From positions 1 to 60,037 of IMG/VR virus record IMGVR_UViG_3300023178_004792: a stretch of DNA of 60,037 bases; one strand, 5' to 3'. Shown here in pieces: positions 1-60,037 of the stretch (the first letter of the stretch is position 1; each line of letters begins with the position of its first letter). The DNA is from a virus. The translations under genes and the position numbers were made by a program. The notes beneath the pieces were generated by a model. It was not told the DNA's origin. It saw only the letters and a program-made list of their open reading frames with translations, and made no database searches.

Positions 1-3000
1 TCTGTGGTCGCTTCATATTTGAACGTGTCAGCACCTTCTCCGCCCCAGAGCGTGTCAGCCGCGCCGCCGCCATAAATCACATCATCACCCATGGTACCAA
101 GTATTGTATCAGCACCGCTGGTTCCATTGATCTGTGATGCTCCATCATAGTACAGTGACGCCGCCCACTGTATGAGGTTTTCGTTGTAGGTCTGAGAACC
201 ACCGCTTGACAATGTGCTTGATGATGTATAGGTTGAATCGACGCCACTTCCGTCCCACAAGTCCATGGGATATGTGTCATAGTACACCAGTCCCGAACCG
301 TACTTGTAGGCAAATGCGTTGTTGTAACTCTCACCGTTGGGATAATCATTTATTCCCCTGTGTCCTATGCCCACCTCGCCAGTGCCCAGGTTGGTGATGT
401 GTCCGTGGTCAGTGTGGCCACCACCGTCCAGGGTGTTGTTGGTCAATGTGCCCGCCGCACCGTTGTACAACAATGTGTCGTTCAGTTCTGTCCTGAAGTC
501 TGTGTCATCGTTGGTACCACCAATTCCGTGGTCATAACCACCAAACGATCTTGTGATTGTGGCTGACTCACCCAACAACATATTGTTTGCGTTTGTCACG
601 TGTCTGTCCTGTATTAAAAGTATACCACCATCGTTGACCCAACTCCAAACGTCACTGCTGGCACTACTTGGCGAAGAACTATCAGCCATTCCAACTCCTG
701 TCAACCATTCAGACAGGTACCGACTGTTGTCTCCATTGTGAACGTACATGATGTCTATGTTCTGCAGGTCGGCTGTTCGAACATCGGTCAGATTGGTTGC
801 TGTGTGTCCCGTGTTCTCGATGATTCTCTTCTGGTTGGTCGTGTCACCTTGATATAAATCCATTGTATAATAACCAACGTTCTGTTTGTAGGCTATTGGG
901 GTACCGTCGTTGCCGGAGTGTACATCTTCAAAGTCCAAGATGTTCTCATGGATTGTGATTGAGCCGTCCGCTGTCACTGTCAACACAAAATCCGCCTTGG
1001 CATCATCAGTGCCGTCGAACGCCCTCACAGTGACGTTGTAGTTGGTGTCTTCAGTGACATCAGTGAATGAGGACGCCAGGGTGATCACACCATTGTCGTT
1101 GATGGCAAGGTTGCCTGATTGATCCACAGTGAGACTGTACGTGAGTGCGTCACCATCCGCGTCCGATGCCGATGCTGTTGCGATTGTAGACCCCACACTC
1201 AAACTTTCTGACTTGCTGACGTTGGCGATTGTGCTGATGGTGGGTGCTGTGTTCACAAACAACACAAGGTCTTGTCCATTCATAAAATTTTCAAAATTTT
1301 GAAAATCATCCTGTATTTCATCAGCACCTTCGTTCCACCAGACATTATCTAAGTCATCTATGAAAATTTCTTCTTGATACACTGGTTGTTCGAACGCCAC
1401 CAGTTGTTCATCTTCCTGTTTGAAGTCGTCCATCTTGAATTGCTCCTCCACGAACATCTCCTCCTGTTGGAATATGTCATCCTGTGCCTGCATCTCCTGT
1501 TGGAAGGCATCCTCCTGCATCAGATTCTCCATCTCCTGCTCGAACTCCTGGAAGTTGTCCGCCTCGTTGAATATGTCCTGCACCTCCTTGGGTGCGTCCA
1601 GCAACTCGCCATCCTCCTTGGCCTGGTCGAAGTCGGCCTCTATCTGATCCTTGAACGCTTCCTCCTCCAAGCGTAGTTCTTCCTCTATCTTCTGTATCTG
1701 CTCCATGTCCTCTTCTGGCATGTCGGCGTCCTCCTCGAAGATGTCAGCGTTGACCTCTTCCTCTACCTTGGGCTCCTCCTTGATCTCCTGTATCACCTGT
1801 TCCTCGATCTTGTCCTCGAACACCACGTCAGCCTCGTTGAAAGCCTTCTCAACCTCGTTGATCACCTCGGCACCGAAGTCCTGCTCCAGTTCCTGGAAGA
1901 ACTGTTGGAACTCTTGTTCTATCTGCTGTATCTCCTGTTCGATCTGCTGGAAGTTCTGTTCGATGTTCTGCTCCAGCACGAAGACCTGTTCGAATTTCTG
2001 TTCAACCTCTTGGAACCTCTGTTCGATCTTCTGCACGACCTGTTCCACTTCCTGGATCTTTTCCTCGAACTGTATCTTCTCTTCTATGATCTCCTCTCGG
2101 ATCTGCTCCACTTCAACAATCTCTTCCTCCACTTTTGCCAGTTCTTCCTCGATCTTGGCCTTCTCCTGTGGTGCGGCCTGTTCCAATTTCTCTTCCAGTT
2201 CCACCTTCGCTTCTTCTAATTTTTCTTCTTTTATCTCCACTTCCTTCTCTTTCTCCGCTACCTCTTCCAGTTCCTCTTCCAGTAGTTCCGCTTCCTCTTC
2301 CAACTGCTCGGCCTCTTCCTCCAGTTGTTCCTTCTCTTCCTCCAGTTGTTCCTTCTCCTCTTCCAACTGCTCCTGTTCCTCCTCCAGTTTCTTCTTCTGC
2401 TTCTCGGCCTCCTTGCTCTTCTTGTTCTTTTGTGAGGTCTTCAGCGTGGTCTTGTTGGTGGCGATGGTCTTGGCGAACTTCTTGAGCACCACGTCCTCGG
2501 GCACTATGATGGGTATGCTGGGTGGTAGGAATGCGCTGGTAATCGTGGAGCTCTCGAACGGTTGCGTCAGCACCACCTCACCGCCCTGTGTGATCAGTGC
2601 CACCTCGCCCACGGTGCCGTCCTCGTTGGGCAACAGCACCACGTCATTGGACTCGCCCTCCTGTGACGCCTTGCCCGCCACCTGTGTTCCCCTGACGCCT
2701 ATGGTCAGCACTGGCGTGGTCACCTTCATGGCGTCCGCACCGGTCTTGGCCACGCCGCCCGATATGAACGAGAAGTCGCCCTTGATCATGGTGACGTTCA
2801 TGGAGCCCGTCAGTGTCTCTGGGTCATACACGAAGTCGTCTATGACCTGCCTGGCGCCCGCGTCGATGGAGAACGTGGTGTCATCCAGGAACACTATGCC
2901 CGTGGATCCACCCGTGCTCTCTATGACGTCGTTGAGGTATATTAGGTCCCCCACCTGTAATTCTATGGTCTGGCCGGCACGCTGAACAGTCACCGTGCCG

Positions 3001-3287
3001 CCCGCTATGGTTATCTCACCTATGGCGTCGGGATCCTCGAAAGCCACGAGCGATTGGTCAAGAGGTCGGCTGTTGACAGCCATTAGGTCGACTATGTGAC
3101 TTTTGAGGATTGAGCCGTTAGGTGTGACGAGGTCCTTGGGGTTGACGAAGTAGTCCTTGAGCAGTATCTCCGCCCGTTCCCCGAACAGGTCTTCGTGGGT
3201 GATCTTGAGATGATCTCCCTGTCTGACGTAGTCGCCAGACGTCATCAGTTGCCATGATATCTCTATCTTGTCAGATGGACCTGCCAT
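1..3287 (-). CDS. FecR-domain giant adhesin with coiled coil, cadherin-like domain and RTX repeats (3' end off the left edge)
   Basis: The minus frame is open from an ATG at 3287 to the window edge, about 1095 residues, with the C-terminus missing. In order it shows a FecR-like beta domain at about residues 95-165 (VGDLIYLNDVIEST), a very Glu/Gln-rich coiled coil at about 290-610, a cadherin/VCBS-like repeat at about 680-776 (APTIST, ASDADGDALTYSL), an alpha/beta region with an IDIMYVHNGD strand, and RTX calcium-binding nonapeptides at about 1057-1090 (GADTILG, GDDVIYGGG). Known proteins of this build are secreted or surface adhesins. There is no N-terminal signal peptide, so in a phage it may be a virion or tail-associated adhesin; that is inference. 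No Shine-Dalgarno is evident; a GTTAAAGTA box sits 5 bases before the ATG. Confidence 0.85.
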   Translation of the reverse strand, partial: MAGPSDKIEISWQLMTSGDYVRQGDHLKITHEDLFGERAEILLKDYFVNPKDLVTPNGSILKSHIVDLMAVNSRPLDQSLVAFEDPDAIGEITIAGGTVTVQRAGQTIELQVGDLIYLNDVIESTGGSTGIVFLDDTTFSIDAGARQVIDDFVYDPETLTGSMNVTMIKGDFSFISGGVAKTGADAMKVTTPVLTIGVRGTQVAGKASQEGESNDVVLLPNEDGTVGEVALITQGGEVVLTQPFESSTITSAFLPPSIPIIVPEDVVLKKFAKTIATNKTTLKTSQKNKKSKEAEKQKKKLEEEQEQLEEEKEQLEEEKEQLEEEAEQLEEEAELLEEELEEVAEKEKEVEIKEEKLEEAKVELEEKLEQAAPQEKAKIEEELAKVEEEIVEVEQIREEIIEEKIQFEEKIQEVEQVVQKIEQRFQEVEQKFEQVFVLEQNIEQNFQQIEQEIQQIEQEFQQFFQELEQDFGAEVINEVEKAFNEADVVFEDKIEEQVIQEIKEEPKVEEEVNADIFEEDADMPEEDMEQIQKIEEELRLEEEAFKDQIEADFDQAKEDGELLDAPKEVQDIFNEADNFQEFEQEMENLMQEDAFQQEMQAQDDIFQQEEMFVEEQFKMDDFKQEDEQLVAFEQPVYQEEIFIDDLDNVWWNEGADEIQDDFQNFENFMNGQDLVLFVNTAPTISTIANVSKSESLSVGSTIATASASDADGDALTYSLTVDQSGNLAINDNGVITLASSFTDVTEDTNYNVTVRAFDGTDDAKADFVLTVTADGSITIHENILDFEDVHSGNDGTPIAYKQNVGYYTMDLYQGDTTNQKRIIENTGHTATNLTDVRTADLQNIDIMYVHNGDNSRYLSEWLTGVGMADSSSPSSASSDVWSWVNDGGILLIQDRHVTNANNMLLGESATITRSFGGYDHGIGGTNDDTDFRTELNDTLLYNGAAGTLTNNTLDGGGHTDHGHITNLGTGEVGIGHRGINDYPNGESYNNAFAYKYGSGLVYYDTYPMDLWDGSGVDSTYTSSSTLSSGGSQTYNENLIQWAASLYYDGASQINGTSGADTILGTMGDDVIYGGGAADTLWGGEGADTFKYEATT

Positions 3288-3431
3288 GTAAGTACTTTAA
3301 CCTCGCTCATGTTTATTTAAATAACCGCGTGTATATAAAGTGTGCGTACATTATCCACAGAGCCTCAGATTGCACACCTTTGATAATACACGCACATTTC
3401 TGTCTGGGCACCACACTTTAAATATTGGCGA

Positions 3432-3845
3432 ATGAAGGAAATCCTCACAGCGATGATAATATGGTTGGGAGCCAACACCAACCTTGACACCAACCATGAC
3501 GTGCCGTTGGTGATATTCCTGCCACAGGACCAGCTCAACCACATGTACTACAAGGACTCCGCACACGACGGCAATAAACTGCATGGGCTCTATGACCGCG
3601 ACAAGGACACGATTTTCCTGCCAGACACCTGGGACAGGCGCCGGCCATGGGACCTGGGAGTGTTGCTACACGAGATGATGCACTACCTACAGGACCAGAA
3701 CGAGATCAAGTTCAGTTGCGTACAGGAGATGGAGCGTGACGTGTGGCCCACACAGCGTAAGTACCTACAAGAGGTTCATGACTACGAGTGGGAGTATGAC
3801 GAACTGTGGTACTGGATGGTCAGCAACTGTCCTAGTATGATCTAA
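3432..3845 (+). CDS. Small HExxH metalloprotease-like protein (DUF6647-like)
   Basis: This 137-residue protein carries HEMMH at residues 80-84, the zinc-binding helix of zincin peptidases, after LGVLLH. The region before it (LPDTWDRRRPWDLG) looks like the short zincin-like proteins grouped as DUF6647. No signal peptide is seen, so it probably acts in the cytoplasm. A TAAATA box lies 7 bases before the ATG. It is one of few plus-strand genes here and its stop codon overlaps the stop of the opposing AlgH gene by four bases. Protease activity is inferred from the motif only; the third metal ligand is not certain. Confidence 0.7.
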   Translation: MKEILTAMIIWLGANTNLDTNHDVPLVIFLPQDQLNHMYYKDSAHDGNKLHGLYDRDKDTIFLPDTWDRRRPWDLGVLLHEMMHYLQDQNEIKFSCVQEMERDVWPTQRKYLQEVHDYEWEYDELWYWMVSNCPSMI

Positions 3846-4420
3846 ACCTTGAAAATTTTGGAAGTGATCTCGGATGTTTTATTCATGACCGCACGATTCA
3901 CGCAGGTCTCCCAGAGATCATCTGGTTTGCTTGAAAATACCAATTCCTGATCATAATCTAATGTAAGCCAGCTCATGGTCTTGGGCCTAGGTGGCTGTGG
4001 GTCCAGTTCCGCCTCCAGTTGTCCGGCCTCCCAGTTGGCCATGCCCAGCATGATCAATCGCTTTTCAGGTCCACCGCCCTGTGCTATCATCTCCAGCATC
4101 TTGCGGTCCAGCGTGTATGCCAGTTCGTCCTGCTTCCTGGATTGGCTACTGCCCAACTGCACGTCCTTGGTGTGTAACACTCCTATGATATTGGTCAGCA
4201 CGGGTCCACCGTAGTACACAGGATTATTGTATCCGGACATCAAATTAATTCCACCCTCGGAACACACGTGCTTGAAGTCTGGGTGTTTGCAGATCTTGTT
4301 TATGATGACACCCGCCGCGCCTGAAACGTCGTGCCTCCACATGTAAACAACCGACTTGGCGAAACGCCAGTCAGGCATGTTGGGTGGTGCCACCAGCAGT
4401 TTGCCCTGTGTGTCCGTCAT
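3842..4420 (-). CDS. AlgH/YqgE family (UPF0301, DUF179) protein
   Basis: The 192-residue protein has the AlgH signature: an N-terminal LLVAPPNMPD, then SVVYMWRHD..GAAGVIINK and YYGGPV, matching in order the family's conserved blocks. Length is typical. The family's biochemical role is not settled; it was first linked to alginate regulation in Pseudomonas. The start codon shares ATGA with the stop of the upstream kdsA, so the two are probably translationally coupled. Its presence in a phage is unusual. Confidence 0.85.
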   Translation of the reverse strand: MTDTQGKLLVAPPNMPDWRFAKSVVYMWRHDVSGAAGVIINKICKHPDFKHVCSEGGINLMSGYNNPVYYGGPVLTNIIGVLHTKDVQLGSSQSRKQDELAYTLDRKMLEMIAQGGGPEKRLIMLGMANWEAGQLEAELDPQPPRPKTMSWLTLDYDQELVFSSKPDDLWETCVNRAVMNKTSEITSKIFKV

Positions 4421-5217
4421 ACACTTTTACTTATAGCGTCGAACTTCTTTAATTTTATGAGTAGATCTTTGAGGTCGTCCAGGTGCACGTTGTTGGGACC
4501 GTCCGACGCCGCGTTGTCGGGATCGTCATGCACCTCCATGAACACGCCCGCCACACCCACGGCCACCGCCGCCGATGCTATCACTGGTATGTGTTCTCTG
4601 TTGCCACCTGATGATGTGCCCTGTCCTCCCGGCTGTTGGCAACTGTGTGTGGCGTCTATAACGACTGGGTATCCTGTCTTCTTCATCTCGTGTAGGCCAC
4701 GCATGTCGGACACCAGTGTGTTGTATCCAAAACTGGTTCCACGATCACACAACCACAGTTTGTCGTTGCCGGTTGATGCCACCTTCTCTGCGACATTTCG
4801 CATGTCCCAGGGCGCCAGGAACTGACCCTTCTTGATGTTGATGTACTTGCCGGTCTCGCCCGCCGCAAGTAGTAGGTCGGTCTGCCTGCACAGGAACGCT
4901 GGTATCTGTAGTGCGTCCACGTGTGGTGCCACAAGAGCGGCCTGTTGTTCCGTGTGTATGTCAGTTATGATCTTTAGGTCGGGCATCTCCGCCTTGAGCT
5001 TGTCGAATATCTCCATGCCACGTGCCAAACCCGCACCACGTTTTCCCGTCAGTGATGTCCTGTTGGCCTTGTCAAAACTGCTCTTGTAGAAGAATTCAAT
5101 TCCGCAGTAGTCTGCGATCTTCTTGATCTCACGTGCCATTTTGAATGCGTGTTGTTCTGATTCTATCTGGCAGGGTCCTGCGATCAGGAAGAATGGTTGG
5201 TCATTGCCTATGTTCAT
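4417..5217 (-). CDS. kdsA: 3-deoxy-8-phosphooctulonate synthase (KDO-8-P synthase)
   Basis: KdsA condenses phosphoenolpyruvate with arabinose 5-phosphate to give KDO-8-phosphate, the precursor of the LPS inner-core sugar Kdo. The 266-residue protein is full length. It shows IAGPCQIES near the N-terminus, KSSFDKANR, CDRGTSFGYN, DATHSCQ and FMEVHDDPDNAASDGPN. Cysteine in GPCQIE, the histidine of ATHSCQ, and the Glu and Asp near the C-terminus are the metal ligands of metal-dependent (class II) enzymes, where class I enzymes have Asn for Cys. A TAATTA box lies 5 bases before the ATG and no Shine-Dalgarno is seen. A phage copy could support changes to host LPS during infection. Confidence 0.93.
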   Translation of the reverse strand: MNIGNDQPFFLIAGPCQIESEQHAFKMAREIKKIADYCGIEFFYKSSFDKANRTSLTGKRGAGLARGMEIFDKLKAEMPDLKIITDIHTEQQAALVAPHVDALQIPAFLCRQTDLLLAAGETGKYINIKKGQFLAPWDMRNVAEKVASTGNDKLWLCDRGTSFGYNTLVSDMRGLHEMKKTGYPVVIDATHSCQQPGGQGTSSGGNREHIPVIASAAVAVGVAGVFMEVHDDPDNAASDGPNNVHLDDLKDLLIKLKKFDAISKSV

Positions 5218-5236
5218 GTAGGTAATTATTCAGATA

Positions 5237-6553
5237 TTATTTGGCTTCAGCACTCATTTGAGCAAACGGATTACGTTCAACAGTCGAAATCGGATATGCT
5301 GTGTTCACTGTCAAATTAAAGCCTTTGACAAGACTTTCAATGTTTTCGGCGTAACTTGTTTTTGTTACACCACCACGCCTGCTTATGAATAAAAGTCCCA
5401 TTCCACCCTCTGCTTGTTTTTGTGTGAAATATGCCTTAAGGTTTGCTAACCCATGGAAGTTTTGTGCTTGTTTCAAATTATTACTTTTGACTGCTTGGAT
5501 AATTTTAGGAGTATATTCGTTGTTTGGCCAAAGGTCTTCAATGATAAGTGTGAAATCATCTAACATTTTTTGCCTAATTTTTTTATCAACATCTTGACTG
5601 TGTATTGCACCCAAAAGTGTAGAATAGGCAATACCAGATTTTTTCTTAGGAATAATTTGTTGATAGTCGTTAATAAATTTTGTTGCTTTATTGAAATAAT
5701 CAGGAGATGGGTTTATGTCATCATCTTTGAATCTTCCTTTATACGCTCCACCTTTCACTTCTATAGGAGTGTTATCATCGATTACTACTAAATCACCCTT
5801 TTCTCCTTTTCTCAATTCTTTGCTGTGTGTGGCAAATAATATTTCTCCAGGACCAATACCCTGAGCAGGTTGGTATGTAAGCATATCATTCCAATAAAAT
5901 TTGAGTTCATCACTTGTTTGTAAATCTTTTCTAATAATATTTGATAAAACGTTAGAAGGTTTTTGTAATTCGTCTACACTTATACAAGTATTATCATTAA
6001 TTGCTTTTATAATTTTTGTGATTTCTTCAGACGTCAAACTATTACCCAGCATAAATTTTGACACTACTTTGTAATATTTTTGTAAATCGCCATCGTCTAC
6101 GGCCTTTACTGCTCGTGAAACTTTAAGATATTGATTTTGTTTTTTACTTGTTTTTCCTTTGATGCTTTTGTCTGGTGTACCTGCAAGTTGTAATGCCGAA
6201 TTGATTTGATCTAAAATTCTATCACTCACATCCTTAGGTAAACTTGCTACCTGTTTAGAAAGTGCTTTAATTTTCTGTGCTTGAGGCAAACTCATTATAC
6301 CTTGATCTGCTGGTGCCTCCCTCAGGAACCACGGAGTCTCGAAACTCTCCTTCTTCATGAACCTGTGTATTAAATCTTGATAAAGTTTGTCATGGCTCTG
6401 CTGTGATATCTCACCACGTGCCACCCTTGTGTGTAGGTCCTTGACTCCCGTTAGGAAGTCCGGATAGCTCTGCACGTTGGGCATCTGCACTACCTTGGCC
6501 TTGGGCGTTGGGAATTTGATCACGTTGGATTCTTTTTCAAACCATGGTTTCAT
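5237..6553 (-). CDS. Mosaic phage protein with a PD-(D/E)XK nuclease-like core
   Basis: This 438-residue protein has two parts. Residues 1-84 end in FETPWFLREAP, a short motif I associate with marine T4-like phage proteins, and use ordinary base composition. From about residue 85 (near position 6300) the DNA becomes clearly AT-rich. The C-terminal part holds GPGEIL (E237), GDLVVI (D254) and IEVKGG (E265, K267), the spacing of a PD-(D/E)XK nuclease active site. An ATAAATA box lies 5 bases before the ATG. It may be an endonuclease fused to a phage N-terminal module by recombination. Nuclease activity is inferred. Confidence 0.75.
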   Translation of the reverse strand: MKPWFEKESNVIKFPTPKAKVVQMPNVQSYPDFLTGVKDLHTRVARGEISQQSHDKLYQDLIHRFMKKESFETPWFLREAPADQGIMSLPQAQKIKALSKQVASLPKDVSDRILDQINSALQLAGTPDKSIKGKTSKKQNQYLKVSRAVKAVDDGDLQKYYKVVSKFMLGNSLTSEEITKIIKAINDNTCISVDELQKPSNVLSNIIRKDLQTSDELKFYWNDMLTYQPAQGIGPGEILFATHSKELRKGEKGDLVVIDDNTPIEVKGGAYKGRFKDDDINPSPDYFNKATKFINDYQQIIPKKKSGIAYSTLLGAIHSQDVDKKIRQKMLDDFTLIIEDLWPNNEYTPKIIQAVKSNNLKQAQNFHGLANLKAYFTQKQAEGGMGLLFISRRGGVTKTSYAENIESLVKGFNLTVNTAYPISTVERNPFAQMSAEAK

Positions 6554-6568
6554 ACGGGTATTTATTGC

Positions 6569-7375
6569 TTATGAGTCGTCGCCGTTACGCAGTTTGTCGT
6601 TGATCTTTATGCTGGTTTCTAACTGTGTGAATGGCGTGTTAAGGATCTCACGGGCGAACCATGCCAGTGCGGCGGTGTCCTTGGGGAAACATGATCCCGC
6701 GTAGCCACGCTGTCCATCATGCCCGGGCACCCGCATGTGGGTGTCGCCGATCCTGGGATCGTGTGCTATGATCTTTGTGAATGTTTGCCAGTCAGTGCCC
6801 CTTGCGGCCTTTAGAACATCATACATCTCGTTCATGAATGTAACCTTGGTTGCGAGGAAACTGTTGATGCAGTACTTGACCATGCTCGCAGTCACAATGT
6901 CTGTCTTGTACACAGGACATTCTTTACAATCACTGTGTTCTTTGTACAGTTTCTCAACGGAATCAGTGTCAGCGTCCCTACCACCAAACACGTGCATGGG
7001 TGGGTTAACGAAATCATTTATGTAGTTCTTCTCTGTGAGGAACTCGGGATTGTACACTATCCTCAGGTCCACACATTGTTCTATGATGTTCTGCAATTTG
7101 TATGCGGGCACAGTTGATTTAACAATCACGAGTAAACCTTTTGACTGGTTCAACTGTTGCATGACATCTTCCAATATAGCAGTGTTGCATTCTCCCGACT
7201 CCAGCATGGGCGTTGGCACTGCCACGAAGACGGCGTCAGGCCGGAACTTGATCAGGTCCTCTATGGTGTTGGTGCTGTTGTGTTTGGGATCTACTATGAA
7301 CTTCTGCACGTCTCGTGTGAATCCATGATCCACCGCCGTGCCTACAAATCCATGTCCCACAATACCCAGTTTCAT
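6569..7375 (-). CDS. Short UDP-glucose/GDP-mannose dehydrogenase-family protein
   Basis: The N-terminal Rossmann motif GIVGHGFVG, then AVPTPM, KSTVPA, YNPEFLTE, and the catalytic cysteine motif GSCFPKD (C229) identify an NAD-dependent nucleotide-sugar 6-dehydrogenase. At 268 residues it stops soon after the central domain and lacks the C-terminal UDP-binding domain of the roughly 400-450-residue family, so substrate binding must be altered or supplied otherwise. It probably oxidises an NDP-sugar to the uronate for surface polysaccharide. A weak promoter (TAGACA, 17 bases, TATAAT, 7413-7385) lies just upstream. Confidence 0.85.
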   Translation of the reverse strand: MKLGIVGHGFVGTAVDHGFTRDVQKFIVDPKHNSTNTIEDLIKFRPDAVFVAVPTPMLESGECNTAILEDVMQQLNQSKGLLVIVKSTVPAYKLQNIIEQCVDLRIVYNPEFLTEKNYINDFVNPPMHVFGGRDADTDSVEKLYKEHSDCKECPVYKTDIVTASMVKYCINSFLATKVTFMNEMYDVLKAARGTDWQTFTKIIAHDPRIGDTHMRVPGHDGQRGYAGSCFPKDTAALAWFAREILNTPFTQLETSIKINDKLRNGDDS

Positions 7376-7384
7376 ATGTGGTAT

Positions 7385-7413
7385 ATTATACTGGGTATCG
7401 AAGACAATGTCTA
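7385..7413 (-). promoter_or_regulatory. Possible host-type promoter before the short dehydrogenase gene
   Basis: On the minus strand TAGACA at 7413-7408 and TATAAT at 7390-7385 are separated by 17 bases, just upstream of the start at 7375. The -35 box differs from TTGACA at one position. The site lies between pstS and this gene. Confidence 0.45.
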
Positions 7414-8367
7414 CTATTTGGCTCTGGTCCTCATGGCCGCCATGGTTTCTGCGTCTAGCGGTACAAGTCCGAGGTCAAGTAGGTAACCTCTTTTACCAAT
7501 GGCCTTCTTGCTCACGTAACTCTGCATGAACTTCTTGAGTCCAGGAACTATGTCGAAGTGCTCCTTCTTGAAGTACACGAACAATGGTCTCGAGATTGGA
7601 TAACTGTAGTCCTGGATGGATTCCAATGATATCTCGACTCCGTCTATGGTCATCGCTTGGACCTTGTCTCTTGAGTTGTCAAGATAACTGTATCCAAATA
7701 TCGCGAAGTACTTGGGATCGTTCTGTAGTTTCTGGATCAACAGTGTGTCGTTCTCACCTGCCTCCACCACCGGTCCGTCCTCACGCAAGTTGTAACAGGC
7801 CTTCTTGCCTTGTGCTTCCAGGATCTCCTTTGGACATCCTTTCTTCATCACTAGCGAGTTCCATGCGTCTCTGGTGCCCGATGTTGGTGGTGGCACCATC
7901 ACGATGATCTCTTGGTCTGGTAGGCTTGGATCTATCTCCGACCACTTCTTGGGTCTAGGGCCTAGGTCCGCCAGCGCCATCCAAAGTTGTTCCCTGGTGA
8001 AGTTTACTTTAACGCCTTCCACTGAGTTCGCTAAAGCGATGCCGTCATTGCCCACGGCTATCTCGATGAAGTTCACGTTGTTGTTCGCACACAACTTGGC
8101 CTCTTTGTCTTTGATGGCCCTTGATGCGTTTGTGGCTGATGGTGTGTTCGTATCTATGCCTGCGCAGAACAATTTCATTCCGCCACCAGTTCCCGTAGAT
8201 TCCACCACTGGTGTGGCGTGTTTGCTTTCCTTACCAAAACGTTCGGCAACCACCGTGGTGAATGGATACACCGTCGATGAACCTACGATCTTGATCTGGA
8301 TTTCTTTTGCTACGGAAGTAGATACAAATGCTAACAACATCAACACTGTTAGTGTCAATTGTCTCAT
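7414..8367 (-). CDS. pstS: Phosphate ABC transporter substrate-binding protein PstS
   Basis: PstS binds phosphate in the periplasm and delivers it to the host PstCAB transporter. The 317-residue protein starts with a clear signal peptide (cleavage likely after SVA near residue 20), followed by VGSSTVYPF, ESTGTGGG, SGTRDAW and FGYSYLDN, all parts of the phosphate-binding cleft. AAAGGAAAATCAA gives a good ribosome binding site before the ATG. A PHO-box-like site lies about 80-95 bases upstream. No other pst gene is in the window, the usual situation for phage-borne pstS genes of marine phages. Confidence 0.93.
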   Translation of the reverse strand: MRQLTLTVLMLLAFVSTSVAKEIQIKIVGSSTVYPFTTVVAERFGKESKHATPVVESTGTGGGMKLFCAGIDTNTPSATNASRAIKDKEAKLCANNNVNFIEIAVGNDGIALANSVEGVKVNFTREQLWMALADLGPRPKKWSEIDPSLPDQEIIVMVPPPTSGTRDAWNSLVMKKGCPKEILEAQGKKACYNLREDGPVVEAGENDTLLIQKLQNDPKYFAIFGYSYLDNSRDKVQAMTIDGVEISLESIQDYSYPISRPLFVYFKKEHFDIVPGLKKFMQSYVSKKAIGKRGYLLDLGLVPLDAETMAAMRTRAK

Positions 8368-8444
8368 TTGATTTTCCTTTGTTGTTTTAATGTTTTCATT
8401 GGTTATAAAACGCTATTATTTAAACACACTAGTATTAAAGGAAT

Positions 8445-8462
8445 GTTACAGTTATGTTAAAC
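8445..8462 (-). promoter_or_regulatory. PHO-box-like site upstream of pstS
   Basis: Read on the minus strand the 18 bases are GTTTAACATAACTGTAAC. The second half matches the PHO box repeat CTGTAAC exactly and the first half matches weakly, about 14 of 18 bases against CTGTCATAWAWCTGTAAC. It lies 78-95 bases before the pstS start and overlaps the end of thyX. A PhoB-type host regulator could use it to induce pstS under phosphate starvation. Confidence 0.6.
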
Positions 8463-9110
8463 TTTTTTTAAAGGATGATTGTCTGATAAGTGTAACCAGC
8501 AGTAGGGAAAGGCTTCGTCGGCCAATTTCCAGATCTGGTCTGCCACGTCACGTGTTTCTTTCTGTGTGTCAGGTTTACAACGCAGGTTGCACACCCTTGC
8601 GAAAGCATATACACTGCCTGACCATATCCATTCTGTCATCATCGACTGAGGTAGCACCATACGTGCCTGTTCGGGTGCCACGCCTTTTACCAACAGGCTG
8701 TTGTAAAGTATAAGGCAACTCTCCATCGTGGTCTGTAGGTTGTGTTCTGTTGTCCGATCAAGTTTCACTTCACCGTCTGATCCCTGTTTGCTGTTCACAG
8801 GTCTACCACGCCAGGCATCTGGGTTGTACAGTTCTGGGTCATAGTCCACGTATCGCCTTGACACCTCGTTCCATACCAGTCCCACTTGGTGTTTGACCAA
8901 TTGCCTTGCTACAAAGATGGGTGCCTTGATCCTGAACTGCATGAATGCGTGTGCGAAAGGAGACCAATGTTCGTGTTCTGCTAGGTATTTGATTAAACGT
9001 TCATCCTGCACAGTAAACGCTTTGCTCTCTTTGGAATAACTTACCCTTGCCGCATTGATTACAGTAAGGTCATCGCCCATCTTGTCTATTAAGGTCACTT
9101 CCATACACAA
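8457..9110 (-). CDS. thyX: Flavin-dependent thymidylate synthase ThyX
   Basis: ThyX makes dTMP from dUMP with methylene-tetrahydrofolate and FAD, feeding phage DNA synthesis. The 217-residue protein has AARVSYSKES near the N-terminus, EHWSPFAH, the ThyX signature in the form RQxxKHxxG followed by NEVSRRY, and LPQSMMTEW. Length is usual for the family. It starts six bases after the end of the BtuB-like gene, so it may be read through from the riboswitch-controlled transcript. An internal ATG two codons downstream (MEVTLID) is an alternative start. Confidence 0.93.
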   Translation of the reverse strand: MCMEVTLIDKMGDDLTVINAARVSYSKESKAFTVQDERLIKYLAEHEHWSPFAHAFMQFRIKAPIFVARQLVKHQVGLVWNEVSRRYVDYDPELYNPDAWRGRPVNSKQGSDGEVKLDRTTEHNLQTTMESCLILYNSLLVKGVAPEQARMVLPQSMMTEWIWSGSVYAFARVCNLRCKPDTQKETRDVADQIWKLADEAFPYCWLHLSDNHPLKKV

Positions 9111-9116
9111 ATTATA

Positions 9117-10724
9117 CTAGAAAGATTTGTTAAATCCTAGTGTAAACTTCCTGCCTTCCTGGCTGAAACCATGCGGAGACTCGTAGTCTTCGTCTAACAA
9201 GTTCAGTAAACTAATACCAAAATCTATTCCATGGTAATTGTATCCTATGTTGAGGTCAAGCAAGTGTGTCTCAGGCATGGATATTGTTGACCAGTTGGAA
9301 TTGTGTACATCAAGGTGTTTGCCCTTGTACTTGTAATTGGTAGTCAAAGAGAAGTTATTTTCAAAGTCATAGTTGTGCATGAAGCCGAGATTCCAATTGG
9401 GTCGTCTCAACTGTACGACATCTTTTTTCTTGCTGTTTAGATGGCTCGCGAAAACTTTGAAATCCTTCTGTCCATAACTGAACTCTATGCCATCCGTGGT
9501 CAGGTCACTGATGTCGTTTTTGAATATCGTGGTTGCAAAGTTATTTTTTGTGAGAGTTAACTCTTGTGACTCACCGTATTCTATTGCTGTCCAGGTGGTC
9601 TTGTCTTTGTAACTGGTTGATGTGCTACCACTTAGGCTTAAACCTTCGTCCAATTCTTTGAAGAACCCCAACTTGTATGTTTCGTGTTCTTCGTCAAATC
9701 TGTGATGATATGAAAATATATTATAAGATAGGTTGTAGAAGTATCCTAGATTATGATGCTGTCCGGCTAGGGACTCGTTGTGTTTGTAGTCAAATCCAAA
9801 TCCAAACTTCTCGTATTGTTGTGTTCCCCTTATAGTATAGTTCTCACTCTCATAATGAGAATCATCATAGTCTCTGTCGTACTCGTGTGTATGGAACGTC
9901 AAACTGGAATTTTTGTAATCCAGTCCTGTCTGTAAGGCATAGAAAGTGTTGTCTGCCCATTTGCCGTCTTGTATAGAAACATTGTGCCCATCTAAGTCTG
10001 TGAATGTGTTCCTTGCGAACCAAGATGTTCTCCAATGCACTAGGTCATACCATTTGCTGACATTGACACCTATGGTCTTGTTGTCCACGCCATCCTTTTC
10101 ATCTGCGCCTGACAGGGCAGAAACATTTTCTGATTTGTGTTGTCCTGCTGATACAGAGATGTCAAAGTCATTTAAACTGGTGTAGTAGTTTCCGCTGATT
10201 GTTTGATCGTTGCCATTGCCTGCCAGACTTAACTTTTTATCATAGTCAACCGTGGTCCTGAAGTTTATAGCACCACCAACTGCGTCTGCACCCCAATGGG
10301 CACCTGCGGAACCTTTGTACACATCAATCTGCATGACATTAAACATGAAGTCCTGTCCGACATCGTGAGCACCTGTGGGTGTGGAGTAATCGTTTATTGG
10401 TATGCCGTTCAACAAAACAAGTGTGTGGTTGGAATTAGTCCCCCTCATGAACACGGAACCCTGTTGTCCCGTTGGACCAGACTGCGTTATGTCTAATCCT
10501 TGCACATAGTTCAACACCTTAGGTAAGTCTATGAGATTGTATTTTTGTATTTCTGATTTAGTTATTGTGCTTGTAGGTGTAATCTTATCGCCTAACGCAT
10601 TTGAATTATTTGTATACTTTGGATATATTGTTGTGCAAGGAATCTTGTTGTCCCACTTACAATCATCAGCATATGCCACACCCGTGAACATAAGCAATAC
10701 GAAAAACATTATATATTTTGTCAT
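9117..10724 (-). CDS. TonB-dependent outer-membrane receptor, BtuB-like (cobalamin uptake)
   Basis: The 535-residue protein begins with a signal peptide (likely cut after AYA near residue 19). A plug domain follows, with VLNYVQGLDI, FMRGTNSNH and VLLNGIPIND, then GADAVGGAINF. The rest is beta-barrel with many aromatic-ended strands, ending in a terminal Phe as outer-membrane proteins do. It is shorter than E. coli BtuB (about 614). A cobalamin riboswitch lies directly upstream, so vitamin B12 or a corrinoid is the likely ligand. It would rely on host TonB-ExbBD; no obvious TonB box was recognised. It could also serve as a decoy or superinfection-exclusion receptor. Confidence 0.88.
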   Translation of the reverse strand: MTKYIMFFVLLMFTGVAYADDCKWDNKIPCTTIYPKYTNNSNALGDKITPTSTITKSEIQKYNLIDLPKVLNYVQGLDITQSGPTGQQGSVFMRGTNSNHTLVLLNGIPINDYSTPTGAHDVGQDFMFNVMQIDVYKGSAGAHWGADAVGGAINFRTTVDYDKKLSLAGNGNDQTISGNYYTSLNDFDISVSAGQHKSENVSALSGADEKDGVDNKTIGVNVSKWYDLVHWRTSWFARNTFTDLDGHNVSIQDGKWADNTFYALQTGLDYKNSSLTFHTHEYDRDYDDSHYESENYTIRGTQQYEKFGFGFDYKHNESLAGQHHNLGYFYNLSYNIFSYHHRFDEEHETYKLGFFKELDEGLSLSGSTSTSYKDKTTWTAIEYGESQELTLTKNNFATTIFKNDISDLTTDGIEFSYGQKDFKVFASHLNSKKKDVVQLRRPNWNLGFMHNYDFENNFSLTTNYKYKGKHLDVHNSNWSTISMPETHLLDLNIGYNYHGIDFGISLLNLLDEDYESPHGFSQEGRKFTLGFNKSF

Positions 10725-10754
10725 AACAGTAGCCTTTCATTAACGCCACTGTTA
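10724..10754 (-). promoter_or_regulatory. Hairpin enclosing the ribosome binding site of the BtuB-like gene
   Basis: On the minus strand TAACAGT (10754-10748) is complementary to ACTGTTA (10730-10724). The loop between them holds GAAAGG, the likely Shine-Dalgarno, and the stem reaches the A of the start codon. This is a natural expression platform: when the hairpin forms the ribosome site is hidden. It follows the cobalamin aptamer directly, so ligand binding probably favours this closed form. Confidence 0.65.
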
Positions 10755-10767
10755 ATTTTTAATTGTA

Positions 10768-10884
10768 GAACTAGACTTTCCCAGGCCCTCGCTCGACAGC
10801 GGACTATACTGGTTGGCACTCCGACTTTACGGTTCCTGGTAGAGCCATGGAATTACACCTTGATTCCCCAACACGATTCAGTAT
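10768..10884 (-). ncRNA. Cobalamin riboswitch aptamer
   Basis: Read on the minus strand the leader contains the ordered core elements of the cobalamin aptamer: GGGGAATC, AAGGTGTAATTCC, GGCTCTACCAGG, CCGTAAAGTCGGAGTGCC and GCCTGGGAAAG. These match the E. coli btuB leader blocks GGGAATC, GTGCGAATC, GGTAAGG, TGCC and GGGAAG in order and spacing. The domain looks compact, as in class II cobalamin riboswitches; that subtype is inference. It lies between a promoter at 10920-10894 and the receptor start, with a ribosome-site hairpin next to the start. Ends are approximate. Confidence 0.88.
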
Positions 10885-10893
10885 TGCTATTAT

Positions 10894-10920
10894 TTTATAA
10901 CACTATCTTGGTAATGTCAA
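10894..10920 (-). promoter_or_regulatory. Host-type promoter for the riboswitch/BtuB-like transcript
   Basis: TTGACA at 10920-10915 and TATAAA at 10899-10894 on the minus strand are separated by 15 bases (16-17 if the -10 is read one or two bases downstream). It lies just after the end of the SufT-like gene and just before the cobalamin aptamer. Confidence 0.65.
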
Positions 10921-10929
10921 CTGTACTGG

Positions 10930-11328
10930 TTATAGTCCCATCAGTTCACGAACCTCAGGATTTATCATGTCACGACCCCACTGTGGTTGCATGGTTATTT
11001 TGACTTTACATTTTAGATTTGGTATGCTCTCAACTTTCTGTTGTACATCTCTCGGAATCATGTCAGCGGCAGGACAGAATGCACTTGTAAGACTCATTAG
11101 CACATGAACCCATCCATCTTCTGTTACCTTAACATCATATATCAAACCTAAATTATAAATGTCGACACTGATCTCTGGATCATAACATTCTTTTAGTTTC
11201 TCAACTATCTTGGGCATGTACTCTGATTGTGTTGGTGGATGCTCTTTTATGTCAGACAGATCAGTCTTCAGTTGTGGATCTACTGATGCGTTTGGTTGTG
11301 GAGTCCATCCTGGCGGCATATCCATCAT
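10930..11328 (-). CDS. MIP18/DUF59 family protein (SufT-like, Fe-S assembly)
   Basis: I place the start at 11328, giving 132 residues, because that ATG shares ATGA with the stop of sufE; an upstream in-frame ATG at 11457 would lie inside sufE. The C-terminal 100 residues are a DUF59 domain: YDPEISVDIYNLGLIYDV, then LTSAFCPAADMIP with the conserved cysteine. DUF59 proteins such as SufT help mature iron-sulfur proteins. The N-terminal 35 residues, with Pro-rich MPPGWTPQP, are a linker of unknown use. It ends the redox/Fe-S operon that starts with rubrerythrin. Confidence 0.85.
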   Translation of the reverse strand: MMDMPPGWTPQPNASVDPQLKTDLSDIKEHPPTQSEYMPKIVEKLKECYDPEISVDIYNLGLIYDVKVTEDGWVHVLMSLTSAFCPAADMIPRDVQQKVESIPNLKCKVKITMQPQWGRDMINPEVRELMGL

Positions 11329-11723
11329 TGTGCTATCCTTATTATCCTGTTGATCAATTCTCCCAGTCCATTTTGTCGTTGCATGGTCAGTAGTTCCTTG
11401 ATGCCAAGCCCAGTGAAGTTTTCCACTGTGAGATTTGCGACCTCGCTCCTGTGGCAACCGTTCACGATGTCCGTGACAACTTTTGCCGTGCCCTTTGTGA
11501 TGAATGCGTCTCCGTCCACTTGGTACTGCATGTTGTTGTCAGCATCGGCGCCACCTATGATCCATAACTTGCTGGCACAACCGTGTATGCGATTCTCCTC
11601 GGTCTTGGCCGATTCCGGCAGTGGCTCAACGTCCTTGGCCTTGTCCACGAGGTACTGCAAACGATCGTGTCCCTCCAGCATGGCCAGGTTCTCGCCCATT
11701 TCTTTTATCCTATCAATTATCAT
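11325..11723 (-). CDS. sufE: SufE cysteine-desulfurase activator
   Basis: SufE accepts persulfide sulfur from SufS on a conserved cysteine and passes it to the SufBCD scaffold. The 132-residue protein has RLQYLVDKAK, the active-site block RIHGCASKLW, DGDAFITKG, and a C-terminal helix typical of the family. Gene order is tight: it overlaps the preceding 63-residue gene by 11 bases and the next gene by ATGA. No SufS or SufBCD is in the window, so it would work with host proteins. Confidence 0.9.
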   Translation of the reverse strand: MIIDRIKEMGENLAMLEGHDRLQYLVDKAKDVEPLPESAKTEENRIHGCASKLWIIGGADADNNMQYQVDGDAFITKGTAKVVTDIVNGCHRSEVANLTVENFTGLGIKELLTMQRQNGLGELINRIIRIAQ

Positions 11724-11904
11724 CCTTGTCAGACTTAAACGGCAGGTTCCTGCCTGATAGTTCCTCTGGTTTAGGTTTGTAACCTTTCTTCATCTGGAAC
11801 CCGTAGCCTTGGCGACCCAGCGTGTGTATCTTGGGGTCGAACTGTGAGTTCCTTTCGGCTTCTCGCTCTCTGCGAGATTGCCCTGTATTCTTTTTCTTTT
11901 TCAT
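11713..11904 (-). CDS. Small basic hypothetical protein (63 aa)
   Basis: A Lys/Arg-rich 63-residue protein beginning MKKKKNTGQSRRERE and containing GYGFQMKKGYKPKPEE. I do not recognise a family. It is 6 bases downstream of fdxA and overlaps the start of sufE, so it is part of the redox/Fe-S operon. Its charge suggests nucleic-acid or acidic-partner binding, which is only a guess. Confidence 0.65.
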   Translation of the reverse strand: MKKKKNTGQSRREREAERNSQFDPKIHTLGRQGYGFQMKKGYKPKPEELSGRNLPFKSDKDDN

Positions 11905-11910
11905 TTGTCC

Positions 11911-12237
11911 TCATTTGTCTTTGAAATATTTTTGTAGTTTGTCTTTTTCATCCCTATGTTCGTTGTTGGGATCTAATGAATCCTTTTTGGATGTCAGTAC
12001 CGGCCAACCCGATGTTGACCATTTTCGATTGAACTCCACCCAAGCCCTTCCGTCATCGTCGGTGTCGGGAAGGATGGCGTCCTCCGGACACTCGGGCTCG
12101 CACACGCCACAATCAATGCATTCGTCTGGATTGATCACCAGCATGTTCTCGCCCTCGTAGAAGCAGTCCACTGGACAAACCTCCACGCAGTCCGTGTGTT
12201 TGCACATTATACACTTGTCATTGACAGTGTATGTCAT
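11911..12237 (-). CDS. fdxA: Seven-iron ferredoxin (3Fe-4S/4Fe-4S), FdxA type
   Basis: The 108-residue protein carries [17 protein letters not shown] and [12 protein letters not shown], the two cluster-binding cysteine sets of bacterial seven-iron ferredoxins. The C-terminal tail of about 50 residues with VEFNRKWS is also typical of FdxA. Length is normal. It would act as a low-potential electron carrier in the cytoplasm, a possible donor for the radical SAM enzymes of this window. Its ATG follows directly on the TAA of the 65-residue gene. Confidence 0.93.
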
Positions 12238-12435
12238 TTAGAAGTACTTCTTAAGCATCTCGATCTCGTCATCGTACTCGGCGATGATCTTGAGCTCCTT
12301 CTCTATGGTCTCCAACGTGTCAGGGTGCTCAGCAACTCCCACGGCCTTCTCCAACAGTATCTCTACGTTGGCCTTGTGTTTGTTGATGTGCCCCTCCGCG
12401 TGAGAGATAAGAGCTTCTTTGATTTCTGCTTTCAT
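12238..12435 (-). CDS. Small helical hypothetical protein (65 aa)
   Basis: A 65-residue acidic, helix-rich protein (ALISHAEGHINKHKANVEI, IEKELKIIAEYDDEIEML). I do not recognise a family. Its start codon overlaps the rubrerythrin stop as TAATG and its stop abuts the fdxA start, so it is translationally coupled inside the redox operon. His and Glu residues on one face might bind metal, but this is not shown. Confidence 0.65.
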   Translation of the reverse strand: MKAEIKEALISHAEGHINKHKANVEILLEKAVGVAEHPDTLETIEKELKIIAEYDDEIEMLKKYF

Positions 12436-12857
12436 TATGCTCCTTTGTAGGCGTCCAGCGTTCTCTGGAATTTGCCTGCGTGTGACTTCTCAGCCTTGGC
12501 GAGTGTCTCGAACCAGTCGGCTATCTCGTCGAAGCCTTCTTCTCTGGCAGTTCTTGCCATGCCTGGGTACATGTCGGTGTACTCGTGCGTCTCACCTGCT
12601 ATGGCAGATTTTAGGTTTGTTTCGGTGTCACCTATAGGTTCACCTGTTGCTGGATCACCCACTTCCTCTAGGTACTCTAGATGTCCGTGTGCGTGTCCTG
12701 TTTCACCTTCCGCTGTTGACCTGAACACAGTTGCCACCTCATTGGCGCCTTCTATGTCGGCCTTCTGTGCGAAGTACAGGTATCTCCTGTTTGCTTGTGA
12801 CTCGCCCGCGAACGCATCTTTGAGGTTCTGGGCCGTTTTACTTTCTTTTAGTTCCAT
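12435..12857 (-). CDS. Rubrerythrin (diiron domain only)
   Basis: The 140-residue four-helix ferritin-like protein has two ExxH metal motifs, EGETGH and AEKSH, with the partner glutamates in [10 protein letters not shown] and [10 protein letters not shown]. Rubrerythrins reduce hydrogen peroxide at a diiron site. The usual C-terminal rubredoxin domain is missing, as in sulerythrin-like short forms, so an outside electron donor such as the FdxA two genes downstream is likely. It is the first gene behind a strong host-type promoter (12915-12887) and has GGAGATCCATATG as ribosome site and start. Confidence 0.92.
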
Positions 12858-12886
12858 ATGGATCTCCTTTGTAAATTACTGTTAAG

Positions 12887-12915
12887 ATTGTACACTATTT
12901 TTTCCATTAAGTCAA
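12887..12915 (-). promoter_or_regulatory. Host-type promoter for the rubrerythrin/Fe-S operon
   Basis: TTGACT at 12915-12910 and TACAAT at 12892-12887 on the minus strand, 17 bases apart. It overlaps the last codons of the upstream PLP-fold gene and is 30 bases before the rubrerythrin start. Confidence 0.72.
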
Positions 12916-13905
12916 ATACCCCTTGTCTCTCATATACCTTGTGATCAACTCATCGTTTTCATAAAATGGTATGAGATTTAATAGTTTGCTGTCTGGAATC
13001 CTCTGTTCATGAAGGCTCTGTCCCTCGAGAAAATGGCCTTTTGGAATTTCCGCTATCATGACCATGTCGTGAACTGGCAGGTCCAATATACCACACCATT
13101 TTTTTTGCAGTGGTTTTACACTATCTCTGACGTGCCAGTACCCTTTATCATGGAGGTACTGCAGACTGACGTGGTAGCCAACCTTGTTACCGAGTGGATA
13201 GAGGTCGTAGTGTTCAGGAACTGGCCTTCTGTGCAAACAAAAACCGCCCTTGATCCCGCTCAATGGCAAAACTTTTGTCATGCTATGGCTAACCAATTCC
13301 ACGCAATCTGTGTGTTCAAGTTTTTTTACATTGTTGATCAGAGGCATCCATATCAGGTCCAGCATCACCGGAATGCCATTTTCGCAACAGTGCTTCAGAA
13401 TTTGATCCATGTCATGATGGTATGTGAAGTTTTCAAAGTAAGGCAACGACATGATCAACAAATCATTGCTGTGCATCTGTTCTAAGGAGTCGATGTGTGT
13501 ATCTATTATGTTTTTGAAATACCAAAAATCGTTTTTGAATATTACTGGCCTGCGTGAACTGTGTCTGTTCATGAATTCTAGAGCGGTGTGGACAGTGGTC
13601 GAAAGCGGCTGGCAAACAAATTCTTTGTAATGCAATCCTATATCAGGTAAATGTGACATGTCTAATTTTTCATTACTTTGGTTTACTTTGAAAAGATCTA
13701 GGTCAAGTCCTGACAGCCAGCCTGTCATCTCTTCGCTTTGCAGGGCACGGAGACCCAATTGGATGCCACTTGCTCGAGAATGCAAATGATCAATCCTGCC
13801 ACTTCTTGGACGCTGGTAAGTCATGCCACCTCTCTTGGCAGAATTAGACAGTTCTGATCTTGCCATCAACCATTTTAATTCAAAAAAAATTTCTTTATCC
13901 AACAT
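12907..13905 (-). CDS. PLP-dependent aminotransferase-fold protein, divergent
   Basis: The 332-residue protein looks like a class I/II aminotransferase. It has DLLIMSLPY, GIPVMLDLIW (D183 in the place of the pyridine-nitrogen Asp), then HSMTKVLPLSGIKGG, where K211 fits the Schiff-base lysine and the following Gly-rich turn fits the phosphate loop. The N-terminal third is not typical. It overlaps by 11 bases the end of a radical SAM relative that lacks the cluster motif. The pair suggests a joint modification pathway, but the substrate is unknown and the protein may be inactive or a binding protein. Confidence 0.62.
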   Translation of the reverse strand: MLDKEIFFELKWLMARSELSNSAKRGGMTYQRPRSGRIDHLHSRASGIQLGLRALQSEEMTGWLSGLDLDLFKVNQSNEKLDMSHLPDIGLHYKEFVCQPLSTTVHTALEFMNRHSSRRPVIFKNDFWYFKNIIDTHIDSLEQMHSNDLLIMSLPYFENFTYHHDMDQILKHCCENGIPVMLDLIWMPLINNVKKLEHTDCVELVSHSMTKVLPLSGIKGGFCLHRRPVPEHYDLYPLGNKVGYHVSLQYLHDKGYWHVRDSVKPLQKKWCGILDLPVHDMVMIAEIPKGHFLEGQSLHEQRIPDSKLLNLIPFYENDELITRYMRDKGYLT

Positions 13906-14557
13906 ACTTAGATATCTCGTTGTTGATCATTGTTAGTTCATGAAAATTTTTCCAGTGTAGTTTTTTGAACACTTCTGACCATTGTGGGAAAACGTCTGTG
14001 ATTTCTGTGCCATGCAACCTATCGAGATCGTTTATCACGTTTACGCAGTCTAAATTGATGTCATTGTCTAACAAACTTTTGTAATTGTCAGGAACAAATT
14101 TATGCAACTGATATGGCATATTAGATACTGTCAATATTTCAGGTTTCAACAATATGTCTATAGACATTTCATATTTGTTTGTGGCACACCATTGTTCCAG
14201 TTCTTTGATTGAAAACACAGAAAACACATGGAGTTTGGATGCAATTTTGAAATTCACACCATTCGCATCGAACATCTTCAAATTTTCTTCCACCAAAGGC
14301 CAACTCAGTCCTGGACGCAGGTATTCTTGTGCCGCTCCAATACCGTCAAGGCTTACTTCTAGTTGTAGATTAGGGGTAGACTTACAGAATTCTATAATTT
14401 CTCGATCACACCTGGTGCCGTTTGTTACAAGTTTACCTATTGAAGACCTTGGGTGTTTGAATATGTGCCTCCTAAAGAAAGGTTCAACTGTGACGTGCCC
14501 ACCAATTCTGTACTGCCATCTGTATGGACAGTTGTCATTGACTAGCGTTTGGTTCAT
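13895..14557 (-). CDS. Radical SAM-like protein lacking the CxxxCxxC cluster motif
   Basis: The 220-residue protein aligns with the C-terminal two thirds of the twitch-domain radical SAM proteins in this window: VEPFF (25-28) where others have GGEPF, LVTNGT (43-48), SLDGIG (69-74), EYLRPG (78-83), and a C-terminal half with FVPDNYKSLL. The N-terminal 100-plus residues with CxxxCxxC are absent, and the glutaredoxin gene fills the space upstream, so no lost exon is nearby. It is either a decaying paralog or a non-catalytic partner. The ATGA overlap with glutaredoxin and the intact frame argue for a working gene. Confidence 0.72.
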   Translation of the reverse strand: MNQTLVNDNCPYRWQYRIGGHVTVEPFFRRHIFKHPRSSIGKLVTNGTRCDREIIEFCKSTPNLQLEVSLDGIGAAQEYLRPGLSWPLVEENLKMFDANGVNFKIASKLHVFSVFSIKELEQWCATNKYEMSIDILLKPEILTVSNMPYQLHKFVPDNYKSLLDNDINLDCVNVINDLDRLHGTEITDVFPQWSEVFKKLHWKNFHELTMINNEISKYVG

Positions 14558-14775
14558 TTCAGTTTTGATTCTAGTTCGTAGTAGCCACCAATATGTTCGT
14601 CATCCAGCCAAATCTGAGGCATCGTCCTCGCATTAGGAACCAATGCCAGCAGGTCTTGTATTTTGTGTCCTTCCGCTATATTCTTTTCCTCATACTCTAT
14701 TCCTTTAGATTTCAAAAGGGTCTTGGCCTTTACGCAATAGGGACAAGATGGTTTACTCCATACCACTGCTTTCAT
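14554..14775 (-). CDS. Glutaredoxin
   Basis: The 73-residue protein has the CPYC active site at residues 11-14, then TMPQIWLDD and HIGGYYELE, the cis-Pro and glutathione-binding blocks of dithiol glutaredoxins. Such proteins reduce disulfides and can feed class I ribonucleotide reductase, which this phage encodes. It is coupled by ATGA overlaps to a small membrane protein upstream and to a radical SAM-like gene downstream. Confidence 0.92.
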   Translation of the reverse strand: MKAVVWSKPSCPYCVKAKTLLKSKGIEYEEKNIAEGHKIQDLLALVPNARTMPQIWLDDEHIGGYYELESKLK

Positions 14776-14978
14776 TTATCACCTCCTAAATATTTTTTTA
14801 TTTTGTACCACATGTAAAACACTAGGTCATACCAAATTAGATTCAATAGAAATCCTAGTTTGGTGAAATAGATGCCAAAGACATAGTTAGGCACCACAAA
14901 CATAACCAAAATCATTGTGACTATGTATGGCCTCGCATAATCATGCGGCACTGTCCAAAATAACCAACTGTTAGACAT
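14772..14978 (-). CDS. Small two-helix membrane protein (68 aa)
   Basis: Two hydrophobic segments are visible, about residues 18-38 (IVTMILVMFVVPNYVFGIYF) and 42-60 (FLLNLIWYDLVFYMWY), followed by a basic tail. I do not recognise a family. The stop overlaps the glutaredoxin start as ATGA. It could be a small inner-membrane protein of the ClpS operon. Confidence 0.65.
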   Translation of the reverse strand: MSNSWLFWTVPHDYARPYIVTMILVMFVVPNYVFGIYFTKLGFLLNLIWYDLVFYMWYKIKKYLGGDK

Positions 14979-14982
14979 ATTG

Positions 14983-15336
14983 CTAGTTACCTAGCCTATC
15001 CAATAATTTTCTAATCTTTGGAATTCGTCTCGTGCCTATTCCGTGTAGGCAAGTCTTGTAGTAGATCTTCATGAACCAGTTATTTGTGTGGGAAAGTTTT
15101 AGTGAGTAATTGTAGAAGTCATGTATTGCTTTTTGGCAGTCGATAACTTCCAAGTTGTTTTCCTCAGCCAACAAAGGATCCTCACTCAATCTCAGCAACA
15201 CTGTATTGAACCTTTGAAGGGCCTTGTCTAAAGTACCAAAATATATGTCATAATTTCCAGGAAGTCTATCTAAGATGAACTGTTGTATTGGTCTGTTATC
15301 TAGCACAAACTGTTTATGGTCTACTATTTGGATCAT
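14983..15336 (-). CDS. Hypothetical protein in the clpS operon (117 aa)
   Basis: A mostly helical 117-residue protein with DIYFGTLDKALQRFNTVLLRL and a basic C-terminus RRIPKIRKLLDRL. No family recognised and no membrane segment. The start is coupled to clpS by an ATGA overlap. Confidence 0.65.
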   Translation of the reverse strand: MIQIVDHKQFVLDNRPIQQFILDRLPGNYDIYFGTLDKALQRFNTVLLRLSEDPLLAEENNLEVIDCQKAIHDFYNYSLKLSHTNNWFMKIYYKTCLHGIGTRRIPKIRKLLDRLGN

Positions 15337-15635
15337 TGTTTCTTGACTTTAACTTGTAATGGAAAATTTTCCTGTCTTGCCGCAAGTGTGGCCTCAATGC
15401 CTTTCTGCTCTGCGACTTCGTGTGTGTATGAACCCACAATGCCTTGTCCGTCTTGGTGGATCCTCCGGGTGATGCTTTGTGCCTGTTCTGGGGTCTTGCC
15501 GAATATTTGTTTCAGCACCTTGATAACAAATTCCATAGTGGTTATGTTGTCGTTTAGGAATATCACGTCGTACAAGCCGGGCTCGTCTAATTTGATCTTT
15601 TCTTTGGTTAATGTGTTAATGTCTGTTGCCATCAT
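15333..15635 (-). CDS. clpS: ClpS adaptor protein
   Basis: ClpS brings N-degron substrates to ClpAP in bacteria. The 100-residue protein keeps the ligand-pocket block LNDNITTMEFVI and the later IHQDGQGIVGSYTHEVAEQK. Family length is normal. An unfolded N-terminal extension of about 20 residues is also typical. MMATD allows a start one codon later. The gene lies directly behind a good host-type promoter. With ClpX, Hsp20 and tmRNA in the same window it points to phage control over proteolysis. No ClpA or ClpP is seen, so host Clp subunits would be the partners. Confidence 0.92.
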   Translation of the reverse strand: MMATDINTLTKEKIKLDEPGLYDVIFLNDNITTMEFVIKVLKQIFGKTPEQAQSITRRIHQDGQGIVGSYTHEVAEQKGIEATLAARQENFPLQVKVKKQ

Positions 15636-15643
15636 AGTTCCTT

Positions 15644-15671
15644 ATTGTAGCATAATTCTGTAGTTTGTCAA
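15644..15671 (-). promoter_or_regulatory. Host-type promoter for the clpS operon
   Basis: TTGACA at 15671-15666 and TACAAT at 15649-15644 on the minus strand, 16 bases apart, with an extended TGC before the -10 box. It is 9 bases from the clpS start, so the leader is very short. Confidence 0.72.
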
Positions 15672-15699
15672 TGGAGGGGTGTTTTACCACCCCATCCAT
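15671..15699 (-). terminator. Strong hairpin after hsp20
   Basis: On the minus strand GGGGTG and CACCCC flank a GTAAAA loop, extended outward by ATGGA and TCCAT with one bulged base, an 11-pair stem. There is no clean T run, so termination strength is uncertain; the hairpin ends where the clpS promoter begins and could separate the hsp20 and clpS units. Confidence 0.55.
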
Positions 15700-15718
15700 C
15701 TTGATTAAGGACAAGTGC

Positions 15719-16177
15719 TTACTTGATCTCGATAGTTCTTGGTGCTTTACCTTCTGGAATGATTCTTTCCATAGATACCTTAAGCAAACCATCTTTCAGT
15801 TCAGCGCCTTTGACTTCCACATCATCAGCAATAGTGAATGATTTCGAGAACCATCTCTTGCTGATACCTCTGTGTAAGATGTCACCGTTCTCGTCTTTGT
15901 CTTCAGACTTCTCGTCTTTCTGCTTTGACTTCACGTGCAACATATTGTCTTCGTACTGTACTTCGATGTCATCTTTACCAAATCCTGCCAATGCAAGTTC
16001 GATGTCGTATGTGTTCTTTCCAGTCTTGACTATGTTGTACGGTGGGAAGTTTGACATTGTAGGCGATCTGAAGAAATTGTCCTCATCGAACATTCTCTCG
16101 AAGTGATCGAACACGTTGTCAAATCCAACGGTTACTGGTCTTAATTGATTAAAAATAGATAGATGTTTGTTTGTCAT
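15719..16177 (-). CDS. Small heat-shock protein Hsp20 (IbpA-like)
   Basis: The start at 16177 (MTNKHLS) has AAGGAGGGC at the right distance; a TTG further upstream would include the Shine-Dalgarno. The 152-residue protein has an alpha-crystallin domain with YDIELALAGF, LHVKSKQK, and RGISKRWFSKSF, and ends with IEI, the IxI motif for oligomer contacts. Hsp20 holds unfolding proteins without ATP. T4-like marine phages are known to carry hsp20 genes. Confidence 0.93.
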   Translation of the reverse strand: MTNKHLSIFNQLRPVTVGFDNVFDHFERMFDEDNFFRSPTMSNFPPYNIVKTGKNTYDIELALAGFGKDDIEVQYEDNMLHVKSKQKDEKSEDKDENGDILHRGISKRWFSKSFTIADDVEVKGAELKDGLLKVSMERIIPEGKAPRTIEIK

Positions 16178-16244
16178 TTTAGTGCCCTCCTTATTAAGCA
16201 AGTTATATTGAAGATCCTATCTATAGCAATCTTCAACTGTATTT

Positions 16245-16272
16245 ATTATAACATATAATGGCTATATGTCAA
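16245..16272 (-). promoter_or_regulatory. Host-type promoter for hsp20
   Basis: TTGACA at 16272-16267 and TATAAT at 16250-16245 on the minus strand, 16 bases apart, 68 bases before the hsp20 start codon. Confidence 0.75.
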
Positions 16273-16293
16273 ATTGCGACCTTTTTTGGTAAA

Positions 16294-16572
16294 CTATCTG
16301 CCCCTGCCCCTTTGCACACCCATAAAGATGTTGCTGTCTCTCTCACGTTGAAGTTTCCTGAGCGTCTTGGCCCTCTGTTTCCTCTTCTCACGTTTTATGG
16401 CGCTGGGTTTTGTGAACACTGATCTGTCTCTGATTTGTTCTATGAAACGGTCTTCCTTGATCCATCTCTTGATCTTCCTGTATGATCTAATGGCGTCACC
16501 TCCTGGAGGTACTTCCACGTAGTAGCCTTGGAATCCCAATGGTCTGTTATTTGTTCTGTTGTTTCTTCGCAT
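16294..16572 (-). CDS. rpsU: Ribosomal protein bS21-like
   Basis: The 92-residue basic protein matches bS21 in order: VEVPPGGDAIRSYRKIKRWI, then a conserved FIEQIRDRSVFTKPSAIKRE and a Lys/Arg-rich tail (KRKQRAKTLRKLQRER). bS21 sits near the anti-Shine-Dalgarno end of 16S rRNA and affects initiation. Phage copies are known, including in pelagiphages, and may bias ribosomes to phage messages. That fits the unusual leader structure of many genes here. The start lies inside the 3' end of clpX (26-base overlap). Confidence 0.85.
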   Translation of the reverse strand: MRRNNRTNNRPLGFQGYYVEVPPGGDAIRSYRKIKRWIKEDRFIEQIRDRSVFTKPSAIKREKRKQRAKTLRKLQRERDSNIFMGVQRGRGR

Positions 16573-17794
16573 CCGTCTTTTTAAATACTAACACAGGGTC
16601 AGCGCCATTGTCAACCACGTCGCCGTTTATTTGTATTCTTGTCACACCGTTGCGCCTCATTTCAGCGGCATCAAACTGATATGGTAAAACAACATTGTCA
16701 ACAATGTTTTTCAATCCCCTTGCATTCGTGCCCAGTGCTTTTGCTTTTTTGGCTATACTGATCTTGGCATCTTTGGTAAATTCAATTGTTATGTCATCAA
16801 GTCCAAAAAGATACTGAGTTTGCTTTAAAATAGCATTTTTTGGTTCAGTTAGAATCTTTACCAATTGTTCTTCAGACAGTTTATCAACATGGGTCAGCAT
16901 GGAGAATCTACCAACAAACTCAGGAATTAATCCATACTTGATAAGGTCCTCGGGTTTGACTTCCGAGAGATAATTTTTCACTTCCTTGTCTAACAATAGT
17001 GTATTGAAACCCATTCCACCGCCGTCTCTTTTGCGTATCTGGTTTTCTAGTTCCGTGAACGCACCACCAACAATGAATAATATGTTTGACGTATCTATCC
17101 TCACGGTCTGTTGATCAGGGTGTTTCCTTCCTCCATGTGGCGGAACTCTACATTCTGTGCCTTCCACTATTTTTAATAGTCCCTGCTGTACTCCTTCGCC
17201 TGACACGTCTCTGGTTATAGATGTACTCTCGCCTTTCCTACATATCTTGTCGATCTCGTCTATGAATATTATGCCCTTCTCTGTTTTCTCTAGGTCACCC
17301 TCTGCATTTGCATATAATTTTTGCACAACATTTTCAACATCATCCCCAACGTAACCTGATTCCGTCAATGTGGTAGCATCAGCAATAGCAAACGGCACGT
17401 CCAGGTATCTGGCTATAGTCTTCGCCATCAGTGTTTTTCCTGCACCCGTGGCCCCGAGAATCATCACGTTTGATTTGTCTAGGTCGAAGTCAATGGGCGG
17501 CTGTACAATCCTCTTGTAATGATTTGCTACTGCAACAGCGAGAACGGTCTTGGCGTAGTCTTGCCCAATGACATATCTGTCCAGTTCTTCCTTGATTGTT
17601 ACAGGGTTAAGAATGCTTTTATCACCTGCGTACAGTTTCTCCTTACGAGACTTGACAGTGTCCTCCTCGAGTATCTCCACACAGAGTTTGACACACTCAT
17701 TACAAATGGATGTCTTTTGGGCACCCACTATCATTTTTGTGACGTCTTTCCGAGACTTGTTGCAGAAGGAACAGTTGTTGTACTCTTCCGCCAT
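16547..17794 (-). CDS. clpX: ClpX ATP-dependent unfoldase
   Basis: The 415-residue protein is full length. It has an N-terminal zinc finger (C8, C11, C31, C34), Walker A GATGAGKT at 114-121, the pore loop GYVG at 147-150, Walker B IIFIDEID at 175-182, and the RKH loop at 223-225. The ClpP-docking loop reads MGF (261-263) where cellular ClpX has IGF, a mild change. ClpX unfolds substrates such as SsrA-tagged proteins into ClpP. No clpP is seen, so it may join host ClpP or act alone. It overlaps the upstream gene by TAATG. Confidence 0.95.
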
Positions 17795-18363
17795 TAACGA
17801 CTATCTTTAAGTTTTTTGATTTTAGGAAACAGTTCTTGCATGTTGTTGATCTTGTTTCTGTTCAGAACGCCAAACGATGCTGAATCATCAGGGTTTGAAT
17901 TCAAGAACCAAGTCTTTGACATTGTGAGTATGTATCCTGACCATACCTTCATTTGGTTTGAACTGTAATCCATATTCATTATCACAGTGGTGGCGGCCCT
18001 ACATGCGTTCAATAACCATGTGTAGTCTCTGCCTTTTTGATTAGGTTTCCATGACTCCAGATACTTTTCATACTCGGGATCATCTCCACCAAACGGATCT
18101 AGATTAGAAAAGTTGTTGTCGTCCCATAGGTATATGGTTATATCTTCCTTGGGAAAATACTTGTTGATCTGATCTGCGAAGTTGTCCTTGTCTCTCCTAC
18201 TCAAATTGACAAGACAAAAACTTTTATTTTGATTTTGGAAAAAACTAGGCGGAGTAACCATGGTTATGGTGCCCATCTTTTTACGTAACTCCAGTTTTTC
18301 GCCTGTGGCCGCGTAAGTCTGCTTTTGTTCCTTGTTGCCTTGTTTTTTTGTTGTGTCAGTCAT
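17794..18363 (-). CDS. Hypothetical protein upstream of clpX (189 aa)
   Basis: A 189-residue soluble protein with ITIYLWDDNNFSNLDPFGGDD and RDYTWLLNACRAATTVIMNM. I do not recognise a family. It overlaps the preceding membrane coiled-coil gene by 8 bases and clpX by one, so it is translated with both. Confidence 0.68.
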   Translation of the reverse strand: MTDTTKKQGNKEQKQTYAATGEKLELRKKMGTITMVTPPSFFQNQNKSFCLVNLSRRDKDNFADQINKYFPKEDITIYLWDDNNFSNLDPFGGDDPEYEKYLESWKPNQKGRDYTWLLNACRAATTVIMNMDYSSNQMKVWSGYILTMSKTWFLNSNPDDSASFGVLNRNKINNMQELFPKIKKLKDSR

Positions 18364-20980
18364 CTTGATTCAATATATCTAGTATAACTTTTTGATCTTC
18401 CTTAGTCAAGTCATCTAACGTAATTTCCTTGCTCTCAAGTTTAGTTATCATGTCGTTGACACGCTGTTCAATTCTTGAATGGTAGTCCTCGCCACTGGTT
18501 ATCCTCTTTCTATATCTGGTAAATTTTTCTTCGGGGATAGAGGTTTCGATCTTTATTCCGTCTGCTACTTCTGGTATCTGATCTTCTGATATGGTGTTGT
18601 TTAATATTGGCAGGTCAATCTCATTTTTTTCTGGTTCTGGAAGATCGAGCTCTTTTGTTTTTTGCCAAAGAGTCTTATCGTTTTGCTCTTCATTCTGTAC
18701 GTAGGAGTCTCTATCGGCCGGTACGAAGATTCTTTTACCATCTTTGATAATGGTTTTTGTCTTACCTTGTGGATTGTTTTCTTGCTCCCAACCTTCTAGC
18801 AGTTTGTCAAGTTCCTCATCGGTCATAGGTCTCTCTTCTGTCTGAGGAGATACCATGAATTTTTCTTTCAGACCCTCGGCTGTGGTTTTTTCTATGCCTT
18901 CCTCTCCTTCAGGTTTCAAAGCAGAGCCTTTCGTGATAATCTCAGGATTGGGCATGTCGGGGTCCATGAGTTGTGCCAAAGTCTTTCTTAGTTCTTCGGG
19001 TACATTTTCAAATGTCGTGTCCCCTCGTCCTATGTCGTCAATGATATCTTGAAAATATGCCATACGTGATTCGGTTATGGGTGGATGGTTTTCTGCCTCT
19101 TCCTTAGACAATGACACATCAGCAACAAATTGTGCTTTGTTTGATTCATCACGTTCTTTTTTCAGTTCCATATCACTGATATCTTCATACTTGCCGTGTT
19201 GGTTATGCAGTTTGTCCAGCATCTGTGTTCGCTCGTCATCCGTCATCTCCGACGGGTTTGTTGACTTTGGGGGCTGTACCGCTTTGCCCTTGGGGTCTAC
19301 TAGAACCTGCCCGATGGTGCCTGACAAACTTTTATTCTTGTCCTTTATGGCCACTTCTGGTTCTAAAACTTCAGTAAAATCAGGTTTGATCCTTTCAGGT
19401 TTCATGGCCTCTTCTATCTGTTCAGATATTGTCGGTTCGTCCTCTTCTTTGGCCTTACGTGCATACTCTTCCAATGCGGCCTGTTCTTCTTTTTCTCTCT
19501 TTTTGAATTCTTCTAGTTGTTTTGCTTTGAAATCTTTTTCCTGCTCTGCTTTTATTTGCTCCATCACCTCCGCTGGATCACTGTGTTCAGGTTCCTCGTA
19601 CTTGGTATTGAACTCTTCGTAACCTTCAACCTCTGCTGGATCGAACCCATCCTTTGGTTCCTCAGTGGCTTTCGATGAGGTGTGATGCACAGTTTCTTCG
19701 TCGTCCTCCTGCACAATCTCCAATGGTTTGGATTCTGGTTTAATGACTTTGGCATTGAAAACGTCCAATTTGGCCTTCCACTCCTGCATCTGTTTTTCCG
19801 CATTTTCTTTTGCGGCCTGTTCTTTGGCCTTGCCTATCATCTCGTTCCATTTCAAAGTTACGTCCTCTTCATCGGGCTTTTCTAGGTCCACTATCTCCTG
19901 AGGTTTGGGCGCCTGGACAGGAAAGCGTTTAACAAGACTTTGGTTGGCCGCTATCAACAACAACACCGCCAAAGGGTCAAAAACAAATATAATGATTAGT
20001 ATTATCCATCTCACTGCCTCGGAAGTATCCACCTTGTCTGTAACTCCCCAGTCAACTGCCAAAGCGGCAATGTATTTCACAGGACCGACTTCCGCTTCTA
20101 GTTTGATCATTTTAGCCTCTAATGGCTCTCGTTCTATAATCAAATTATCAATGTTGTTTTGTGCTTTTAATATGTTTGCCTCGGCCACTTCAATTTTGGC
20201 CTCAACATCCGACTTGTCATCCACATCATTGCTTCTCAGATTATCAATTCTCTTTTGTATTACCGCGGTGTCCATCGCGTAATCTTCTTTGAGCTGATTG
20301 ATCCTGTCCTGCGCCTGACTTATTCCTTTGTTGATTTGCTCACGTTCTTCCCTCTGTGATGCCTTTAGGTCCGCCGCCGCCTTCTCCTCATTGAAGAATG
20401 ATTTGTTAGACGTCAACACGTCACTAACGTCCTTGTCAAGCACTGTCAATCTGTCGCTTAGATTTTTGATAGTGTTGGTCTCGACTGCAAGTAGTGTTTT
20501 GAATTTGTCCTCTACCGATTTGATGTTGTCTTTTTCTATGTCTATGGCTCCTGAGTTGTTGTCAACTACCACAGATAAATTCTTTTCTGCCCTCTCAATT
20601 ATTAGGCCTTGCCTTTTGATGTATGTCTCTTCGCTTTCGATTTTGTCATTGATTATTTCTATCCTCTGGGAAACTGTGTCCTCCGCTAGGTTTTGTTCCA
20701 GATGTGCCTTTGATAGGAACCCAAAAATACCCATAGACGTTATCAATGAAAGTATTAAGACCGCTATTGTAAGATAAGTTTTCAATAGCCAAGGTGTGAA
20801 CTTCCAGTTCCGATAAACCCACGATGCGGTTATAAGTTTACCGACCTCCAGCACTGATCCCATTATGACCACAGGCCAGAACGCACCTGGGAATATGGTT
20901 GCTAGTCCTATCACGGAGTAGAATATGGCCACTCCAGAAATGGACAATGCAGACAGCAGTGTTAGAATTGGCATCAACAT
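18356..20980 (-). CDS. Large membrane-anchored coiled-coil protein (874 aa)
   Basis: Three hydrophobic segments are visible in residues 1-90 (about 5-27, 32-52, 64-88) and one at about 327-350 (ILIIIFVFDPLAVLLLIA). Between them, residues 91-315 form a long coiled coil; residues 365-874 are highly charged and low in order, with repeated EEA and KEE tracts. I do not recognise a named family, though similar membrane proteins occur in T4-like marine phages. It may organise host membrane or replication sites; this is a guess. It is the first gene of the clpX-bS21 unit. Confidence 0.75.
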   Translation of the reverse strand: MLMPILTLLSALSISGVAIFYSVIGLATIFPGAFWPVVIMGSVLEVGKLITASWVYRNWKFTPWLLKTYLTIAVLILSLITSMGIFGFLSKAHLEQNLAEDTVSQRIEIINDKIESEETYIKRQGLIIERAEKNLSVVVDNNSGAIDIEKDNIKSVEDKFKTLLAVETNTIKNLSDRLTVLDKDVSDVLTSNKSFFNEEKAAADLKASQREEREQINKGISQAQDRINQLKEDYAMDTAVIQKRIDNLRSNDVDDKSDVEAKIEVAEANILKAQNNIDNLIIEREPLEAKMIKLEAEVGPVKYIAALAVDWGVTDKVDTSEAVRWIILIIIFVFDPLAVLLLIAANQSLVKRFPVQAPKPQEIVDLEKPDEEDVTLKWNEMIGKAKEQAAKENAEKQMQEWKAKLDVFNAKVIKPESKPLEIVQEDDEETVHHTSSKATEEPKDGFDPAEVEGYEEFNTKYEEPEHSDPAEVMEQIKAEQEKDFKAKQLEEFKKREKEEQAALEEYARKAKEEDEPTISEQIEEAMKPERIKPDFTEVLEPEVAIKDKNKSLSGTIGQVLVDPKGKAVQPPKSTNPSEMTDDERTQMLDKLHNQHGKYEDISDMELKKERDESNKAQFVADVSLSKEEAENHPPITESRMAYFQDIIDDIGRGDTTFENVPEELRKTLAQLMDPDMPNPEIITKGSALKPEGEEGIEKTTAEGLKEKFMVSPQTEERPMTDEELDKLLEGWEQENNPQGKTKTIIKDGKRIFVPADRDSYVQNEEQNDKTLWQKTKELDLPEPEKNEIDLPILNNTISEDQIPEVADGIKIETSIPEEKFTRYRKRITSGEDYHSRIEQRVNDMITKLESKEITLDDLTKEDQKVILDILNQDD

Positions 20981-21039
20981 AATTGAAAGTATTTACTATA
21001 ACAGAAAATGCTGATTTGTGCTAGTGAAATGTTTGGTAA

Positions 21040-21678
21040 TTAGGCCGCGCTGTCGGTTGGCTTCTCAGCGTCACCCACTGCGTCCGCTTCACCTATCCTT
21101 GACACCGTGATAGAATCAAAAATTTCTGTGTCCGTGCCTGGTGCAGTAATGCTTAACTCCTCTACCACAGGTCCTCTGTCCACAGTGCCTTCTACATGGG
21201 TTGGATCGTAGTACAGAACGTTCTGTGTGTATGAACCTTTGATTGCCTGTGCTATAAGGTCTTTGAGAACCGCTTCTCTAGTTGAAAGTGAAGTTGAACC
21301 GTCAACTGAGGTGCCCGAAGTTGGTACCGCAGTATCGTTTTCGAAAAGAATATTAAAAGTCACTGATGTTGGCACATTATCTTGGTCAGCACTAGAATCA
21401 GTTGCTATTTTTAAAAGTCTATAGTTTGAATATGTTCCAAGTATTTGTAGAACCTTGAGATATCTTACTCCACCTCTTGCAAGGTTTAAACCGTCGTTTT
21501 TGTTGGTCGGAACCGTTGCGAAATCTCTGTAAGAATATGGATTTACAGCACCTGCCGCCGCATTACCATCTGTTGAAGTGTAGCCCGAACAATCAATGCT
21601 TATTGCATATAAATGATGATTTTCACCTGTGTCGGAGCCAATTCCGCGTGTCTTAAATGGATATTCACTTGAAGCCAT
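21040..21678 (-). CDS. Putative virion protein (212 aa)
   Basis: A Thr/Ser/Gly/Ala-rich 212-residue protein (TRGIGSDTGENHHLY, GVRYLKVLQILGTYSNYRLL) with the composition of beta-rich phage structural proteins and no Cys cluster or enzyme motif. It has its own late-type box TATAAATA at 21713-21706, then a leader with AAAGGAA and the ATG. That late promoter with a Shine-Dalgarno supports a virion role. The exact part of the particle is unknown. Confidence 0.65.
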   Translation of the reverse strand: MASSEYPFKTRGIGSDTGENHHLYAISIDCSGYTSTDGNAAAGAVNPYSYRDFATVPTNKNDGLNLARGGVRYLKVLQILGTYSNYRLLKIATDSSADQDNVPTSVTFNILFENDTAVPTSGTSVDGSTSLSTREAVLKDLIAQAIKGSYTQNVLYYDPTHVEGTVDRGPVVEELSITAPGTDTEIFDSITVSRIGEADAVGDAEKPTDSAA

Positions 21679-21705
21679 ATTTTTAAATTCCTTTGTTAAT
21701 GTACT

Positions 21706-21713
21706 TATTTATA
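21706..21713 (-). promoter_or_regulatory. T4-late-type promoter box TATAAATA
   Basis: A perfect TATAAATA octamer on the minus strand, followed by a leader of about 22 bases with AAAGGAA before the start at 21678. This is the T4 late promoter consensus. Confidence 0.6.
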
Positions 21714-21717
21714 ACGA

Positions 21718-22167
21718 TTATTTATAAAATGACCAACTTGCTGAACCAATAGTTCTGCAGGCATTGTTGGTTGTGTGCCGTTCAGTGCCGTTAAGTTTGA
21801 TGTAAGCCTGGTATGTACGGCAATATCCACCTGAAATAGGGTATGAATGAATTACACGCACTTTTCCGCTGGCCAGCCTCTCTTTGCTATACCAACTGAC
21901 AATTTTGCCATTTGGAGCATTATCGAGCATGATGAATACAGCCGATTCGTGCATCTTCTTCTCTTCTTGGTTGAGTCGGAATCTCAGGTATTGTGTTTGC
22001 CGCCAAAGAAAAGCAGGTGCACTGTACTTGAGATCATCACCTAGCAACTTTGGTTTCGGCATTTCGCCTATATATCCGTGCGTCTCTGTCAGACTGCCAG
22101 TTGTCGCTGAGCAATTTGCCAACAACAAAAAACTAATCGATGCTATGATAGCCTTGAACAATTTCAT
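21718..22167 (-). CDS. Lipoprotein with surface-antigen-like C-terminus
   Basis: The 149-residue protein has a lipoprotein signal with the lipobox LLANC, so it should be lipid-anchored after cleavage before that cysteine. The C-terminal part (GGYCRTYQAYIKLNG, NNACRTIGSASWSFY) resembles the 17-kDa surface antigen domain of proteobacteria, with two paired cysteines. The start lies within the 3' end of the next gene upstream. It may be inserted in the host envelope during infection, for example to block entry of other phages. Confidence 0.75.
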   Translation of the reverse strand: MKLFKAIIASISFLLLANCSATTGSLTETHGYIGEMPKPKLLGDDLKYSAPAFLWRQTQYLRFRLNQEEKKMHESAVFIMLDNAPNGKIVSWYSKERLASGKVRVIHSYPISGGYCRTYQAYIKLNGTERHTTNNACRTIGSASWSFYK

Positions 22168-22489
22168 ATTCTCCGTTCATTTTATGACACGCAATTTGTC
22201 TCTGCGTCACTAGAACATCTCCTAATGGCATGTCCCAAGTGTAAATGTTGCAACTATCTGCTATACCCATTCCGTGCAGGAAATCTTTTGCACCGTCATT
22301 GCAAACAACCTTCTCCTCGGTCCTGTTTTCGATTAAATTGCCCTGCTGGTCGACCACTTTAATCTTAGTGACCTCCACATCGCAGTACTGATCATTCCAT
22401 GGGCCACCTGCGTGTGACTGGCCTATGCTGAAGATAATCATGCCCAGCGTCAGCATCACTAGTGCTATAAGATAATAGATAGTCTTCAT
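22133..22489 (-). CDS. Small secreted cysteine-containing protein (118 aa)
   Basis: Residues 1-27 form a signal peptide (LIALVMLTLGMIIFS, likely cut after SHA). The mature part has four to five cysteines (DQYCDVEV, KVVCNDG, DSCNIY, QIACHK), fitting a disulfide-bonded periplasmic domain. I do not recognise a family. It overlaps the lipoprotein gene downstream by 35 bases and begins 4 bases after the LPP20-like gene. Confidence 0.72.
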   Translation of the reverse strand: MKTIYYLIALVMLTLGMIIFSIGQSHAGGPWNDQYCDVEVTKIKVVDQQGNLIENRTEEKVVCNDGAKDFLHGMGIADSCNIYTWDMPLGDVLVTQRQIACHKMNGEYEIVQGYHSID

Positions 22490-22493
22490 AGCA

Positions 22494-22970
22494 CTAGATG
22501 TTTTCTGCTAGATCTTTTTTGCTGATCTCGATCATGATGTAGGCTCTGTAGCTCTTGTTCTTGGTCATGAATATCTCACTCTTCGTAACCTTGTAGCCTT
22601 TCGCAACAGTGTCCTCTATCACGTTGTTGATCGTGTCAGTTGAATTGCCAGAAACTGCAAGTTCCTCGTTAGTGCCAGTCTCAACTTTGTTGATCACGGT
22701 GTCGTTGTTCATCTCACCATTTACCCTGTCAACAAGTTTCGCCTTGGCCAGTAGAACTGCTTTCTTAACCGCAAGTTCCATGTCCGGAGATACCGCAGTG
22801 CCAGACTCTTGATATTTGAACAGTGTCTCCCTGTCGTATTTGACGTACCATTTAGGTGTTTTGTCAACGACACCACTCTTGTTCATATCAGGTTTTATCT
22901 TGTATGTTGAGCATTGGGCCAACATCAGGCCTGCCAACAACACCAAGATTGTTCTTGTTATGTTTGTCAT
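22494..22970 (-). CDS. LPP20-like lipoprotein
   Basis: The 158-residue protein starts with a lipoprotein signal ending in LAQC. The mature region (DKTPKWYVKYDRE, then AVKKAVLLAKAKLVDRVNG and YRAYIMIEI) resembles the LPP20 family of outer-membrane lipoproteins, whose role is poorly known. TAAGGAAACA just before the ATG contains both the stop of the upstream 47-residue gene and a ribosome site. It forms one of a run of exported proteins here. Confidence 0.75.
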   Translation of the reverse strand: MTNITRTILVLLAGLMLAQCSTYKIKPDMNKSGVVDKTPKWYVKYDRETLFKYQESGTAVSPDMELAVKKAVLLAKAKLVDRVNGEMNNDTVINKVETGTNEELAVSGNSTDTINNVIEDTVAKGYKVTKSEIFMTKNKSYRAYIMIEISKKDLAENI

Positions 22971-22977
22971 TGTTTCC

Positions 22978-23121
22978 TTATCTTTTAAACTTCTCTACAA
23001 CGTCCGTCACGAACTCAGTCACAGCCGCGACATTAAAATCGTTGCTGAACTGTGCCCATCCATCACCAATCATGGGATAGACTGCTAGGAATATTGCGAA
23101 AAGTATTATTAGTCTAATCAT
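22978..23121 (-). CDS. Small exported or membrane peptide (47 aa)
   Basis: A 47-residue reading frame starts MIRLIILFAIFLAVYPMI, a hydrophobic N-terminal helix, and continues with a short polar tail ending VVEKFKR. A strong host-type promoter lies just upstream and the stop codon sits within the ribosome site of the LPP20-like gene. It is the first gene of the exported-protein operon. No family recognised. Confidence 0.6.
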   Translation of the reverse strand: MIRLIILFAIFLAVYPMIGDGWAQFSNDFNVAAVTEFVTDVVEKFKR

Positions 23122-23127
23122 ACAACA

Positions 23128-23155
23128 ATTATAGCATAATTTCCAAATGCGTCAA
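23128..23155 (-). promoter_or_regulatory. Host-type promoter for the exported-protein operon
   Basis: TTGACG at 23155-23150 and TATAAT at 23133-23128 on the minus strand, 16 bases apart, with an extended TGC before the -10. It is 6 bases before the ATG at 23121, so this message may be nearly leaderless. Confidence 0.72.
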
Positions 23156-23195
23156 CCAGAGTTGATCTTGTTAAAAGTGTTGATTTTATTGACTT

Positions 23196-23486
23196 TTATA
23201 GCATGGTCTTGATGAATCCTATGCCATCTATGCCCAAATATACCAAATACATGGCTGTGAATCCAAAACTCTTACGGCTATAGGCACCATACATCAAGAA
23301 GCATGTGGCTATCAGGAAGAATATGTATGCAATGAACATGGGCGGATTTGGTGAATACCACATAAGGATTAAAGATGCTACAAGATTAGAGATCATGCCA
23401 ATTACCTCACAACAGAATCTCACAGGATTTGACCTGTAATCTTCCATGATCCATTGCAGTGTTGATTTTCTTCCAATTCTGGCCAT
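23196..23486 (-). CDS. Small membrane protein after the B12 radical SAM gene (96 aa)
   Basis: Three hydrophobic segments are visible at about residues 25-44, 48-66 and 74-92 (NLVASLILMWYS, MFIAYIFFLIATCFLMYGA). I do not recognise a family. It begins four bases after the stop of the B12-domain radical SAM gene and is probably the last gene of that operon. Confidence 0.68.
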   Translation of the reverse strand: MARIGRKSTLQWIMEDYRSNPVRFCCEVIGMISNLVASLILMWYSPNPPMFIAYIFFLIATCFLMYGAYSRKSFGFTAMYLVYLGIDGIGFIKTML

Positions 23487-23490
23487 GATA

Positions 23491-25053
23491 CTAATGGAAA
23501 TCTAAAACATCTTCTAGATCACTGATGTCATCAATACTGATTTTGTTTGAATTTAAATTTTTCATAATGTTATATAGTATGGTCAACTCTTCACGGCTCC
23601 TTGTTTGTGGCCAACCTAGGTCAACCGAAAGTTCATGTAGTTCTAATCTGCGCCTGATCCTTTCTCTCAGTGTCAGTTGTGGGTTCTGTGCATTCACCCA
23701 ACCCAGTCCTAATGCTATGTCTCTCAGTCCCTGTGGCAAATTTTTGAACTTTTTTTCAAAGTCTGGGTCAACCACCATCTCCACATCACCCGGCTTTTCG
23801 ACTTTCTTTGCATCTCGGAACATTCCTGTGTATCCCCATCGCACCATGTGTATTGAACCCGACCTTGCATACTTCCGGAACCTGTGTAGGAATTCTTTGT
23901 TATACTCGTGATCATCTTCTGTCTCTATTGGATAACCAACGAACATCAATGCAACATTTTTGATACCATAATATGCACTCTGTTCAAAATGAAATGCTAT
24001 ATCTTCGTTTGAATAATTTTTTCCCATGTGTTTTCTAACCCTTTCGCTGTAACTTTCAAATCCTGTAACCAGTAGGTTAGCACCGGCCTCATGCATAAGT
24101 TTCCAATCGGTGTCGGGTTGTTCATTCTGTGTCCTGCATATAAACTGTCCCATATACTTCAATGGCCTAAACTTTTCATCTTTTCTCAGTTCTCCAAGTC
24201 GTTGATTTAGTTCGCGAAAGTGTTTCATACTGCCATTGACAAGACTGTCTGTAAAGTGTGTGAGGTTAACCTGATATTCTATCTTGTTCTTCTTGATTTC
24301 ATCTACAAGTTTCTCTGCACTTCTTATACTGAACTTTGGCCAAAGATCAGGAACATTACAGAAAGTGCATCTTCTGACACAGCCTTTTGACATTGTCATG
24401 TACACTCCAGGCTCGTCGGTGTAATAGTATTTCATTGGTTCGATTGAGGCATATGACGGCAATGGCACCGCATCGAGATCCTTGACCATTACTGGCGGAA
24501 GTCCATCTATGCCAGGATAACGATTGCCCTGCAGAAGTTCTTTGATCGTGTCTTCTCCGTCTCCCACAATGTAGTGATCTATAAATTTTTCTTCTTTGAG
24601 GTAGTCTGCTATTGTTTTGTATTTTGTATTCTCATCAACGTTAGGCAAACTGCCCGGCCATGCTCCTATACCATGCCCACCTATCATCACGGTGGCGTTT
24701 ATCCTAGGTCTAAGGTATTTCAACAATTCAAAGCAAGACACTGTGCTGAATCTCGAAAACACACTGATACCTATCCAGTCTGGATCATACTCTTTGACTT
24801 CAATCAGAAACTCTGCTAGAGTGCTTTGTAACTGTTGTCGTGTCTGTTCCGTGATTGTGTCTATCTTGCATCTCCAATATTCTTCTAGTTCACTCCACGC
24901 CGCACTGTCCACTTTGCTATTTAGATAAAGATTGAAATCAAAAATTTTACAGTCCCAACCGATCGATCTAATTATACTGCTTAACAATGCCGCGGCCGCA
25001 GGTGGCCTTTCTAGTTCCTGACTTGGTATGTTGATGAATGCAAACTTTTTCAT
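23491..25053 (-). CDS. B12-binding-domain radical SAM protein
   Basis: The 520-residue protein has a Rossmann-type cobalamin-binding-like N-terminal domain (PDWIGISVFSRF, TVMIGGHGIGAWPG, YIVGDGEDTI) followed by the radical SAM domain with CVRRCTFC (C225, C229, C232). This is the layout of class B (B12-dependent) radical SAM methylases and related enzymes. The classic DxHxxG cobalamin loop is not obvious, so B12 use is not certain. It is coupled by ATGA to the preceding 188-residue gene. The riboswitch-controlled B12 receptor in the window fits a cobalamin need. Substrate unknown. Confidence 0.87.
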   Translation of the reverse strand: MKKFAFINIPSQELERPPAAAALLSSIIRSIGWDCKIFDFNLYLNSKVDSAAWSELEEYWRCKIDTITEQTRQQLQSTLAEFLIEVKEYDPDWIGISVFSRFSTVSCFELLKYLRPRINATVMIGGHGIGAWPGSLPNVDENTKYKTIADYLKEEKFIDHYIVGDGEDTIKELLQGNRYPGIDGLPPVMVKDLDAVPLPSYASIEPMKYYYTDEPGVYMTMSKGCVRRCTFCNVPDLWPKFSIRSAEKLVDEIKKNKIEYQVNLTHFTDSLVNGSMKHFRELNQRLGELRKDEKFRPLKYMGQFICRTQNEQPDTDWKLMHEAGANLLVTGFESYSERVRKHMGKNYSNEDIAFHFEQSAYYGIKNVALMFVGYPIETEDDHEYNKEFLHRFRKYARSGSIHMVRWGYTGMFRDAKKVEKPGDVEMVVDPDFEKKFKNLPQGLRDIALGLGWVNAQNPQLTLRERIRRRLELHELSVDLGWPQTRSREELTILYNIMKNLNSNKISIDDISDLEDVLDFH

Positions 25054-25616
25054 ATAAGTTCCTTTATTTTTGTAACCACGTCCTCACATGTATCGAGACT
25101 GCCTCTGAATTTATGGATCCTGTCAGGATCCCTGTCCAAGAATTTTATTACCTCTTTGTCTTGTTTGATGCGAAAGTACCAATCCCAAAAATCATTTTCA
25201 AACTCCATGAATGTGAAAGTGCCTGGAAAATGCCATATTAATTGGCTTTTTATCTCAGAATCCAGTGGTTGGTTCTTCCTGGCATCTTTGTGTTGTTGCA
25301 CGAACCCTTTGAAATATCTTGGTGCGTAGATTCCTTCTGTCATAAACCAGTTTTCGATCTGTATGCCATCCACACGTATGTTCAACAACTCAAAGGTTTG
25401 ATCCTGAGTGATCTTGCCATTTTGCACAACGGTGTGTTTCTCCGTCTTGTTGATCCAGTCCAGTTTCAGCACATTTTTATCTTGTGGTTTCACACTCCAC
25501 GTAAATTTGTCTTTGTCACATTCGATGTTTTCAATCAGCGTGTCGTTGTGCAATAGATTCAACTTTGGCCAATCTAAACTGCAAGTCGCTTTGTAGGTGA
25601 ATTCAAATTCTATCAT
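25050..25616 (-). CDS. Hypothetical protein between two radical SAM genes (188 aa)
   Basis: The start at 25616 shares ATGA with the stop of the upstream radical SAM gene; an ATG five codons earlier lies inside it. The N-terminal half looks beta-rich (MIEFEFTYKATCSL, FTWSVKPQDKN) and the C-terminal half aromatic and helical (WHFPGTFTFMEFENDFWDWYF). No family recognised. Being ATGA-coupled on both sides to radical SAM enzymes, it is a candidate substrate, carrier or partner of the modification. Confidence 0.7.
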   Translation of the reverse strand: MIEFEFTYKATCSLDWPKLNLLHNDTLIENIECDKDKFTWSVKPQDKNVLKLDWINKTEKHTVVQNGKITQDQTFELLNIRVDGIQIENWFMTEGIYAPRYFKGFVQQHKDARKNQPLDSEIKSQLIWHFPGTFTFMEFENDFWDWYFRIKQDKEVIKFLDRDPDRIHKFRGSLDTCEDVVTKIKELI

Positions 25617-26680
25617 AGGTATGGCTTCCATTCCGGCATAAAACTTTTTATGTCCGTATTCCAGTATTTGTCAAGCTCTTTTAGGAATACCTTGTAATCG
25701 TCAACCGCGTCCTCTGTCACAAACTTCTGGTAGCCTTGTGGCACTTGCAGTTTCAATTCACCAGGTAGGTTCCGTGGATGCAGTTGCTTAGGATCATAAA
25801 CTATGTGCTTCTGTGGATTATGGATCTTTCTCTCTGCACACCAATTGTCCAACTTATCTAAGTGCAACACATTCAGTAACGATATGGTCGACTGCACTAG
25901 CACATTGATACCATAGTCTCTGAATTTCTGGATGTTTGATTCCACAAGAGAAAAGTCACACCCTGGCCTGATGTATTCGTGCACCTTGCCTATGCCGTCC
26001 AGACTTATGATTAACACAACTTCCTTGAAACTTTTCAGCAGTTCAACTAATTTGTTGTTGTAGAACATTCCGTTTGACGTGATATACATGGTCATTTTTT
26101 GAGAATAATTGTTGTCCATCAACCATTTCAACAGGTCCAATAATTTTTTATTATAGAAGGGCTCGCCGCCTACCACGTCAATATATCTAATTGTGTTGGC
26201 GTGTTGCTTCAGCATCGCTTCGGCGTCTTGGTCATACTTGTAAGGCGAAAGTGTGTCCCAACCTATACTCCTGTACACAGCATTCACTCTGGAACTGACG
26301 TTTGTCACACACATCCTGCAGGCGAGATTACACAGTGCTCCAACTTTAATCTTTATTTCAATTGGTGTGAGTTTTTCATCCGGCAGTTCTAAAAGTTCTT
26401 TGTGTTGTTCTAATCGCGAGTTGTTCGCGTTCTGCCTTATGGATGTCTTGCCCTTGCTCTCCATTTCGAAGCATTTCCAACACCCTTTGGGTTGCTTGTT
26501 ATTTCGGAAATCTTCACGTAGATCTTTGAGTTCCTTGCTATCCCAGTAACTCTTGAAATCAAAAATTGGTTCCTGCTGTTGTTGGTACATGCAACAAGGT
26601 CCGGCGGGCAGACCTTCGTCGTATGGATTGCGGTCCATACTGATGAATGGCAATATACAAATATTTTTCCTATTAGTCAT
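25613..26680 (-). CDS. Radical SAM protein with twitch/SPASM-like region
   Basis: I prefer the start MTNRKNICILPF at 26680; an in-frame ATG at 26731 is also possible. It has paired cysteines near the N-terminus (GPCCMY), CWKC, then CNLACRMC (CxxxCxxC), VGGEPFYN, SLDGIG and EYIRPG. The extra N-terminal cysteines could hold an auxiliary cluster. It is the first gene of an ATGA-coupled trio with a 188-residue protein and a B12-type radical SAM enzyme. Substrate unknown. Confidence 0.88.
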   Translation of the reverse strand: MTNRKNICILPFISMDRNPYDEGLPAGPCCMYQQQQEPIFDFKSYWDSKELKDLREDFRNNKQPKGCWKCFEMESKGKTSIRQNANNSRLEQHKELLELPDEKLTPIEIKIKVGALCNLACRMCVTNVSSRVNAVYRSIGWDTLSPYKYDQDAEAMLKQHANTIRYIDVVGGEPFYNKKLLDLLKWLMDNNYSQKMTMYITSNGMFYNNKLVELLKSFKEVVLIISLDGIGKVHEYIRPGCDFSLVESNIQKFRDYGINVLVQSTISLLNVLHLDKLDNWCAERKIHNPQKHIVYDPKQLHPRNLPGELKLQVPQGYQKFVTEDAVDDYKVFLKELDKYWNTDIKSFMPEWKPYL

Positions 26681-26820
26681 AACTTCTTGTAATGGCTTGT
26701 GGTGATACCACTTACGGCCTGGCCCACGCATTTAAGACATAGAGGTCAGTGTATATGCCGACGTCACTGTATTGTGGCGTTGCGGCAATATTTATTTCTT
26801 GTGTAAATGGTTCAAAAAAA

Positions 26821-27180
26821 TCAATTTCGTCTCATCTTAGAGATTTCTTTGGCACCTTCTTCATCCCACACAGGAACCAAGTTTGATTTATGCATAAGTC
26901 CAATACCGATCAGTTTACGTTCACCGGAGTAGGCCTGAGGTTGTACCTTCTTGCCGCCAGCAACTGGCACTTTGTCCGAACACTGGGGATAGTTTGGGTC
27001 TGTTTTATACTCTGGAATATCATAGCCCTTGAAGTTCTTGGTCTTCTGCTTGAGAGTGTAAGTGTCGAGGCCCTGCGACTGCAACCATTCCTCGTGGTTG
27101 GCCTGTGCGTCACGATTCCGTTTAGAATTCTCTGCCTTCTTCTTCATTCTCTTTGCTAATCTCAGTTGTATGAAACCCAT
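26821..27180 (-). CDS. Conserved-looking phage hypothetical protein (119 aa)
   Basis: A basic N-terminal helix (LAKRMKKKAENSKRNRD) is followed by a polar domain with DIPEYKTDPNYPQCSD and GERKLIGIGLMHKSNLVPVW. The last block looks familiar from T4-like marine phages, but no function is known to me. A host-type promoter sits directly upstream, within the 3' end of the muramidase gene. Confidence 0.7.
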   Translation of the reverse strand: MGFIQLRLAKRMKKKAENSKRNRDAQANHEEWLQSQGLDTYTLKQKTKNFKGYDIPEYKTDPNYPQCSDKVPVAGGKKVQPQAYSGERKLIGIGLMHKSNLVPVWDEEGAKEISKMRRN

Positions 27181-27185
27181 GTTTA

Positions 27186-27214
27186 ATTATAACATTATGG
27201 TAATTTGTTGTCAA
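27186..27214 (-). promoter_or_regulatory. Host-type promoter before the 119-residue gene
   Basis: TTGACA at 27214-27209 and TATAAT at 27191-27186 on the minus strand, 17 bases apart. The -35 box lies inside the last codons of the upstream muramidase gene. The -10 is only 5 bases from the ATG at 27180, so the message would be leaderless or nearly so. Confidence 0.7.
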
Positions 27215-27944
27215 CTATCGCCTGCAATATGATTGCCGCGTATTCTGGATTGGTGCTCCAGGCACTCATCCTTACCATCAATGCTCTGTAGTCCCATTTA
27301 CCTGTGTCTATTTGTTTTTCTCTTTCAATTCTGAATTCCTTATATGCTGGGTGCCTGTTCAGTATTTCGATCATGTCCTTGACAGAATTACATTTGGTAA
27401 CATATTTCTTGACTCCCCATGGTGCGTCCATGTTGCCTTTTGCCTTCATGTGTGGCACGTTTTTGAGGTCCCACGTCCTAACACCAAATAGTGCGTTACC
27501 TTCCATTGCGAACCTGCTGGTCCCCCAACCACTCTCAACACCGGCCATGGCAATTATAATACTTGTTGGAACCCTGCTTAATCTATCAGTGGTGTAGTTG
27601 AGATATTGAACACACCTCCTAGTAGACTCCAGGAACTCTGCTTTGTTGGTATATTCAAATTCGGGTTGTTCCAATCCAAGCAGATGCACTTCACTCAGTT
27701 CCTTTTTATGAAATTGGCCTTCAAGTTTCTCCACGGTCCATGGATTAGGATAAAAGGTTCCACCTATAAAAGAACCACCAAAACCGATCATTGCCAAAAG
27801 TAGAGTGCCAAAAATCCATTTTGTTATATTTGGTGTTGTGTCTGTTTTGTTCAGGGAGGTGGACCGAGATTTTACTGCATTGGCCTTTTTGGCGCTGTTG
27901 GTACTCGAGTCCACTTGCTTTAGTCCCCCTAAATTAAACCGCAA
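27195..27944 (-). CDS. Membrane-anchored Bax-like glucosaminidase/muramidase
   Basis: The 249-residue protein has a basic N-terminus, one transmembrane segment at about 43-63 and a C-terminal glucosaminidase-type domain: MAGVESGWGTSRFAMEGNA (catalytic Glu likely E137), ALFGVRTW and GNMDAPWGVKKY, as in the Bax/FlgJ family. It should cut peptidoglycan while anchored in the inner membrane with the domain in the periplasm. It may help lysis or entry. It overlaps the preceding gene by 11 bases. Confidence 0.85.
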   Translation of the reverse strand: MRFNLGGLKQVDSSTNSAKKANAVKSRSTSLNKTDTTPNITKWIFGTLLLAMIGFGGSFIGGTFYPNPWTVEKLEGQFHKKELSEVHLLGLEQPEFEYTNKAEFLESTRRCVQYLNYTTDRLSRVPTSIIIAMAGVESGWGTSRFAMEGNALFGVRTWDLKNVPHMKAKGNMDAPWGVKKYVTKCNSVKDMIEILNRHPAYKEFRIEREKQIDTGKWDYRALMVRMSAWSTNPEYAAIILQAIVDNKLP

Positions 27945-28290
27945 CTTTTTGCTCGGTTGCTGATGTTTCTGTGGTATCAGTAGAATACTTTTTGTTGTAT
28001 TCCGCTTCTGCGTTTCTCATCGCATTATTCCAATCTGCTTTAGACAGACCTGTAAACCTTGTGATGATCCCGTCAGACAAGATCTTGAAAGATCCACATA
28101 ATTTGTGTGATCCGTCTTCAGAAATCTTGTGTACAACACCTGTGGCTTTACCGTCTGCGTTCTCTCTGCCCATGATGTACATGTAATTTCCAGATCTACC
28201 TCTCCACTTGTTATTTGTCTGCGTGTCTTCTTGGCATCTAGACCTTACTTGGTCCATAACCAATTGTGCTTTTGCTGAACATTTATACAT
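27934..28290 (-). CDS. Hypothetical protein before the muramidase (118 aa)
   Basis: A 118-residue polar protein with GNYMYIMGRENADGK, CGSFKILSDGIITRFTGLS and a Thr-rich tail. No family recognised. It is the first gene behind a strong host-type promoter and overlaps the muramidase start, and AGGAGAAAAT gives a good ribosome site. Confidence 0.68.
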   Translation of the reverse strand: MYKCSAKAQLVMDQVRSRCQEDTQTNNKWRGRSGNYMYIMGRENADGKATGVVHKISEDGSHKLCGSFKILSDGIITRFTGLSKADWNNAMRNAEAEYNKKYSTDTTETSATEQKVAV

Positions 28291-28313
28291 ATTTTCTCCT
28301 CTTTGTTACCATT

Positions 28314-28341
28314 ATTATAACAGGTAATGGTAAACAGTCAA
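28314..28341 (-). promoter_or_regulatory. Host-type promoter for the muramidase unit
   Basis: TTGACT at 28341-28336 and TATAAT at 28319-28314 on the minus strand, 16 bases apart, followed by AAAGAGGAG and the ATG at 28290. Confidence 0.75.
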
Positions 28342-28359
28342 CCTGGTAAAATCTTCCAT

Positions 28360-28512
28360 TTATTGGAGTTTATTATACTGTTTACACAGATATAGGTAGA
28401 CTTTTTGCCAATATTTCTTGATTCCAGGGTCATTTGCAGTCATCATCATCTGGTACGCATTGTTGATCAAACGATTTTTACTTGGTTCAAACTGCTTTGC
28501 TAATGGTGTCAT
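28360..28512 (-). CDS. Small hypothetical protein (50 aa)
   Basis: A 50-residue frame starts MTPLAKQFEPSKNRLINNAY and ends KQYNKLQ. The start shares ATGA with the stop of the upstream 173-residue gene, the coupling common in this genome, which supports it being real. No family recognised. Confidence 0.6.
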   Translation of the reverse strand: MTPLAKQFEPSKNRLINNAYQMMMTANDPGIKKYWQKVYLYLCKQYNKLQ

Positions 28513-29030
28513 TTGAGGTTTGCCAATATCTCGGCTTCTTTTCTTTTTAATTTTTCTACTTTTTCTCTTTGCTCTTCTTCAAGTTCTTCTTTGGTTTTCA
28601 CTTTCTCTGGTTCCAGTTCTGTGGGAGCCTCTATTGGCAATCCTCCGTTGTCGAACCATCTGCCATCCGCCGTCACGTTGCATCTGCTGTAGAAGTTTTT
28701 GCTTTCTCGTGTAATGGGATCAACGTTGGTAATCAATCTTCTCTTCTTGTAGAGTTTGCCTTTGTACACAGTGCCGTTTGCCTGTAATAATTCACCTTCA
28801 TTCCATAGGTTGCCGTAGATCCTGTCTACCATTATGTACTCATCCCCGTCTTCGTCTTTCATCCTTTTTGCCTTTTCGTACTTCTTAGGGAGTTTGTGTA
28901 TTGATTCTGGTGTGGATGTGTAGAACCTGTTGGTGTAGGATCTTACTTTTGGTTCTGACTTCGTTGCGCCAACACCACTGCTGTCTGTGATCTTGTTGAG
29001 GTTTGCTAGTAATTCTTTTGTTTTACTCAT
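28509..29030 (-). CDS. Hypothetical protein (173 aa)
   Basis: A charged 173-residue protein with DEDGDEYIMVDRIYGNLWNEGE, a WFDNGGLPIEAP stretch and a C-terminal charged helix (EELEEEQREKVEKLKRKEAE). No family recognised. It lies in a chain with a possible 25-residue peptide upstream and a 50-residue protein downstream, each joined by ATGA. Confidence 0.68.
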   Translation of the reverse strand: MSKTKELLANLNKITDSSGVGATKSEPKVRSYTNRFYTSTPESIHKLPKKYEKAKRMKDEDGDEYIMVDRIYGNLWNEGELLQANGTVYKGKLYKKRRLITNVDPITRESKNFYSRCNVTADGRWFDNGGLPIEAPTELEPEKVKTKEELEEEQREKVEKLKRKEAEILANLK

Positions 29031-29104
29031 ATGACTTGCACGGAGGTGCCCAACGTAATCGCCTTCGAGCTGTCACCACCCTTTGGCACTATTTTACCTT
29101 GCAT
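29027..29104 (-). CDS. Possible 25-residue peptide
   Basis: A short frame reads MQGKIVPKGGDSSKAITLG and ends in SVQVI, with its TGA overlapping the next ATG as ATGA. It lies behind a good promoter (29197-29170), but no Shine-Dalgarno precedes it, so it may instead be untranslated leader. Confidence 0.4.
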   Translation of the reverse strand: MQGKIVPKGGDSSKAITLGTSVQVI

Positions 29105-29169
29105 AAGACATAGAGTGTCTCTGAAGTTTGCGTTTACAAGTGACGACGTTGGCCCCTGTGCTTTCCTAT

Positions 29170-29197
29170 ATTATACACTATTTTGGTTATGAGTCAA
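29170..29197 (-). promoter_or_regulatory. Host-type promoter for the 25/173/50-residue gene chain
   Basis: TTGACT at 29197-29192 and TATAAT at 29175-29170 on the minus strand, 16 bases apart. It overlaps the last codons of the upstream 176-residue gene. The transcript would carry a leader of about 60 bases before the 25-residue frame. Confidence 0.72.
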
Positions 29198-29717
29198 CCT
29201 TGATCCCCAACATCCTAAAATGATCCTCTAAGGTATATTGTACTAGGTCTATCTCTTTACCATCAACACTTATGATCTTTTTGTCAAATCCTGCATTAAC
29301 ATACCTCCTGAACGGATACTTCCAGTTTCCTGACTGTTGCCAATCGGATTCAAGGACGTGTTTATCAGCATCACTGATCATGCACAACGGCATCTGCAGG
29401 CACATCTCCGCTGTGATCTTGTCGTGCAGGTATGCGTTGATGATTTTGTTCTGCGGTATCACGTGTTCCAAATGTTGTTTACCCTCGAGGTCGTCAGCAC
29501 GGTAATGATATCCCATGGGAGCCAACTGTTTCTGCATCGACCTGATGTAGAGAGTCAAAGATGTTTTGATGTGCTTCTTAGTGGCCTGACTCCAAGTGTC
29601 ACGGAACAGGTCCGCCTTCATCTCGTCGATGTATTTGGCCAGTTCTGTCACTCCCGGTCTGGTCTTGCTTTTAAAAGTGATCTCTGGCAGGTTGTTAAGG
29701 CTTTGGTAGTCTATCAT
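29187..29717 (-). CDS. Hypothetical protein with an HNH-like block (176 aa)
   Basis: The central block EHVIPQNKIINAYL, followed by MPLCMISDADKHVLESDW, is reminiscent of HNH-type His/Asn motifs, but the zinc-finger cysteines are missing. I therefore do not assign nuclease activity. It overlaps the preceding small gene by 23 bases and ends inside the next promoter. Confidence 0.6.
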   Translation of the reverse strand: MIDYQSLNNLPEITFKSKTRPGVTELAKYIDEMKADLFRDTWSQATKKHIKTSLTLYIRSMQKQLAPMGYHYRADDLEGKQHLEHVIPQNKIINAYLHDKITAEMCLQMPLCMISDADKHVLESDWQQSGNWKYPFRRYVNAGFDKKIISVDGKEIDLVQYTLEDHFRMLGIKVDS

Positions 29718-29889
29718 GAAACTGCTCCCTCGTTATGTTTGGCATCCATTCCAACTCCACCGCATCCGCTCCTTGGTCGTACTGCTCCTGCACTGACTCC
29801 TCTATGAGGTCCTGCGGCAGGCACAACCACCAAGTTTCTGTTTTATCCGACTTGGTGACCAGCATTTTGTAGGTCTGTTCCTTATCCAT
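29695..29889 (-). CDS. Small hypothetical protein (64 aa)
   Basis: An acidic 64-residue protein with ETWWLCLPQDLIEESV and DAVELEWMPNITREQF. No family recognised. It overlaps the ParB-like gene upstream by 8 bases and the 176-residue gene downstream by 23. Confidence 0.6.
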   Translation of the reverse strand: MDKEQTYKMLVTKSDKTETWWLCLPQDLIEESVQEQYDQGADAVELEWMPNITREQFHDRLPKP

Positions 29890-30961
29890 TGATGTATTTC
29901 TTAAATGCAGTCTGCGCCTCAGACTCGGGTGATATGTTGTTATTTTTCAATCCCACCTGCACTTGTTGTATGAAACTTGGCTCGAAACCTTCCGGCACCT
30001 CAAGTTCATATATCTCTTTCAGTATGTGTGCCATTGCCACCGGTGCGTCCCAACCTGTACCATTGGCGTGTTGCCATTGCCTTTTACTGGCGGTGTGTAT
30101 CAGTGTGGCACTAGCACACACACTCTTTGTGGCCACCAACAACTGCTTCATCCAGTCCGCCGGCAATCTGTGCAACCTGCCCGCTGACAACTCATACTGC
30201 TTCATCAGTCCTATGAATATGCCCTGGTTGATCTCTCCTCCCGGCTCATCTGGAAAAACCTCTTTTATGGCCTGTAAGGCATTGGTCAGGCCTTGTTTGC
30301 CCGCCATCTTCATGCCCTTATAGGCGTAGTCGAAGTGCGAGAAGTAATGTTCGTTTGGACCTTTCTTGTTGGCACTGCTCCTTACCCTCTTGGGCTCTAG
30401 GTCGATGCCCACTTGGTCAAATGCGTCCTGCACCTGTCTTGCAATCCAGGGTCTGCTGTCAACTTCCTCTTCACCCATCTTATATCTGTGTAATAGCACC
30501 CTGTGGATCTCTTCGGTGCCTGCTCTAAGTATTCCAGTATCATTCACGATCTCAAACGCAATGGCGTCAAATGCCGGTTCATCTGTTTCCACGATAGTAA
30601 CAGGTATGCTTTTGAAACCCAACAGTGCAAGGCTCACCGCCCTGTGCTGTCCATCAAAAATGTAAAGTGTCTTGCTGTCAGACCTCCTCACAGCGGATAC
30701 AGGACAACACACACGTGGATCGAACTTCCTCATGATGTTCATCACGTGTCCTGCCCTCACGTCTCTCTGTACGGAGTAGTTGAATGAGAAGTCCTCTAAC
30801 GGGTGTGCCTCAGTGCCCAGTGGCAAAGTGAATCCTTCGTCCAACTTGTTTTTTAGATTAATTTTTGCTTCTTCGTACCTTTTAGACCAGTTTGGTACAT
30901 CTTCTGGTGCTTCTCTTCTTACTTCATCAACGACGTCGAGGAGCGTTCTTACATTTTGCAT
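29882..30961 (-). CDS. ParB/sulfiredoxin-fold protein
   Basis: The 359-residue protein carries RDVRAGHVMNIMRKF, then TLYIFDGQHRAVSLALLG, where DGQHR (103-107) is the conserved loop of the ParB N-terminal fold. The C-terminal 200 residues are helical with no clear helix-turn-helix. Such phage proteins may bind DNA or modify nucleotides (some ParB-fold domains use CTP or ATP). It is the first gene behind the promoter at 31064-31036. Confidence 0.75.
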   Translation of the reverse strand: MQNVRTLLDVVDEVRREAPEDVPNWSKRYEEAKINLKNKLDEGFTLPLGTEAHPLEDFSFNYSVQRDVRAGHVMNIMRKFDPRVCCPVSAVRRSDSKTLYIFDGQHRAVSLALLGFKSIPVTIVETDEPAFDAIAFEIVNDTGILRAGTEEIHRVLLHRYKMGEEEVDSRPWIARQVQDAFDQVGIDLEPKRVRSSANKKGPNEHYFSHFDYAYKGMKMAGKQGLTNALQAIKEVFPDEPGGEINQGIFIGLMKQYELSAGRLHRLPADWMKQLLVATKSVCASATLIHTASKRQWQHANGTGWDAPVAMAHILKEIYELEVPEGFEPSFIQQVQVGLKNNNISPESEAQTAFKKYING

Positions 30962-31035
30962 ATATTCTCCAATTAGTTAATATGTTGTATTTCAAGATAG
31001 TGCCAACAATAGGCGATTTCTAAAAATACAAGTGT

Positions 31036-31064
31036 ATTATAGCACGAAAGCGTTATTTTGTCAA
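31036..31064 (-). promoter_or_regulatory. Host-type promoter for the ParB-like gene
   Basis: TTGACA at 31064-31059 and TATAAT at 31041-31036 on the minus strand, 17 bases apart, with an extended TGC before the -10. It overlaps the last codons of the 95-residue gene upstream. Confidence 0.75.
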
Positions 31065-31348
31065 CGTAGGCGTTTCTTGCCCAGAAGATCTCTCACGGTG
31101 TCTTTGCAGGCATCGTGCCAGTACTTGCCTGATTCTCGCAGGGCATCATTGGCGTGTCTTAATCTTTCTATTATCTTTTCCACTTGTTTGTGCTTGGCCT
31201 TTGTGAGGGGTCTGCCCTTGGCCTGTGCCTTGTCAATGATGTCAAGGACCCGGTCTATGTCTGGACAGGTGATATCCGGAACCTTGGGTGCTTTCTTGCG
31301 TATCTTGGACCAATAATTAGTCCGCTTTTGTGCTGATTGAAACAACAT
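31061..31348 (-). CDS. Small basic helical hypothetical protein (95 aa)
   Basis: A Lys/Arg-rich 95-residue protein (AKGRPLTKAKHKQVEKIIERL, KDTVRDLLGKKRLR). No family recognised; a nucleic-acid-binding role is possible from charge alone. A leader with GGGGAGG just before the ATG provides a strong ribosome site, and TAAATA lies further upstream. Confidence 0.66.
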   Translation of the reverse strand: MLFQSAQKRTNYWSKIRKKAPKVPDITCPDIDRVLDIIDKAQAKGRPLTKAKHKQVEKIIERLRHANDALRESGKYWHDACKDTVRDLLGKKRLR

Positions 31349-31396
31349 ATCCTCCCCTTGACAAAAATATTTAACGGCTTGAAATGTAAAGTTATG

Positions 31397-31597
31397 TTAG
31401 TGCTTTGTGATTACCCACGCACGATGATAGAAGTCATCGATATTGCGTTGTATCAGCGACTTGGCCATGTCATTGGCCTGTTGTTCCGTTGGATATGGAC
31501 CATGCTCTTTTTCAGTCTCGTGATCTAAGGTGTTCTGGTCGTTGGGATTGGTGTGAGTGCCCTCTACTACCCAGTATCTGTTTGTCGTCTTGCCCAT
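31397..31597 (-). CDS. Small hypothetical protein (66 aa)
   Basis: A 66-residue polar protein with RYWVVEGTHTNPNDQ and a PYPTEQQANDMAKSLIQ helix. No family recognised. It follows the 24-residue membrane peptide by one base and ends a chain of small coupled genes. Confidence 0.6.
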   Translation of the reverse strand: MGKTTNRYWVVEGTHTNPNDQNTLDHETEKEHGPYPTEQQANDMAKSLIQRNIDDFYHRAWVITKH

Positions 31598-31598
31598 G

Positions 31599-31673
31599 CT
31601 ATAATAAAGTGATTGCTCCGTAAATGAAGATCAATGTGTAGATTACGATAATCCCCCACATTGTCTTGGTCAT
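31599..31673 (-). CDS. Possible 24-residue membrane peptide
   Basis: The frame reads MTKTMWGIIVIYTLIFIYG and ends in AITLL, a single hydrophobic helix. Its ATG shares ATGA with the stop of the 55-residue gene and its stop lies one base before the next ATG, so the coupling pattern supports translation. Confidence 0.5.
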   Translation of the reverse strand: MTKTMWGIIVIYTLIFIYGAITLL

Positions 31674-31837
31674 TTGATCCCGTGTCTCTTCGCGTGTTTC
31701 ACACGCCCTTTTTTCATGCCCAGATAGTACTCTCCTGGCTCGTAATCCCAAACCTTGCCGTGGTGCCCTCGTGCATCTGCCCAGGCCATTCTAAGTTTTA
31801 CCAGTAATTTTACTAACGGATTGTGACTTACTCTCAT
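31670..31837 (-). CDS. Small basic protein (55 aa)
   Basis: The 55-residue frame starts MRVSHNPLVKLLVKLRMAW and continues with KVWDYEPGEYYLGMKKG and a basic tail. It overlaps its upstream neighbour by TAATG and its downstream neighbour by ATGA. No family recognised. Confidence 0.6.
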   Translation of the reverse strand: MRVSHNPLVKLLVKLRMAWADARGHHGKVWDYEPGEYYLGMKKGRVKHAKRHGIK

Positions 31838-32040
31838 TATCTTCCCAACTTCTTCTTTCTACCTAGTGGTAATTTTTGGTCTTTGACGAAAACTTCTCCT
31901 GCCTTCGTCGTCCACTCGATAGTTATCATCTTCGCCTTAGAACTGCCCTGATATGATTTCACGGCCTTCTTGAAAGATAGTGCTTCAACTTCCTTGGTCT
32001 CTGTTCCTTCTGTGATTTTGAATATTCTATTTTTTGGCAT
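31837..32040 (-). CDS. Small basic hypothetical protein (about 67 aa)
   Basis: I place the start at 32040 (MPKNRIFKITEG); an ATG at 32046 is two codons earlier. The protein is short and basic (SSKAKMITIEWTTKAGE, LPLGRKKKLGR). No family recognised. The promoter -10 box at 32053-32048 is only 7 bases from the 32040 start, so transcription would begin at or next to the start codon. Confidence 0.6.
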   Translation of the reverse strand: MPKNRIFKITEGTETKEVEALSFKKAVKSYQGSSKAKMITIEWTTKAGEVFVKDQKLPLGRKKKLGR

Positions 32041-32047
32041 ATACATT

Positions 32048-32090
32048 AATTTAGCACAAGATTGACAAACTGTCAAGCCTATGCTTAAAT
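32048..32090. promoter_or_regulatory. Back-to-back promoters sharing a palindromic -35 region
   Basis: The palindrome TTGACA-AAC-TGTCAA at 32062-32076 supplies a -35 box for each strand. The minus promoter pairs TTGACA (32076-32071) with TAAATT (32053-32048), 17 bases apart, facing the small-gene chain. The plus promoter pairs TTGACA (32062-32067) with TTAAAT (32085-32090), also 17 bases apart and with an extended TG, facing the tmRNA. Confidence 0.65.
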
Positions 32091-32096
32091 AGAAGT

Positions 32097-32404
32097 AAGT
32101 TTGCTGACTGATAATCAATAAACGGGCAAGACAGGAGTTCGACTCTCCTCACCTCCACCAACTTATTACTTGGTGGCTTATGTAATCCCTTTCGGGGGTG
32201 TACTGGTATCGATTGACGTCTAAACTTGTCACGAGAACTTGGTGATGGCACTGACCTATACAGGCCGTTTTTAAATGCAAACAAAAAAGCATTAGGGTTT
32301 GCTGACCTAACAGTCGGTATGCCTGCATTGAGATTAGCGGCGTAATAACTGTCTGATTTCGGGGTTTGGCCCACCTGGCAACAGAACGGGCCATAAAGGG
32401 ATCT
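32097..32404 (+). ncRNA. ssrA: Circularly permuted two-piece tmRNA
   Basis: The 3' (acceptor) piece comes first and ends CACCTCC-A-CCA at 32160, after a T arm AGGAG-TTCGACT-CTCCT. The 5' piece begins GGGGGTG at 32194, which pairs with CACCTCC in a 7-pair acceptor stem with one G-U. The 33 bases between (32161-32193) would be removed. The tag frame starts GCA AAC at 32277, the same first two codons as E. coli, and ends GCG GCG TAA TAA at 32348. It encodes 22 residues, ANKKALGFADL then TVGMPALRLAA. A GGCCC/GGGCC stem lies downstream. Outer ends are approximate. tmRNA frees stalled ribosomes and tags the peptide for ClpX, which this phage also encodes. Confidence 0.9.
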
Positions 32405-32614
32405 ATGTGGAAAATCATGATGGTGCTGTGTGTACTGAACAATGGTGTGCCTGAGTGCACCACCTACTATGAGACTAACAAGCGGACATTCGCAACCGAA
32501 GAACTCTGCCTCGAGGGTGCCGCGACCAAGTTTGACGAAGTTTACAATGGATTTAACAAAATGAACATACCCTACACACGTATAGAAATAGGCTGTGAGC
32601 AGAAAAAAGATTAA
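32405..32614 (+). CDS. Small hypothetical protein after the tmRNA (69 aa)
   Basis: Start MWKIMMVLCVLNNG at 32405, preceded by AAAGGGATCT. A short hydrophobic N-terminus is followed by CTTYYETNKRTFATEELC and IGCEQKKD, with four cysteines. No family recognised. Its stop overlaps the opposing gene's stop by four bases. Confidence 0.62.
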   Translation: MWKIMMVLCVLNNGVPECTTYYETNKRTFATEELCLEGAATKFDEVYNGFNKMNIPYTRIEIGCEQKKD

Positions 32615-33846
32615 CTGTTTGTATTTGCTGATTGGTTCAGGTCTATTAGCCTGGCAATTTTTTCCTTGTCTTCTGTGTTCATGTTGTCCAACAAAGATTC
32701 ACTCTGGAAATATATCGATCTGTTGACTGTGTCGATGTTAAGTTGCTGACAGCTCTTGGTGATCACCTGCTCGTCTGTGAGTGTGTCAAACCCCGCAGTG
32801 TCTATCCTGTTATCACGTTTTGCTTTTGCGGCTACCGCCGATAGGTCAATAGAATCCAGAACGTCGGGAAGTCCTGCGTCTGCATAAATCTTATCTATCA
32901 ATGGGGCCTTGGCTGAATCTTCTATGGTATTGTACACAGGGTTAATACTTTCTATGTTTTCTTCATAATCTGTGAAATATGTTTTCCATGCGGTGTTTCT
33001 TGCGATTCTCTGGAACAATGTTCTCACGTCTGTGTCAGCGGCAAGTCCTGAGTATTGCAGGGAGTTTGATAAAGTTTTTAGGTAAGTTTCTAGAGAAGTA
33101 ATGTTACTGTTCTCTAGATTCAGTTGTGTAGTGATTTCTTGTTCAGCGTCACTGAGCAAATTGCGTTTTGACAGGTTTGGTTCCGAATTCAATGCATTGT
33201 TGAAATTAGTGTGGGCCGTTGCCACAGCAGTACCAAAGTTATCCAGCGTCTGTTGGAAGTCCGTGCTGTCTGCCCTCACGCTGTCAATAAAATTTTTTAG
33301 ATTATCATAGGCAGTTTCTAGATCTGTTTCAGAGGATAGGTTGGCATCAACTATGAACTGTATAGCAGACCTCATCCTATCAAATACAGGTTCACTGCTA
33401 TCTTCTGTGGTCTGGAACTTCCTGTTCAAAGTGCCAAAATGATCATCCAAATCTCTATTCTTGTTGGAAGCCGATATACCATACAACTGAGGTATCAGTG
33501 TCTTGACGGAAAGCGCCTGCGAAACTAACTCTATGAAAGTAGTAGGATCTGGATTTGGCAATCCACTGTCATCTGGCACTATAGATCCGTCCAGCACAGA
33601 AGTCGTGTGCCTTATGATGTCCCCTATGATCCTGCCCACATTAAGATATTGCACATTGTTAATTGCATCTTTGAGATCATTCTTCTGTGATGTGGAGAGC
33701 ACTTCGTTGTCAGCGATTGTCTGGTCTAGTTGGAAACTTTTGATTACCCACCCGATCTTAAGGGCATCGGTGGCGTTCTCCAGTTCCTGATTACTGAATT
33801 CTGGGTCTTGATCAGCGGCTGTGGCCAGTCCTTTTTTTACAGTCAT
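32611..33846 (-). CDS. Putative virion-associated protein (411 aa)
   Basis: A 411-residue, Cys-poor, helical, Asn/Asp/Ser/Thr-rich protein (TVKKGLATAADQDPEFSNQE, DDHFGTLNRKFQTTEDSS) of virion-like composition. GGAGGATAACAG before the ATG is a strong ribosome site. It follows the PAAR spike-tip gene by 3 bases, which supports a tail role. No family recognised. Confidence 0.65.
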   Translation of the reverse strand: MTVKKGLATAADQDPEFSNQELENATDALKIGWVIKSFQLDQTIADNEVLSTSQKNDLKDAINNVQYLNVGRIIGDIIRHTTSVLDGSIVPDDSGLPNPDPTTFIELVSQALSVKTLIPQLYGISASNKNRDLDDHFGTLNRKFQTTEDSSEPVFDRMRSAIQFIVDANLSSETDLETAYDNLKNFIDSVRADSTDFQQTLDNFGTAVATAHTNFNNALNSEPNLSKRNLLSDAEQEITTQLNLENSNITSLETYLKTLSNSLQYSGLAADTDVRTLFQRIARNTAWKTYFTDYEENIESINPVYNTIEDSAKAPLIDKIYADAGLPDVLDSIDLSAVAAKAKRDNRIDTAGFDTLTDEQVITKSCQQLNIDTVNRSIYFQSESLLDNMNTEDKEKIARLIDLNQSANTNS

Positions 33847-33849
33847 CTG

Positions 33850-34155
33850 TTATCCTCCTGCAAACACGTCGGGCGAGCCTTGGATCATTGCTCCCATGTC
33901 TGTGCTGTCACCTACTCTGGCAACAGGCACACCCTGAGCAAACACCGTGCTTGAGCCAACATTGATTACTGCACCAATATGAGGGCCACACCTTAGACCT
34001 TTCAAGATATTGTGCGGCTGACAAGGATCTCCTGTCCTGGCAATTGGTTCGAAGCCATTGACGAAAACTGAATTCGCCGTGGCTATTATTCCTATCTTCC
34101 TGGTACAAGTGTGTCCTGTAACACATAGGTCGTTGTTTCTTGATATCTGTGGCAT
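33850..34155 (-). CDS. PAAR-domain spike-tip protein
   Basis: The 101-residue protein has repeated Gly/His turns of the PAAR fold: CVTGHTCT, NSVFVNGFEPIARTGDPC, HIGAVINVGSSTVFAQGVPVARVGDS. PAAR proteins cap the central spike of contractile tails and bind metal through His and Cys. This is the clearest evidence for a contractile-tailed phage. A TAAATA box lies 8 bases before the ATG. Confidence 0.9.
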   Translation of the reverse strand: MPQISRNNDLCVTGHTCTRKIGIIATANSVFVNGFEPIARTGDPCQPHNILKGLRCGPHIGAVINVGSSTVFAQGVPVARVGDSTDMGAMIQGSPDVFAGG

Positions 34156-34190
34156 CGTGTGAGTATTTATGGACCGGGAAAAGCGTGGTA

Positions 34191-35291
34191 TTATAACTTA
34201 AATTTAGAGAACTGACCTTTTTTGACGTCCTGCTTGATGCCACCAACGATGTAACTTTCTACCTCTGTCTCCTGCGGTGCCACCTGCATGCCTTTGCTTG
34301 ACAGCCAGTGCTGTGTCCATGGCAGTGGGTTGGTGCCCGCTGGTTGGTCATATAGTGCATCATAACCGAGTGCCTTCAATCTCTTGTTGGCAGTCCACTC
34401 AACGTAGTTGCCCAAAAGTTTCTCGTTAAGTCCTATTATTGAACCATCCTTGAACAGATATTTTGACCAGGCCTTCTCTTCTTCGACCACGGATTTGAAC
34501 ATCTTTATGACTTCTGAATCACACTCCTTGATGATCGCTTTCATCTCCTTGTCGTCGCCCGCCATCCAGTTCTTGAGGATGTGCGTTGATATCGCCAGGT
34601 GCTGTGATTCGTCCCTCGCAATCAGTGAAAGTATCTTGGCTGAACCTTCCATCAGTTTCAGCTCACCGAACGCGAACGTACATGCGAACGAAACATAGAA
34701 ACGTAATCCTTCCAACAGGTTCACGTTGACCATCGCTAAAAATAATTTCTTCTTCAACACCTTGGTAGAACCCTTGCCATTCACGTCCCACTGCTTGGCG
34801 TACTCTATGAAGTCATCGTAGTGCTTTGTGACCGAGGTCGCTCTCTTTAATATCTGCTCATCGTCCACTATGGTGTCGAACACCTCACTTGGATCTGGGT
34901 ATATGTTCTTGATGATATGCGTGTAAGATCTAGAGTGTATGGTCTCAAAGAAGTCCCATGTCACTATGCAACTCTCTAGTTCTGGCAATGAAACGTATGG
35001 CAGGAACGCAATCACAGGTCCTCTGCCTTGTACACTGTCCAAAAGTGTTTGGTACTTCAAGTTTGACGTGAATATGTGTTTCTGCTCCGGTCTGAAGTTT
35101 TGGAAATCTGCCCTGTCCTTCTGGAGTGAAACCTCTTCAGGTCTCCAGAAGTAGCCCAACTGCGTCTGTGTCAGTTTGTCAAACACAGGATACTTGTACA
35201 CGTCGAACCTCTGTGTATTCTGGTCCTCACCAAAGAACATTGGTTGTTTAGTAAAGTCAACTTTCTCCTGGTTAAAAACTGTCTTGCTCAT
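34191..35291 (-). CDS. nrdB: Ribonucleotide reductase class Ia beta subunit NrdB
   Basis: The 366-residue protein carries the diiron/tyrosyl-radical site (ETIHSRSYTHI with the metal Glu and His and the radical Tyr), SLPELESCIVTWDFF, GLRFYVSFACTF and RDESQHLA. It supplies the radical used by NrdA to make dNTPs. It starts 16 bases after nrdA. Length is as expected for phage NrdB. Confidence 0.95.
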   Translation of the reverse strand: MSKTVFNQEKVDFTKQPMFFGEDQNTQRFDVYKYPVFDKLTQTQLGYFWRPEEVSLQKDRADFQNFRPEQKHIFTSNLKYQTLLDSVQGRGPVIAFLPYVSLPELESCIVTWDFFETIHSRSYTHIIKNIYPDPSEVFDTIVDDEQILKRATSVTKHYDDFIEYAKQWDVNGKGSTKVLKKKLFLAMVNVNLLEGLRFYVSFACTFAFGELKLMEGSAKILSLIARDESQHLAISTHILKNWMAGDDKEMKAIIKECDSEVIKMFKSVVEEEKAWSKYLFKDGSIIGLNEKLLGNYVEWTANKRLKALGYDALYDQPAGTNPLPWTQHWLSSKGMQVAPQETEVESYIVGGIKQDVKKGQFSKFKL

Positions 35292-35307
35292 CTATATCTC
35301 GTTGTTG

Positions 35308-37710
35308 TTAAATTGTACAGGCCTCGCACTCGCCGTCGTCAGTGGCTGTACTTATTCCTTCTTGTAAATTTTCCGGTTCTAGGATCACGTCCTCGCCCTC
35401 GTCATCCTCAACTGCACCAATGCCCGCAGGTTGTAGGTCTTCTTCCTCACCTTTGAAGTCATACGTGTTCTGGTAGTATGAGGTCTTCCAACCGTACTTG
35501 TACGCCATCAACATGTCCTGCGCCATCGCTGACAGCGGAACCTCGTTGTTCTCGTAATGTAGTGGGTTGTAACTCCAGTTGCCTGATATGGCCTGGTCGA
35601 AGTACTTCTGCATCATGGCCACAACATTTATGTAACCCGAGTTGTCTGGCATGTCCCACAACAGAGTGTAGTCGTTCTTCAGTTTTGGGAAGCCGGGTGC
35701 TATCTGTTTCAGTGGACCCTTCTTGCTCTTCTTGATCTGTAGCATGGCCCTTGGTGGTTCGATACCGTTGGTCTCGTTACTGACAACGGAAGAACTTTCC
35801 GAGGGCATCTGCGCAGACAGTGTGCTGTGTCTCAATCCATACTTGGCGATGTCTTTCCTTAGACTTTCCCATGCCATGCGTTGTTTGTGTGGCACGATCT
35901 CGTCGATCTCTTTCTTGTAGTGATCGATCGGCAGTAAGCCGTCCGCATATTTTGTTCTTTCGAAACCTTCACACTTGCCTTTCTCTTTGGCGATGTCATT
36001 ACTCGCTTTTAGTAGATAGAACTGAAATGCTTCTGTAAGTCTGTCCACCAACTCCCAAGCACCCTTCTCGTTGTACTTGACACCATTCTTGGCCAGGTAG
36101 TGTGCAAGTCCGATGTAGCCTATTCCAAGACTTCTTCTTGCCTTCGTGGATACCTCGGCCGCTTTCACGGGATAGTCCTGGTAGTCTATGATCTGTTCCA
36201 GTGCCCTAACGCTCAAGTCACAAAGGTTCTCTAACTCGTTCACATCATTCAACTGTCCCACATTGATCGCTGATAGAATACAAAGTGCTATCTCACCTTG
36301 GTCATCATACAGGTCCTGTATGGGTGTGGTTGGCAGTGTAATCTCCTGGCAGAGGTTACTCATTGACACCTTGTCTTTGAAACTGCTGTGTGAATTACAA
36401 TGGTCCAAGTTCATGATGTAGATCCTGCCTGTCTCTGCCCTCTCTTTTAATAGGTCAAAGAATAGATCCTGTGCTGGTATGGTTTTCTTGGGGATTGTTT
36501 TGTCTGCTTCGTATTTCAGATACAGGTCATCAAATTCCTCAGTACCAAACGCTTCATAGAGTCCTGGAGCCATGTGTGGAGAGATAAGACTGATGTCTTC
36601 TTCGTTCATGAATCTCTCATAGAACAGTTTACTGATCTGTATGGAGTAGTCCATACGCCTCACTCTGTTGTCCTCTGTGCCCTTGTTGTTTTTAAGAACT
36701 AGGATGTCTTCTATCTCAGGATGCCATATAGGGAAGTGTACGGTTGCGTTTCCACCACGCACACCATTCTGTGTGCAACATCTCACGGTTGCCTCGAATT
36801 TTTTTAGGAACGGAATGACTCCTGTGTGTTGTACCTCCCCTCCCCTTATCTTAGAGTTGATGCCTCTGATACGTCCTGCGTTGATTCCTATCCCCGCCCT
36901 ACGTGCCACATAAAGACCAATAGCCATATCGGAACTAAAAATGCTAGGAAGAGTGTCGTCAGTGTCAACGAGTACACAACTAGCAAACTGCCGTATAGGA
37001 GTTCTAACACCAGCCATGACAGGCGTCGGAATGTTGATCTTGTGTTGGCTGATCGCGTCATAGTATTTCTTAACATACTGCATCCTTGTTTTCTCAGGAT
37101 AGTCAGCGAACAGTGTGGCCGAGATCATCATGTACATGTCCTGCGGCGTCTCGTACAGTTGTCCTGTGCTTCTGTCCTGCACCAGGTACTTGTCACATAT
37201 CTGTCTCAACCCCGCATACGTGAACTTGAGATCTCTGTCTCTCCTTATCCATGTGTTTAATTTTTTTATCTCTGTCTTGTTGTATTTCTCTACGATGCCT
37301 CTGTCATACACTCCCAACTTGATGTTTCTCAGTATCAGTTTCAGCAATGGAATGTATTCATACTGTCCGTGTGCTTCCTTCCTCACGTCATATGAGAGAA
37401 GTCTCGCCGCGGCGTACTGGTAGTTTGGAGTATCGAGTGTTATAAGATCATTGGCAGAACGCACAAGAACGTTTTGAATGTCCTTGGTAGTCATGCCATC
37501 ATAGAATTGTATGTTGGCGTTCATCTCGATAAGAGAACTAGACACACCAGACAGACCCTCACAGGCCTCCTCAACGACGAAATGAATCTTGTTGATGTCC
37601 AATGGCTCTAGCCTCCCATCTCGTTTCTGAACTTGAATCAAAGATGAGTTTGTGTTTGGCATTAATGTTTTATAATTTTTTGTTTTGATTTTTGTTTTTG
37701 TTGTATCCAT
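35308..37710 (-). CDS. nrdA: Ribonucleotide reductase class Ia alpha subunit NrdA
   Basis: The 800-residue protein has an N-terminal ATP-cone (VQKRDGRLEPLDINKIH), FASCVLVDTDD and MNLDHCNSHSSF for the redox and radical cysteines, NLCQEITLP, and a C-terminal CEAC pair for re-reduction. Starts at 37710 or at residue 17 (MPNTNSS) are both possible. The 154-base upstream stretch is very AT-rich and holds no gene; I could not place its promoter confidently. Electrons could come from the phage glutaredoxin. Confidence 0.95.
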   Translation of the reverse strand: MDTTKTKIKTKNYKTLMPNTNSSLIQVQKRDGRLEPLDINKIHFVVEEACEGLSGVSSSLIEMNANIQFYDGMTTKDIQNVLVRSANDLITLDTPNYQYAAARLLSYDVRKEAHGQYEYIPLLKLILRNIKLGVYDRGIVEKYNKTEIKKLNTWIRRDRDLKFTYAGLRQICDKYLVQDRSTGQLYETPQDMYMMISATLFADYPEKTRMQYVKKYYDAISQHKINIPTPVMAGVRTPIRQFASCVLVDTDDTLPSIFSSDMAIGLYVARRAGIGINAGRIRGINSKIRGGEVQHTGVIPFLKKFEATVRCCTQNGVRGGNATVHFPIWHPEIEDILVLKNNKGTEDNRVRRMDYSIQISKLFYERFMNEEDISLISPHMAPGLYEAFGTEEFDDLYLKYEADKTIPKKTIPAQDLFFDLLKERAETGRIYIMNLDHCNSHSSFKDKVSMSNLCQEITLPTTPIQDLYDDQGEIALCILSAINVGQLNDVNELENLCDLSVRALEQIIDYQDYPVKAAEVSTKARRSLGIGYIGLAHYLAKNGVKYNEKGAWELVDRLTEAFQFYLLKASNDIAKEKGKCEGFERTKYADGLLPIDHYKKEIDEIVPHKQRMAWESLRKDIAKYGLRHSTLSAQMPSESSSVVSNETNGIEPPRAMLQIKKSKKGPLKQIAPGFPKLKNDYTLLWDMPDNSGYINVVAMMQKYFDQAISGNWSYNPLHYENNEVPLSAMAQDMLMAYKYGWKTSYYQNTYDFKGEEEDLQPAGIGAVEDDEGEDVILEPENLQEGISTATDDGECEACTI

Positions 37711-37864
37711 ATTTATCTAAATTCAGTTTATATACTTTTTTGTTGTTTTTCTGGTTGCTTCATACGATAATAATCACAACGTCGTTTTGTGTTTTTTATT
37801 ATGTACTAATATTAAAATAAAAAAAGTTTTTTGTCTATAGAAATCTAGATTACAACCAAAGGTA
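37711..37864. other. AT-rich intergenic region upstream of nrdA
   Basis: This 154-base stretch between the tailspike gene and nrdA is strongly AT-rich with runs of T and A on both strands. No reading frame or clear promoter pair is visible; it probably holds the nrd promoter and the tailspike terminator. Confidence 0.4.
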
Positions 37865-39478
37865 TTATGCTATGATTGTGGTTTGGTAATCTATTGTGGC
37901 GTCGGTACCGGTGTTACTCGTGGTGTATTGAAAAGATACTGTGTTTGTTGCCGAACTTCCGTCTGTCTTCTGTGCCGCGGTCAGTTCAACACCAACGTCC
38001 GATCCGCTCTCTGTGAATGTGTCATCAAAACTCACACCATTTGTTGATGCACTGATAATAAGTTCACCTGTCCTGTCGTTGGTCCCCCTCACTATCTTGT
38101 ACACAACTTTCAATCCCTTGCCTGCGAAAGCAGGATACTCGTTGATTGTGGTGGCCGACGATGTGTTGTCTGATAGTGTCTGTGATTTAATTGCCTTGCT
38201 CTGTATTGCGATGCCCTGTACCTCAGGTGCCGCGTTCAGTTCAGAACTGCCATCTGCCCTACGTAGGTCTGACCTCTCGAAGAAGTCCATGATGGAACTG
38301 CACTCGTCTTGATCGTACTGTAGCACAGGCACTTCTCTGATAGAACCCACCCCTTCAAAGTTGTTGGCAACGGTTGATGCGTACCAGTTACCATGTGATA
38401 TGATGTTCCTTGATGGTGCCTCGACAGTCTGTTTTGGTTTCACGTAGATGGCCTGTTGCCCTATGTTGCTCCAACTGTTGCCAGAGAAGTGAACATCTCT
38501 TGGACCTATCGTCATACCATTTGTTGTAGATCCGTCCCATTCATCACCTATGATGGCACCGTAATACGCTGTGTCAAAATCACAGTTGTTGAACCTCACG
38601 TTGGTGACATCAAAACTCATGTCCACCAGTCTGGCGAACTTGGTGAATTGGCATTGGTTGAAGACGATATGTGAGCAAGGAAGTGCGGTCGTTGACCTAA
38701 CTGTAACGCCTTTGGAATTTGAATTGTCAGCCGGGTTTGACGTTGCGTATGTGCCTTGGAACTTGCAGTTGTTGAAATACACTTTGGTAGCGTTGTCTAT
38801 GGACACTCCGCCATATGCTTCCACGTTCCTGAACGTGATGCCTTCTATCTGTATCTGTGTTGGTGTCGTTGCACCTGCTGTTCCGATAGCACCAAAAACA
38901 TTTTCTTCGTCATCCTCGGTCACAGCCACTGGTGCGTTTCCGCCTGACTGTCTGATTATGGTCTTGTCTGGCCCTTCGCCCACTAGGTGTGCGTAGGGTG
39001 GGATCGTGATGCTACCGTTGATCCTGTAGACACCGGCCGGGAAAAATAAAATCCTTCTTGCCCTCGGGTCGTCTAACAGTGCATCGGTGTCTGAGTATAA
39101 TTCGTCTATGGCCCTCTGTATGGCCGCCGTGTCATTTGTGCTGTCATCGCCCTTTGCGTCGAACTGTTTAACTGATGCGAAGTCGTCAAGTCTCTGTTGC
39201 ACTGTCCTTGTCACGTCGCCAGCAGATCCTGTCGTGATTGGTGTGCTGTCTCCTAGGTAACCCTTGTAGGTGTAGTTCACCGCTGTGGTGAAACTGCTCG
39301 AACCCTGTGTCATGATTTCAGTGTTGCCCACCGCTGGAGCACCATCTGACACTGTGCCGTTTCCTATGAAAAGTCTCTGTTCGTCTATGACCCAACCCAA
39401 TTCACCCGCGGCTAGTTGTGGTAGGTCCGTACGTTTACCTCTTCTATGTTGAATCCTCGATATTTGAACAATGGGCAC
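37865..39478 (-). CDS. Tailspike with pectate-lyase-type beta-helix
   Basis: The start is GTG at 39478, preceded by AGAGGAAAC. The N-terminal 50 residues (LPQLAAGELGWVIDEQRLFI) are a phage fibre-head motif. From about residue 108 comes KQFDAKGDDSTNDTAAIQRA, the entry of a pectate-lyase-3 beta-helix, followed by FFPAGVYRINGSITIP and repeated strands. The C-terminal 150 residues form a separate beta domain. Such spikes bind and often cut host surface polysaccharide. Its substrate is unknown. Confidence 0.88.
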   Translation of the reverse strand: MPIVQISRIQHRRGKRTDLPQLAAGELGWVIDEQRLFIGNGTVSDGAPAVGNTEIMTQGSSSFTTAVNYTYKGYLGDSTPITTGSAGDVTRTVQQRLDDFASVKQFDAKGDDSTNDTAAIQRAIDELYSDTDALLDDPRARRILFFPAGVYRINGSITIPPYAHLVGEGPDKTIIRQSGGNAPVAVTEDDEENVFGAIGTAGATTPTQIQIEGITFRNVEAYGGVSIDNATKVYFNNCKFQGTYATSNPADNSNSKGVTVRSTTALPCSHIVFNQCQFTKFARLVDMSFDVTNVRFNNCDFDTAYYGAIIGDEWDGSTTNGMTIGPRDVHFSGNSWSNIGQQAIYVKPKQTVEAPSRNIISHGNWYASTVANNFEGVGSIREVPVLQYDQDECSSIMDFFERSDLRRADGSSELNAAPEVQGIAIQSKAIKSQTLSDNTSSATTINEYPAFAGKGLKVVYKIVRGTNDRTGELIISASTNGVSFDDTFTESGSDVGVELTAAQKTDGSSATNTVSFQYTTSNTGTDATIDYQTTIIA

Positions 39479-39522
39479 GATTAGTAGTTTCCTCTAAATT
39501 TTGTTAACATTTATTGTATTTA

Positions 39523-40227
39523 TTAGAGAACAGACTTGTAGTATTGCTCCAACTTCTTGTACCACTCGCTGGTCCAGTGGTCGTAGTTGTCTATCTCGAA
39601 TGTCTGGAATTCGTTGTTCTGTGTGCATATAAACACACGTCCGGCCTTGATGTTGGTGTCATACACCTTGTTGTGTGCCTCGCTGTAGGCGACCAACTGC
39701 ATGAAGTAATCTTCTATCCACTCCTTCTTCTTGAGCTTCCTCGACTGTTTGAAGTCACATATGGCCGGTTGGCCCTTGTAAACCGCAACTAGATCTGTCG
39801 TTCCAGCGTACAGTTCTGGGTAGTGTAATGACACTTCTGATCCCCATACCTCACTGATGTCCTTTAATCCATTGTCAATTATCACATTGGCCATCGTGTG
39901 TGCCTTCTGCTGTATGAGATTCGATCCCGGGGTCCTGTCCTCGCCTTTCACATGCTTCTCGAGGCTACGGTGCATCACGGTTCCTATGTTGGCCGACTCT
40001 GTTGCAATCTGTTGTGCTTTTGCCTCTCCTATGCGTTTTTTCCATGCGTTGAGATGTGTCATGTCTTTTGTGGCGCTCAACACCGTGGTCACGCTGGGCA
40101 CCAACCTGCCGTCGGGCGTTTGGTAATGTCGCTTGCCGTTCTTGCTCTGCCTGTTGAGCTCACCATATGGATACTTCTGAACGTAGGCTATGCCTTTGTT
40201 CTTAAGAACGTTTTCGGGTATTTTCAT
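39523..40227 (-). CDS. RecB/Cas4-like PD-(D/E)XK exonuclease
   Basis: The 234-residue protein has PSVTTVLSATKD, IGTVMHRSLE with the motif-I His, E131, GTTDLVAVY (D145), ICDFKQS (D158, K160) and QLVAYSEA, the order of His, Asp, Asp-x-Lys and Gln-Tyr motifs of RecB-family nucleases. Such phage enzymes work in recombination or host DNA breakdown. A TAATTA box is 5 bases before the ATG. It is divergent from a radical SAM gene with 18 bases between start codons. Confidence 0.85.
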   Translation of the reverse strand: MKIPENVLKNKGIAYVQKYPYGELNRQSKNGKRHYQTPDGRLVPSVTTVLSATKDMTHLNAWKKRIGEAKAQQIATESANIGTVMHRSLEKHVKGEDRTPGSNLIQQKAHTMANVIIDNGLKDISEVWGSEVSLHYPELYAGTTDLVAVYKGQPAICDFKQSRKLKKKEWIEDYFMQLVAYSEAHNKVYDTNIKAGRVFICTQNNEFQTFEIDNYDHWTSEWYKKLEQYYKSVL

Positions 40228-40245
40228 GTAGATAATTATACAATA
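40228..40245. promoter_or_regulatory. 18-base divergent start region
   Basis: Start codons of the nuclease (minus) and the radical SAM gene (plus) are separated by only 18 bases, which contain the near-palindrome GATAATTATAC. The minus box TAATTA is 5 bases from its ATG. There is no room for Shine-Dalgarno leaders, so both messages would have little or no leader. Confidence 0.5.
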
Positions 40246-41550
40246 ATGAGTATATCAGATCAACCCCCTAAACCTTTTCCCATCAAAAAAGGACTTCCTT
40301 GCCAGCTCAAGTGGACACATAGCACGGTGTACCTTACCGATGGTGGCAGTTCAAGTTGCCATAGGGTCAATCAGGATCCACTTGAAGTTCGTAATGGTGA
40401 GTTGAATTTCCATAACCTGCCTGCCAAGTTAGAGGCCAGGCGAAAGATGTTGCGCGGTGAATGGCCGGGCAATGGGTGTGAACACTGTAAACACATCGAA
40501 GATGCTGGTGGAACAAGCGACAGAATGATACACCTTAACCTCGAGGGGACCACAGCACCGCCCGAGCTTGATAATGATCTGGAGGCGGTCGACGTTACAC
40601 CAAGGCAGTTGGAAATATACTGGGGTAACACTTGCAACCAAAAATGTATATACTGCGACGCACACTACAGTTCCATGATACATCAAGAAGAAAAGAGATT
40701 TGGTTACTTCAAGAAAGACGGGGTGTACCTGGACTACGACAACTGGCGGATGAATCCAAAGATCGAGGAGCATACAGAGTTGTTGTTCAAATGGTTAGAC
40801 AAAAATCTACAGCACCTACACAAGGTGTTTGTTATGGGGGGAGAGCCTTTCTTACAAAAAGAAACTTTCAGATTTATAGAACTTCTGGAGAAAGGCAATT
40901 ATCCAGACCTTACTCTGGTCTTTTTCAGCAACCACAACATCGAATCCGAAAGGTTCAAGAACTGGACGGACAGGCTGGACAGACTCAACAAAAGTGGCAG
41001 GCTGGACAAGGTACAAATTTTCTTCAGTTGTGATGCATTTGGCAAAGAAGGTGAGTACGTCAGGACAGGACTAGACTTGAATGTGGCCCTGGGTAATTTC
41101 AAACATCTGCTGTACAACACAGACATAGACCAGGCAATCAACTCTGCACTGACTGTGACCGCCGTGCCTGGAATGCCAGAGATGGTCAGGCACATCAACA
41201 AGTGGTCCAAGGAAGTCAAACCTATCTACTGGAGCATGATGAAAGCAAACCAACATGACCAACCGCCCAGGCCTTACATGTATCCGGGCATCTTTGGCAG
41301 TAAGATCAATGACTGGGGACTCAGAGAAGCAGTAGATATGTTTGAAACGAAGACAGACGGCTTTGAGGATTCAGTGAAGCAGAACCACAAAAAGTTCATG
41401 CAGGGAAACATGATAGAATTTGATCAACGTGAACCAAGCCTTGAACGACAGAAGCAGTTCAAGATATACCTAACCGAACTTGACCGCAGGCGTGGAACTG
41501 ATTTCACTAAAATATACCCTCAGATAGCAAGACTTTTAGAAAACCTCTAG
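40246..41550 (+). CDS. Radical SAM protein (twitch-type)
   Basis: Starts at 40246 (MSISDQPP), giving 434 residues; the frame is open further upstream but that lies over the nuclease gene. CNQKCIYC (C130, C134, C137) is the SAM cluster motif, followed by MGGEPFLQ and YVRTGLDLN. Extra cysteines (NGCEHCKH) at residues 78-81 may hold a second cluster. Its end overlaps the end of another radical SAM gene on the other strand by four bases (CTAG). Substrate unknown. Confidence 0.87.
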   Translation: MSISDQPPKPFPIKKGLPCQLKWTHSTVYLTDGGSSSCHRVNQDPLEVRNGELNFHNLPAKLEARRKMLRGEWPGNGCEHCKHIEDAGGTSDRMIHLNLEGTTAPPELDNDLEAVDVTPRQLEIYWGNTCNQKCIYCDAHYSSMIHQEEKRFGYFKKDGVYLDYDNWRMNPKIEEHTELLFKWLDKNLQHLHKVFVMGGEPFLQKETFRFIELLEKGNYPDLTLVFFSNHNIESERFKNWTDRLDRLNKSGRLDKVQIFFSCDAFGKEGEYVRTGLDLNVALGNFKHLLYNTDIDQAINSALTVTAVPGMPEMVRHINKWSKEVKPIYWSMMKANQHDQPPRPYMYPGIFGSKINDWGLREAVDMFETKTDGFEDSVKQNHKKFMQGNMIEFDQREPSLERQKQFKIYLTELDRRRGTDFTKIYPQIARLLENL

Positions 41551-42838
41551 CCTAAAAAACTATCTATCGATTTTTCAAGACCAGGGAGCAAGTTTCTCCA
41601 GGTGATCCCGGCACGATGTTTGTCTTGTAGGTCGTTGTATTTGATGAAACTCTGTAAGGTCTCTTTTTTGAATGGCATTGACTTGTCGTTGCTTTCGTGT
41701 AAAGATTTAATATGCGATTCAATTTGTTTTTTGTTGTCAACTTTATCCACTTTATGTAGTGAATCTTGTAGTTTTTTTGCCACGGACTTCTTGTACTCGT
41801 CAGGCAAAACAGAATAGTCACAGATCCGAGGCCCAGTCACTACACCGGTCCACCATACATCCACCGCAATATCATGTTGCTTTTCGAACTGTTCCACGTA
41901 ATGCACTGTGTCAACCACGCTGTGTATGTTAAGCGACTAAAGGTTGGTCCTATGGTCATCCTGCACCTGTCATTAGTTTTCATAATGTCAGCGTAGAACT
42001 TCAAAGACCTTTCAATAACTGGCCATTTTGAAGGGTAGCGGATGTAGTCATTGACATCTCCTATTCCGTCCACACTACCATAAATGCCCATCATTTTAAC
42101 TTTCTTCAGCCAAGTGATCATTTTTGGATTGGTGTTGGTCAGATTAGTCGTCAAGGTGACTGTCTTTTTTTGTAGAGTGTCTTTTTGAAAACAAAATTCC
42201 AACAATTCATAGAACTCCTTGATTGCAGTTGGCTCGCCGCCAACAACATTGAGGTCACTGACATTATCACTTACGTAGTTGAAGATGTCATTCTTTGTTT
42301 TTGGGTTTTTGAACCAGTCATAAACTATTCCCAATTCAGATGTCCAGTTGTTCACCACACCACCTTGCTTCTTGAGCCATTCAACAAATCCGGGCTCTTT
42401 GTCGCCTATCTTTAATAACTCTTCTCCTATCTTGTGACTGTATTGCTGGCTACACATCTTGCAGGCAAGGTTACAAACATTTCCAAAGTGTAGTTCTAGT
42501 TGTTCTATTTTGTTATTGACTTTGCCATCCACTGTGATTGCATTGTAATGTTCGTAGTCTTTCACGTTTCTCATGCTTTTGATACCTCTGTCCTCGAGGT
42601 CATAGCACCTCTTACAGATATCTAGCCTTTCACCCGCCAGCATTTTCTTTCTGGTTTCTATCATGTAATTGCTGTTCCAACTGTCTGAAATTTTATCTTT
42701 TGACAGGTTGTATTGGTGATACCCGTCGTTCTTTGTGATGTGTTCCGGAGACAGGCAACACACCTTAAAGTGTCCTGTGGTCTGAACGTACAGATGCTTC
42801 CAAGGATAGTTACAAAAAGTTTTTGGTGTTTTAGACAT
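41547..42838 (-). pseudogene. Radical SAM protein split by a frameshift
   Basis: The first frame (42838-41840) has two cysteines CC near residue 27, CKRC, CNLACKMC (C122, C126, C129), VVGGEPTA and GSVDGIGDVNDYIRYP, then loses similarity after TIGPTFS. The second frame (41918-41547) continues the family's C-terminus with VVDTVHYVEQF and LLPGLEKS. The shift lies near 41935-41945, where AGT-CG-CTT lacks one base of a codon. No slippery heptamer is present, so I prefer a one-base indel or a sequencing error over programmed frameshifting. If restored the protein is about 430 residues. Confidence 0.78.
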
Positions 42839-43247
42839 GAGTCAGTAGTTCCTCGGGTGTGGTATTGCTTTCAAACTTTGCAACAAAGTTGTGTTCTCGA
42901 TCAAATAGATACTTGTTAAAATTCCAGTCCGGCTTTCCATATTTTTGAAACAGTACATGGTTGAGATCAGTCTTAAGACAGACAGGAAACTGCACCGCAT
43001 ACCTGTTCTGTAGAAATTGCTGTATTTCGTAATTGTCACCTGGATCCTGACCCCCAAATTCGTTTGTGGGGAGGGCCACAGGCACAATTTGTCCTTGAGA
43101 AAACATTTGTTGGAAATTTTCTATCTGGTTTGTGAATCCACAAAAACTTGCAGAATTGAAAACCACAACGGGTTTGCCATGGTATTGGTCCGATGATATC
43201 AGTCCCGTCGCATACGTCTCGAGCTCGAGCTCTATCAATTTATCCAT
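42831..43247 (-). CDS. Glutathione-peroxidase-family thiol peroxidase
   Basis: The 138-residue protein matches the GPx fold: VVVFNSASFCGFTNQI with the peroxidatic Cys, LPTNEFGGQDPG with the Gln, and PDWNFNKYLFDR with the Trp and Asn. It is somewhat short for the family (about 160). It removes hydroperoxides using glutathione or thioredoxin. It overlaps the frameshifted radical SAM gene by 8 bases and has TAATTA 5 bases before its ATG. It may protect the oxygen-sensitive enzymes next door. Confidence 0.88.
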   Translation of the reverse strand: MDKLIELELETYATGLISSDQYHGKPVVVFNSASFCGFTNQIENFQQMFSQGQIVPVALPTNEFGGQDPGDNYEIQQFLQNRYAVQFPVCLKTDLNHVLFQKYGKPDWNFNKYLFDREHNFVAKFESNTTPEELLTHV

Positions 43248-43262
43248 GTAAGTAATTATTGT

Positions 43263-43619
43263 TTACTTTCGTCTGTTCATGGCTGACTTGGCCATCTTCT
43301 TAACCACGTCTGTCGACCCTTGGTTGTCGAAGTCCATGGCAGGATCCTTCTCTGCTTCTGCGTCGGTCTTGATCACTATCTTCTCTTGGTCAAAGTCTGC
43401 TACTACGTTCTGCAGGTCACCGTCCTGGTCATAGATCCTTTTGAACACGTCATAGTTGAACGCCGGGTAACCCGTGTTGCTCATGATTTGTTTCACTGCG
43501 TCCATGCTGATGTCTGATGGTTGGTCCTTCTCGTCAGCGTCGCCCTTCATGTTCATCAGCACGTTGATCAGTGCCGCTTCCATGTCGCCGTCCGTGTTTT
43601 TGAATTCGTTAAATCTCAC
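43263..43619 (-). CDS. Hypothetical phage protein (118 aa)
   Basis: An acidic 118-residue protein with ALINVLMNMKGDADEKDQ, NTGYPAFNYDVFKRIYDQDG and a basic tail AKSAMNRRK. No family recognised. It begins 4 bases after the 284-residue gene and is likely part of the same late unit. Confidence 0.65.
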   Translation of the reverse strand: MRFNEFKNTDGDMEAALINVLMNMKGDADEKDQPSDISMDAVKQIMSNTGYPAFNYDVFKRIYDQDGDLQNVVADFDQEKIVIKTDAEAEKDPAMDFDNQGSTDVVKKMAKSAMNRRK

Positions 43620-43623
43620 GGGA

Positions 43624-44478
43624 CTACTTCCCCGCTAATTTGCTGTACAGTCTGTTTGAAGTCTCGAATACTTCTCTTGATTCTCTCTGCTCTCTGCCTT
43701 CTGGTTCCGTGCCACCTGCTTCGGCATCAGAGGCTCCAAACTCATCTGTCTCTTCTTCGCCGCCTTCTGAGTCCAGTGAGTCTAGATCTGTGTCCATGTC
43801 CATCGTGTCATCGGCTCCCATGGGTTCTGAGGCAACTTCTTCTCCGGTCAATATTCTTACACCGTTGTCTAGCTCTTGTCTAGTTGTCGTTAAAGTCGCT
43901 TCTGCCTGTTCAATCGCTGGTTGGATCTTTTGCATGAAAGCATCTGCCTTGTCTGCTCCCATCTCGTCTCTGATTCTGTCTGCCAGTTCTAGCATTCCTT
44001 CTGTCTTCATAGATGCTAGATCTTCTAGGTAACCTGTGACCTTGTCCATCATGTCCTTGGCCGCTAGTATTAATTCTGATTGTTCTTCAACACCTTCTTT
44101 GATCTTTTCATTGTCAGTCACTATGTCTCCTATGATCTCTTTCTTGTCCTTGTCCTGTATGCCAGGTGCGTCTTGTATCTTTTTAACTAAGGCCTTAGTC
44201 TTGGGATCTGACTTCATCTCACCCGAGCCATATTCATTAATGGCTTGATTAACGATGTCAAGCATCATTTGGCTTTTCTGATACTCTTCGTTCTTAAGTT
44301 CCTGTCCAAAGTGGGTGTTCTGTGTGATGTTGTGTATCTTCGTCCTGATGTGATTGGCCGTGTCTTCTAACTCTTCTTTGGTGTATCTGCTCACATCAAG
44401 CGTTTGATTAAATCTTGATTCAAATTCTGATAGCAATGACTCTGTTGTAAGTGGTTTTGTAAGTTCTAAGCTCTTCAT
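43624..44478 (-). CDS. Acidic helical protein, possible virion or prohead-core protein (284 aa)
   Basis: A long-helix protein (SEFESRFNQTLDVSRYTKEE, QMMLDIVNQAINEYGSGEMK) with a very acidic C-terminus (residues 220-270) ending VFETSNRLYSKLAGK. Composition resembles scaffold or core proteins of T4-like phages; the function is inference. The TAAATA box is 8 bases before the ATG. Confidence 0.62.
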   Translation of the reverse strand: MKSLELTKPLTTESLLSEFESRFNQTLDVSRYTKEELEDTANHIRTKIHNITQNTHFGQELKNEEYQKSQMMLDIVNQAINEYGSGEMKSDPKTKALVKKIQDAPGIQDKDKKEIIGDIVTDNEKIKEGVEEQSELILAAKDMMDKVTGYLEDLASMKTEGMLELADRIRDEMGADKADAFMQKIQPAIEQAEATLTTTRQELDNGVRILTGEEVASEPMGADDTMDMDTDLDSLDSEGGEEETDEFGASDAEAGGTEPEGREQRESREVFETSNRLYSKLAGK

Positions 44479-44496
44479 ACTGTGTTTATTTATTAT

Positions 44497-44997
44497 CTAT
44501 GCACCGAACGTGTCGTTGAAAATCTGCTGTATTCTAGACTTGCATTCGTCCGCTAGGCGGTTTGCGACGTCTAATCTGTCCCAGTAAACATCTTCTGTCA
44601 GTTCGTCCTTGTCCTTCTGTGCCTCCTTTATCATGCGTTTGGCACTCTGGATGTCAAACAGTTGGCTTGCAAACTTGGTGTCGAGGTCCATCAAATTTTG
44701 TGGCACTGGTTTATTATCTGCTAGATGGTGTGCGACCAATATTGCGCTCTGTTTGAGATTGATATCTTCATACAGTATGTTAGCCTCCATCATGTCTGCT
44801 ATGACATAAACGTACCTAGTGCCTGTCCACTTCTTGGGGACAATGGCTATGTTGCCTATCAGTATGCCTTTGGAAAACTGTTTTGGTAGATGGCGGAAAG
44901 GTCTCTTTGCCTCTTCTTTGCGGGCAAGGTCTTGTAACTTGTTCTTGAGGCCATAGGCCTCTATCTGTCTTACCAGTTCTGTGTTATTTTTTGACAT
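44497..44997 (-). CDS. Hypothetical protein (166 aa)
   Basis: A basic helical N-terminus, then FSKGILIGNIAIVPKKWTG and YVYVIADMMEANILYEDINL, and a helical C-terminus. No family recognised. It overlaps its upstream neighbour by 14 bases. Confidence 0.65.
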   Translation of the reverse strand: MSKNNTELVRQIEAYGLKNKLQDLARKEEAKRPFRHLPKQFSKGILIGNIAIVPKKWTGTRYVYVIADMMEANILYEDINLKQSAILVAHHLADNKPVPQNLMDLDTKFASQLFDIQSAKRMIKEAQKDKDELTEDVYWDRLDVANRLADECKSRIQQIFNDTFGA

Positions 44998-45214
44998 TCC
45001 GCACGATCCTTATGCGTCTATTTAAAGCATATTGAGTATCCGTGTCAAGTTTTTTCCTTACAAAGACGGCCTTGTCCGCCAGTCGCTTGGCCTGGTCCTG
45101 CAGTTCCGGTGTGAGTTGGCTGGCCTTGAATGTGAGGCTCCAATGCTGTTCTATGAAACGCATCTCTGCGTCGGTTACGTAAACTTTCACCCTAGGTGCT
45201 ATCTGAATGTACAT
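44984..45214 (-). CDS. Small hypothetical protein (76 aa)
   Basis: A basic 76-residue protein (MYIQIAPRVKVYVTDAEMRF, KRLADKAVFVRKKLDTD). No family recognised; it overlaps the next gene. Confidence 0.6.
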   Translation of the reverse strand: MYIQIAPRVKVYVTDAEMRFIEQHWSLTFKASQLTPELQDQAKRLADKAVFVRKKLDTDTQYALNRRIRIVRNVKK

Positions 45215-45244
45215 ATATTTTTGGATTGGTAAAAGTAGTTATGA

Positions 45245-45550
45245 TTAGCCCGGCATCTTCATCAGGATCACAACTACTGTTGATAATAATCCTGCGACCA
45301 CAGTGCCCGCTGTGGCAATGATTGTTTTTGTCTGTGATTTGTGACCTGCTGTCATTTCTTCGTTCATTTTGCCTAGACGAAGTTCTATAGCACTCAGTCT
45401 ATCGTGTAATCCTTTGTATCTCTCTGAGCAAAGGTCCACGTGTGCTTCTAAGTTCTGTTTCTCTAAATCTGTTGTACTCATATAGTTTTTTATCTCATTT
45501 TTGAGGTTGCGTACCTCGAATATTAGAGCCTGTAAATGAGCCTGTGTCAT
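45245..45550 (-). CDS. Coiled-coil protein with C-terminal membrane helix (101 aa)
   Basis: Residues 1-75 are helical with heptad character (EVRNLKNEIKNYM, LHDRLSAIELRLGKMNEEM), then a hydrophobic helix at about 77-97 (IIATAGTVVAGLLSTVVVIL). This tail-anchored shape is common in phage membrane or lysis accessory proteins, but no function is shown. Confidence 0.65.
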   Translation of the reverse strand: MTQAHLQALIFEVRNLKNEIKNYMSTTDLEKQNLEAHVDLCSERYKGLHDRLSAIELRLGKMNEEMTAGHKSQTKTIIATAGTVVAGLLSTVVVILMKMPG

Positions 45551-45596
45551 CGCCTATGTGAGCCTTTGTTTTAGGTTAAAGTGCCTTAATCAAATA

Positions 45597-46067
45597 TTAT
45601 TTATCTGAAAAACCAGCGTATGAAAAGTATGTGTTTAAAGTGTTTAGATTCTGTGTGTCAAAAGTGCTGAACGGAAAAGTTGCAGTCTCCTTGCAGAAAC
45701 TCACTATCGGCACCTGGTGGAAGTCGCCTACAAGTTCTAAAACTGGATCCGTCTCATCACCGTATATGCCGGTCTGTTCAACAAAAAATTGGAAGTGCCA
45801 TGAATTGTGTGAGCCCTCGTAAAATGAACCAAAACCGGAATTTCCCAGAGTGTCGTTGATCCTCATGGGCGGCTTCTCCCATGTGATGTTGGTCCTTATC
45901 TGGAGCAGTTGCACCATGGTACTGAAGTTGCTGTTTTGATTTCTCGCAGTGGCCAGGGTATGTTTGTCGTGTATCACATCACCTGCTGGCGTCTTGAACG
46001 GGAACTGCTGTTTGAGGTTACCATTGTCCGTGATGTCTACCAGGGTATGTATCCTATATTCATACAT
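45597..46067 (-). CDS. Hypothetical protein (156 aa)
   Basis: An aromatic-rich beta-type protein with WEKPPMRINDTLGNSGFG, WHFQFFVEQTGIYGDETD and ELVGDFHQVPIVSF. No family recognised. It starts directly after the sulfotransferase-like gene. Confidence 0.62.
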   Translation of the reverse strand: MYEYRIHTLVDITDNGNLKQQFPFKTPAGDVIHDKHTLATARNQNSNFSTMVQLLQIRTNITWEKPPMRINDTLGNSGFGSFYEGSHNSWHFQFFVEQTGIYGDETDPVLELVGDFHQVPIVSFCKETATFPFSTFDTQNLNTLNTYFSYAGFSDK

Positions 46068-46730
46068 CTATGCTTGTCCACTTACTTTGTCCCAATACAG
46101 GTAATCTGGTGCCAGAAACTCTTCGAGCCTTTGCTTCCATTTCTTGTTTTGCCTTAGGAACTTCTCTAGTTGGGCTTTGCCCTTGTTTTCCATCTTTCTG
46201 ACGTTTTCATCTTGATGCCTATGATTTTTGAATTTCTTTAACCTGCCATACTGTAATAATTTCTGTTTCCTACAGAAGTTTGCGAACCTATCTGCCAGAT
46301 CACTGTCCACCTTGATAAAGTGATCTACCTTGACTTGATCTAGTATCTGCCACTGGCTCGTAGTGAACCTGTTAAAGTGAGGGAAATAGTCTTCCATCAG
46401 TTGCTCGTTCTCCCACCAAGAGTACCAAGGAAGGTTATTCATCCACGATCTCACACCCGACCACCAGCGTTCTTGTGGGTTCCTCACCAGGGCAAAAATT
46501 GGTGAGTCATCTTTTTGGTCAGTATGCATGTGCCATCCCTCTGTCCCATACTCCGTGGACAGCCAGTTCCTCATGGTTCCACTGGCACAGCAGGTCTGGT
46601 CCAGGTACCTGAACCTTGTGATGTGTGCTGGGTGCGAGTCATCCAATCTGTAGATTATTGGAGTGATGTCTCTGAGTTTACTGTCTGGCGAATTTATGAT
46701 GGCCAGGGTTTGTTCTATTGGTGTTGGCAT
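46068..46730 (-). CDS. Sulfotransferase-like protein
   Basis: The 220-residue protein has FALVRNPQERWWSGVRSWM, where RNPxxRxxS matches the 3'-phosphate-binding motif of PAPS-dependent sulfotransferases. The usual N-terminal 5'-phosphosulfate loop is weak or missing, so activity is uncertain. It could sulfate a surface sugar or peptide. A TAAATA box lies 5 bases before its ATG and the gene follows a terminator. Confidence 0.65.
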   Translation of the reverse strand: MPTPIEQTLAIINSPDSKLRDITPIIYRLDDSHPAHITRFRYLDQTCCASGTMRNWLSTEYGTEGWHMHTDQKDDSPIFALVRNPQERWWSGVRSWMNNLPWYSWWENEQLMEDYFPHFNRFTTSQWQILDQVKVDHFIKVDSDLADRFANFCRKQKLLQYGRLKKFKNHRHQDENVRKMENKGKAQLEKFLRQNKKWKQRLEEFLAPDYLYWDKVSGQA

Positions 46731-46750
46731 GCGATTATTTAATCGTAAAA

Positions 46751-46783
46751 AAAGGGCGAACCTAGAATATAGATCCGCCCTTT
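46751..46783 (-). terminator. Intrinsic terminator after the small virion genes
   Basis: On the minus strand AAAGGGCG and CGCCCTTT form an 8-pair stem with a 17-base loop, followed by TTTTTTT. It lies 19 bases after the stop of the 174-residue virion protein gene. Confidence 0.8.
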
Positions 46784-46801
46784 GGTAATATCAATTAGAT
46801 A

Positions 46802-47326
46802 TTATGCATCACCTCTTTGGTCGAACATTCCGACGAAAGTGTCAGCGTCACCGTTCACGTGACCTTCAGGTAATAACGTTCTCACTTTAACGTGTACGTT
46901 ACCAGCCGAGTCACTGATGTCAAGTGTTGCTAGGATGTCTGTCTCTAGGTCAGCCTCAGCGTCACCCACCACAGTTGCGTCAACGTCCATGTTGATGTCA
47001 CCTGCAGAGTCAGCCGCGTTGAACTGTCCCGGTGTACCTTCGCATACGAACTGGTATGAGTCGATTGAGTCGTTGGCTTCGATCGCCGCAACTTCCGCCG
47101 CATCATTGACAGTGGCCTTTGCCGCTAATCTGTAAGAAGCGCCAAGTAGGGTACCGTTTCTGTTTACAACCTTTGTCACTTTGTCGAAAGCACTGTCAAG
47201 AGCTTCTGGCGTAGTAGCCGAAGCCGTGATGGCGTTGTCAAAGATAACCTCGATGAAAGTCAAACCTTTACCATTGAAAGACTGTCTTCTCGTCAAGTCA
47301 GTTGATCTGTTTTGTGTAATAGGCAT
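46802..47326 (-). CDS. Putative virion protein, paralog 1 (174 aa)
   Basis: A Cys-poor Ala/Asp/Thr/Val-rich protein starting MPITQNRSTDLTRRQSFNGKG. With the next two genes it shares an N-terminal M-[PA]-I-[ST]-x-N-x pattern, a short Gly-led segment and a F-[IL] strand. A very strong AGGAGGAG ribosome site suggests high expression, as for decoration or coat proteins. Confidence 0.68.
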   Translation of the reverse strand: MPITQNRSTDLTRRQSFNGKGLTFIEVIFDNAITASATTPEALDSAFDKVTKVVNRNGTLLGASYRLAAKATVNDAAEVAAIEANDSIDSYQFVCEGTPGQFNAADSAGDINMDVDATVVGDAEADLETDILATLDISDSAGNVHVKVRTLLPEGHVNGDADTFVGMFDQRGDA

Positions 47327-47352
47327 TTTTTTTCTCCTCCTATACTAAACTA

Positions 47353-47751
47353 TTAAGCATTTACACCAGTGTCCGAAGCACCTGTTGTGTTCGATGTCAC
47401 TGTTGCACTTGAAATAGTTGCTGTGATTTTTGAGTTTGAGTTAAGCGCCTGGATCGCTGATTGGATAGCCGCCACAGTAGTCGTTGAACTTATAGTGTCA
47501 AGAGCGTCCGCTCTCACCATGTAAGTCACCTCTGTGTTACCGACAGCAAGACCACCCTTACCAATGATGTTCACACCTTGGTTTTGGATTGCCTCTTCAA
47601 CTAACGCAAGGCCGGCCGTGTTGGCAGTTGCTAATGGATCAGTAGTCTCCGCGTTCATGGGATTGATGTAGTCAACTGTTAAGAATGCAACATCTACTCC
47701 CTCAAACTCGTTGTTCAAGTTAATTGCAAAGTTATTTTTAGAAATTGGCAT
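47353..47751 (-). CDS. Putative virion protein, paralog 2 (132 aa)
   Basis: Starts MPISKNNFAINLNNEFEGVD and is rich in Thr/Ser/Ala (TISSTTTVAAIQSAIQAL). Similar in start, length and composition to the genes on both sides, with AAGGAGA as ribosome site. Likely a tail or head decoration protein; no named family. Confidence 0.66.
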   Translation of the reverse strand: MPISKNNFAINLNNEFEGVDVAFLTVDYINPMNAETTDPLATANTAGLALVEEAIQNQGVNIIGKGGLAVGNTEVTYMVRADALDTISSTTTVAAIQSAIQALNSNSKITATISSATVTSNTTGASDTGVNA

Positions 47752-47773
47752 TGTCTATGTCTCCTTACTAAAA

Positions 47774-48184
47774 TTACTCTAACGTCGCTTTTCTCATCGC
47801 AAGGTTAGTAACGAAAGACGTTTCTGAACCCATGTCGATAGAGTCAACAGTTCCTAAGGCCTGTACTGCTGTGGCCAAAGTTCCTGCTGTTGCGTTTGCA
47901 GAACTTGTTGTTAATGTAAAAGTACCACCTGCACTTGCTGGTGATCCTACGAATTGGTCAGTGCCCTCAATTATGTAGTTCTTTTCTACGTTTGAGTTAA
48001 CCAACGGACCCGCACCTACGATGTTTGCGTAGATTTGGATTGTTTTCTCAACCACATCAATGGTGCTGTCTTTGGCCGTCTTAGCCGCAACAGAACTTGG
48101 GAATGTTTGGTTCAAGAACTCAAGGTCTTTACCTAAAAATTCACCTGATGCTACGTGAGTTGTGTTGTTTTCACTTATTGCCAT
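47774..48184 (-). CDS. Putative virion protein, paralog 3 (136 aa)
   Basis: Starts MAISENNTTHVASGEFLGKD and is again Thr/Ala/Gly rich (AGGTFTLTTSSANATAG). AAGGAGG precedes the ATG. It is the first gene after a late-type box at 48253-48248 with a leader of about 58 bases. Together with the two genes downstream it forms a tandem paralog set ended by a terminator. Confidence 0.67.
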   Translation of the reverse strand: MAISENNTTHVASGEFLGKDLEFLNQTFPSSVAAKTAKDSTIDVVEKTIQIYANIVGAGPLVNSNVEKNYIIEGTDQFVGSPASAGGTFTLTTSSANATAGTLATAVQALGTVDSIDMGSETSFVTNLAMRKATLE

Positions 48185-48247
48185 TTTTAATCCTCCTTTT
48201 TATCTGATTACAATGACTGTGACGTCGCTCAGACATCACGTTAAATG

Positions 48248-48253
48248 TATTTA
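48248..48253 (-). promoter_or_regulatory. Late-type promoter box of the virion paralog unit
   Basis: CAATAAATAC on the minus strand carries the TAAATA core, followed by about 58 bases of leader with AAGGAGG before the ATG at 48184. Confidence 0.55.
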
Positions 48254-48283
48254 TTGGCAAATTTGGTAAATTAACCGCTAATA

Positions 48284-48400
48284 TTAGGATTTTTGTTCTT
48301 CTTTACAGCATTTACACATGCAGTCAGGACAATCGAGGCACTCTGCACACGATCTCTCACAGTGGTGTTCACAACCACATTCACATACACATTCAATCAT
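48284..48400 (-). CDS. Cysteine-rich miniprotein 2 (38 aa, 12 Cys), metallothionein-like
   Basis: The frame starts MIECVCECGCEHHCERSC and ends CMCKCCKEEQKS. Twelve of 38 residues are Cys, with two adjacent His. Its core, C-E-x-H-C-x3-C-x2-C-x2-C-x2-C-x-C, aligns without gaps to the miniprotein encoded just upstream. A TAAATA box lies exactly 5 bases before the ATG, as at other late genes. The layout suits binding a metal cluster such as zinc, copper or cadmium, as metallothioneins do. No known family is recognised. Confidence 0.72.
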   Translation of the reverse strand: MIECVCECGCEHHCERSCAECLDCPDCMCKCCKEEQKS

Positions 48401-48412
48401 GCTGTTATTTAA

Positions 48413-48544
48413 CTACCCCACAGGGTTGAATCTCTGCAAACATTTCAAACAGTCACAGGTCTCACAGTTCTCACAGTTCTTGCATTCTTCATCACAGTGC
48501 CGCTCACAAGAACACCTGTGGCATCGTTCTTCTCTCTTAGGCAT
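48413..48544 (-). CDS. Cysteine-rich miniprotein 1 (43 aa, 10 Cys), metallothionein-like
   Basis: The frame starts MPKREERCHRCSCERHCDEE and ends with LKCLQRFNPVG. Ten cysteines in 43 residues are spaced C-x2-C-x-C-x3-C-x3-C-x2-C-x2-C-x2-C-x-C-x2-C, including the C-E-x-H-C core shared with the next gene. It overlaps the upstream 188-residue gene by 8 bases. It probably folds around metal ions; role in infection unknown. Confidence 0.72.
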   Translation of the reverse strand: MPKREERCHRCSCERHCDEECKNCENCETCDCLKCLQRFNPVG

Positions 48545-49103
48545 TGATCTCCTTGAATTTTCTTTGTATGTCTGTGTTGGGCAACTTTGATTTGAGATAT
48601 TGATTTATTTTGTCGATCACTTGTTTTTTTGTCCGTTTGTCTAGATTACCATAGTTGGCCACCGATCTGCGCAGGTTACGATAGTTGGCGTCGTTTATGT
48701 TCAATGACCTCTCCAGCATGGAAAGGTTACTATAATGATCTTCGAAACTTCTGAGGTATCTTCTCACGGCCATCACGGGCAATGTTTGCCTTTGCCTCAT
48801 GGCCTGTGCCTGGTTCTTGTTCTTGAGTTTTTTAGTGATTTCAGGGTCTCCCGACACTATTGCCATCATGTTTGCAAGATCATTGTTGATCATCCTCACC
48901 TGGTCAAAGGTGCCCTTTGCCATTGTCTGGTCTGCGTACATTTTGGTAAAAGACTGTGTCTGTTTCAACTGACTCATCAAGGCCAGTGCTAGGAAACTCA
49001 GATAAATTCTCTCTGTGACTTCGGGAAAAGTGAATCTCTGCAAGTCATTATGCCGTCTTATCACTTTACCCTCAGATACATACTTAAGAAATGGTGTTAG
49101 CAT
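48537..49103 (-). CDS. Hypothetical protein, helical (188 aa)
   Basis: I choose the start MLTPFLKYV at 49103 because TATAAATA ends exactly 5 bases before it; an ATG at 49124 would place that box inside the gene. The protein is helical and basic (QAMRQRQTLPVMAVRRYLRS, LDKRTKKQVIDKINQYLKS). No family recognised. It is divergent from a glycosyltransferase-like gene. Confidence 0.66.
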   Translation of the reverse strand: MLTPFLKYVSEGKVIRRHNDLQRFTFPEVTERIYLSFLALALMSQLKQTQSFTKMYADQTMAKGTFDQVRMINNDLANMMAIVSGDPEITKKLKNKNQAQAMRQRQTLPVMAVRRYLRSFEDHYSNLSMLERSLNINDANYRNLRRSVANYGNLDKRTKKQVIDKINQYLKSKLPNTDIQRKFKEINA

Positions 49104-49108
49104 ACACA

Positions 49109-49116
49109 TATTTATA
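49109..49116 (-). promoter_or_regulatory. T4-late consensus TATAAATA, 5 bases before a start codon
   Basis: A perfect TATAAATA on the minus strand, with 5 bases to the ATG at 49103. If transcription begins 6 bases past the octamer as in T4, the first base is the A of the ATG. Confidence 0.6.
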
Positions 49117-49122
49117 GACGAC

Positions 49123-50196
49123 ATGCAACGTAACTTTATATTGACCGACGTGATGAAGACAGGAGATCACCTGTCATACGAAAGATTCATTGACTACAAC
49201 ACAATGGAAGGACAGAAGTTTGACTACACAGGTGAGTATTACACACTGCATGGTTTTGACTTAGACAGTTACGATCGTAGGTTTGCGTTCATAGACTCGC
49301 AGATACACAATGACAGGATGATAGGCAATCAAGCATACAAGGATGACCTTGCCAGGCGCCTAGAGTTGTTGCACCAACAGGGTTTTGTATTCATAAAGGC
49401 CTGCCCATGGGAGTCGCAGGAAAACATAGACACAAATACATTCCTTGCAGGCAAGCCTATGCCCGAAGTTGATATTCCTTATCCCTACATGACATGGACC
49501 GGAGGCGTGTCATGGTTCTGGTATTACATGTATGACAAGCATCATGCCAACTCATTGAAATTCACACACCGGCACAAGACACATGATTTCTTGTATCTCA
49601 ATAAGGGTGCGAGGGCACACAGAGTAAAACTGTATGACAAACTCTTGTCCACTGGCGTACTCGATAACAGCATACACACTTTCATAGAACGTGTGCCACC
49701 AAGACGACTGGATAAAAAATACGAGTTGCCTGGAATAGATCCAGCAGACTATCCGAGGTGGGGCAAAGATCAAGACATCTATGAGCCACCATACAACGAT
49801 ACTGCGTGTTCGCTGGTGTCAGAGACCAACGACTCAAACAACGAAGTCTTTATGACAGAAAAAATATGGAAACCTATCATGGCGCAACATCCTTTCGTGG
49901 TGCATGGGAACCATCTTTACCTACAAAAATTAAAGGAGATCGGATTCAAAACTTTTGGATCTTACTTTGACGAGACTTATGACCTAGAACAAGATCAAGA
50001 CAAGAGAATAGACAAGATAGTAAATCTATGTAAAGATCTACTTTCAATCAATTGGCAGGATCTATATTTGCAGACACAATCACTACGCCAACACAATTAC
50101 AATACATTATTCGATAAAGATAAAATGTCGAAAGAAATTAATAAAACTTTAGATCTATTTCTTGAATTTGCTGACAGCAGTCAAGTTCCTTCTTGA
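49123..50196 (+). CDS. Fucosyltransferase/exostosin-like glycosyltransferase
   Basis: The start at 49123 (MQRNFILTD) gives 357 residues. SLVSETNDSNNEVFMTEKIW, then KPIMAQHPFVVHGNHLYL and GFKTFGSYFDETYD, is the nucleotide-sugar-binding block seen in GT10 and related transferases. It should add a sugar to a surface or virion glycan. Its 3' end overlaps the opposing nucleotidyltransferase-like gene by 42 bases. Donor and acceptor unknown. Confidence 0.75.
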   Translation: MQRNFILTDVMKTGDHLSYERFIDYNTMEGQKFDYTGEYYTLHGFDLDSYDRRFAFIDSQIHNDRMIGNQAYKDDLARRLELLHQQGFVFIKACPWESQENIDTNTFLAGKPMPEVDIPYPYMTWTGGVSWFWYYMYDKHHANSLKFTHRHKTHDFLYLNKGARAHRVKLYDKLLSTGVLDNSIHTFIERVPPRRLDKKYELPGIDPADYPRWGKDQDIYEPPYNDTACSLVSETNDSNNEVFMTEKIWKPIMAQHPFVVHGNHLYLQKLKEIGFKTFGSYFDETYDLEQDQDKRIDKIVNLCKDLLSINWQDLYLQTQSLRQHNYNTLFDKDKMSKEINKTLDLFLEFADSSQVPS

Positions 50197-51369
50197 GAAT
50201 CCTAATCTATCTACAAGTTTCACGGCATTACCTGTCTTGTCCACAGCAACAAATCCTTCAGGCTCTGTGACTTCTAGGCCACCGTCCGTTTGTTGGAAAG
50301 ATCCTATTGCCTGTGCTTGGTTCATCTTCTTCAACACAAAGGCCTTCATCGTCTGCACTGCCTTATAAAAAGTCAACATTGCCTGCAAAGGTTTCTTAGC
50401 CCTGTTCAGGAAAACAGGCATCTGCTTCATTTTATCTTGCCTTAACTGCAGGGCTTTCTGGGCCTTGAGTCCAGATATCTGCTGTTGCATCCTATCTGCG
50501 TAGAATTTTTTGAATCCCTGTAGGAACTGATTGACGTTGCCAGGCAACTGCCCTTGTTTGACCATTGCATTGATATACATCTGGAACATGGGAACAAAGT
50601 CTTGATTCTGTCCTAACACGCTTGATAAGTTCGTAGGCACTGCGTTCAGCAACGTTTCTAATTTTTCTATACCGCTAAAGAACTTCTTGGTCTCGTCGTT
50701 TGTAAATTTTGCACTGCCAGACACATCCTTGTAGGTTGCATTGTCAAAGAACACGTCAGGACTTTTTGTGAATGAATCAACGTCCGCTCCTGCTTGAGCA
50801 TTCATGTCAGCCAAAGAGTCGCCAACATAACTTGTATGAAATATAATTCCAACTTTCGCTCTGTCTACCTGTGCCCCGAGGCTTCCTTGTTCAGGTACTG
50901 CATAAGTGATCGTGTTCGGCGTAAATGTTATGTGGGGTTTGCCGTCTACATTTTTCCTAACTATGTCTTCGTCTGTGAAAAGTAAATCACCTTGCACAAC
51001 TCCTCGGATGTTCAGTTTCTTTAGATGAACGAGACACTTCAACAACTTCTGGCCAAGATCTTCGGTTCCGTGATTCTTAGCGATGTCTTTTTTAGTGTAA
51101 TTGATTTTGGCATTCTGAGCAAACACTGACTTTGTGCCAACGAAAAATTTTCCATTTGCAGGATTGGTTCCACAGACCACAGCAGGTGCTCCGTCCCACT
51201 TCACGGACACGCTCATTGCTTCTGAACTGGTCCCCTTCAATGTAAGCAACAGTCCTCTGAAATACTCCACAACGGCCTTGCCACCTTCGTAACCATCGGT
51301 AATGATGATGTCTTCTATGTGTTCTAGATGGGTCCTTTTAAATTCAGTAAGGACGTCTTCGATGAGCAT
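50155..51369 (-). CDS. Nucleotidyltransferase/ligase-like phage protein (DUF6267-like)
   Basis: The 404-residue protein has VKWDGAPAV with K57 in a KxDG motif, the adenylated lysine of DNA/RNA ligases, then VVQGDLLFT, VGIIFHTSY and a C-terminal VKLVDRLGFS (K384). This is the motif order I, III, IV, V of the ligase superfamily. The middle holds a long helical insertion. Similar proteins occur in T4-like marine phages without known function. It may ligate or cap nucleic acid; this is inference. Confidence 0.7.
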   Translation of the reverse strand: MLIEDVLTEFKRTHLEHIEDIIITDGYEGGKAVVEYFRGLLLTLKGTSSEAMSVSVKWDGAPAVVCGTNPANGKFFVGTKSVFAQNAKINYTKKDIAKNHGTEDLGQKLLKCLVHLKKLNIRGVVQGDLLFTDEDIVRKNVDGKPHITFTPNTITYAVPEQGSLGAQVDRAKVGIIFHTSYVGDSLADMNAQAGADVDSFTKSPDVFFDNATYKDVSGSAKFTNDETKKFFSGIEKLETLLNAVPTNLSSVLGQNQDFVPMFQMYINAMVKQGQLPGNVNQFLQGFKKFYADRMQQQISGLKAQKALQLRQDKMKQMPVFLNRAKKPLQAMLTFYKAVQTMKAFVLKKMNQAQAIGSFQQTDGGLEVTEPEGFVAVDKTGNAVKLVDRLGFSRRNLTAVSKFKK

Positions 51370-51371
51370 AA

Positions 51372-51671
51372 TTAGTCCTCGTTGTATTCACCGTCAATTG
51401 TCTTGAGGACATTTTTCTTGATGTCTTTGTTCTCCTTGATTCTAGCCACTCCTTTTGAGAATTTTGAGCTGTCCATGGCTTTCATCGATGAATAGAATTT
51501 TTTCTCTAATTTGAATGCGGTGTCCTGGTCAAAGTTTTCGCGAATGTAGGTCATTAGCCTAATTGCTGAGTCTAAGATGTGTGAGGCACGGCTCTCGACC
51601 ACTTCTTCTTTGTCTCTTTTCAAAGGCATAGAACTCAACTCTTCTAATAAACTTTTAGTATGTTTTTGCAT
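51372..51671 (-). CDS. Hypothetical protein (99 aa)
   Basis: I place the start at 51671 (MQKHTKSLLEEL) because a TAAATA box lies 8 bases upstream; the frame is open seven codons further. A helical, charged protein with SRASHILDSAIRLMTYIREN and VARIKENKDIKKNVLK. No family recognised. It ends 3 bases before the ligase-like gene. Confidence 0.66.
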   Translation of the reverse strand: MQKHTKSLLEELSSMPLKRDKEEVVESRASHILDSAIRLMTYIRENFDQDTAFKLEKKFYSSMKAMDSSKFSKGVARIKENKDIKKNVLKTIDGEYNED

Positions 51672-51763
51672 TCTAATGGTATTTACTATCAATTGTACTA
51701 CAATTAAAGCAAATGTCTACTGGTTATTTTGTTTAAATGCGTTCGTCCTATAACTAATTTACA

Positions 51764-52207
51764 ATGTATTCAAAAAAACAACTGTTCCGGCGTATGTATT
51801 CACATCCTGACCCAGATATTGACATGGAGGGCGAGTTTTGGCCAATGATGGGTATATTGGCCACTATACTTGGCCTGTGGACAGCGTTGGTGCATTTGAT
51901 AGACTATCTGACCTTCGATAAGATTCCATGGTGGGCGGAACCTTTCACTATTATACCGTTGTTTTTGGTTATCATTATGAAAGAACTTTATAACAGTCTC
52001 AATCCATTGCACTGGTGGCCCATGTTTTGGGGGTACCAGGTCAAATTGCCAGACCAAAGTCGGATCACTATCAGGCCACTCGACGAGGAGGCCATCTATA
52101 AGAAGTATGGGGGCAAGTTCAACGTGTTCATAGTCGACTACGAACAGATCAAGTTCCGCAAGAAGAAAGACGCGGTATACTTTGGACTCACTAATGTTAT
52201 TTCTTAG
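51764..52207 (+). CDS. Membrane protein (147 aa)
   Basis: Two hydrophobic segments at about residues 28-48 (MGILATILGLWTALVHLIDYL) and 59-73 (FTIIPLFLVIIMK) precede a soluble C-terminal part (RITIRPLDEEAIYKKYGG). No family recognised. Its end overlaps an opposing small coiled-coil gene by 11 bases. Confidence 0.68.
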   Translation: MYSKKQLFRRMYSHPDPDIDMEGEFWPMMGILATILGLWTALVHLIDYLTFDKIPWWAEPFTIIPLFLVIIMKELYNSLNPLHWWPMFWGYQVKLPDQSRITIRPLDEEAIYKKYGGKFNVFIVDYEQIKFRKKKDAVYFGLTNVIS

Positions 52208-52358
52208 TGCTAGGCATGAAAACAGCACCATGAACTTGGTCATACAACTTTAACTTGTCTGAAAGTTCCTTGACGATCTGTTGGTACTCGCTTACCTGTA
52301 CCTGGAGATTGCCTACTTCTCCTTCTAGCATTCTTATTTTTTGTTGTAGGTCTTCCAT
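52197..52358 (-). CDS. Small coiled-coil protein (53 aa)
   Basis: The frame starts MEDLQQKIRMLEGEVGNLQV, a leucine-heptad coiled coil, and ends AVFMPSTKK. AAAGGAGGATAA before the ATG is a strong ribosome site, formed by the last codons of the upstream radical SAM gene. No family recognised. Confidence 0.62.
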   Translation of the reverse strand: MEDLQQKIRMLEGEVGNLQVQVSEYQQIVKELSDKLKLYDQVHGAVFMPSTKK

Positions 52359-53477
52359 TTATCCTCCTTTGTTTTTTAATAGATGTAATAGTTCCTGAAG
52401 ATACACTTCATGATCTAGTTTTTTGAATGATTTTGTAAAATCCAACTCTTTGTAGAATCTATCCCTTGCACCTTTATCAAAGGTAGAGTCGTCTAATTTC
52501 TTACACACGGTGTCCTTGCCAATTTTGAGATTACTCAACTTTTCTTTTATGAATTCCTTCTGTCCTGCATTAAAAATCGAGAAAGAGTAATGCTGTGGGG
52601 TGTCCACAAAATTCAGCATCCATACCAACTTGTTCTGCATCAACCATTCTGTGAGCTTGGGTAGGTGCAGTACGTTTAGGCAACTGATAGAGGGTGCAAT
52701 CATTAAAGTGAAGCATGATTCTTTCTGGAGTGCCTTCATTTCTTTCAAATTTTCTTCGACGTCGTGCCACCTGCCGTTTGACCTAATATATTCAAAAAGG
52801 TCACCAGTTGCGTCAATGCTTAGACACAAATCTATCTTGTTGAAATGCGTGGAGATTTCTTTGAGCTTGTCCGGCACAGGCACGGTCCCGTTGGTGACGT
52901 AGGCCAGGCTTATTTTTTTAGACATGCCTTTCTCTACTAGATGTTCGAGTACATTCAAGTGGTCAAAGTTTTTGAAGGGCTCGCCTCCCAGCACCTCTAT
53001 TGTTTCTAGGTGCGTCAGGTCGTTAGCCAGTATCGATTCTACCGGAGTCCTTTTGTATGGTTTTTTGTCTAGCATCTTGTCACCAAGTTTGGCTTGAAAC
53101 TCGATCCACAAGCCAGAACTGATTTCTGGCTGACAGGTTCTGCAGGCAAGGTTGCATACGTTGCCGGAATCTATCACGAGGTGCTTCAATTGTTTACTTT
53201 GGTTCTCCTCCTCTGTCTCACTTTCTGTTTTGTGTTTTGAAAATTGCTGTCTTTTAGACACAACACCGTTTTTTTCACAGGTCCAACAGAAATCGCAGAG
53301 TGGATTTTTGATACCATTCGCGAGATCTTCCCTGAGAGTCTTTAACTCCTTGTCGTTGTTCAGTGCATGATGGCTGTCAAATTTGTTTTGAGATTTTATG
53401 TGACAACACACGTGCCCTTGTCGGTAGTCAAACCCTGCTGTAGCCAGCGAACAATATGTGTCTCTATTCATTCCCAT
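52359..53477 (-). CDS. Radical SAM protein (twitch-type)
   Basis: Start MGMNRDTYCS at 53477, where TAAATA lies 5 bases upstream; an ATG at 53492 lies upstream inside that box. It has HVCCHI, CDFCWTC at residues 61-67, then CNLACRTC (C108, C112, C115), LGGEPFKN, and LSIDATGDLFEYIRSNG. The extra cysteines may hold an auxiliary cluster. The gene stop is one base before the next start. Substrate unknown. Confidence 0.88.
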   Translation of the reverse strand: MGMNRDTYCSLATAGFDYRQGHVCCHIKSQNKFDSHHALNNDKELKTLREDLANGIKNPLCDFCWTCEKNGVVSKRQQFSKHKTESETEEENQSKQLKHLVIDSGNVCNLACRTCQPEISSGLWIEFQAKLGDKMLDKKPYKRTPVESILANDLTHLETIEVLGGEPFKNFDHLNVLEHLVEKGMSKKISLAYVTNGTVPVPDKLKEISTHFNKIDLCLSIDATGDLFEYIRSNGRWHDVEENLKEMKALQKESCFTLMIAPSISCLNVLHLPKLTEWLMQNKLVWMLNFVDTPQHYSFSIFNAGQKEFIKEKLSNLKIGKDTVCKKLDDSTFDKGARDRFYKELDFTKSFKKLDHEVYLQELLHLLKNKGG

Positions 53478-53509
53478 GGAATTATTTAACATGGCGAAAA
53501 ATATTAAAT

Positions 53510-53653
53510 TTATTTGCCTTGTCCCCTATAAGACTTGTAAGATCTCTTCTTGTGCTTGTTCATAGAGCTCATTTTTATTCGACTCTTGTTCTTGCCTTGT
53601 GAAGTCTTTTTGGGTCTTCCTGGTGTGTATCCAGATGTGTTGTGTATAGCCAT
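53510..53653 (-). CDS. Small basic protein (47 aa)
   Basis: The frame starts MAIHNTSGYTPGRPKKTSQG and continues with Lys/Arg/Ser-rich sequence ending YRGQGK. A good promoter (53687-53660) lies just upstream, only 6 bases from the ATG. No family recognised; the charge suggests nucleic-acid binding. Confidence 0.58.
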   Translation of the reverse strand: MAIHNTSGYTPGRPKKTSQGKNKSRIKMSSMNKHKKRSYKSYRGQGK

Positions 53654-53659
53654 GTTGTT

Positions 53660-53687
53660 ATTATATAGTAGACACAATTATCGTCAA
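53660..53687 (-). promoter_or_regulatory. Host-type promoter for the 47-residue gene
   Basis: TTGACG at 53687-53682 and TATAAT at 53665-53660 on the minus strand, 16 bases apart, 6 bases from the start codon at 53653. Confidence 0.7.
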
Positions 53688-53709
53688 CCTGTATAATGTA
53701 AATACAAAT

Positions 53710-54150
53710 ATGATCAAGTTCGCCCTCAAGTGTGAATGTTCCGCCAAGTTCGAAGGCTGGTTCCCAAGCAACGAAGACTACGAAAACCAGTTGGCAAAGG
53801 GACAGTTGTTATGTCCCATGTGCGACAGCACCCGAGTGCGTAAAGACATAATGGCACCCGCGGTTGGTAAAAAGTCCACGGCGAGAAAACGAGGCAAGGC
53901 CAAAATGGAAGAGCTCACAGGAGATCAGATGGTTATGGGAGGACAGGCCCGGACACTGCTGAAGCAGATACAGAATCATGTGGAGAAAAATTTCGAGAAC
54001 GTTGGTAAAAAGTTTGCTCGGGAGGCCAGAAAGGCACACAATGGTGAAAGGAATCTGGAGTTCTATGGCAAACCCACAAAGAAGGAAGTCACTGAATTAA
54101 CAAATGAAGGCATAGACCTGTTCGCGGTGCCCAAGGTCAAAGACAATTAG
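53710..54150 (+). CDS. DUF1178 family protein
   Basis: The 146-residue protein matches DUF1178: MIKFALKCECSAKFEGWFPS, LLCPMCDSTRVRKDIMAPAVG, then a helical C-terminal part with RKAHNGERNLEFYGKPT. Four cysteines near the N-terminus form a zinc-ribbon-like site. The family is common in alphaproteobacteria and has no known role. TAAATA lies 5 bases before the ATG. Confidence 0.87.
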   Translation: MIKFALKCECSAKFEGWFPSNEDYENQLAKGQLLCPMCDSTRVRKDIMAPAVGKKSTARKRGKAKMEELTGDQMVMGGQARTLLKQIQNHVEKNFENVGKKFAREARKAHNGERNLEFYGKPTKKEVTELTNEGIDLFAVPKVKDN

Positions 54151-54160
54151 TCGCAAGAAC

Positions 54161-54178
54161 ACTGGCTTTCCTAGCCGG
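54161..54178 (+). terminator. Short hairpin after the DUF1178 gene
   Basis: CTGGCT and AGCCGG form a 6-pair stem with a 5-base loop, including one G-U pair. There is no T run, so it is at best a weak terminator. Confidence 0.35.
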
Positions 54179-54207
54179 TTGACTTTATACACTTCTTAGT
54201 ATATAAT
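54179..54207 (+). promoter_or_regulatory. Host-type promoter on the plus strand
   Basis: TTGACT at 54179-54184 and TATAAT at 54202-54207, 17 bases apart, pointing to the 123-residue gene with a leader of about 70 bases. Confidence 0.72.
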
Positions 54208-54284
54208 TGTAGCATGATTCGTAGGATAACAGAGATTGAAACTCCGGCGCATCGTAAATTAACAAACAAGGAAAGAGGAACAAT

Positions 54285-54656
54285 ATGCTAAAAGGTATGT
54301 TTAATACACTTTTTCCAACTACTAAGAAGGAAAATAAAACCATGGCAAACTCAACTCAATACGTTGTATACACAAGAAACTTCAGATCAAGAGCGAAGCA
54401 GATTGGTGTATTCGCCGAGCCGGCTTCTTCATACAAAGTGAATGGTGAAGTACACGGTGGTAAAATCAAGTTCAAAAACCTAGCAGTAAAAAACACTGCA
54501 AGAAAGACAGCGACTAACAAGTTGTTATCTAAAGGTATTGATTTTACAGTAGAAGTTTTAGGTGTTGCACCTAAGAACTCTGCATTGACTATGAAGTCAA
54601 ACATCATTTCTTTATTAAAGAAATCAGGCAGAAAAGTAATCAACTACTCTGCTTAA
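54285..54656 (+). CDS. Small basic hypothetical protein (123 aa, or 104 aa from a later start)
   Basis: The first ATG at 54285 follows GAAAGAGGAACAAT; a second at 54342 (MANSTQYVVYTRNF) follows AAGGAAAATAAAACC, and either could be used. The protein is basic with VYTRNFRSRAKQIGVFAEPA and SNIISLLKKSGRKVINYSA. No family recognised. It ends 26 bases before a strong terminator. Confidence 0.68.
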   Translation: MLKGMFNTLFPTTKKENKTMANSTQYVVYTRNFRSRAKQIGVFAEPASSYKVNGEVHGGKIKFKNLAVKNTARKTATNKLLSKGIDFTVEVLGVAPKNSALTMKSNIISLLKKSGRKVINYSA

Positions 54657-54681
54657 TTCCCAATAGTTAAGTTGTTGGAGT

Positions 54682-54709
54682 GGGCGATAGCAATATCGCC
54701 CTCTCTTTA
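54682..54709 (+). terminator. Intrinsic terminator with GCAA tetraloop
   Basis: GGGCGATA and TATCGCCC form a perfect 8-pair stem closed by a GCAA loop, followed by TCTCTTT. It ends the 123-residue gene's transcript. Confidence 0.85.
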
Positions 54710-54828
54710 AAGACATAAGTAAAGATGAGACAAGAGTAACAAGACAAGACGCAGAAGACATAACAAACCTCCCGCCCTATTTTAGATACAGACTACCTCA
54801 TAAAATTAACAATAACGAAAGAACAAAC

Positions 54829-55029
54829 ATGAGCAATCAAGGAACAGTGAAATGGTTCAACGCCTCAAAGGGTTTTGGATTCATCGCCTGCGAAGACAAG
54901 GATGTCTTCGTACACATCTCAGCAGTGGAGGCCTCAGGCCTGAACTCGTTGAATGAAGGTGACACTATTACGTTTGAAACACAGGATGGTCCTAAAGGAC
55001 CTAGTGCTGTGAATCTATCAGTAGCGTAA
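54829..55029 (+). CDS. Cold-shock protein (CspA family)
   Basis: The 66-residue protein has [15 protein letters not shown] (RNP1) and VFVHISAVE (RNP2), the RNA-binding strands of Csp proteins. Csp proteins melt RNA structure and help translation. It has a leader of about 120 bases after the preceding terminator; long leaders are typical of csp genes and may regulate. No clear promoter was found there. A terminator follows at 55054. Confidence 0.93.
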
Positions 55030-55053
55030 ATTTAGAGTATAAAAGGGGTGGTA

Positions 55054-55074
55054 GGCGACTATCGCCCTTTTTTT
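55054..55074 (+). terminator. Intrinsic terminator after csp
   Basis: GGCGA and TCGCC form the stem core with a CTA loop, followed by a run of seven T after one C. It resembles the stem of the terminator at 54682 (GGCGAT/ATCGCC). Confidence 0.75.
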
Positions 55075-55109
55075 GTGGCCGTTAAATACTTTGGTAAAAA
55101 AAGTAGAAA

Positions 55110-55487
55110 TTAGAACAGATGATTTGAATCGTCTGTGAAGATACTTTCAACACCGGGCTTAATCCAACCATTGGAATTAATCAATGCAGTTTTCCTGGTG
55201 TTGTATTGTTCGGCCCAATCATCGCCTGGAGCCGTCCCAGCACCTTTAGTTCCAAAATCGAAGGTATATTTCAACTGAGTGTTGTCTCCGTTGTCGTCAG
55301 CGACCAGAGCCCATTGCACATTAGTGCAACATTCGTCTATCACTGCCAATGCCTCGTCTGTAAAAAAGAATGTCTTCGCCGCATCTGTGTCTGCGAAAGA
55401 TTGTTTTGTCGCCCAATCATGACTAGGTTGACTGATTATTTTGGTATTTTTGTTATATGTACCGAATAGGTTATCTGAATTTGGCAT
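55110..55487 (-). CDS. Putative virion protein (125 aa)
   Basis: A Thr/Asp/Asn-rich protein starting MPNSDNLFGTYNKNTKIISQ, with FFFTDEALAVIDECCTNVQW and DFGTKGAGTAPGDDW. Its composition and size resemble the virion-like proteins at 46.8-48.2 kb. No named family. It is convergent with the csp gene across the terminator. Confidence 0.6.
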   Translation of the reverse strand: MPNSDNLFGTYNKNTKIISQPSHDWATKQSFADTDAAKTFFFTDEALAVIDECCTNVQWALVADDNGDNTQLKYTFDFGTKGAGTAPGDDWAEQYNTRKTALINSNGWIKPGVESIFTDDSNHLF

Positions 55488-55504
55488 ATTTTTAAAACTC
55501 CGTT

Positions 55505-56701
55505 TTACTTGCTGTATTTACCATAATACACCACATTATCCGCTTTGGGATATGATCTCCATGGATCAAACACGATGGTTTTTGCGTCACAGGTGAAATT
55601 ATCACTTTCATGCACCCTTACAATCACCTCCACAGGGTTGTCAAATCCTTCTACTATCTGTCCACCGTGCTTTTGCACGTAAAACTGCACCAGCAGGCTA
55701 TACGAACCATCGGTCATGTCCGTGTCCGGCTTGTATGAATCTGAGCTGAACCATATGTTTTTTCCATGTTTCAATATGGCCAGAGCCATGTGTTCGGCCT
55801 GCTTTTCTCTGGCTGTCATTATGCTTCCAAACAGATCATATTGGAGGTCCAATTTCTTTGCCAGCCATCTTAGAGCAATGTTATCCCTGGGATGGCAGGA
55901 GCCACCGTCACCCATCCCTGGTTTCATGTACGCATCACTGGTTATACGTTTAGAACTTTTAGAAAGTGCATCTGTCACCACGTCAACATTCACATTGCCT
56001 AGTTTTTCTGCCACGTCCTGTATCATGTTGACCAAAGCAAGTTTGTTGCTGATGAAAGTGTTGTAGAATATTTTCATACTTTCAACTTCTTCCCAGGTGC
56101 CTGTCTCTATCCTAGGATAGTTTTCACAGACCATGTTGTAGAAGTTTTTCAGTATTTCTGTCCTGTATCTGCACAAGGGACCTTTATCTCCCATCTCTGT
56201 GCCTATCATTATCATTTCTGGATTGACCATATCACTCGCAACAGTGCCCATCGCTATAAGGTAAGGGTTGTAAACCAAACCCACGTTTTTGCACAGTGGT
56301 GACAACTGGCTACGGATTGTGCCAGGCAACACCGTGGATACCAACACGACTATTTGATCTTTGTGGCAGACGTCATTGATCCTGCCGAGAGTTTTCTTGA
56401 CGGCATCATAATTGAAGTCCTTTACTTCTTTATGGCTGGTCGGTTCTCTGCCATCATACCCTTCCTCGTGTGGAGTTGGCACCGCAATGAAAATGATGTC
56501 TCTGTCATGCACAGCCTCCTTGAGGTCATTCTTGACCTTTATCAGTTTGCCCGACTTGGGTTCGGTGTCATAGCCGGTCACATCAAATCCTTTTTGTGCT
56601 ATTGCTTCTGCACACGGCATGCCTAACTTGCCTAAACCAACAAAGGCTATCTTTGTGCCATAAATTACTTTGTGTCCAAAGAAGTCGTCCAGTATTCCCA
56701 T
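55505..56701 (-). CDS. UDP-glucose/GDP-mannose dehydrogenase-family protein (full length)
   Basis: The 398-residue protein has FVGLGKLGMPCAEA, IAVPTPHEEGY, STVLPGTI, YNPYLIAMGT, and GDGGSCHPRD with the catalytic Cys at 269. It includes a C-terminal domain with ESDNFTCDAKT, so unlike the short homolog at 6.6 kb it is complete. It likely makes a UDP-uronate or ManNAc-uronate for surface sugars. Its start overlaps the amidinotransferase stop by TAATG. Confidence 0.87.
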   Translation of the reverse strand: MGILDDFFGHKVIYGTKIAFVGLGKLGMPCAEAIAQKGFDVTGYDTEPKSGKLIKVKNDLKEAVHDRDIIFIAVPTPHEEGYDGREPTSHKEVKDFNYDAVKKTLGRINDVCHKDQIVVLVSTVLPGTIRSQLSPLCKNVGLVYNPYLIAMGTVASDMVNPEMIMIGTEMGDKGPLCRYRTEILKNFYNMVCENYPRIETGTWEEVESMKIFYNTFISNKLALVNMIQDVAEKLGNVNVDVVTDALSKSSKRITSDAYMKPGMGDGGSCHPRDNIALRWLAKKLDLQYDLFGSIMTAREKQAEHMALAILKHGKNIWFSSDSYKPDTDMTDGSYSLLVQFYVQKHGGQIVEGFDNPVEVIVRVHESDNFTCDAKTIVFDPWRSYPKADNVVYYGKYSK

Positions 56702-57711
56702 TATGCCCTTTCTAGGTCACAGGTCACGCAGTGGGGTCCACCGCCCAGTGTCCTTGATTGTGTGAGCGGAACTTCTATACAGTTGAATCCCTCCGCCCTC
56801 AGTTGTTTGACCAAATCTTTCTGCACGGGATCTATCATCACGGTCTCCTCGTCTATGCTGAGTATGTTCATGCCGATCCATTTTGATGCGTAAGGAAATT
56901 GTGAAAATGAACCGTCGGCCATGTCATGCAACCATATCTTCCTGTATGATTTAAGGAAGTCTGGCAGTTGGTTTGTGTTTTGTACCCTACTTGCATTTAT
57001 CATGACTAAATCTTTTTTCAGTGACGTCAGCGTTGAATCGATGTGTGAATGTGTGTAAACCTTGTCCCACACTATTACTTCGAACTCGTTGCCAACTACT
57101 TTTTGTAACCACTTGGCTCCTATGTAATTTGACGTGCTGGTCTTCATGTACAGCAGTTTGTCATTGAATTTCAAAACATTGGCGGCGTCAAAGATAGGAT
57201 ATCTCTCTGTTAGTTTTATCTTGTTCAGGCCCATCACGCACTCCGCCGGTTCCATCCTTGCTCGTGGTGCCGCGATCCATCTGCATCCGTCCCGCATGGC
57301 CTCCTGCTTTATCACATCATAGGCATCAAACTCCCTATACCTACTCACGAAAGGTGTTGGACATTCTATGGCCATGTTGCCCACAGTGAGTATGAGATCC
57401 CTCGGAGAGTAGGAGTGCATACCTGAGGTCATATGTTCGTAGTGAGTCACTGTCCTTTTGTAGTCGAGGATTTCTGGACGGAAAACTTTTACGTCATTGT
57501 CTTCCAGGAGATCCTTCATTCGCAGTAGGTCGTCGTTGGCCTCCTTAATGACCGATCCCGATATCGGTCCCTTGGAAATTTTGCCTGGGTGCGTGTTCAA
57601 GTCTGCCAGGCGGTCAAAGAAGATGTCTCCTGTGGGCCAGTTGGCTCCATGTGGCCTGCCCAGTATCACAGACTTCAATCTGTCGTATTCGTTGCGTGTG
57701 GAAATTTTCAT
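56701..57711 (-). CDS. Amidinotransferase-family protein (glycine amidinotransferase-like)
   Basis: I use the start at 57711 (MKISTRNEYD), 5 bases after a TAAATA box. The 336-residue protein has SYSPRDLILTVGN, FDAANVLKFND, THSHIDSTLTSL (H223 likely catalytic) and GGGPHCVTCDL with the nucleophile Cys at 328, matching arginine:X amidinotransferases. It would move an amidino group from arginine to an amine, or act as a related deiminase. It is coupled to the nucleotide-sugar dehydrogenase, so an amino-sugar acceptor is possible. Confidence 0.82.
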   Translation of the reverse strand: MKISTRNEYDRLKSVILGRPHGANWPTGDIFFDRLADLNTHPGKISKGPISGSVIKEANDDLLRMKDLLEDNDVKVFRPEILDYKRTVTHYEHMTSGMHSYSPRDLILTVGNMAIECPTPFVSRYREFDAYDVIKQEAMRDGCRWIAAPRARMEPAECVMGLNKIKLTERYPIFDAANVLKFNDKLLYMKTSTSNYIGAKWLQKVVGNEFEVIVWDKVYTHSHIDSTLTSLKKDLVMINASRVQNTNQLPDFLKSYRKIWLHDMADGSFSQFPYASKWIGMNILSIDEETVMIDPVQKDLVKQLRAEGFNCIEVPLTQSRTLGGGPHCVTCDLERA

Positions 57712-57793
57712 GCTGGTATTTAATATAACACAAGTTGGTGCTACAAGCAAGATTTTATTGCCACCTAAGACAACCACAGGTAATTACCAGTGT

Positions 57794-58393
57794 ATGAAGA
57801 CCATAGGATTCTTTGGAGACAGTTTCTGCGCCAGGAACCAGCCCGAGAGCTGGTGCAACATCCTGCAGGAGAAGTTGGGTTGTGCGAGGCCACGCTGGTT
57901 TGGTCAACCGGGTCGTAGCATATGGTCCACCTTCATGCACTTCAATCATCTCATCAAGATGGATCGCGTGCCGGACGTCAGCGTGTTCTGTTGGACCGAA
58001 CCCTACAGGCTTTACCATCCCAGTTTGATACTGAGCGCCAACACCCAACCCATGGAGGGTGTGGACCCAAAGGTGTACGAGGCACTGGACGACTACTGGA
58101 AGTACCTACACAGTTATGACAAGGATGAGATGAGTTACGAGTACTCAATACGGCATTATGACGAGCATGTTCTATCCAAGGTCCGGGGCGAGGTTATACA
58201 GATGTGGAGTTTCAGGCCATTCGAGACAGCGGGCAAGGACGCAGGAATCAAACTAACCACTGGCACGTTCATAGACGAGAGCATTTTTGCATTCAGTGGT
58301 GGTAAAGACAGTTGGGGCCGTGGCACGATAAATCACATGACCGCAGAACAGAATCAACAGTGGGCCGACAAAGTTTATTTACAGATTCGCTAA
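57794..58393 (+). CDS. SGNH/GDSL-type hydrolase-like protein
   Basis: Start MKTIGFFGDSFCAR at 57794; GDS holds the nucleophile Ser, and GTINHMTAEQN near the C-terminus provides the catalytic His block. At 199 residues it is typical in size. It may remove acetyl groups from a surface glycan. TAATTA lies 7 bases upstream of the ATG. Confidence 0.75.
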   Translation: MKTIGFFGDSFCARNQPESWCNILQEKLGCARPRWFGQPGRSIWSTFMHFNHLIKMDRVPDVSVFCWTEPYRLYHPSLILSANTQPMEGVDPKVYEALDDYWKYLHSYDKDEMSYEYSIRHYDEHVLSKVRGEVIQMWSFRPFETAGKDAGIKLTTGTFIDESIFAFSGGKDSWGRGTINHMTAEQNQQWADKVYLQIR

Positions 58394-58436
58394 TGGCTCG
58401 CTATTGGCTCGCTATTAGGCCTTTGATTTTTTTAGA

Positions 58437-58673
58437 TTATTTTGAGTAGTCTGGAAGAGGTCCGCCGTACTTCTTGCCCTTGATACGTTTTCCCGACACC
58501 TTCATGGTCTTGCCGCCCACCTTCTCTTTGCGGTTGCCGGTGCGTTTCATTTTGCCCTGTGACTTGCAACTGCTGACCCATGATGCGGGCAGGCTGGACA
58601 TGGGCTTGGAACACACGCCCTTTGGTGCAGGTCCTATGTTTTCGTCTGTGTTGTAAATTTCGTAGATCCTCAT
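58437..58673 (-). CDS. Small basic hypothetical protein (78 aa)
   Basis: Start MRIYEIYNTDENIGPAPKG at 58673, 8 bases after TAAATA. The C-terminal half is Lys/Gly-rich and ends KKYGGPLPDYSK. No function known to me. It faces the opposing SGNH gene end to end. Confidence 0.66.
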   Translation of the reverse strand: MRIYEIYNTDENIGPAPKGVCSKPMSSLPASWVSSCKSQGKMKRTGNRKEKVGGKTMKVSGKRIKGKKYGGPLPDYSK

Positions 58674-58831
58674 TGTGCTTGTATTTAACACATCTATTGG
58701 GGTCGAGTTGATCTAGTGCAAGACAACGCAGGCGATCTGTAGTGCGTTTAGGTCTTAAGTGTAGGCGTATAAGGTTTAACATCAGTTGCTGTAAGGTTAG
58801 TTGTAAGGTGTAAGGTACAATAAATATCAGT

Positions 58832-59338
58832 ATGAAGATAGCAGAATTGGTAATAGCACCAAAAGAATCTAAAGATACTACATCTTGTGGCACAACATCT
58901 AGTGCCATCAAAGGAGGCCAGACACAAGATATAGTATCACAAAATATCGTGCCAGAAATGGTGAATGGTGAAATTGAATCACACCCAGACCATTCCGCCA
59001 TTGCGGAAGGCGTCAGCCAAATCTTCAGACGAAAGAAGGGCGGTGCTCCTCAGAAAGGGTTCAGATGTAGTTCCGGACCTAGGAAAGGTCGTATCGTAGC
59101 CAAACCCAGCACCTGTTTCCAGAAATTGGATCCGGTCAAGGGTAGTAAGATCAAAAGGAAAAGAAAACAGAAGGCCGCGATAGCAGGCAAGAAACTGGCC
59201 CAGACCAAGAGATCAGGTGCGGGTTCGTTGAGGTTGAAGGGTGCTCAGATCAAGAGAACCAGCCAAAAAGGACCAAGTTTCAAGGGCAAGTTGAAAGGCA
59301 AGGCTCCTGTGAAATCAAAAATAGTCCGTCCGAAATAA
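58832..59338 (+). CDS. Basic phage protein with CSSGPRKGRIVAKPSTC motif (168 aa)
   Basis: The N-terminal 60 residues are polar; the middle holds FRRKKGGAPQKGFRC, then SSGPRKGRIVAKPSTCF, a block I associate with T4-like marine phage proteins. The C-terminal 70 residues are strongly Lys/Arg-rich (KIKRKRKQKAAIAGKK). It may bind nucleic acid or be packaged in the head. TAAATA lies 5 bases before the ATG. Confidence 0.68.
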   Translation: MKIAELVIAPKESKDTTSCGTTSSAIKGGQTQDIVSQNIVPEMVNGEIESHPDHSAIAEGVSQIFRRKKGGAPQKGFRCSSGPRKGRIVAKPSTCFQKLDPVKGSKIKRKRKQKAAIAGKKLAQTKRSGAGSLRLKGAQIKRTSQKGPSFKGKLKGKAPVKSKIVRPK

Positions 59339-59358
59339 GAACAGTTTGGAAATTTTGG

Positions 59359-59589
59359 TTAGTCGTCTAGTTTGATGCCATCATCCTCCAAGGCCTTGGC
59401 TACCACGTCTCTCGGACTATATGTCCATACCGTGAAGCCAGCGGAGTTCATCTCGTCCTGGTCCACCACTGCCGTTATGCCCGATGCCTTGAGGCTAGAA
59501 TGGATGCTGGGTACGATGCTCCTGTCCATGTCTAGATCCCAGTCACCTATGTCGGCAACCTGGAAATGATGTTTATGAGTTTCTGTCAT
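59359..59589 (-). CDS. Small hypothetical protein (76 aa)
   Basis: A His/Asp-rich N-terminus (TETHKHHFQVADIGDWDLDM) and a short alpha/beta body (VDQDEMNSAGFTVWTYSP). No family recognised. Its start shares ATGA with the stop of the upstream gene. Confidence 0.62.
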   Translation of the reverse strand: MTETHKHHFQVADIGDWDLDMDRSIVPSIHSSLKASGITAVVDQDEMNSAGFTVWTYSPRDVVAKALEDDGIKLDD

Positions 59590-59798
59590 TTCAGTCCTCC
59601 CAATTTGTAGATTGAATCTTTTGTTAATGTGTGAATCTCCTCATAGAAAGAAGGTCCCCACTCCTCGTTTTTTGTCTTCTGCTCTATCTTGCCAGCGGTA
59701 ATGATGCCCTTGTAGATCACTGAAGCAGGATCTGGACTTGTCTGGTCTCCACCACCTGCCACTGTAAGAAATATTCCAAATATAGTTTCTAATATCAT
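59586..59798 (-). CDS. Small hypothetical protein with hydrophobic N-terminus (70 aa)
   Basis: Starts MILETIFGIFLTVAGGG, a possible membrane anchor or signal, then a polar tail (NEEWGPSFYEEIHTLTKDS). No family recognised. It is ATGA-coupled on both sides. Confidence 0.6.
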   Translation of the reverse strand: MILETIFGIFLTVAGGGDQTSPDPASVIYKGIITAGKIEQKTKNEEWGPSFYEEIHTLTKDSIYKLGGLK

Positions 59799-60037
59799 CT
59801 GAACTTACTCTCCAAATGTAATAGGTGCTCACGGCACCAGTCTTCGATCTCTTCCTTGGCTGGTATGATCTCGGCCTCCCTGTACCCGTATCCAAGGCAC
59901 ACATCATGGAATCTCTTGCCAAATGTTTTAGGTGACATCAGGGCGTCATCTCCCCATTGTGTCATGCCCTCCAGGTAGTCACCCTTGATATAAGTCTCAG
60001 TCATCTCCTCGAAGATGTCTTCAATTGATTTTGTTTT
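59795..60037 (-). CDS. Hypothetical protein, start uncertain at the right edge
   Basis: An ATG at 60004 (MTETYIKGDYLEGM) gives 69 residues, but the same frame stays open to the window edge (KTKSIEDIFEE before that Met), so the protein may be longer and cut off. The alternative is an upstream gene whose TGA overlaps this ATG as ATGA, the pattern of the next two genes. Contains DALMSPKTFGKRFHDVC. No family recognised. Confidence 0.55.
   Translation of the reverse strand, partial: KTKSIEDIFEEMTETYIKGDYLEGMTQWGDDALMSPKTFGKRFHDVCLGYGYREAEIIPAKEEIEDWCREHLLHLESKFR

Follow-up and report, generated by a model that had tools for sequence, protein, structure and literature searches.

Does a marine virus place an outer-membrane receptor of its own under the control of vitamin B12, and if so, what would the vitamin be for? 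Surface ocean waters hold little vitamin B12, and most microbes import it; a virus with its own B12-regulated receptor would turn uptake of the vitamin into a target of infection. The question is raised by a stretch of 60,037 bases, an entire IMG/VR virus record (hereafter the window), in which a preliminary description had placed a promoter, a cobalamin aptamer, a hairpin hiding the ribosome site and a BtuB-like receptor in order. All four elements were located as described, on the minus strand, where they follow one another as promoter, aptamer, P13/L13 hairpin, ribosome-site hairpin and TonB-dependent receptor. The arrangement is real and recurs in phages, and it puts a riboswitch of a known class into a biological setting that is new; what the switch and receptor are for is a matter of reasoned inference.

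Riboswitch leader and receptor of the window

The leader is headed by a sigma-70-type promoter (10892–10920, minus strand; TTGACA-17-TAAAAT), which agrees with the consensus at 11 of 12 positions and recurs with the same hexamers and spacing in contig L034. Next comes an AdoCbl-II (class II cobalamin) riboswitch aptamer comprising P1–P6 (10806–10884, minus strand). The cobalamin riboswitch named in the preliminary description was checked with the RF01689 covariance model, which gave 82.9 bits (E 2.5e-19), far over the gathering threshold of 36.5 bits. The aptamer occurs as a single copy in the 60,037-base record and stands 5′ of a cobalamin-related gene, the BtuB-like receptor. At the sequence level, both the assignment of the leader to the AdoCbl-II riboswitches and the identity of the receptor are well supported.

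The fold of the leader is supported by covariation, both in the P1–P6 junction and in the L5–L13 kissing loop. Across 64 leaders from phages and SAR11, pairing holds in 98.7% of cells and double changes occur at 13 of 31 pairs; none of 500 shuffles reaches either value, although related sequences can exceed shuffles anyway, and structures slid along the same leaders drop to 27–50% pairing. The 5′ side of the kissing loop is the L5 motif CCAG (10836–10839, minus strand). Its partner, L13 CUGG (10781–10784), caps the P13 expression-platform hairpin (10768–10794, minus strand), whose stem pairs in 100% of cells with double changes at one pair. One kissing-loop pair is U-A in 57 leaders and A-U in 7 phage leaders: SAR11 leaders combine CCUG with CAGG, whereas the seven phage leaders combine CCAG with CUGG, a swap that may be a single event. 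L5–L13 docking is the means by which cobalamin riboswitches of this kind repress translation (PMC10907184, PMC10653944).

A further hairpin (10724–10754, minus strand) covers the Shine-Dalgarno sequence AAAGG (10733–10737) and has the A of the ATG as its last base. Its folding energy of −14.7 kcal/mol (z −5.8) is matched by 0 of 200 shuffles. Other phage leaders with an identified start also have an arm that abuts or overlaps the start and is complementary to the left arm of the hairpin, and the hairpin is strong across phage leaders but patchy across SAR11 leaders. An anti-sequestering pairing of CCGCUGU with ACAGUGG, by which the ribosome site could be exposed, lacks covariation support, so that any exact switching step in the window design is hypothetical.

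The receptor gene (9117–10724, minus strand) encodes a TonB-dependent protein of 535 aa with a Plug domain (PF07715, 2e-19). Its best NCBIfam models are vitamin-B12 receptors, and its scores (94.5 bits against a cut-off of 836, and 92.8 against 599.7) lie below the equivalog cut-offs, as do those of its SAR11 homologues. A profile built from 30 phage and SAR11 relatives matches BtuB at 240 bits, the next match being the colicin I receptor at 148 bits. The AlphaFold2 model (pLDDT 84) has a plug and barrel strands, and its 12 best PDB matches are all BtuB entries, with TM up to 0.85. The name BtuB-like is therefore upheld by profile, PDB sequence and predicted fold, short of a proven BtuB. The closest textbook parallel is the E. 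coli btuB leader with BtuB, in which a cobalamin riboswitch likewise precedes an outer-membrane B12 receptor of similar fold (model TM 0.85); however, E. coli BtuB is only about 20% identical in sequence to the window receptor, the E. coli system is not phage-borne, and its leader belongs to a different Rfam aptamer class. No TonB homologue (TonB_C PF03544, TIGR01352) was found in eight SAR11 genomes (G011–G018) or six phage records; the same SAR11 genomes encode TonB-dependent receptors without a PF03544 or TIGR01352 match.

Viral context and the SAR11 counterpart

Genes of phage type in the window include NrdA, NrdB, ThyX, an exonuclease, PAAR, tail-spike proteins and phrog_455, and one neighbouring protein is matched best by proteins of marine T4-like phages (HTVC008M, cyanomyoviruses and Melnitz). 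No terminase or capsid gene was identified in the window. Judged by its genes, the contig is viral and probably T4-like and marine, with a bacterial host. ThyX (8457–9110, minus strand) begins 6 bp past the receptor stop, and since the same order is found in L034 and L047, it may share the riboswitch-controlled transcript; co-transcription with the receptor is probable. L034 is an independent contig that has the SufT–receptor–ThyX order of the window and retains the same leader before a receptor 91% identical to the window's. The window also carries an unusual host-like gene set (3842–5217, 11325–11723, 12435–12857, 15333–17794 and 56701–57777), identified partly by domain search and partly by eye, with UPF0301-like, KdsA-like, SufE, rubrerythrin-like, ClpS-like, HSP20-like, ClpX-like AAA and amidinotransferase-like proteins.

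The bacterial counterpart of the unit lies in SAR11. A pattern scan of 84,980 species genomes gave 63 matches, of which 62 are Pelagibacteraceae (SAR11) and one is a phage contig also present in the viral set (L054). The pattern, related to that of the viral scan but stricter, had been built on phage sequences and consensus sequences and would therefore overlook bacteria whose members are more divergent; scanning the genomes with a single protein sequence gave no bacterial relative. All SAR11 leaders followed by enough DNA precede long ORFs resembling secreted receptors, and with few exceptions these ORFs match the receptor family. The operon reads riboswitch–receptor–DUF6580, with DUF6580 encoded in 8 of 8 SAR11 genomes searched and adjoining the receptor in most of those inspected. 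Phage and SAR11 leaders are homologous, in an alignment that starts at P1, runs past P13 and reaches the left arm of the ribosome-site hairpin, and the nearer of the SAR11 receptor families is about 33–37% identical to the window's receptor. The differences are equally clear: the kissing-loop pair is swapped in phage leaders, the window receptor is about 90 aa shorter, and no DUF6580 follows it. Phage and SAR11 receptors also form separate supported clades, which, together with the 33–37% identity, gives the phage genes the look of long-established viral lineages, not of recent captures.

The homologous SAR11 leader and receptor are what would be expected if bacterial DNA had been misassembled into a phage, or packaged by one. 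This origin is highly improbable: the SufT–receptor–ThyX order recurs in the independent contig L034, the phage-only receptor clades are supported with a best SAR11 identity of 37%, the window and L034 have a GC content of 44% and two SAR11 loci one of 25–29%, and relatives are flanked by helicase, terminase, gp32, UvsX and tail genes. The earlier claim that the segment is viral thus stands on gene order, receptor clades and the phage genes around relatives.

Under cobalamin riboswitches, B12-type receptors come together with DUF6580 (PF20221) in phage (L053, L052, L037) as well as in SAR11 (L079, L087, L094, L105, L109). A search for a BtuC-type permease found none clearly, with one marginal FecCD match over cut-off, so DUF6580 may be an inner-membrane cobalamin transporter; a search for a solved structural relative of DUF6580 returned none.

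Recurrence in viral contigs and relation to env8

Close relatives of the receptor are encoded at 35 IMG/VR loci, and a pattern scan found AdoCbl-II-type riboswitches in 39 viral contigs; 21 riboswitch-bearing contigs scanned whole have one copy each. Among receptors about 85–87% identical to the window's, most follow an AdoCbl-II leader of another, compact design, and the four such leaders scanned score 71.7 to 77 bits. By sequence comparison, phage AdoCbl-II leaders before BtuB-like receptors are of two designs. Leaders like that of the window also stand before DUF6580 and a second receptor (L037, L046, L052, L053, L057), and T4-type helicase, gp32, UvsX or terminase genes lie near these riboswitch–DUF6580–receptor operons in the contigs tested. 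In L050, L054 and L062 a similar leader is present and the contig ends before the gene. Searches of a cultured-phage collection gave no match to the leader and, by tblastn with the receptor, distant matches only, none spanning more than about a third of it.

Twelve close relatives, about a third, have no riboswitch directly before the receptor, which implies that the switch is not essential. In these loci (L018, L019, L021–L024, L027–L030, L032 and L035) the receptors are 75–83% identical to the window's, and in several the promoter nearly touches the start codon, which suggests that the switch was lost and the transcript became nearly leaderless. Three of the contigs (G007–G009) contain no riboswitch anywhere.

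The preliminary description calls riboswitches rare in phages, in keeping with the literature: a Riboswitch Scanner survey of pelagimyophages and cyanomyophages found none (PMC7029224), and a glutamine riboswitch accompanies the two-piece tmRNA of the phages Melnitz and Mosig (PMC9004378). For the present type the statement needs qualifying, as about 40 viral contigs carry it. T4-like marine phages have other structured regulatory RNAs too, such as the manA and wcaG RNAs of cyanophages (PMC2864571); like the glutamine riboswitch, these differ from the window leader in RNA class and target gene. RF01689 itself was first listed as "Marine" (PMC2864571), and no report of a phage cobalamin riboswitch was found in the open-licence literature. 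The window has a permuted two-piece tmRNA of alphaproteobacterial type (32058–32436, plus strand; tag ANKKALGFADLTVGMPALRLAA), with most neighbouring genes on the opposite strand; unlike in Melnitz, no glutamine riboswitch was called with it.

The compact design leads to a known RNA. The class-II riboswitch env8HyCbl (PDB 4FRN, 4FRG; "marine metagenome") shares the kissing-loop logic of the phage leaders, and its published sequence is probably that of the L014/L020 leader, which in L020 starts at base 9694 on the plus strand. In env8 the P13 hairpin carries the ribosome site in its loop, where L5 docks (PMC10907184), and the compact phage leaders (L002–L017, L020 and others) likewise have the ribosome site in the P13 loop. 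The residues named for env8 in published papers (A9, G12, U13, G19, A20, A68 and U69) are present at 7 of 7 positions in the commonest compact leaders and at 6 of 7 in three variants. The window leader differs, with a longer SAR11-like design, G at the A20 and A68 positions, a separate ribosome-site hairpin and L5 CCAG. On the seven named residues and this probable sequence identity, env8 is likely to be a phage RNA; if so, more than a decade of riboswitch biophysics already describes a viral regulator.

Proposed regulation and use of the vitamin

The window leader quite probably acts as an OFF switch at the level of translation, governing a cobalamin importer of the phage that would mainly load radical-SAM enzymes of cobalamin type. 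Early in infection, host RNA polymerase would transcribe the leader from the sigma-70-type promoter. While cobalamin is low in the infected cell, the aptamer would stay undocked and the receptor, and probably ThyX, would be translated; the receptor would enter the outer membrane and raise B12 uptake. Once cobalamin, the presumed ligand, is bound, L5 would dock on L13, P13 would be stabilised and the ribosome-site hairpin would form, stopping synthesis. The vitamin would then load cobalamin-type radical-SAM enzymes, phage-encoded beside the receptor in most relatives; in many SAR11 such enzymes are encoded beside the equivalent host operon.

The candidate consumer in the window is a radical-SAM protein (23491–25053, minus strand) 12.8 kb from the receptor. 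It matches PF04055 at 62 bits, and its CxxxCxxC motif (C225-x3-C229-x2-C232) is invariant in the alignment. The PF02310 B12-binding domain scores 20.7 bits, below the cut-off of 32.1, and the fold is closest to cobalamin-dependent radical-SAM enzymes (TsrM, MgmA, OxsB and CysS) but matches AprD4 as well. At 23 of the 26 phage loci where 1.5 kb or more follows the receptor, a gene like it lies within 0.7 kb of the receptor, and one more such gene occurs elsewhere in 510 kb; a radical-SAM gene of this kind is nearby at 25 of 49 SAR11 loci. The neighbourhood profile was built from eight of these proteins and so measures resemblance to them, not cobalamin binding. By comparison of coordinates, in 7 of 8 SAR11 genomes a B12-binding domain scoring above cut-off lies no more than about 5 kb from the operon. 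On sequence and fold prediction, the likeliest use of imported B12 is by the radical-SAM enzymes of B12-binding type beside the receptor, and these neighbouring genes give a testable reason for importing it.

Two other roles have to be weighed. Imported cobalamin might feed host enzymes such as methionine synthase and ribonucleotide reductase and so keep the host productive, as generic auxiliary-metabolic logic would have it; ThyX, a folate-linked enzyme, does follow the receptor in the window, L034 and L047. This use appears unlikely, since neither a Met_synt_B12 domain nor an over-cut-off NrdJ was found in the eight operon-carrying SAR11 genomes (mostly single-cell, possibly incomplete), and the window phage supplies its own class I NrdA and NrdB. 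NrdJ was also considered as a SAR11 user of B12; nothing exceeded the cut-off, and the 650-aa matches end in CLSCQ like class I enzymes. The argument draws on SAR11 genomes, and the real host of the window may differ from SAR11. Alternatively, the receptor might alter phage adsorption or exclude superinfecting phages and colicin-like agents, the riboswitch having merely come along with a captured gene. Phages are known to use E. coli BtuB as a receptor, tail-fibre genes adjoin several relatives (e.g. L018), and about a third of close relatives have no switch. Such a role is nevertheless quite unlikely: two riboswitch designs precede receptors 86% identical, which points to cobalamin control being kept or regained, the plug–barrel fold of the receptor is retained, and radical-SAM genes of B12-binding type adjoin it.

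Import under cobalamin control accordingly matches the earlier suggestion that the phage tunes host vitamin uptake, which is the reading best supported by sequence, now with radical-SAM enzymes of B12-binding type as likely consumers; remodelling of the outer membrane, also suggested, found no specific support. Since dozens of viral sequences share the unit, and it resembles the SAR11 one, viruses appear to manage host B12 during infection. More broadly, there is perhaps an even chance that widespread T4-like marine phages carry a self-contained B12-gated module (riboswitch, BtuB-like receptor and sometimes the DUF6580 inner-membrane protein) supplying phage cobalamin-dependent radical-SAM enzymes, with env8 among its RNAs.

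Further radical-SAM or radical-SAM-associated genes lie on the minus strand of the window at 12907–14557, 25613–26731, 41840–42838 and 52359–53492. Within the first of these, 13895–14557 is an apparent shortened copy of a gene of about 376 aa in L034 and L047.
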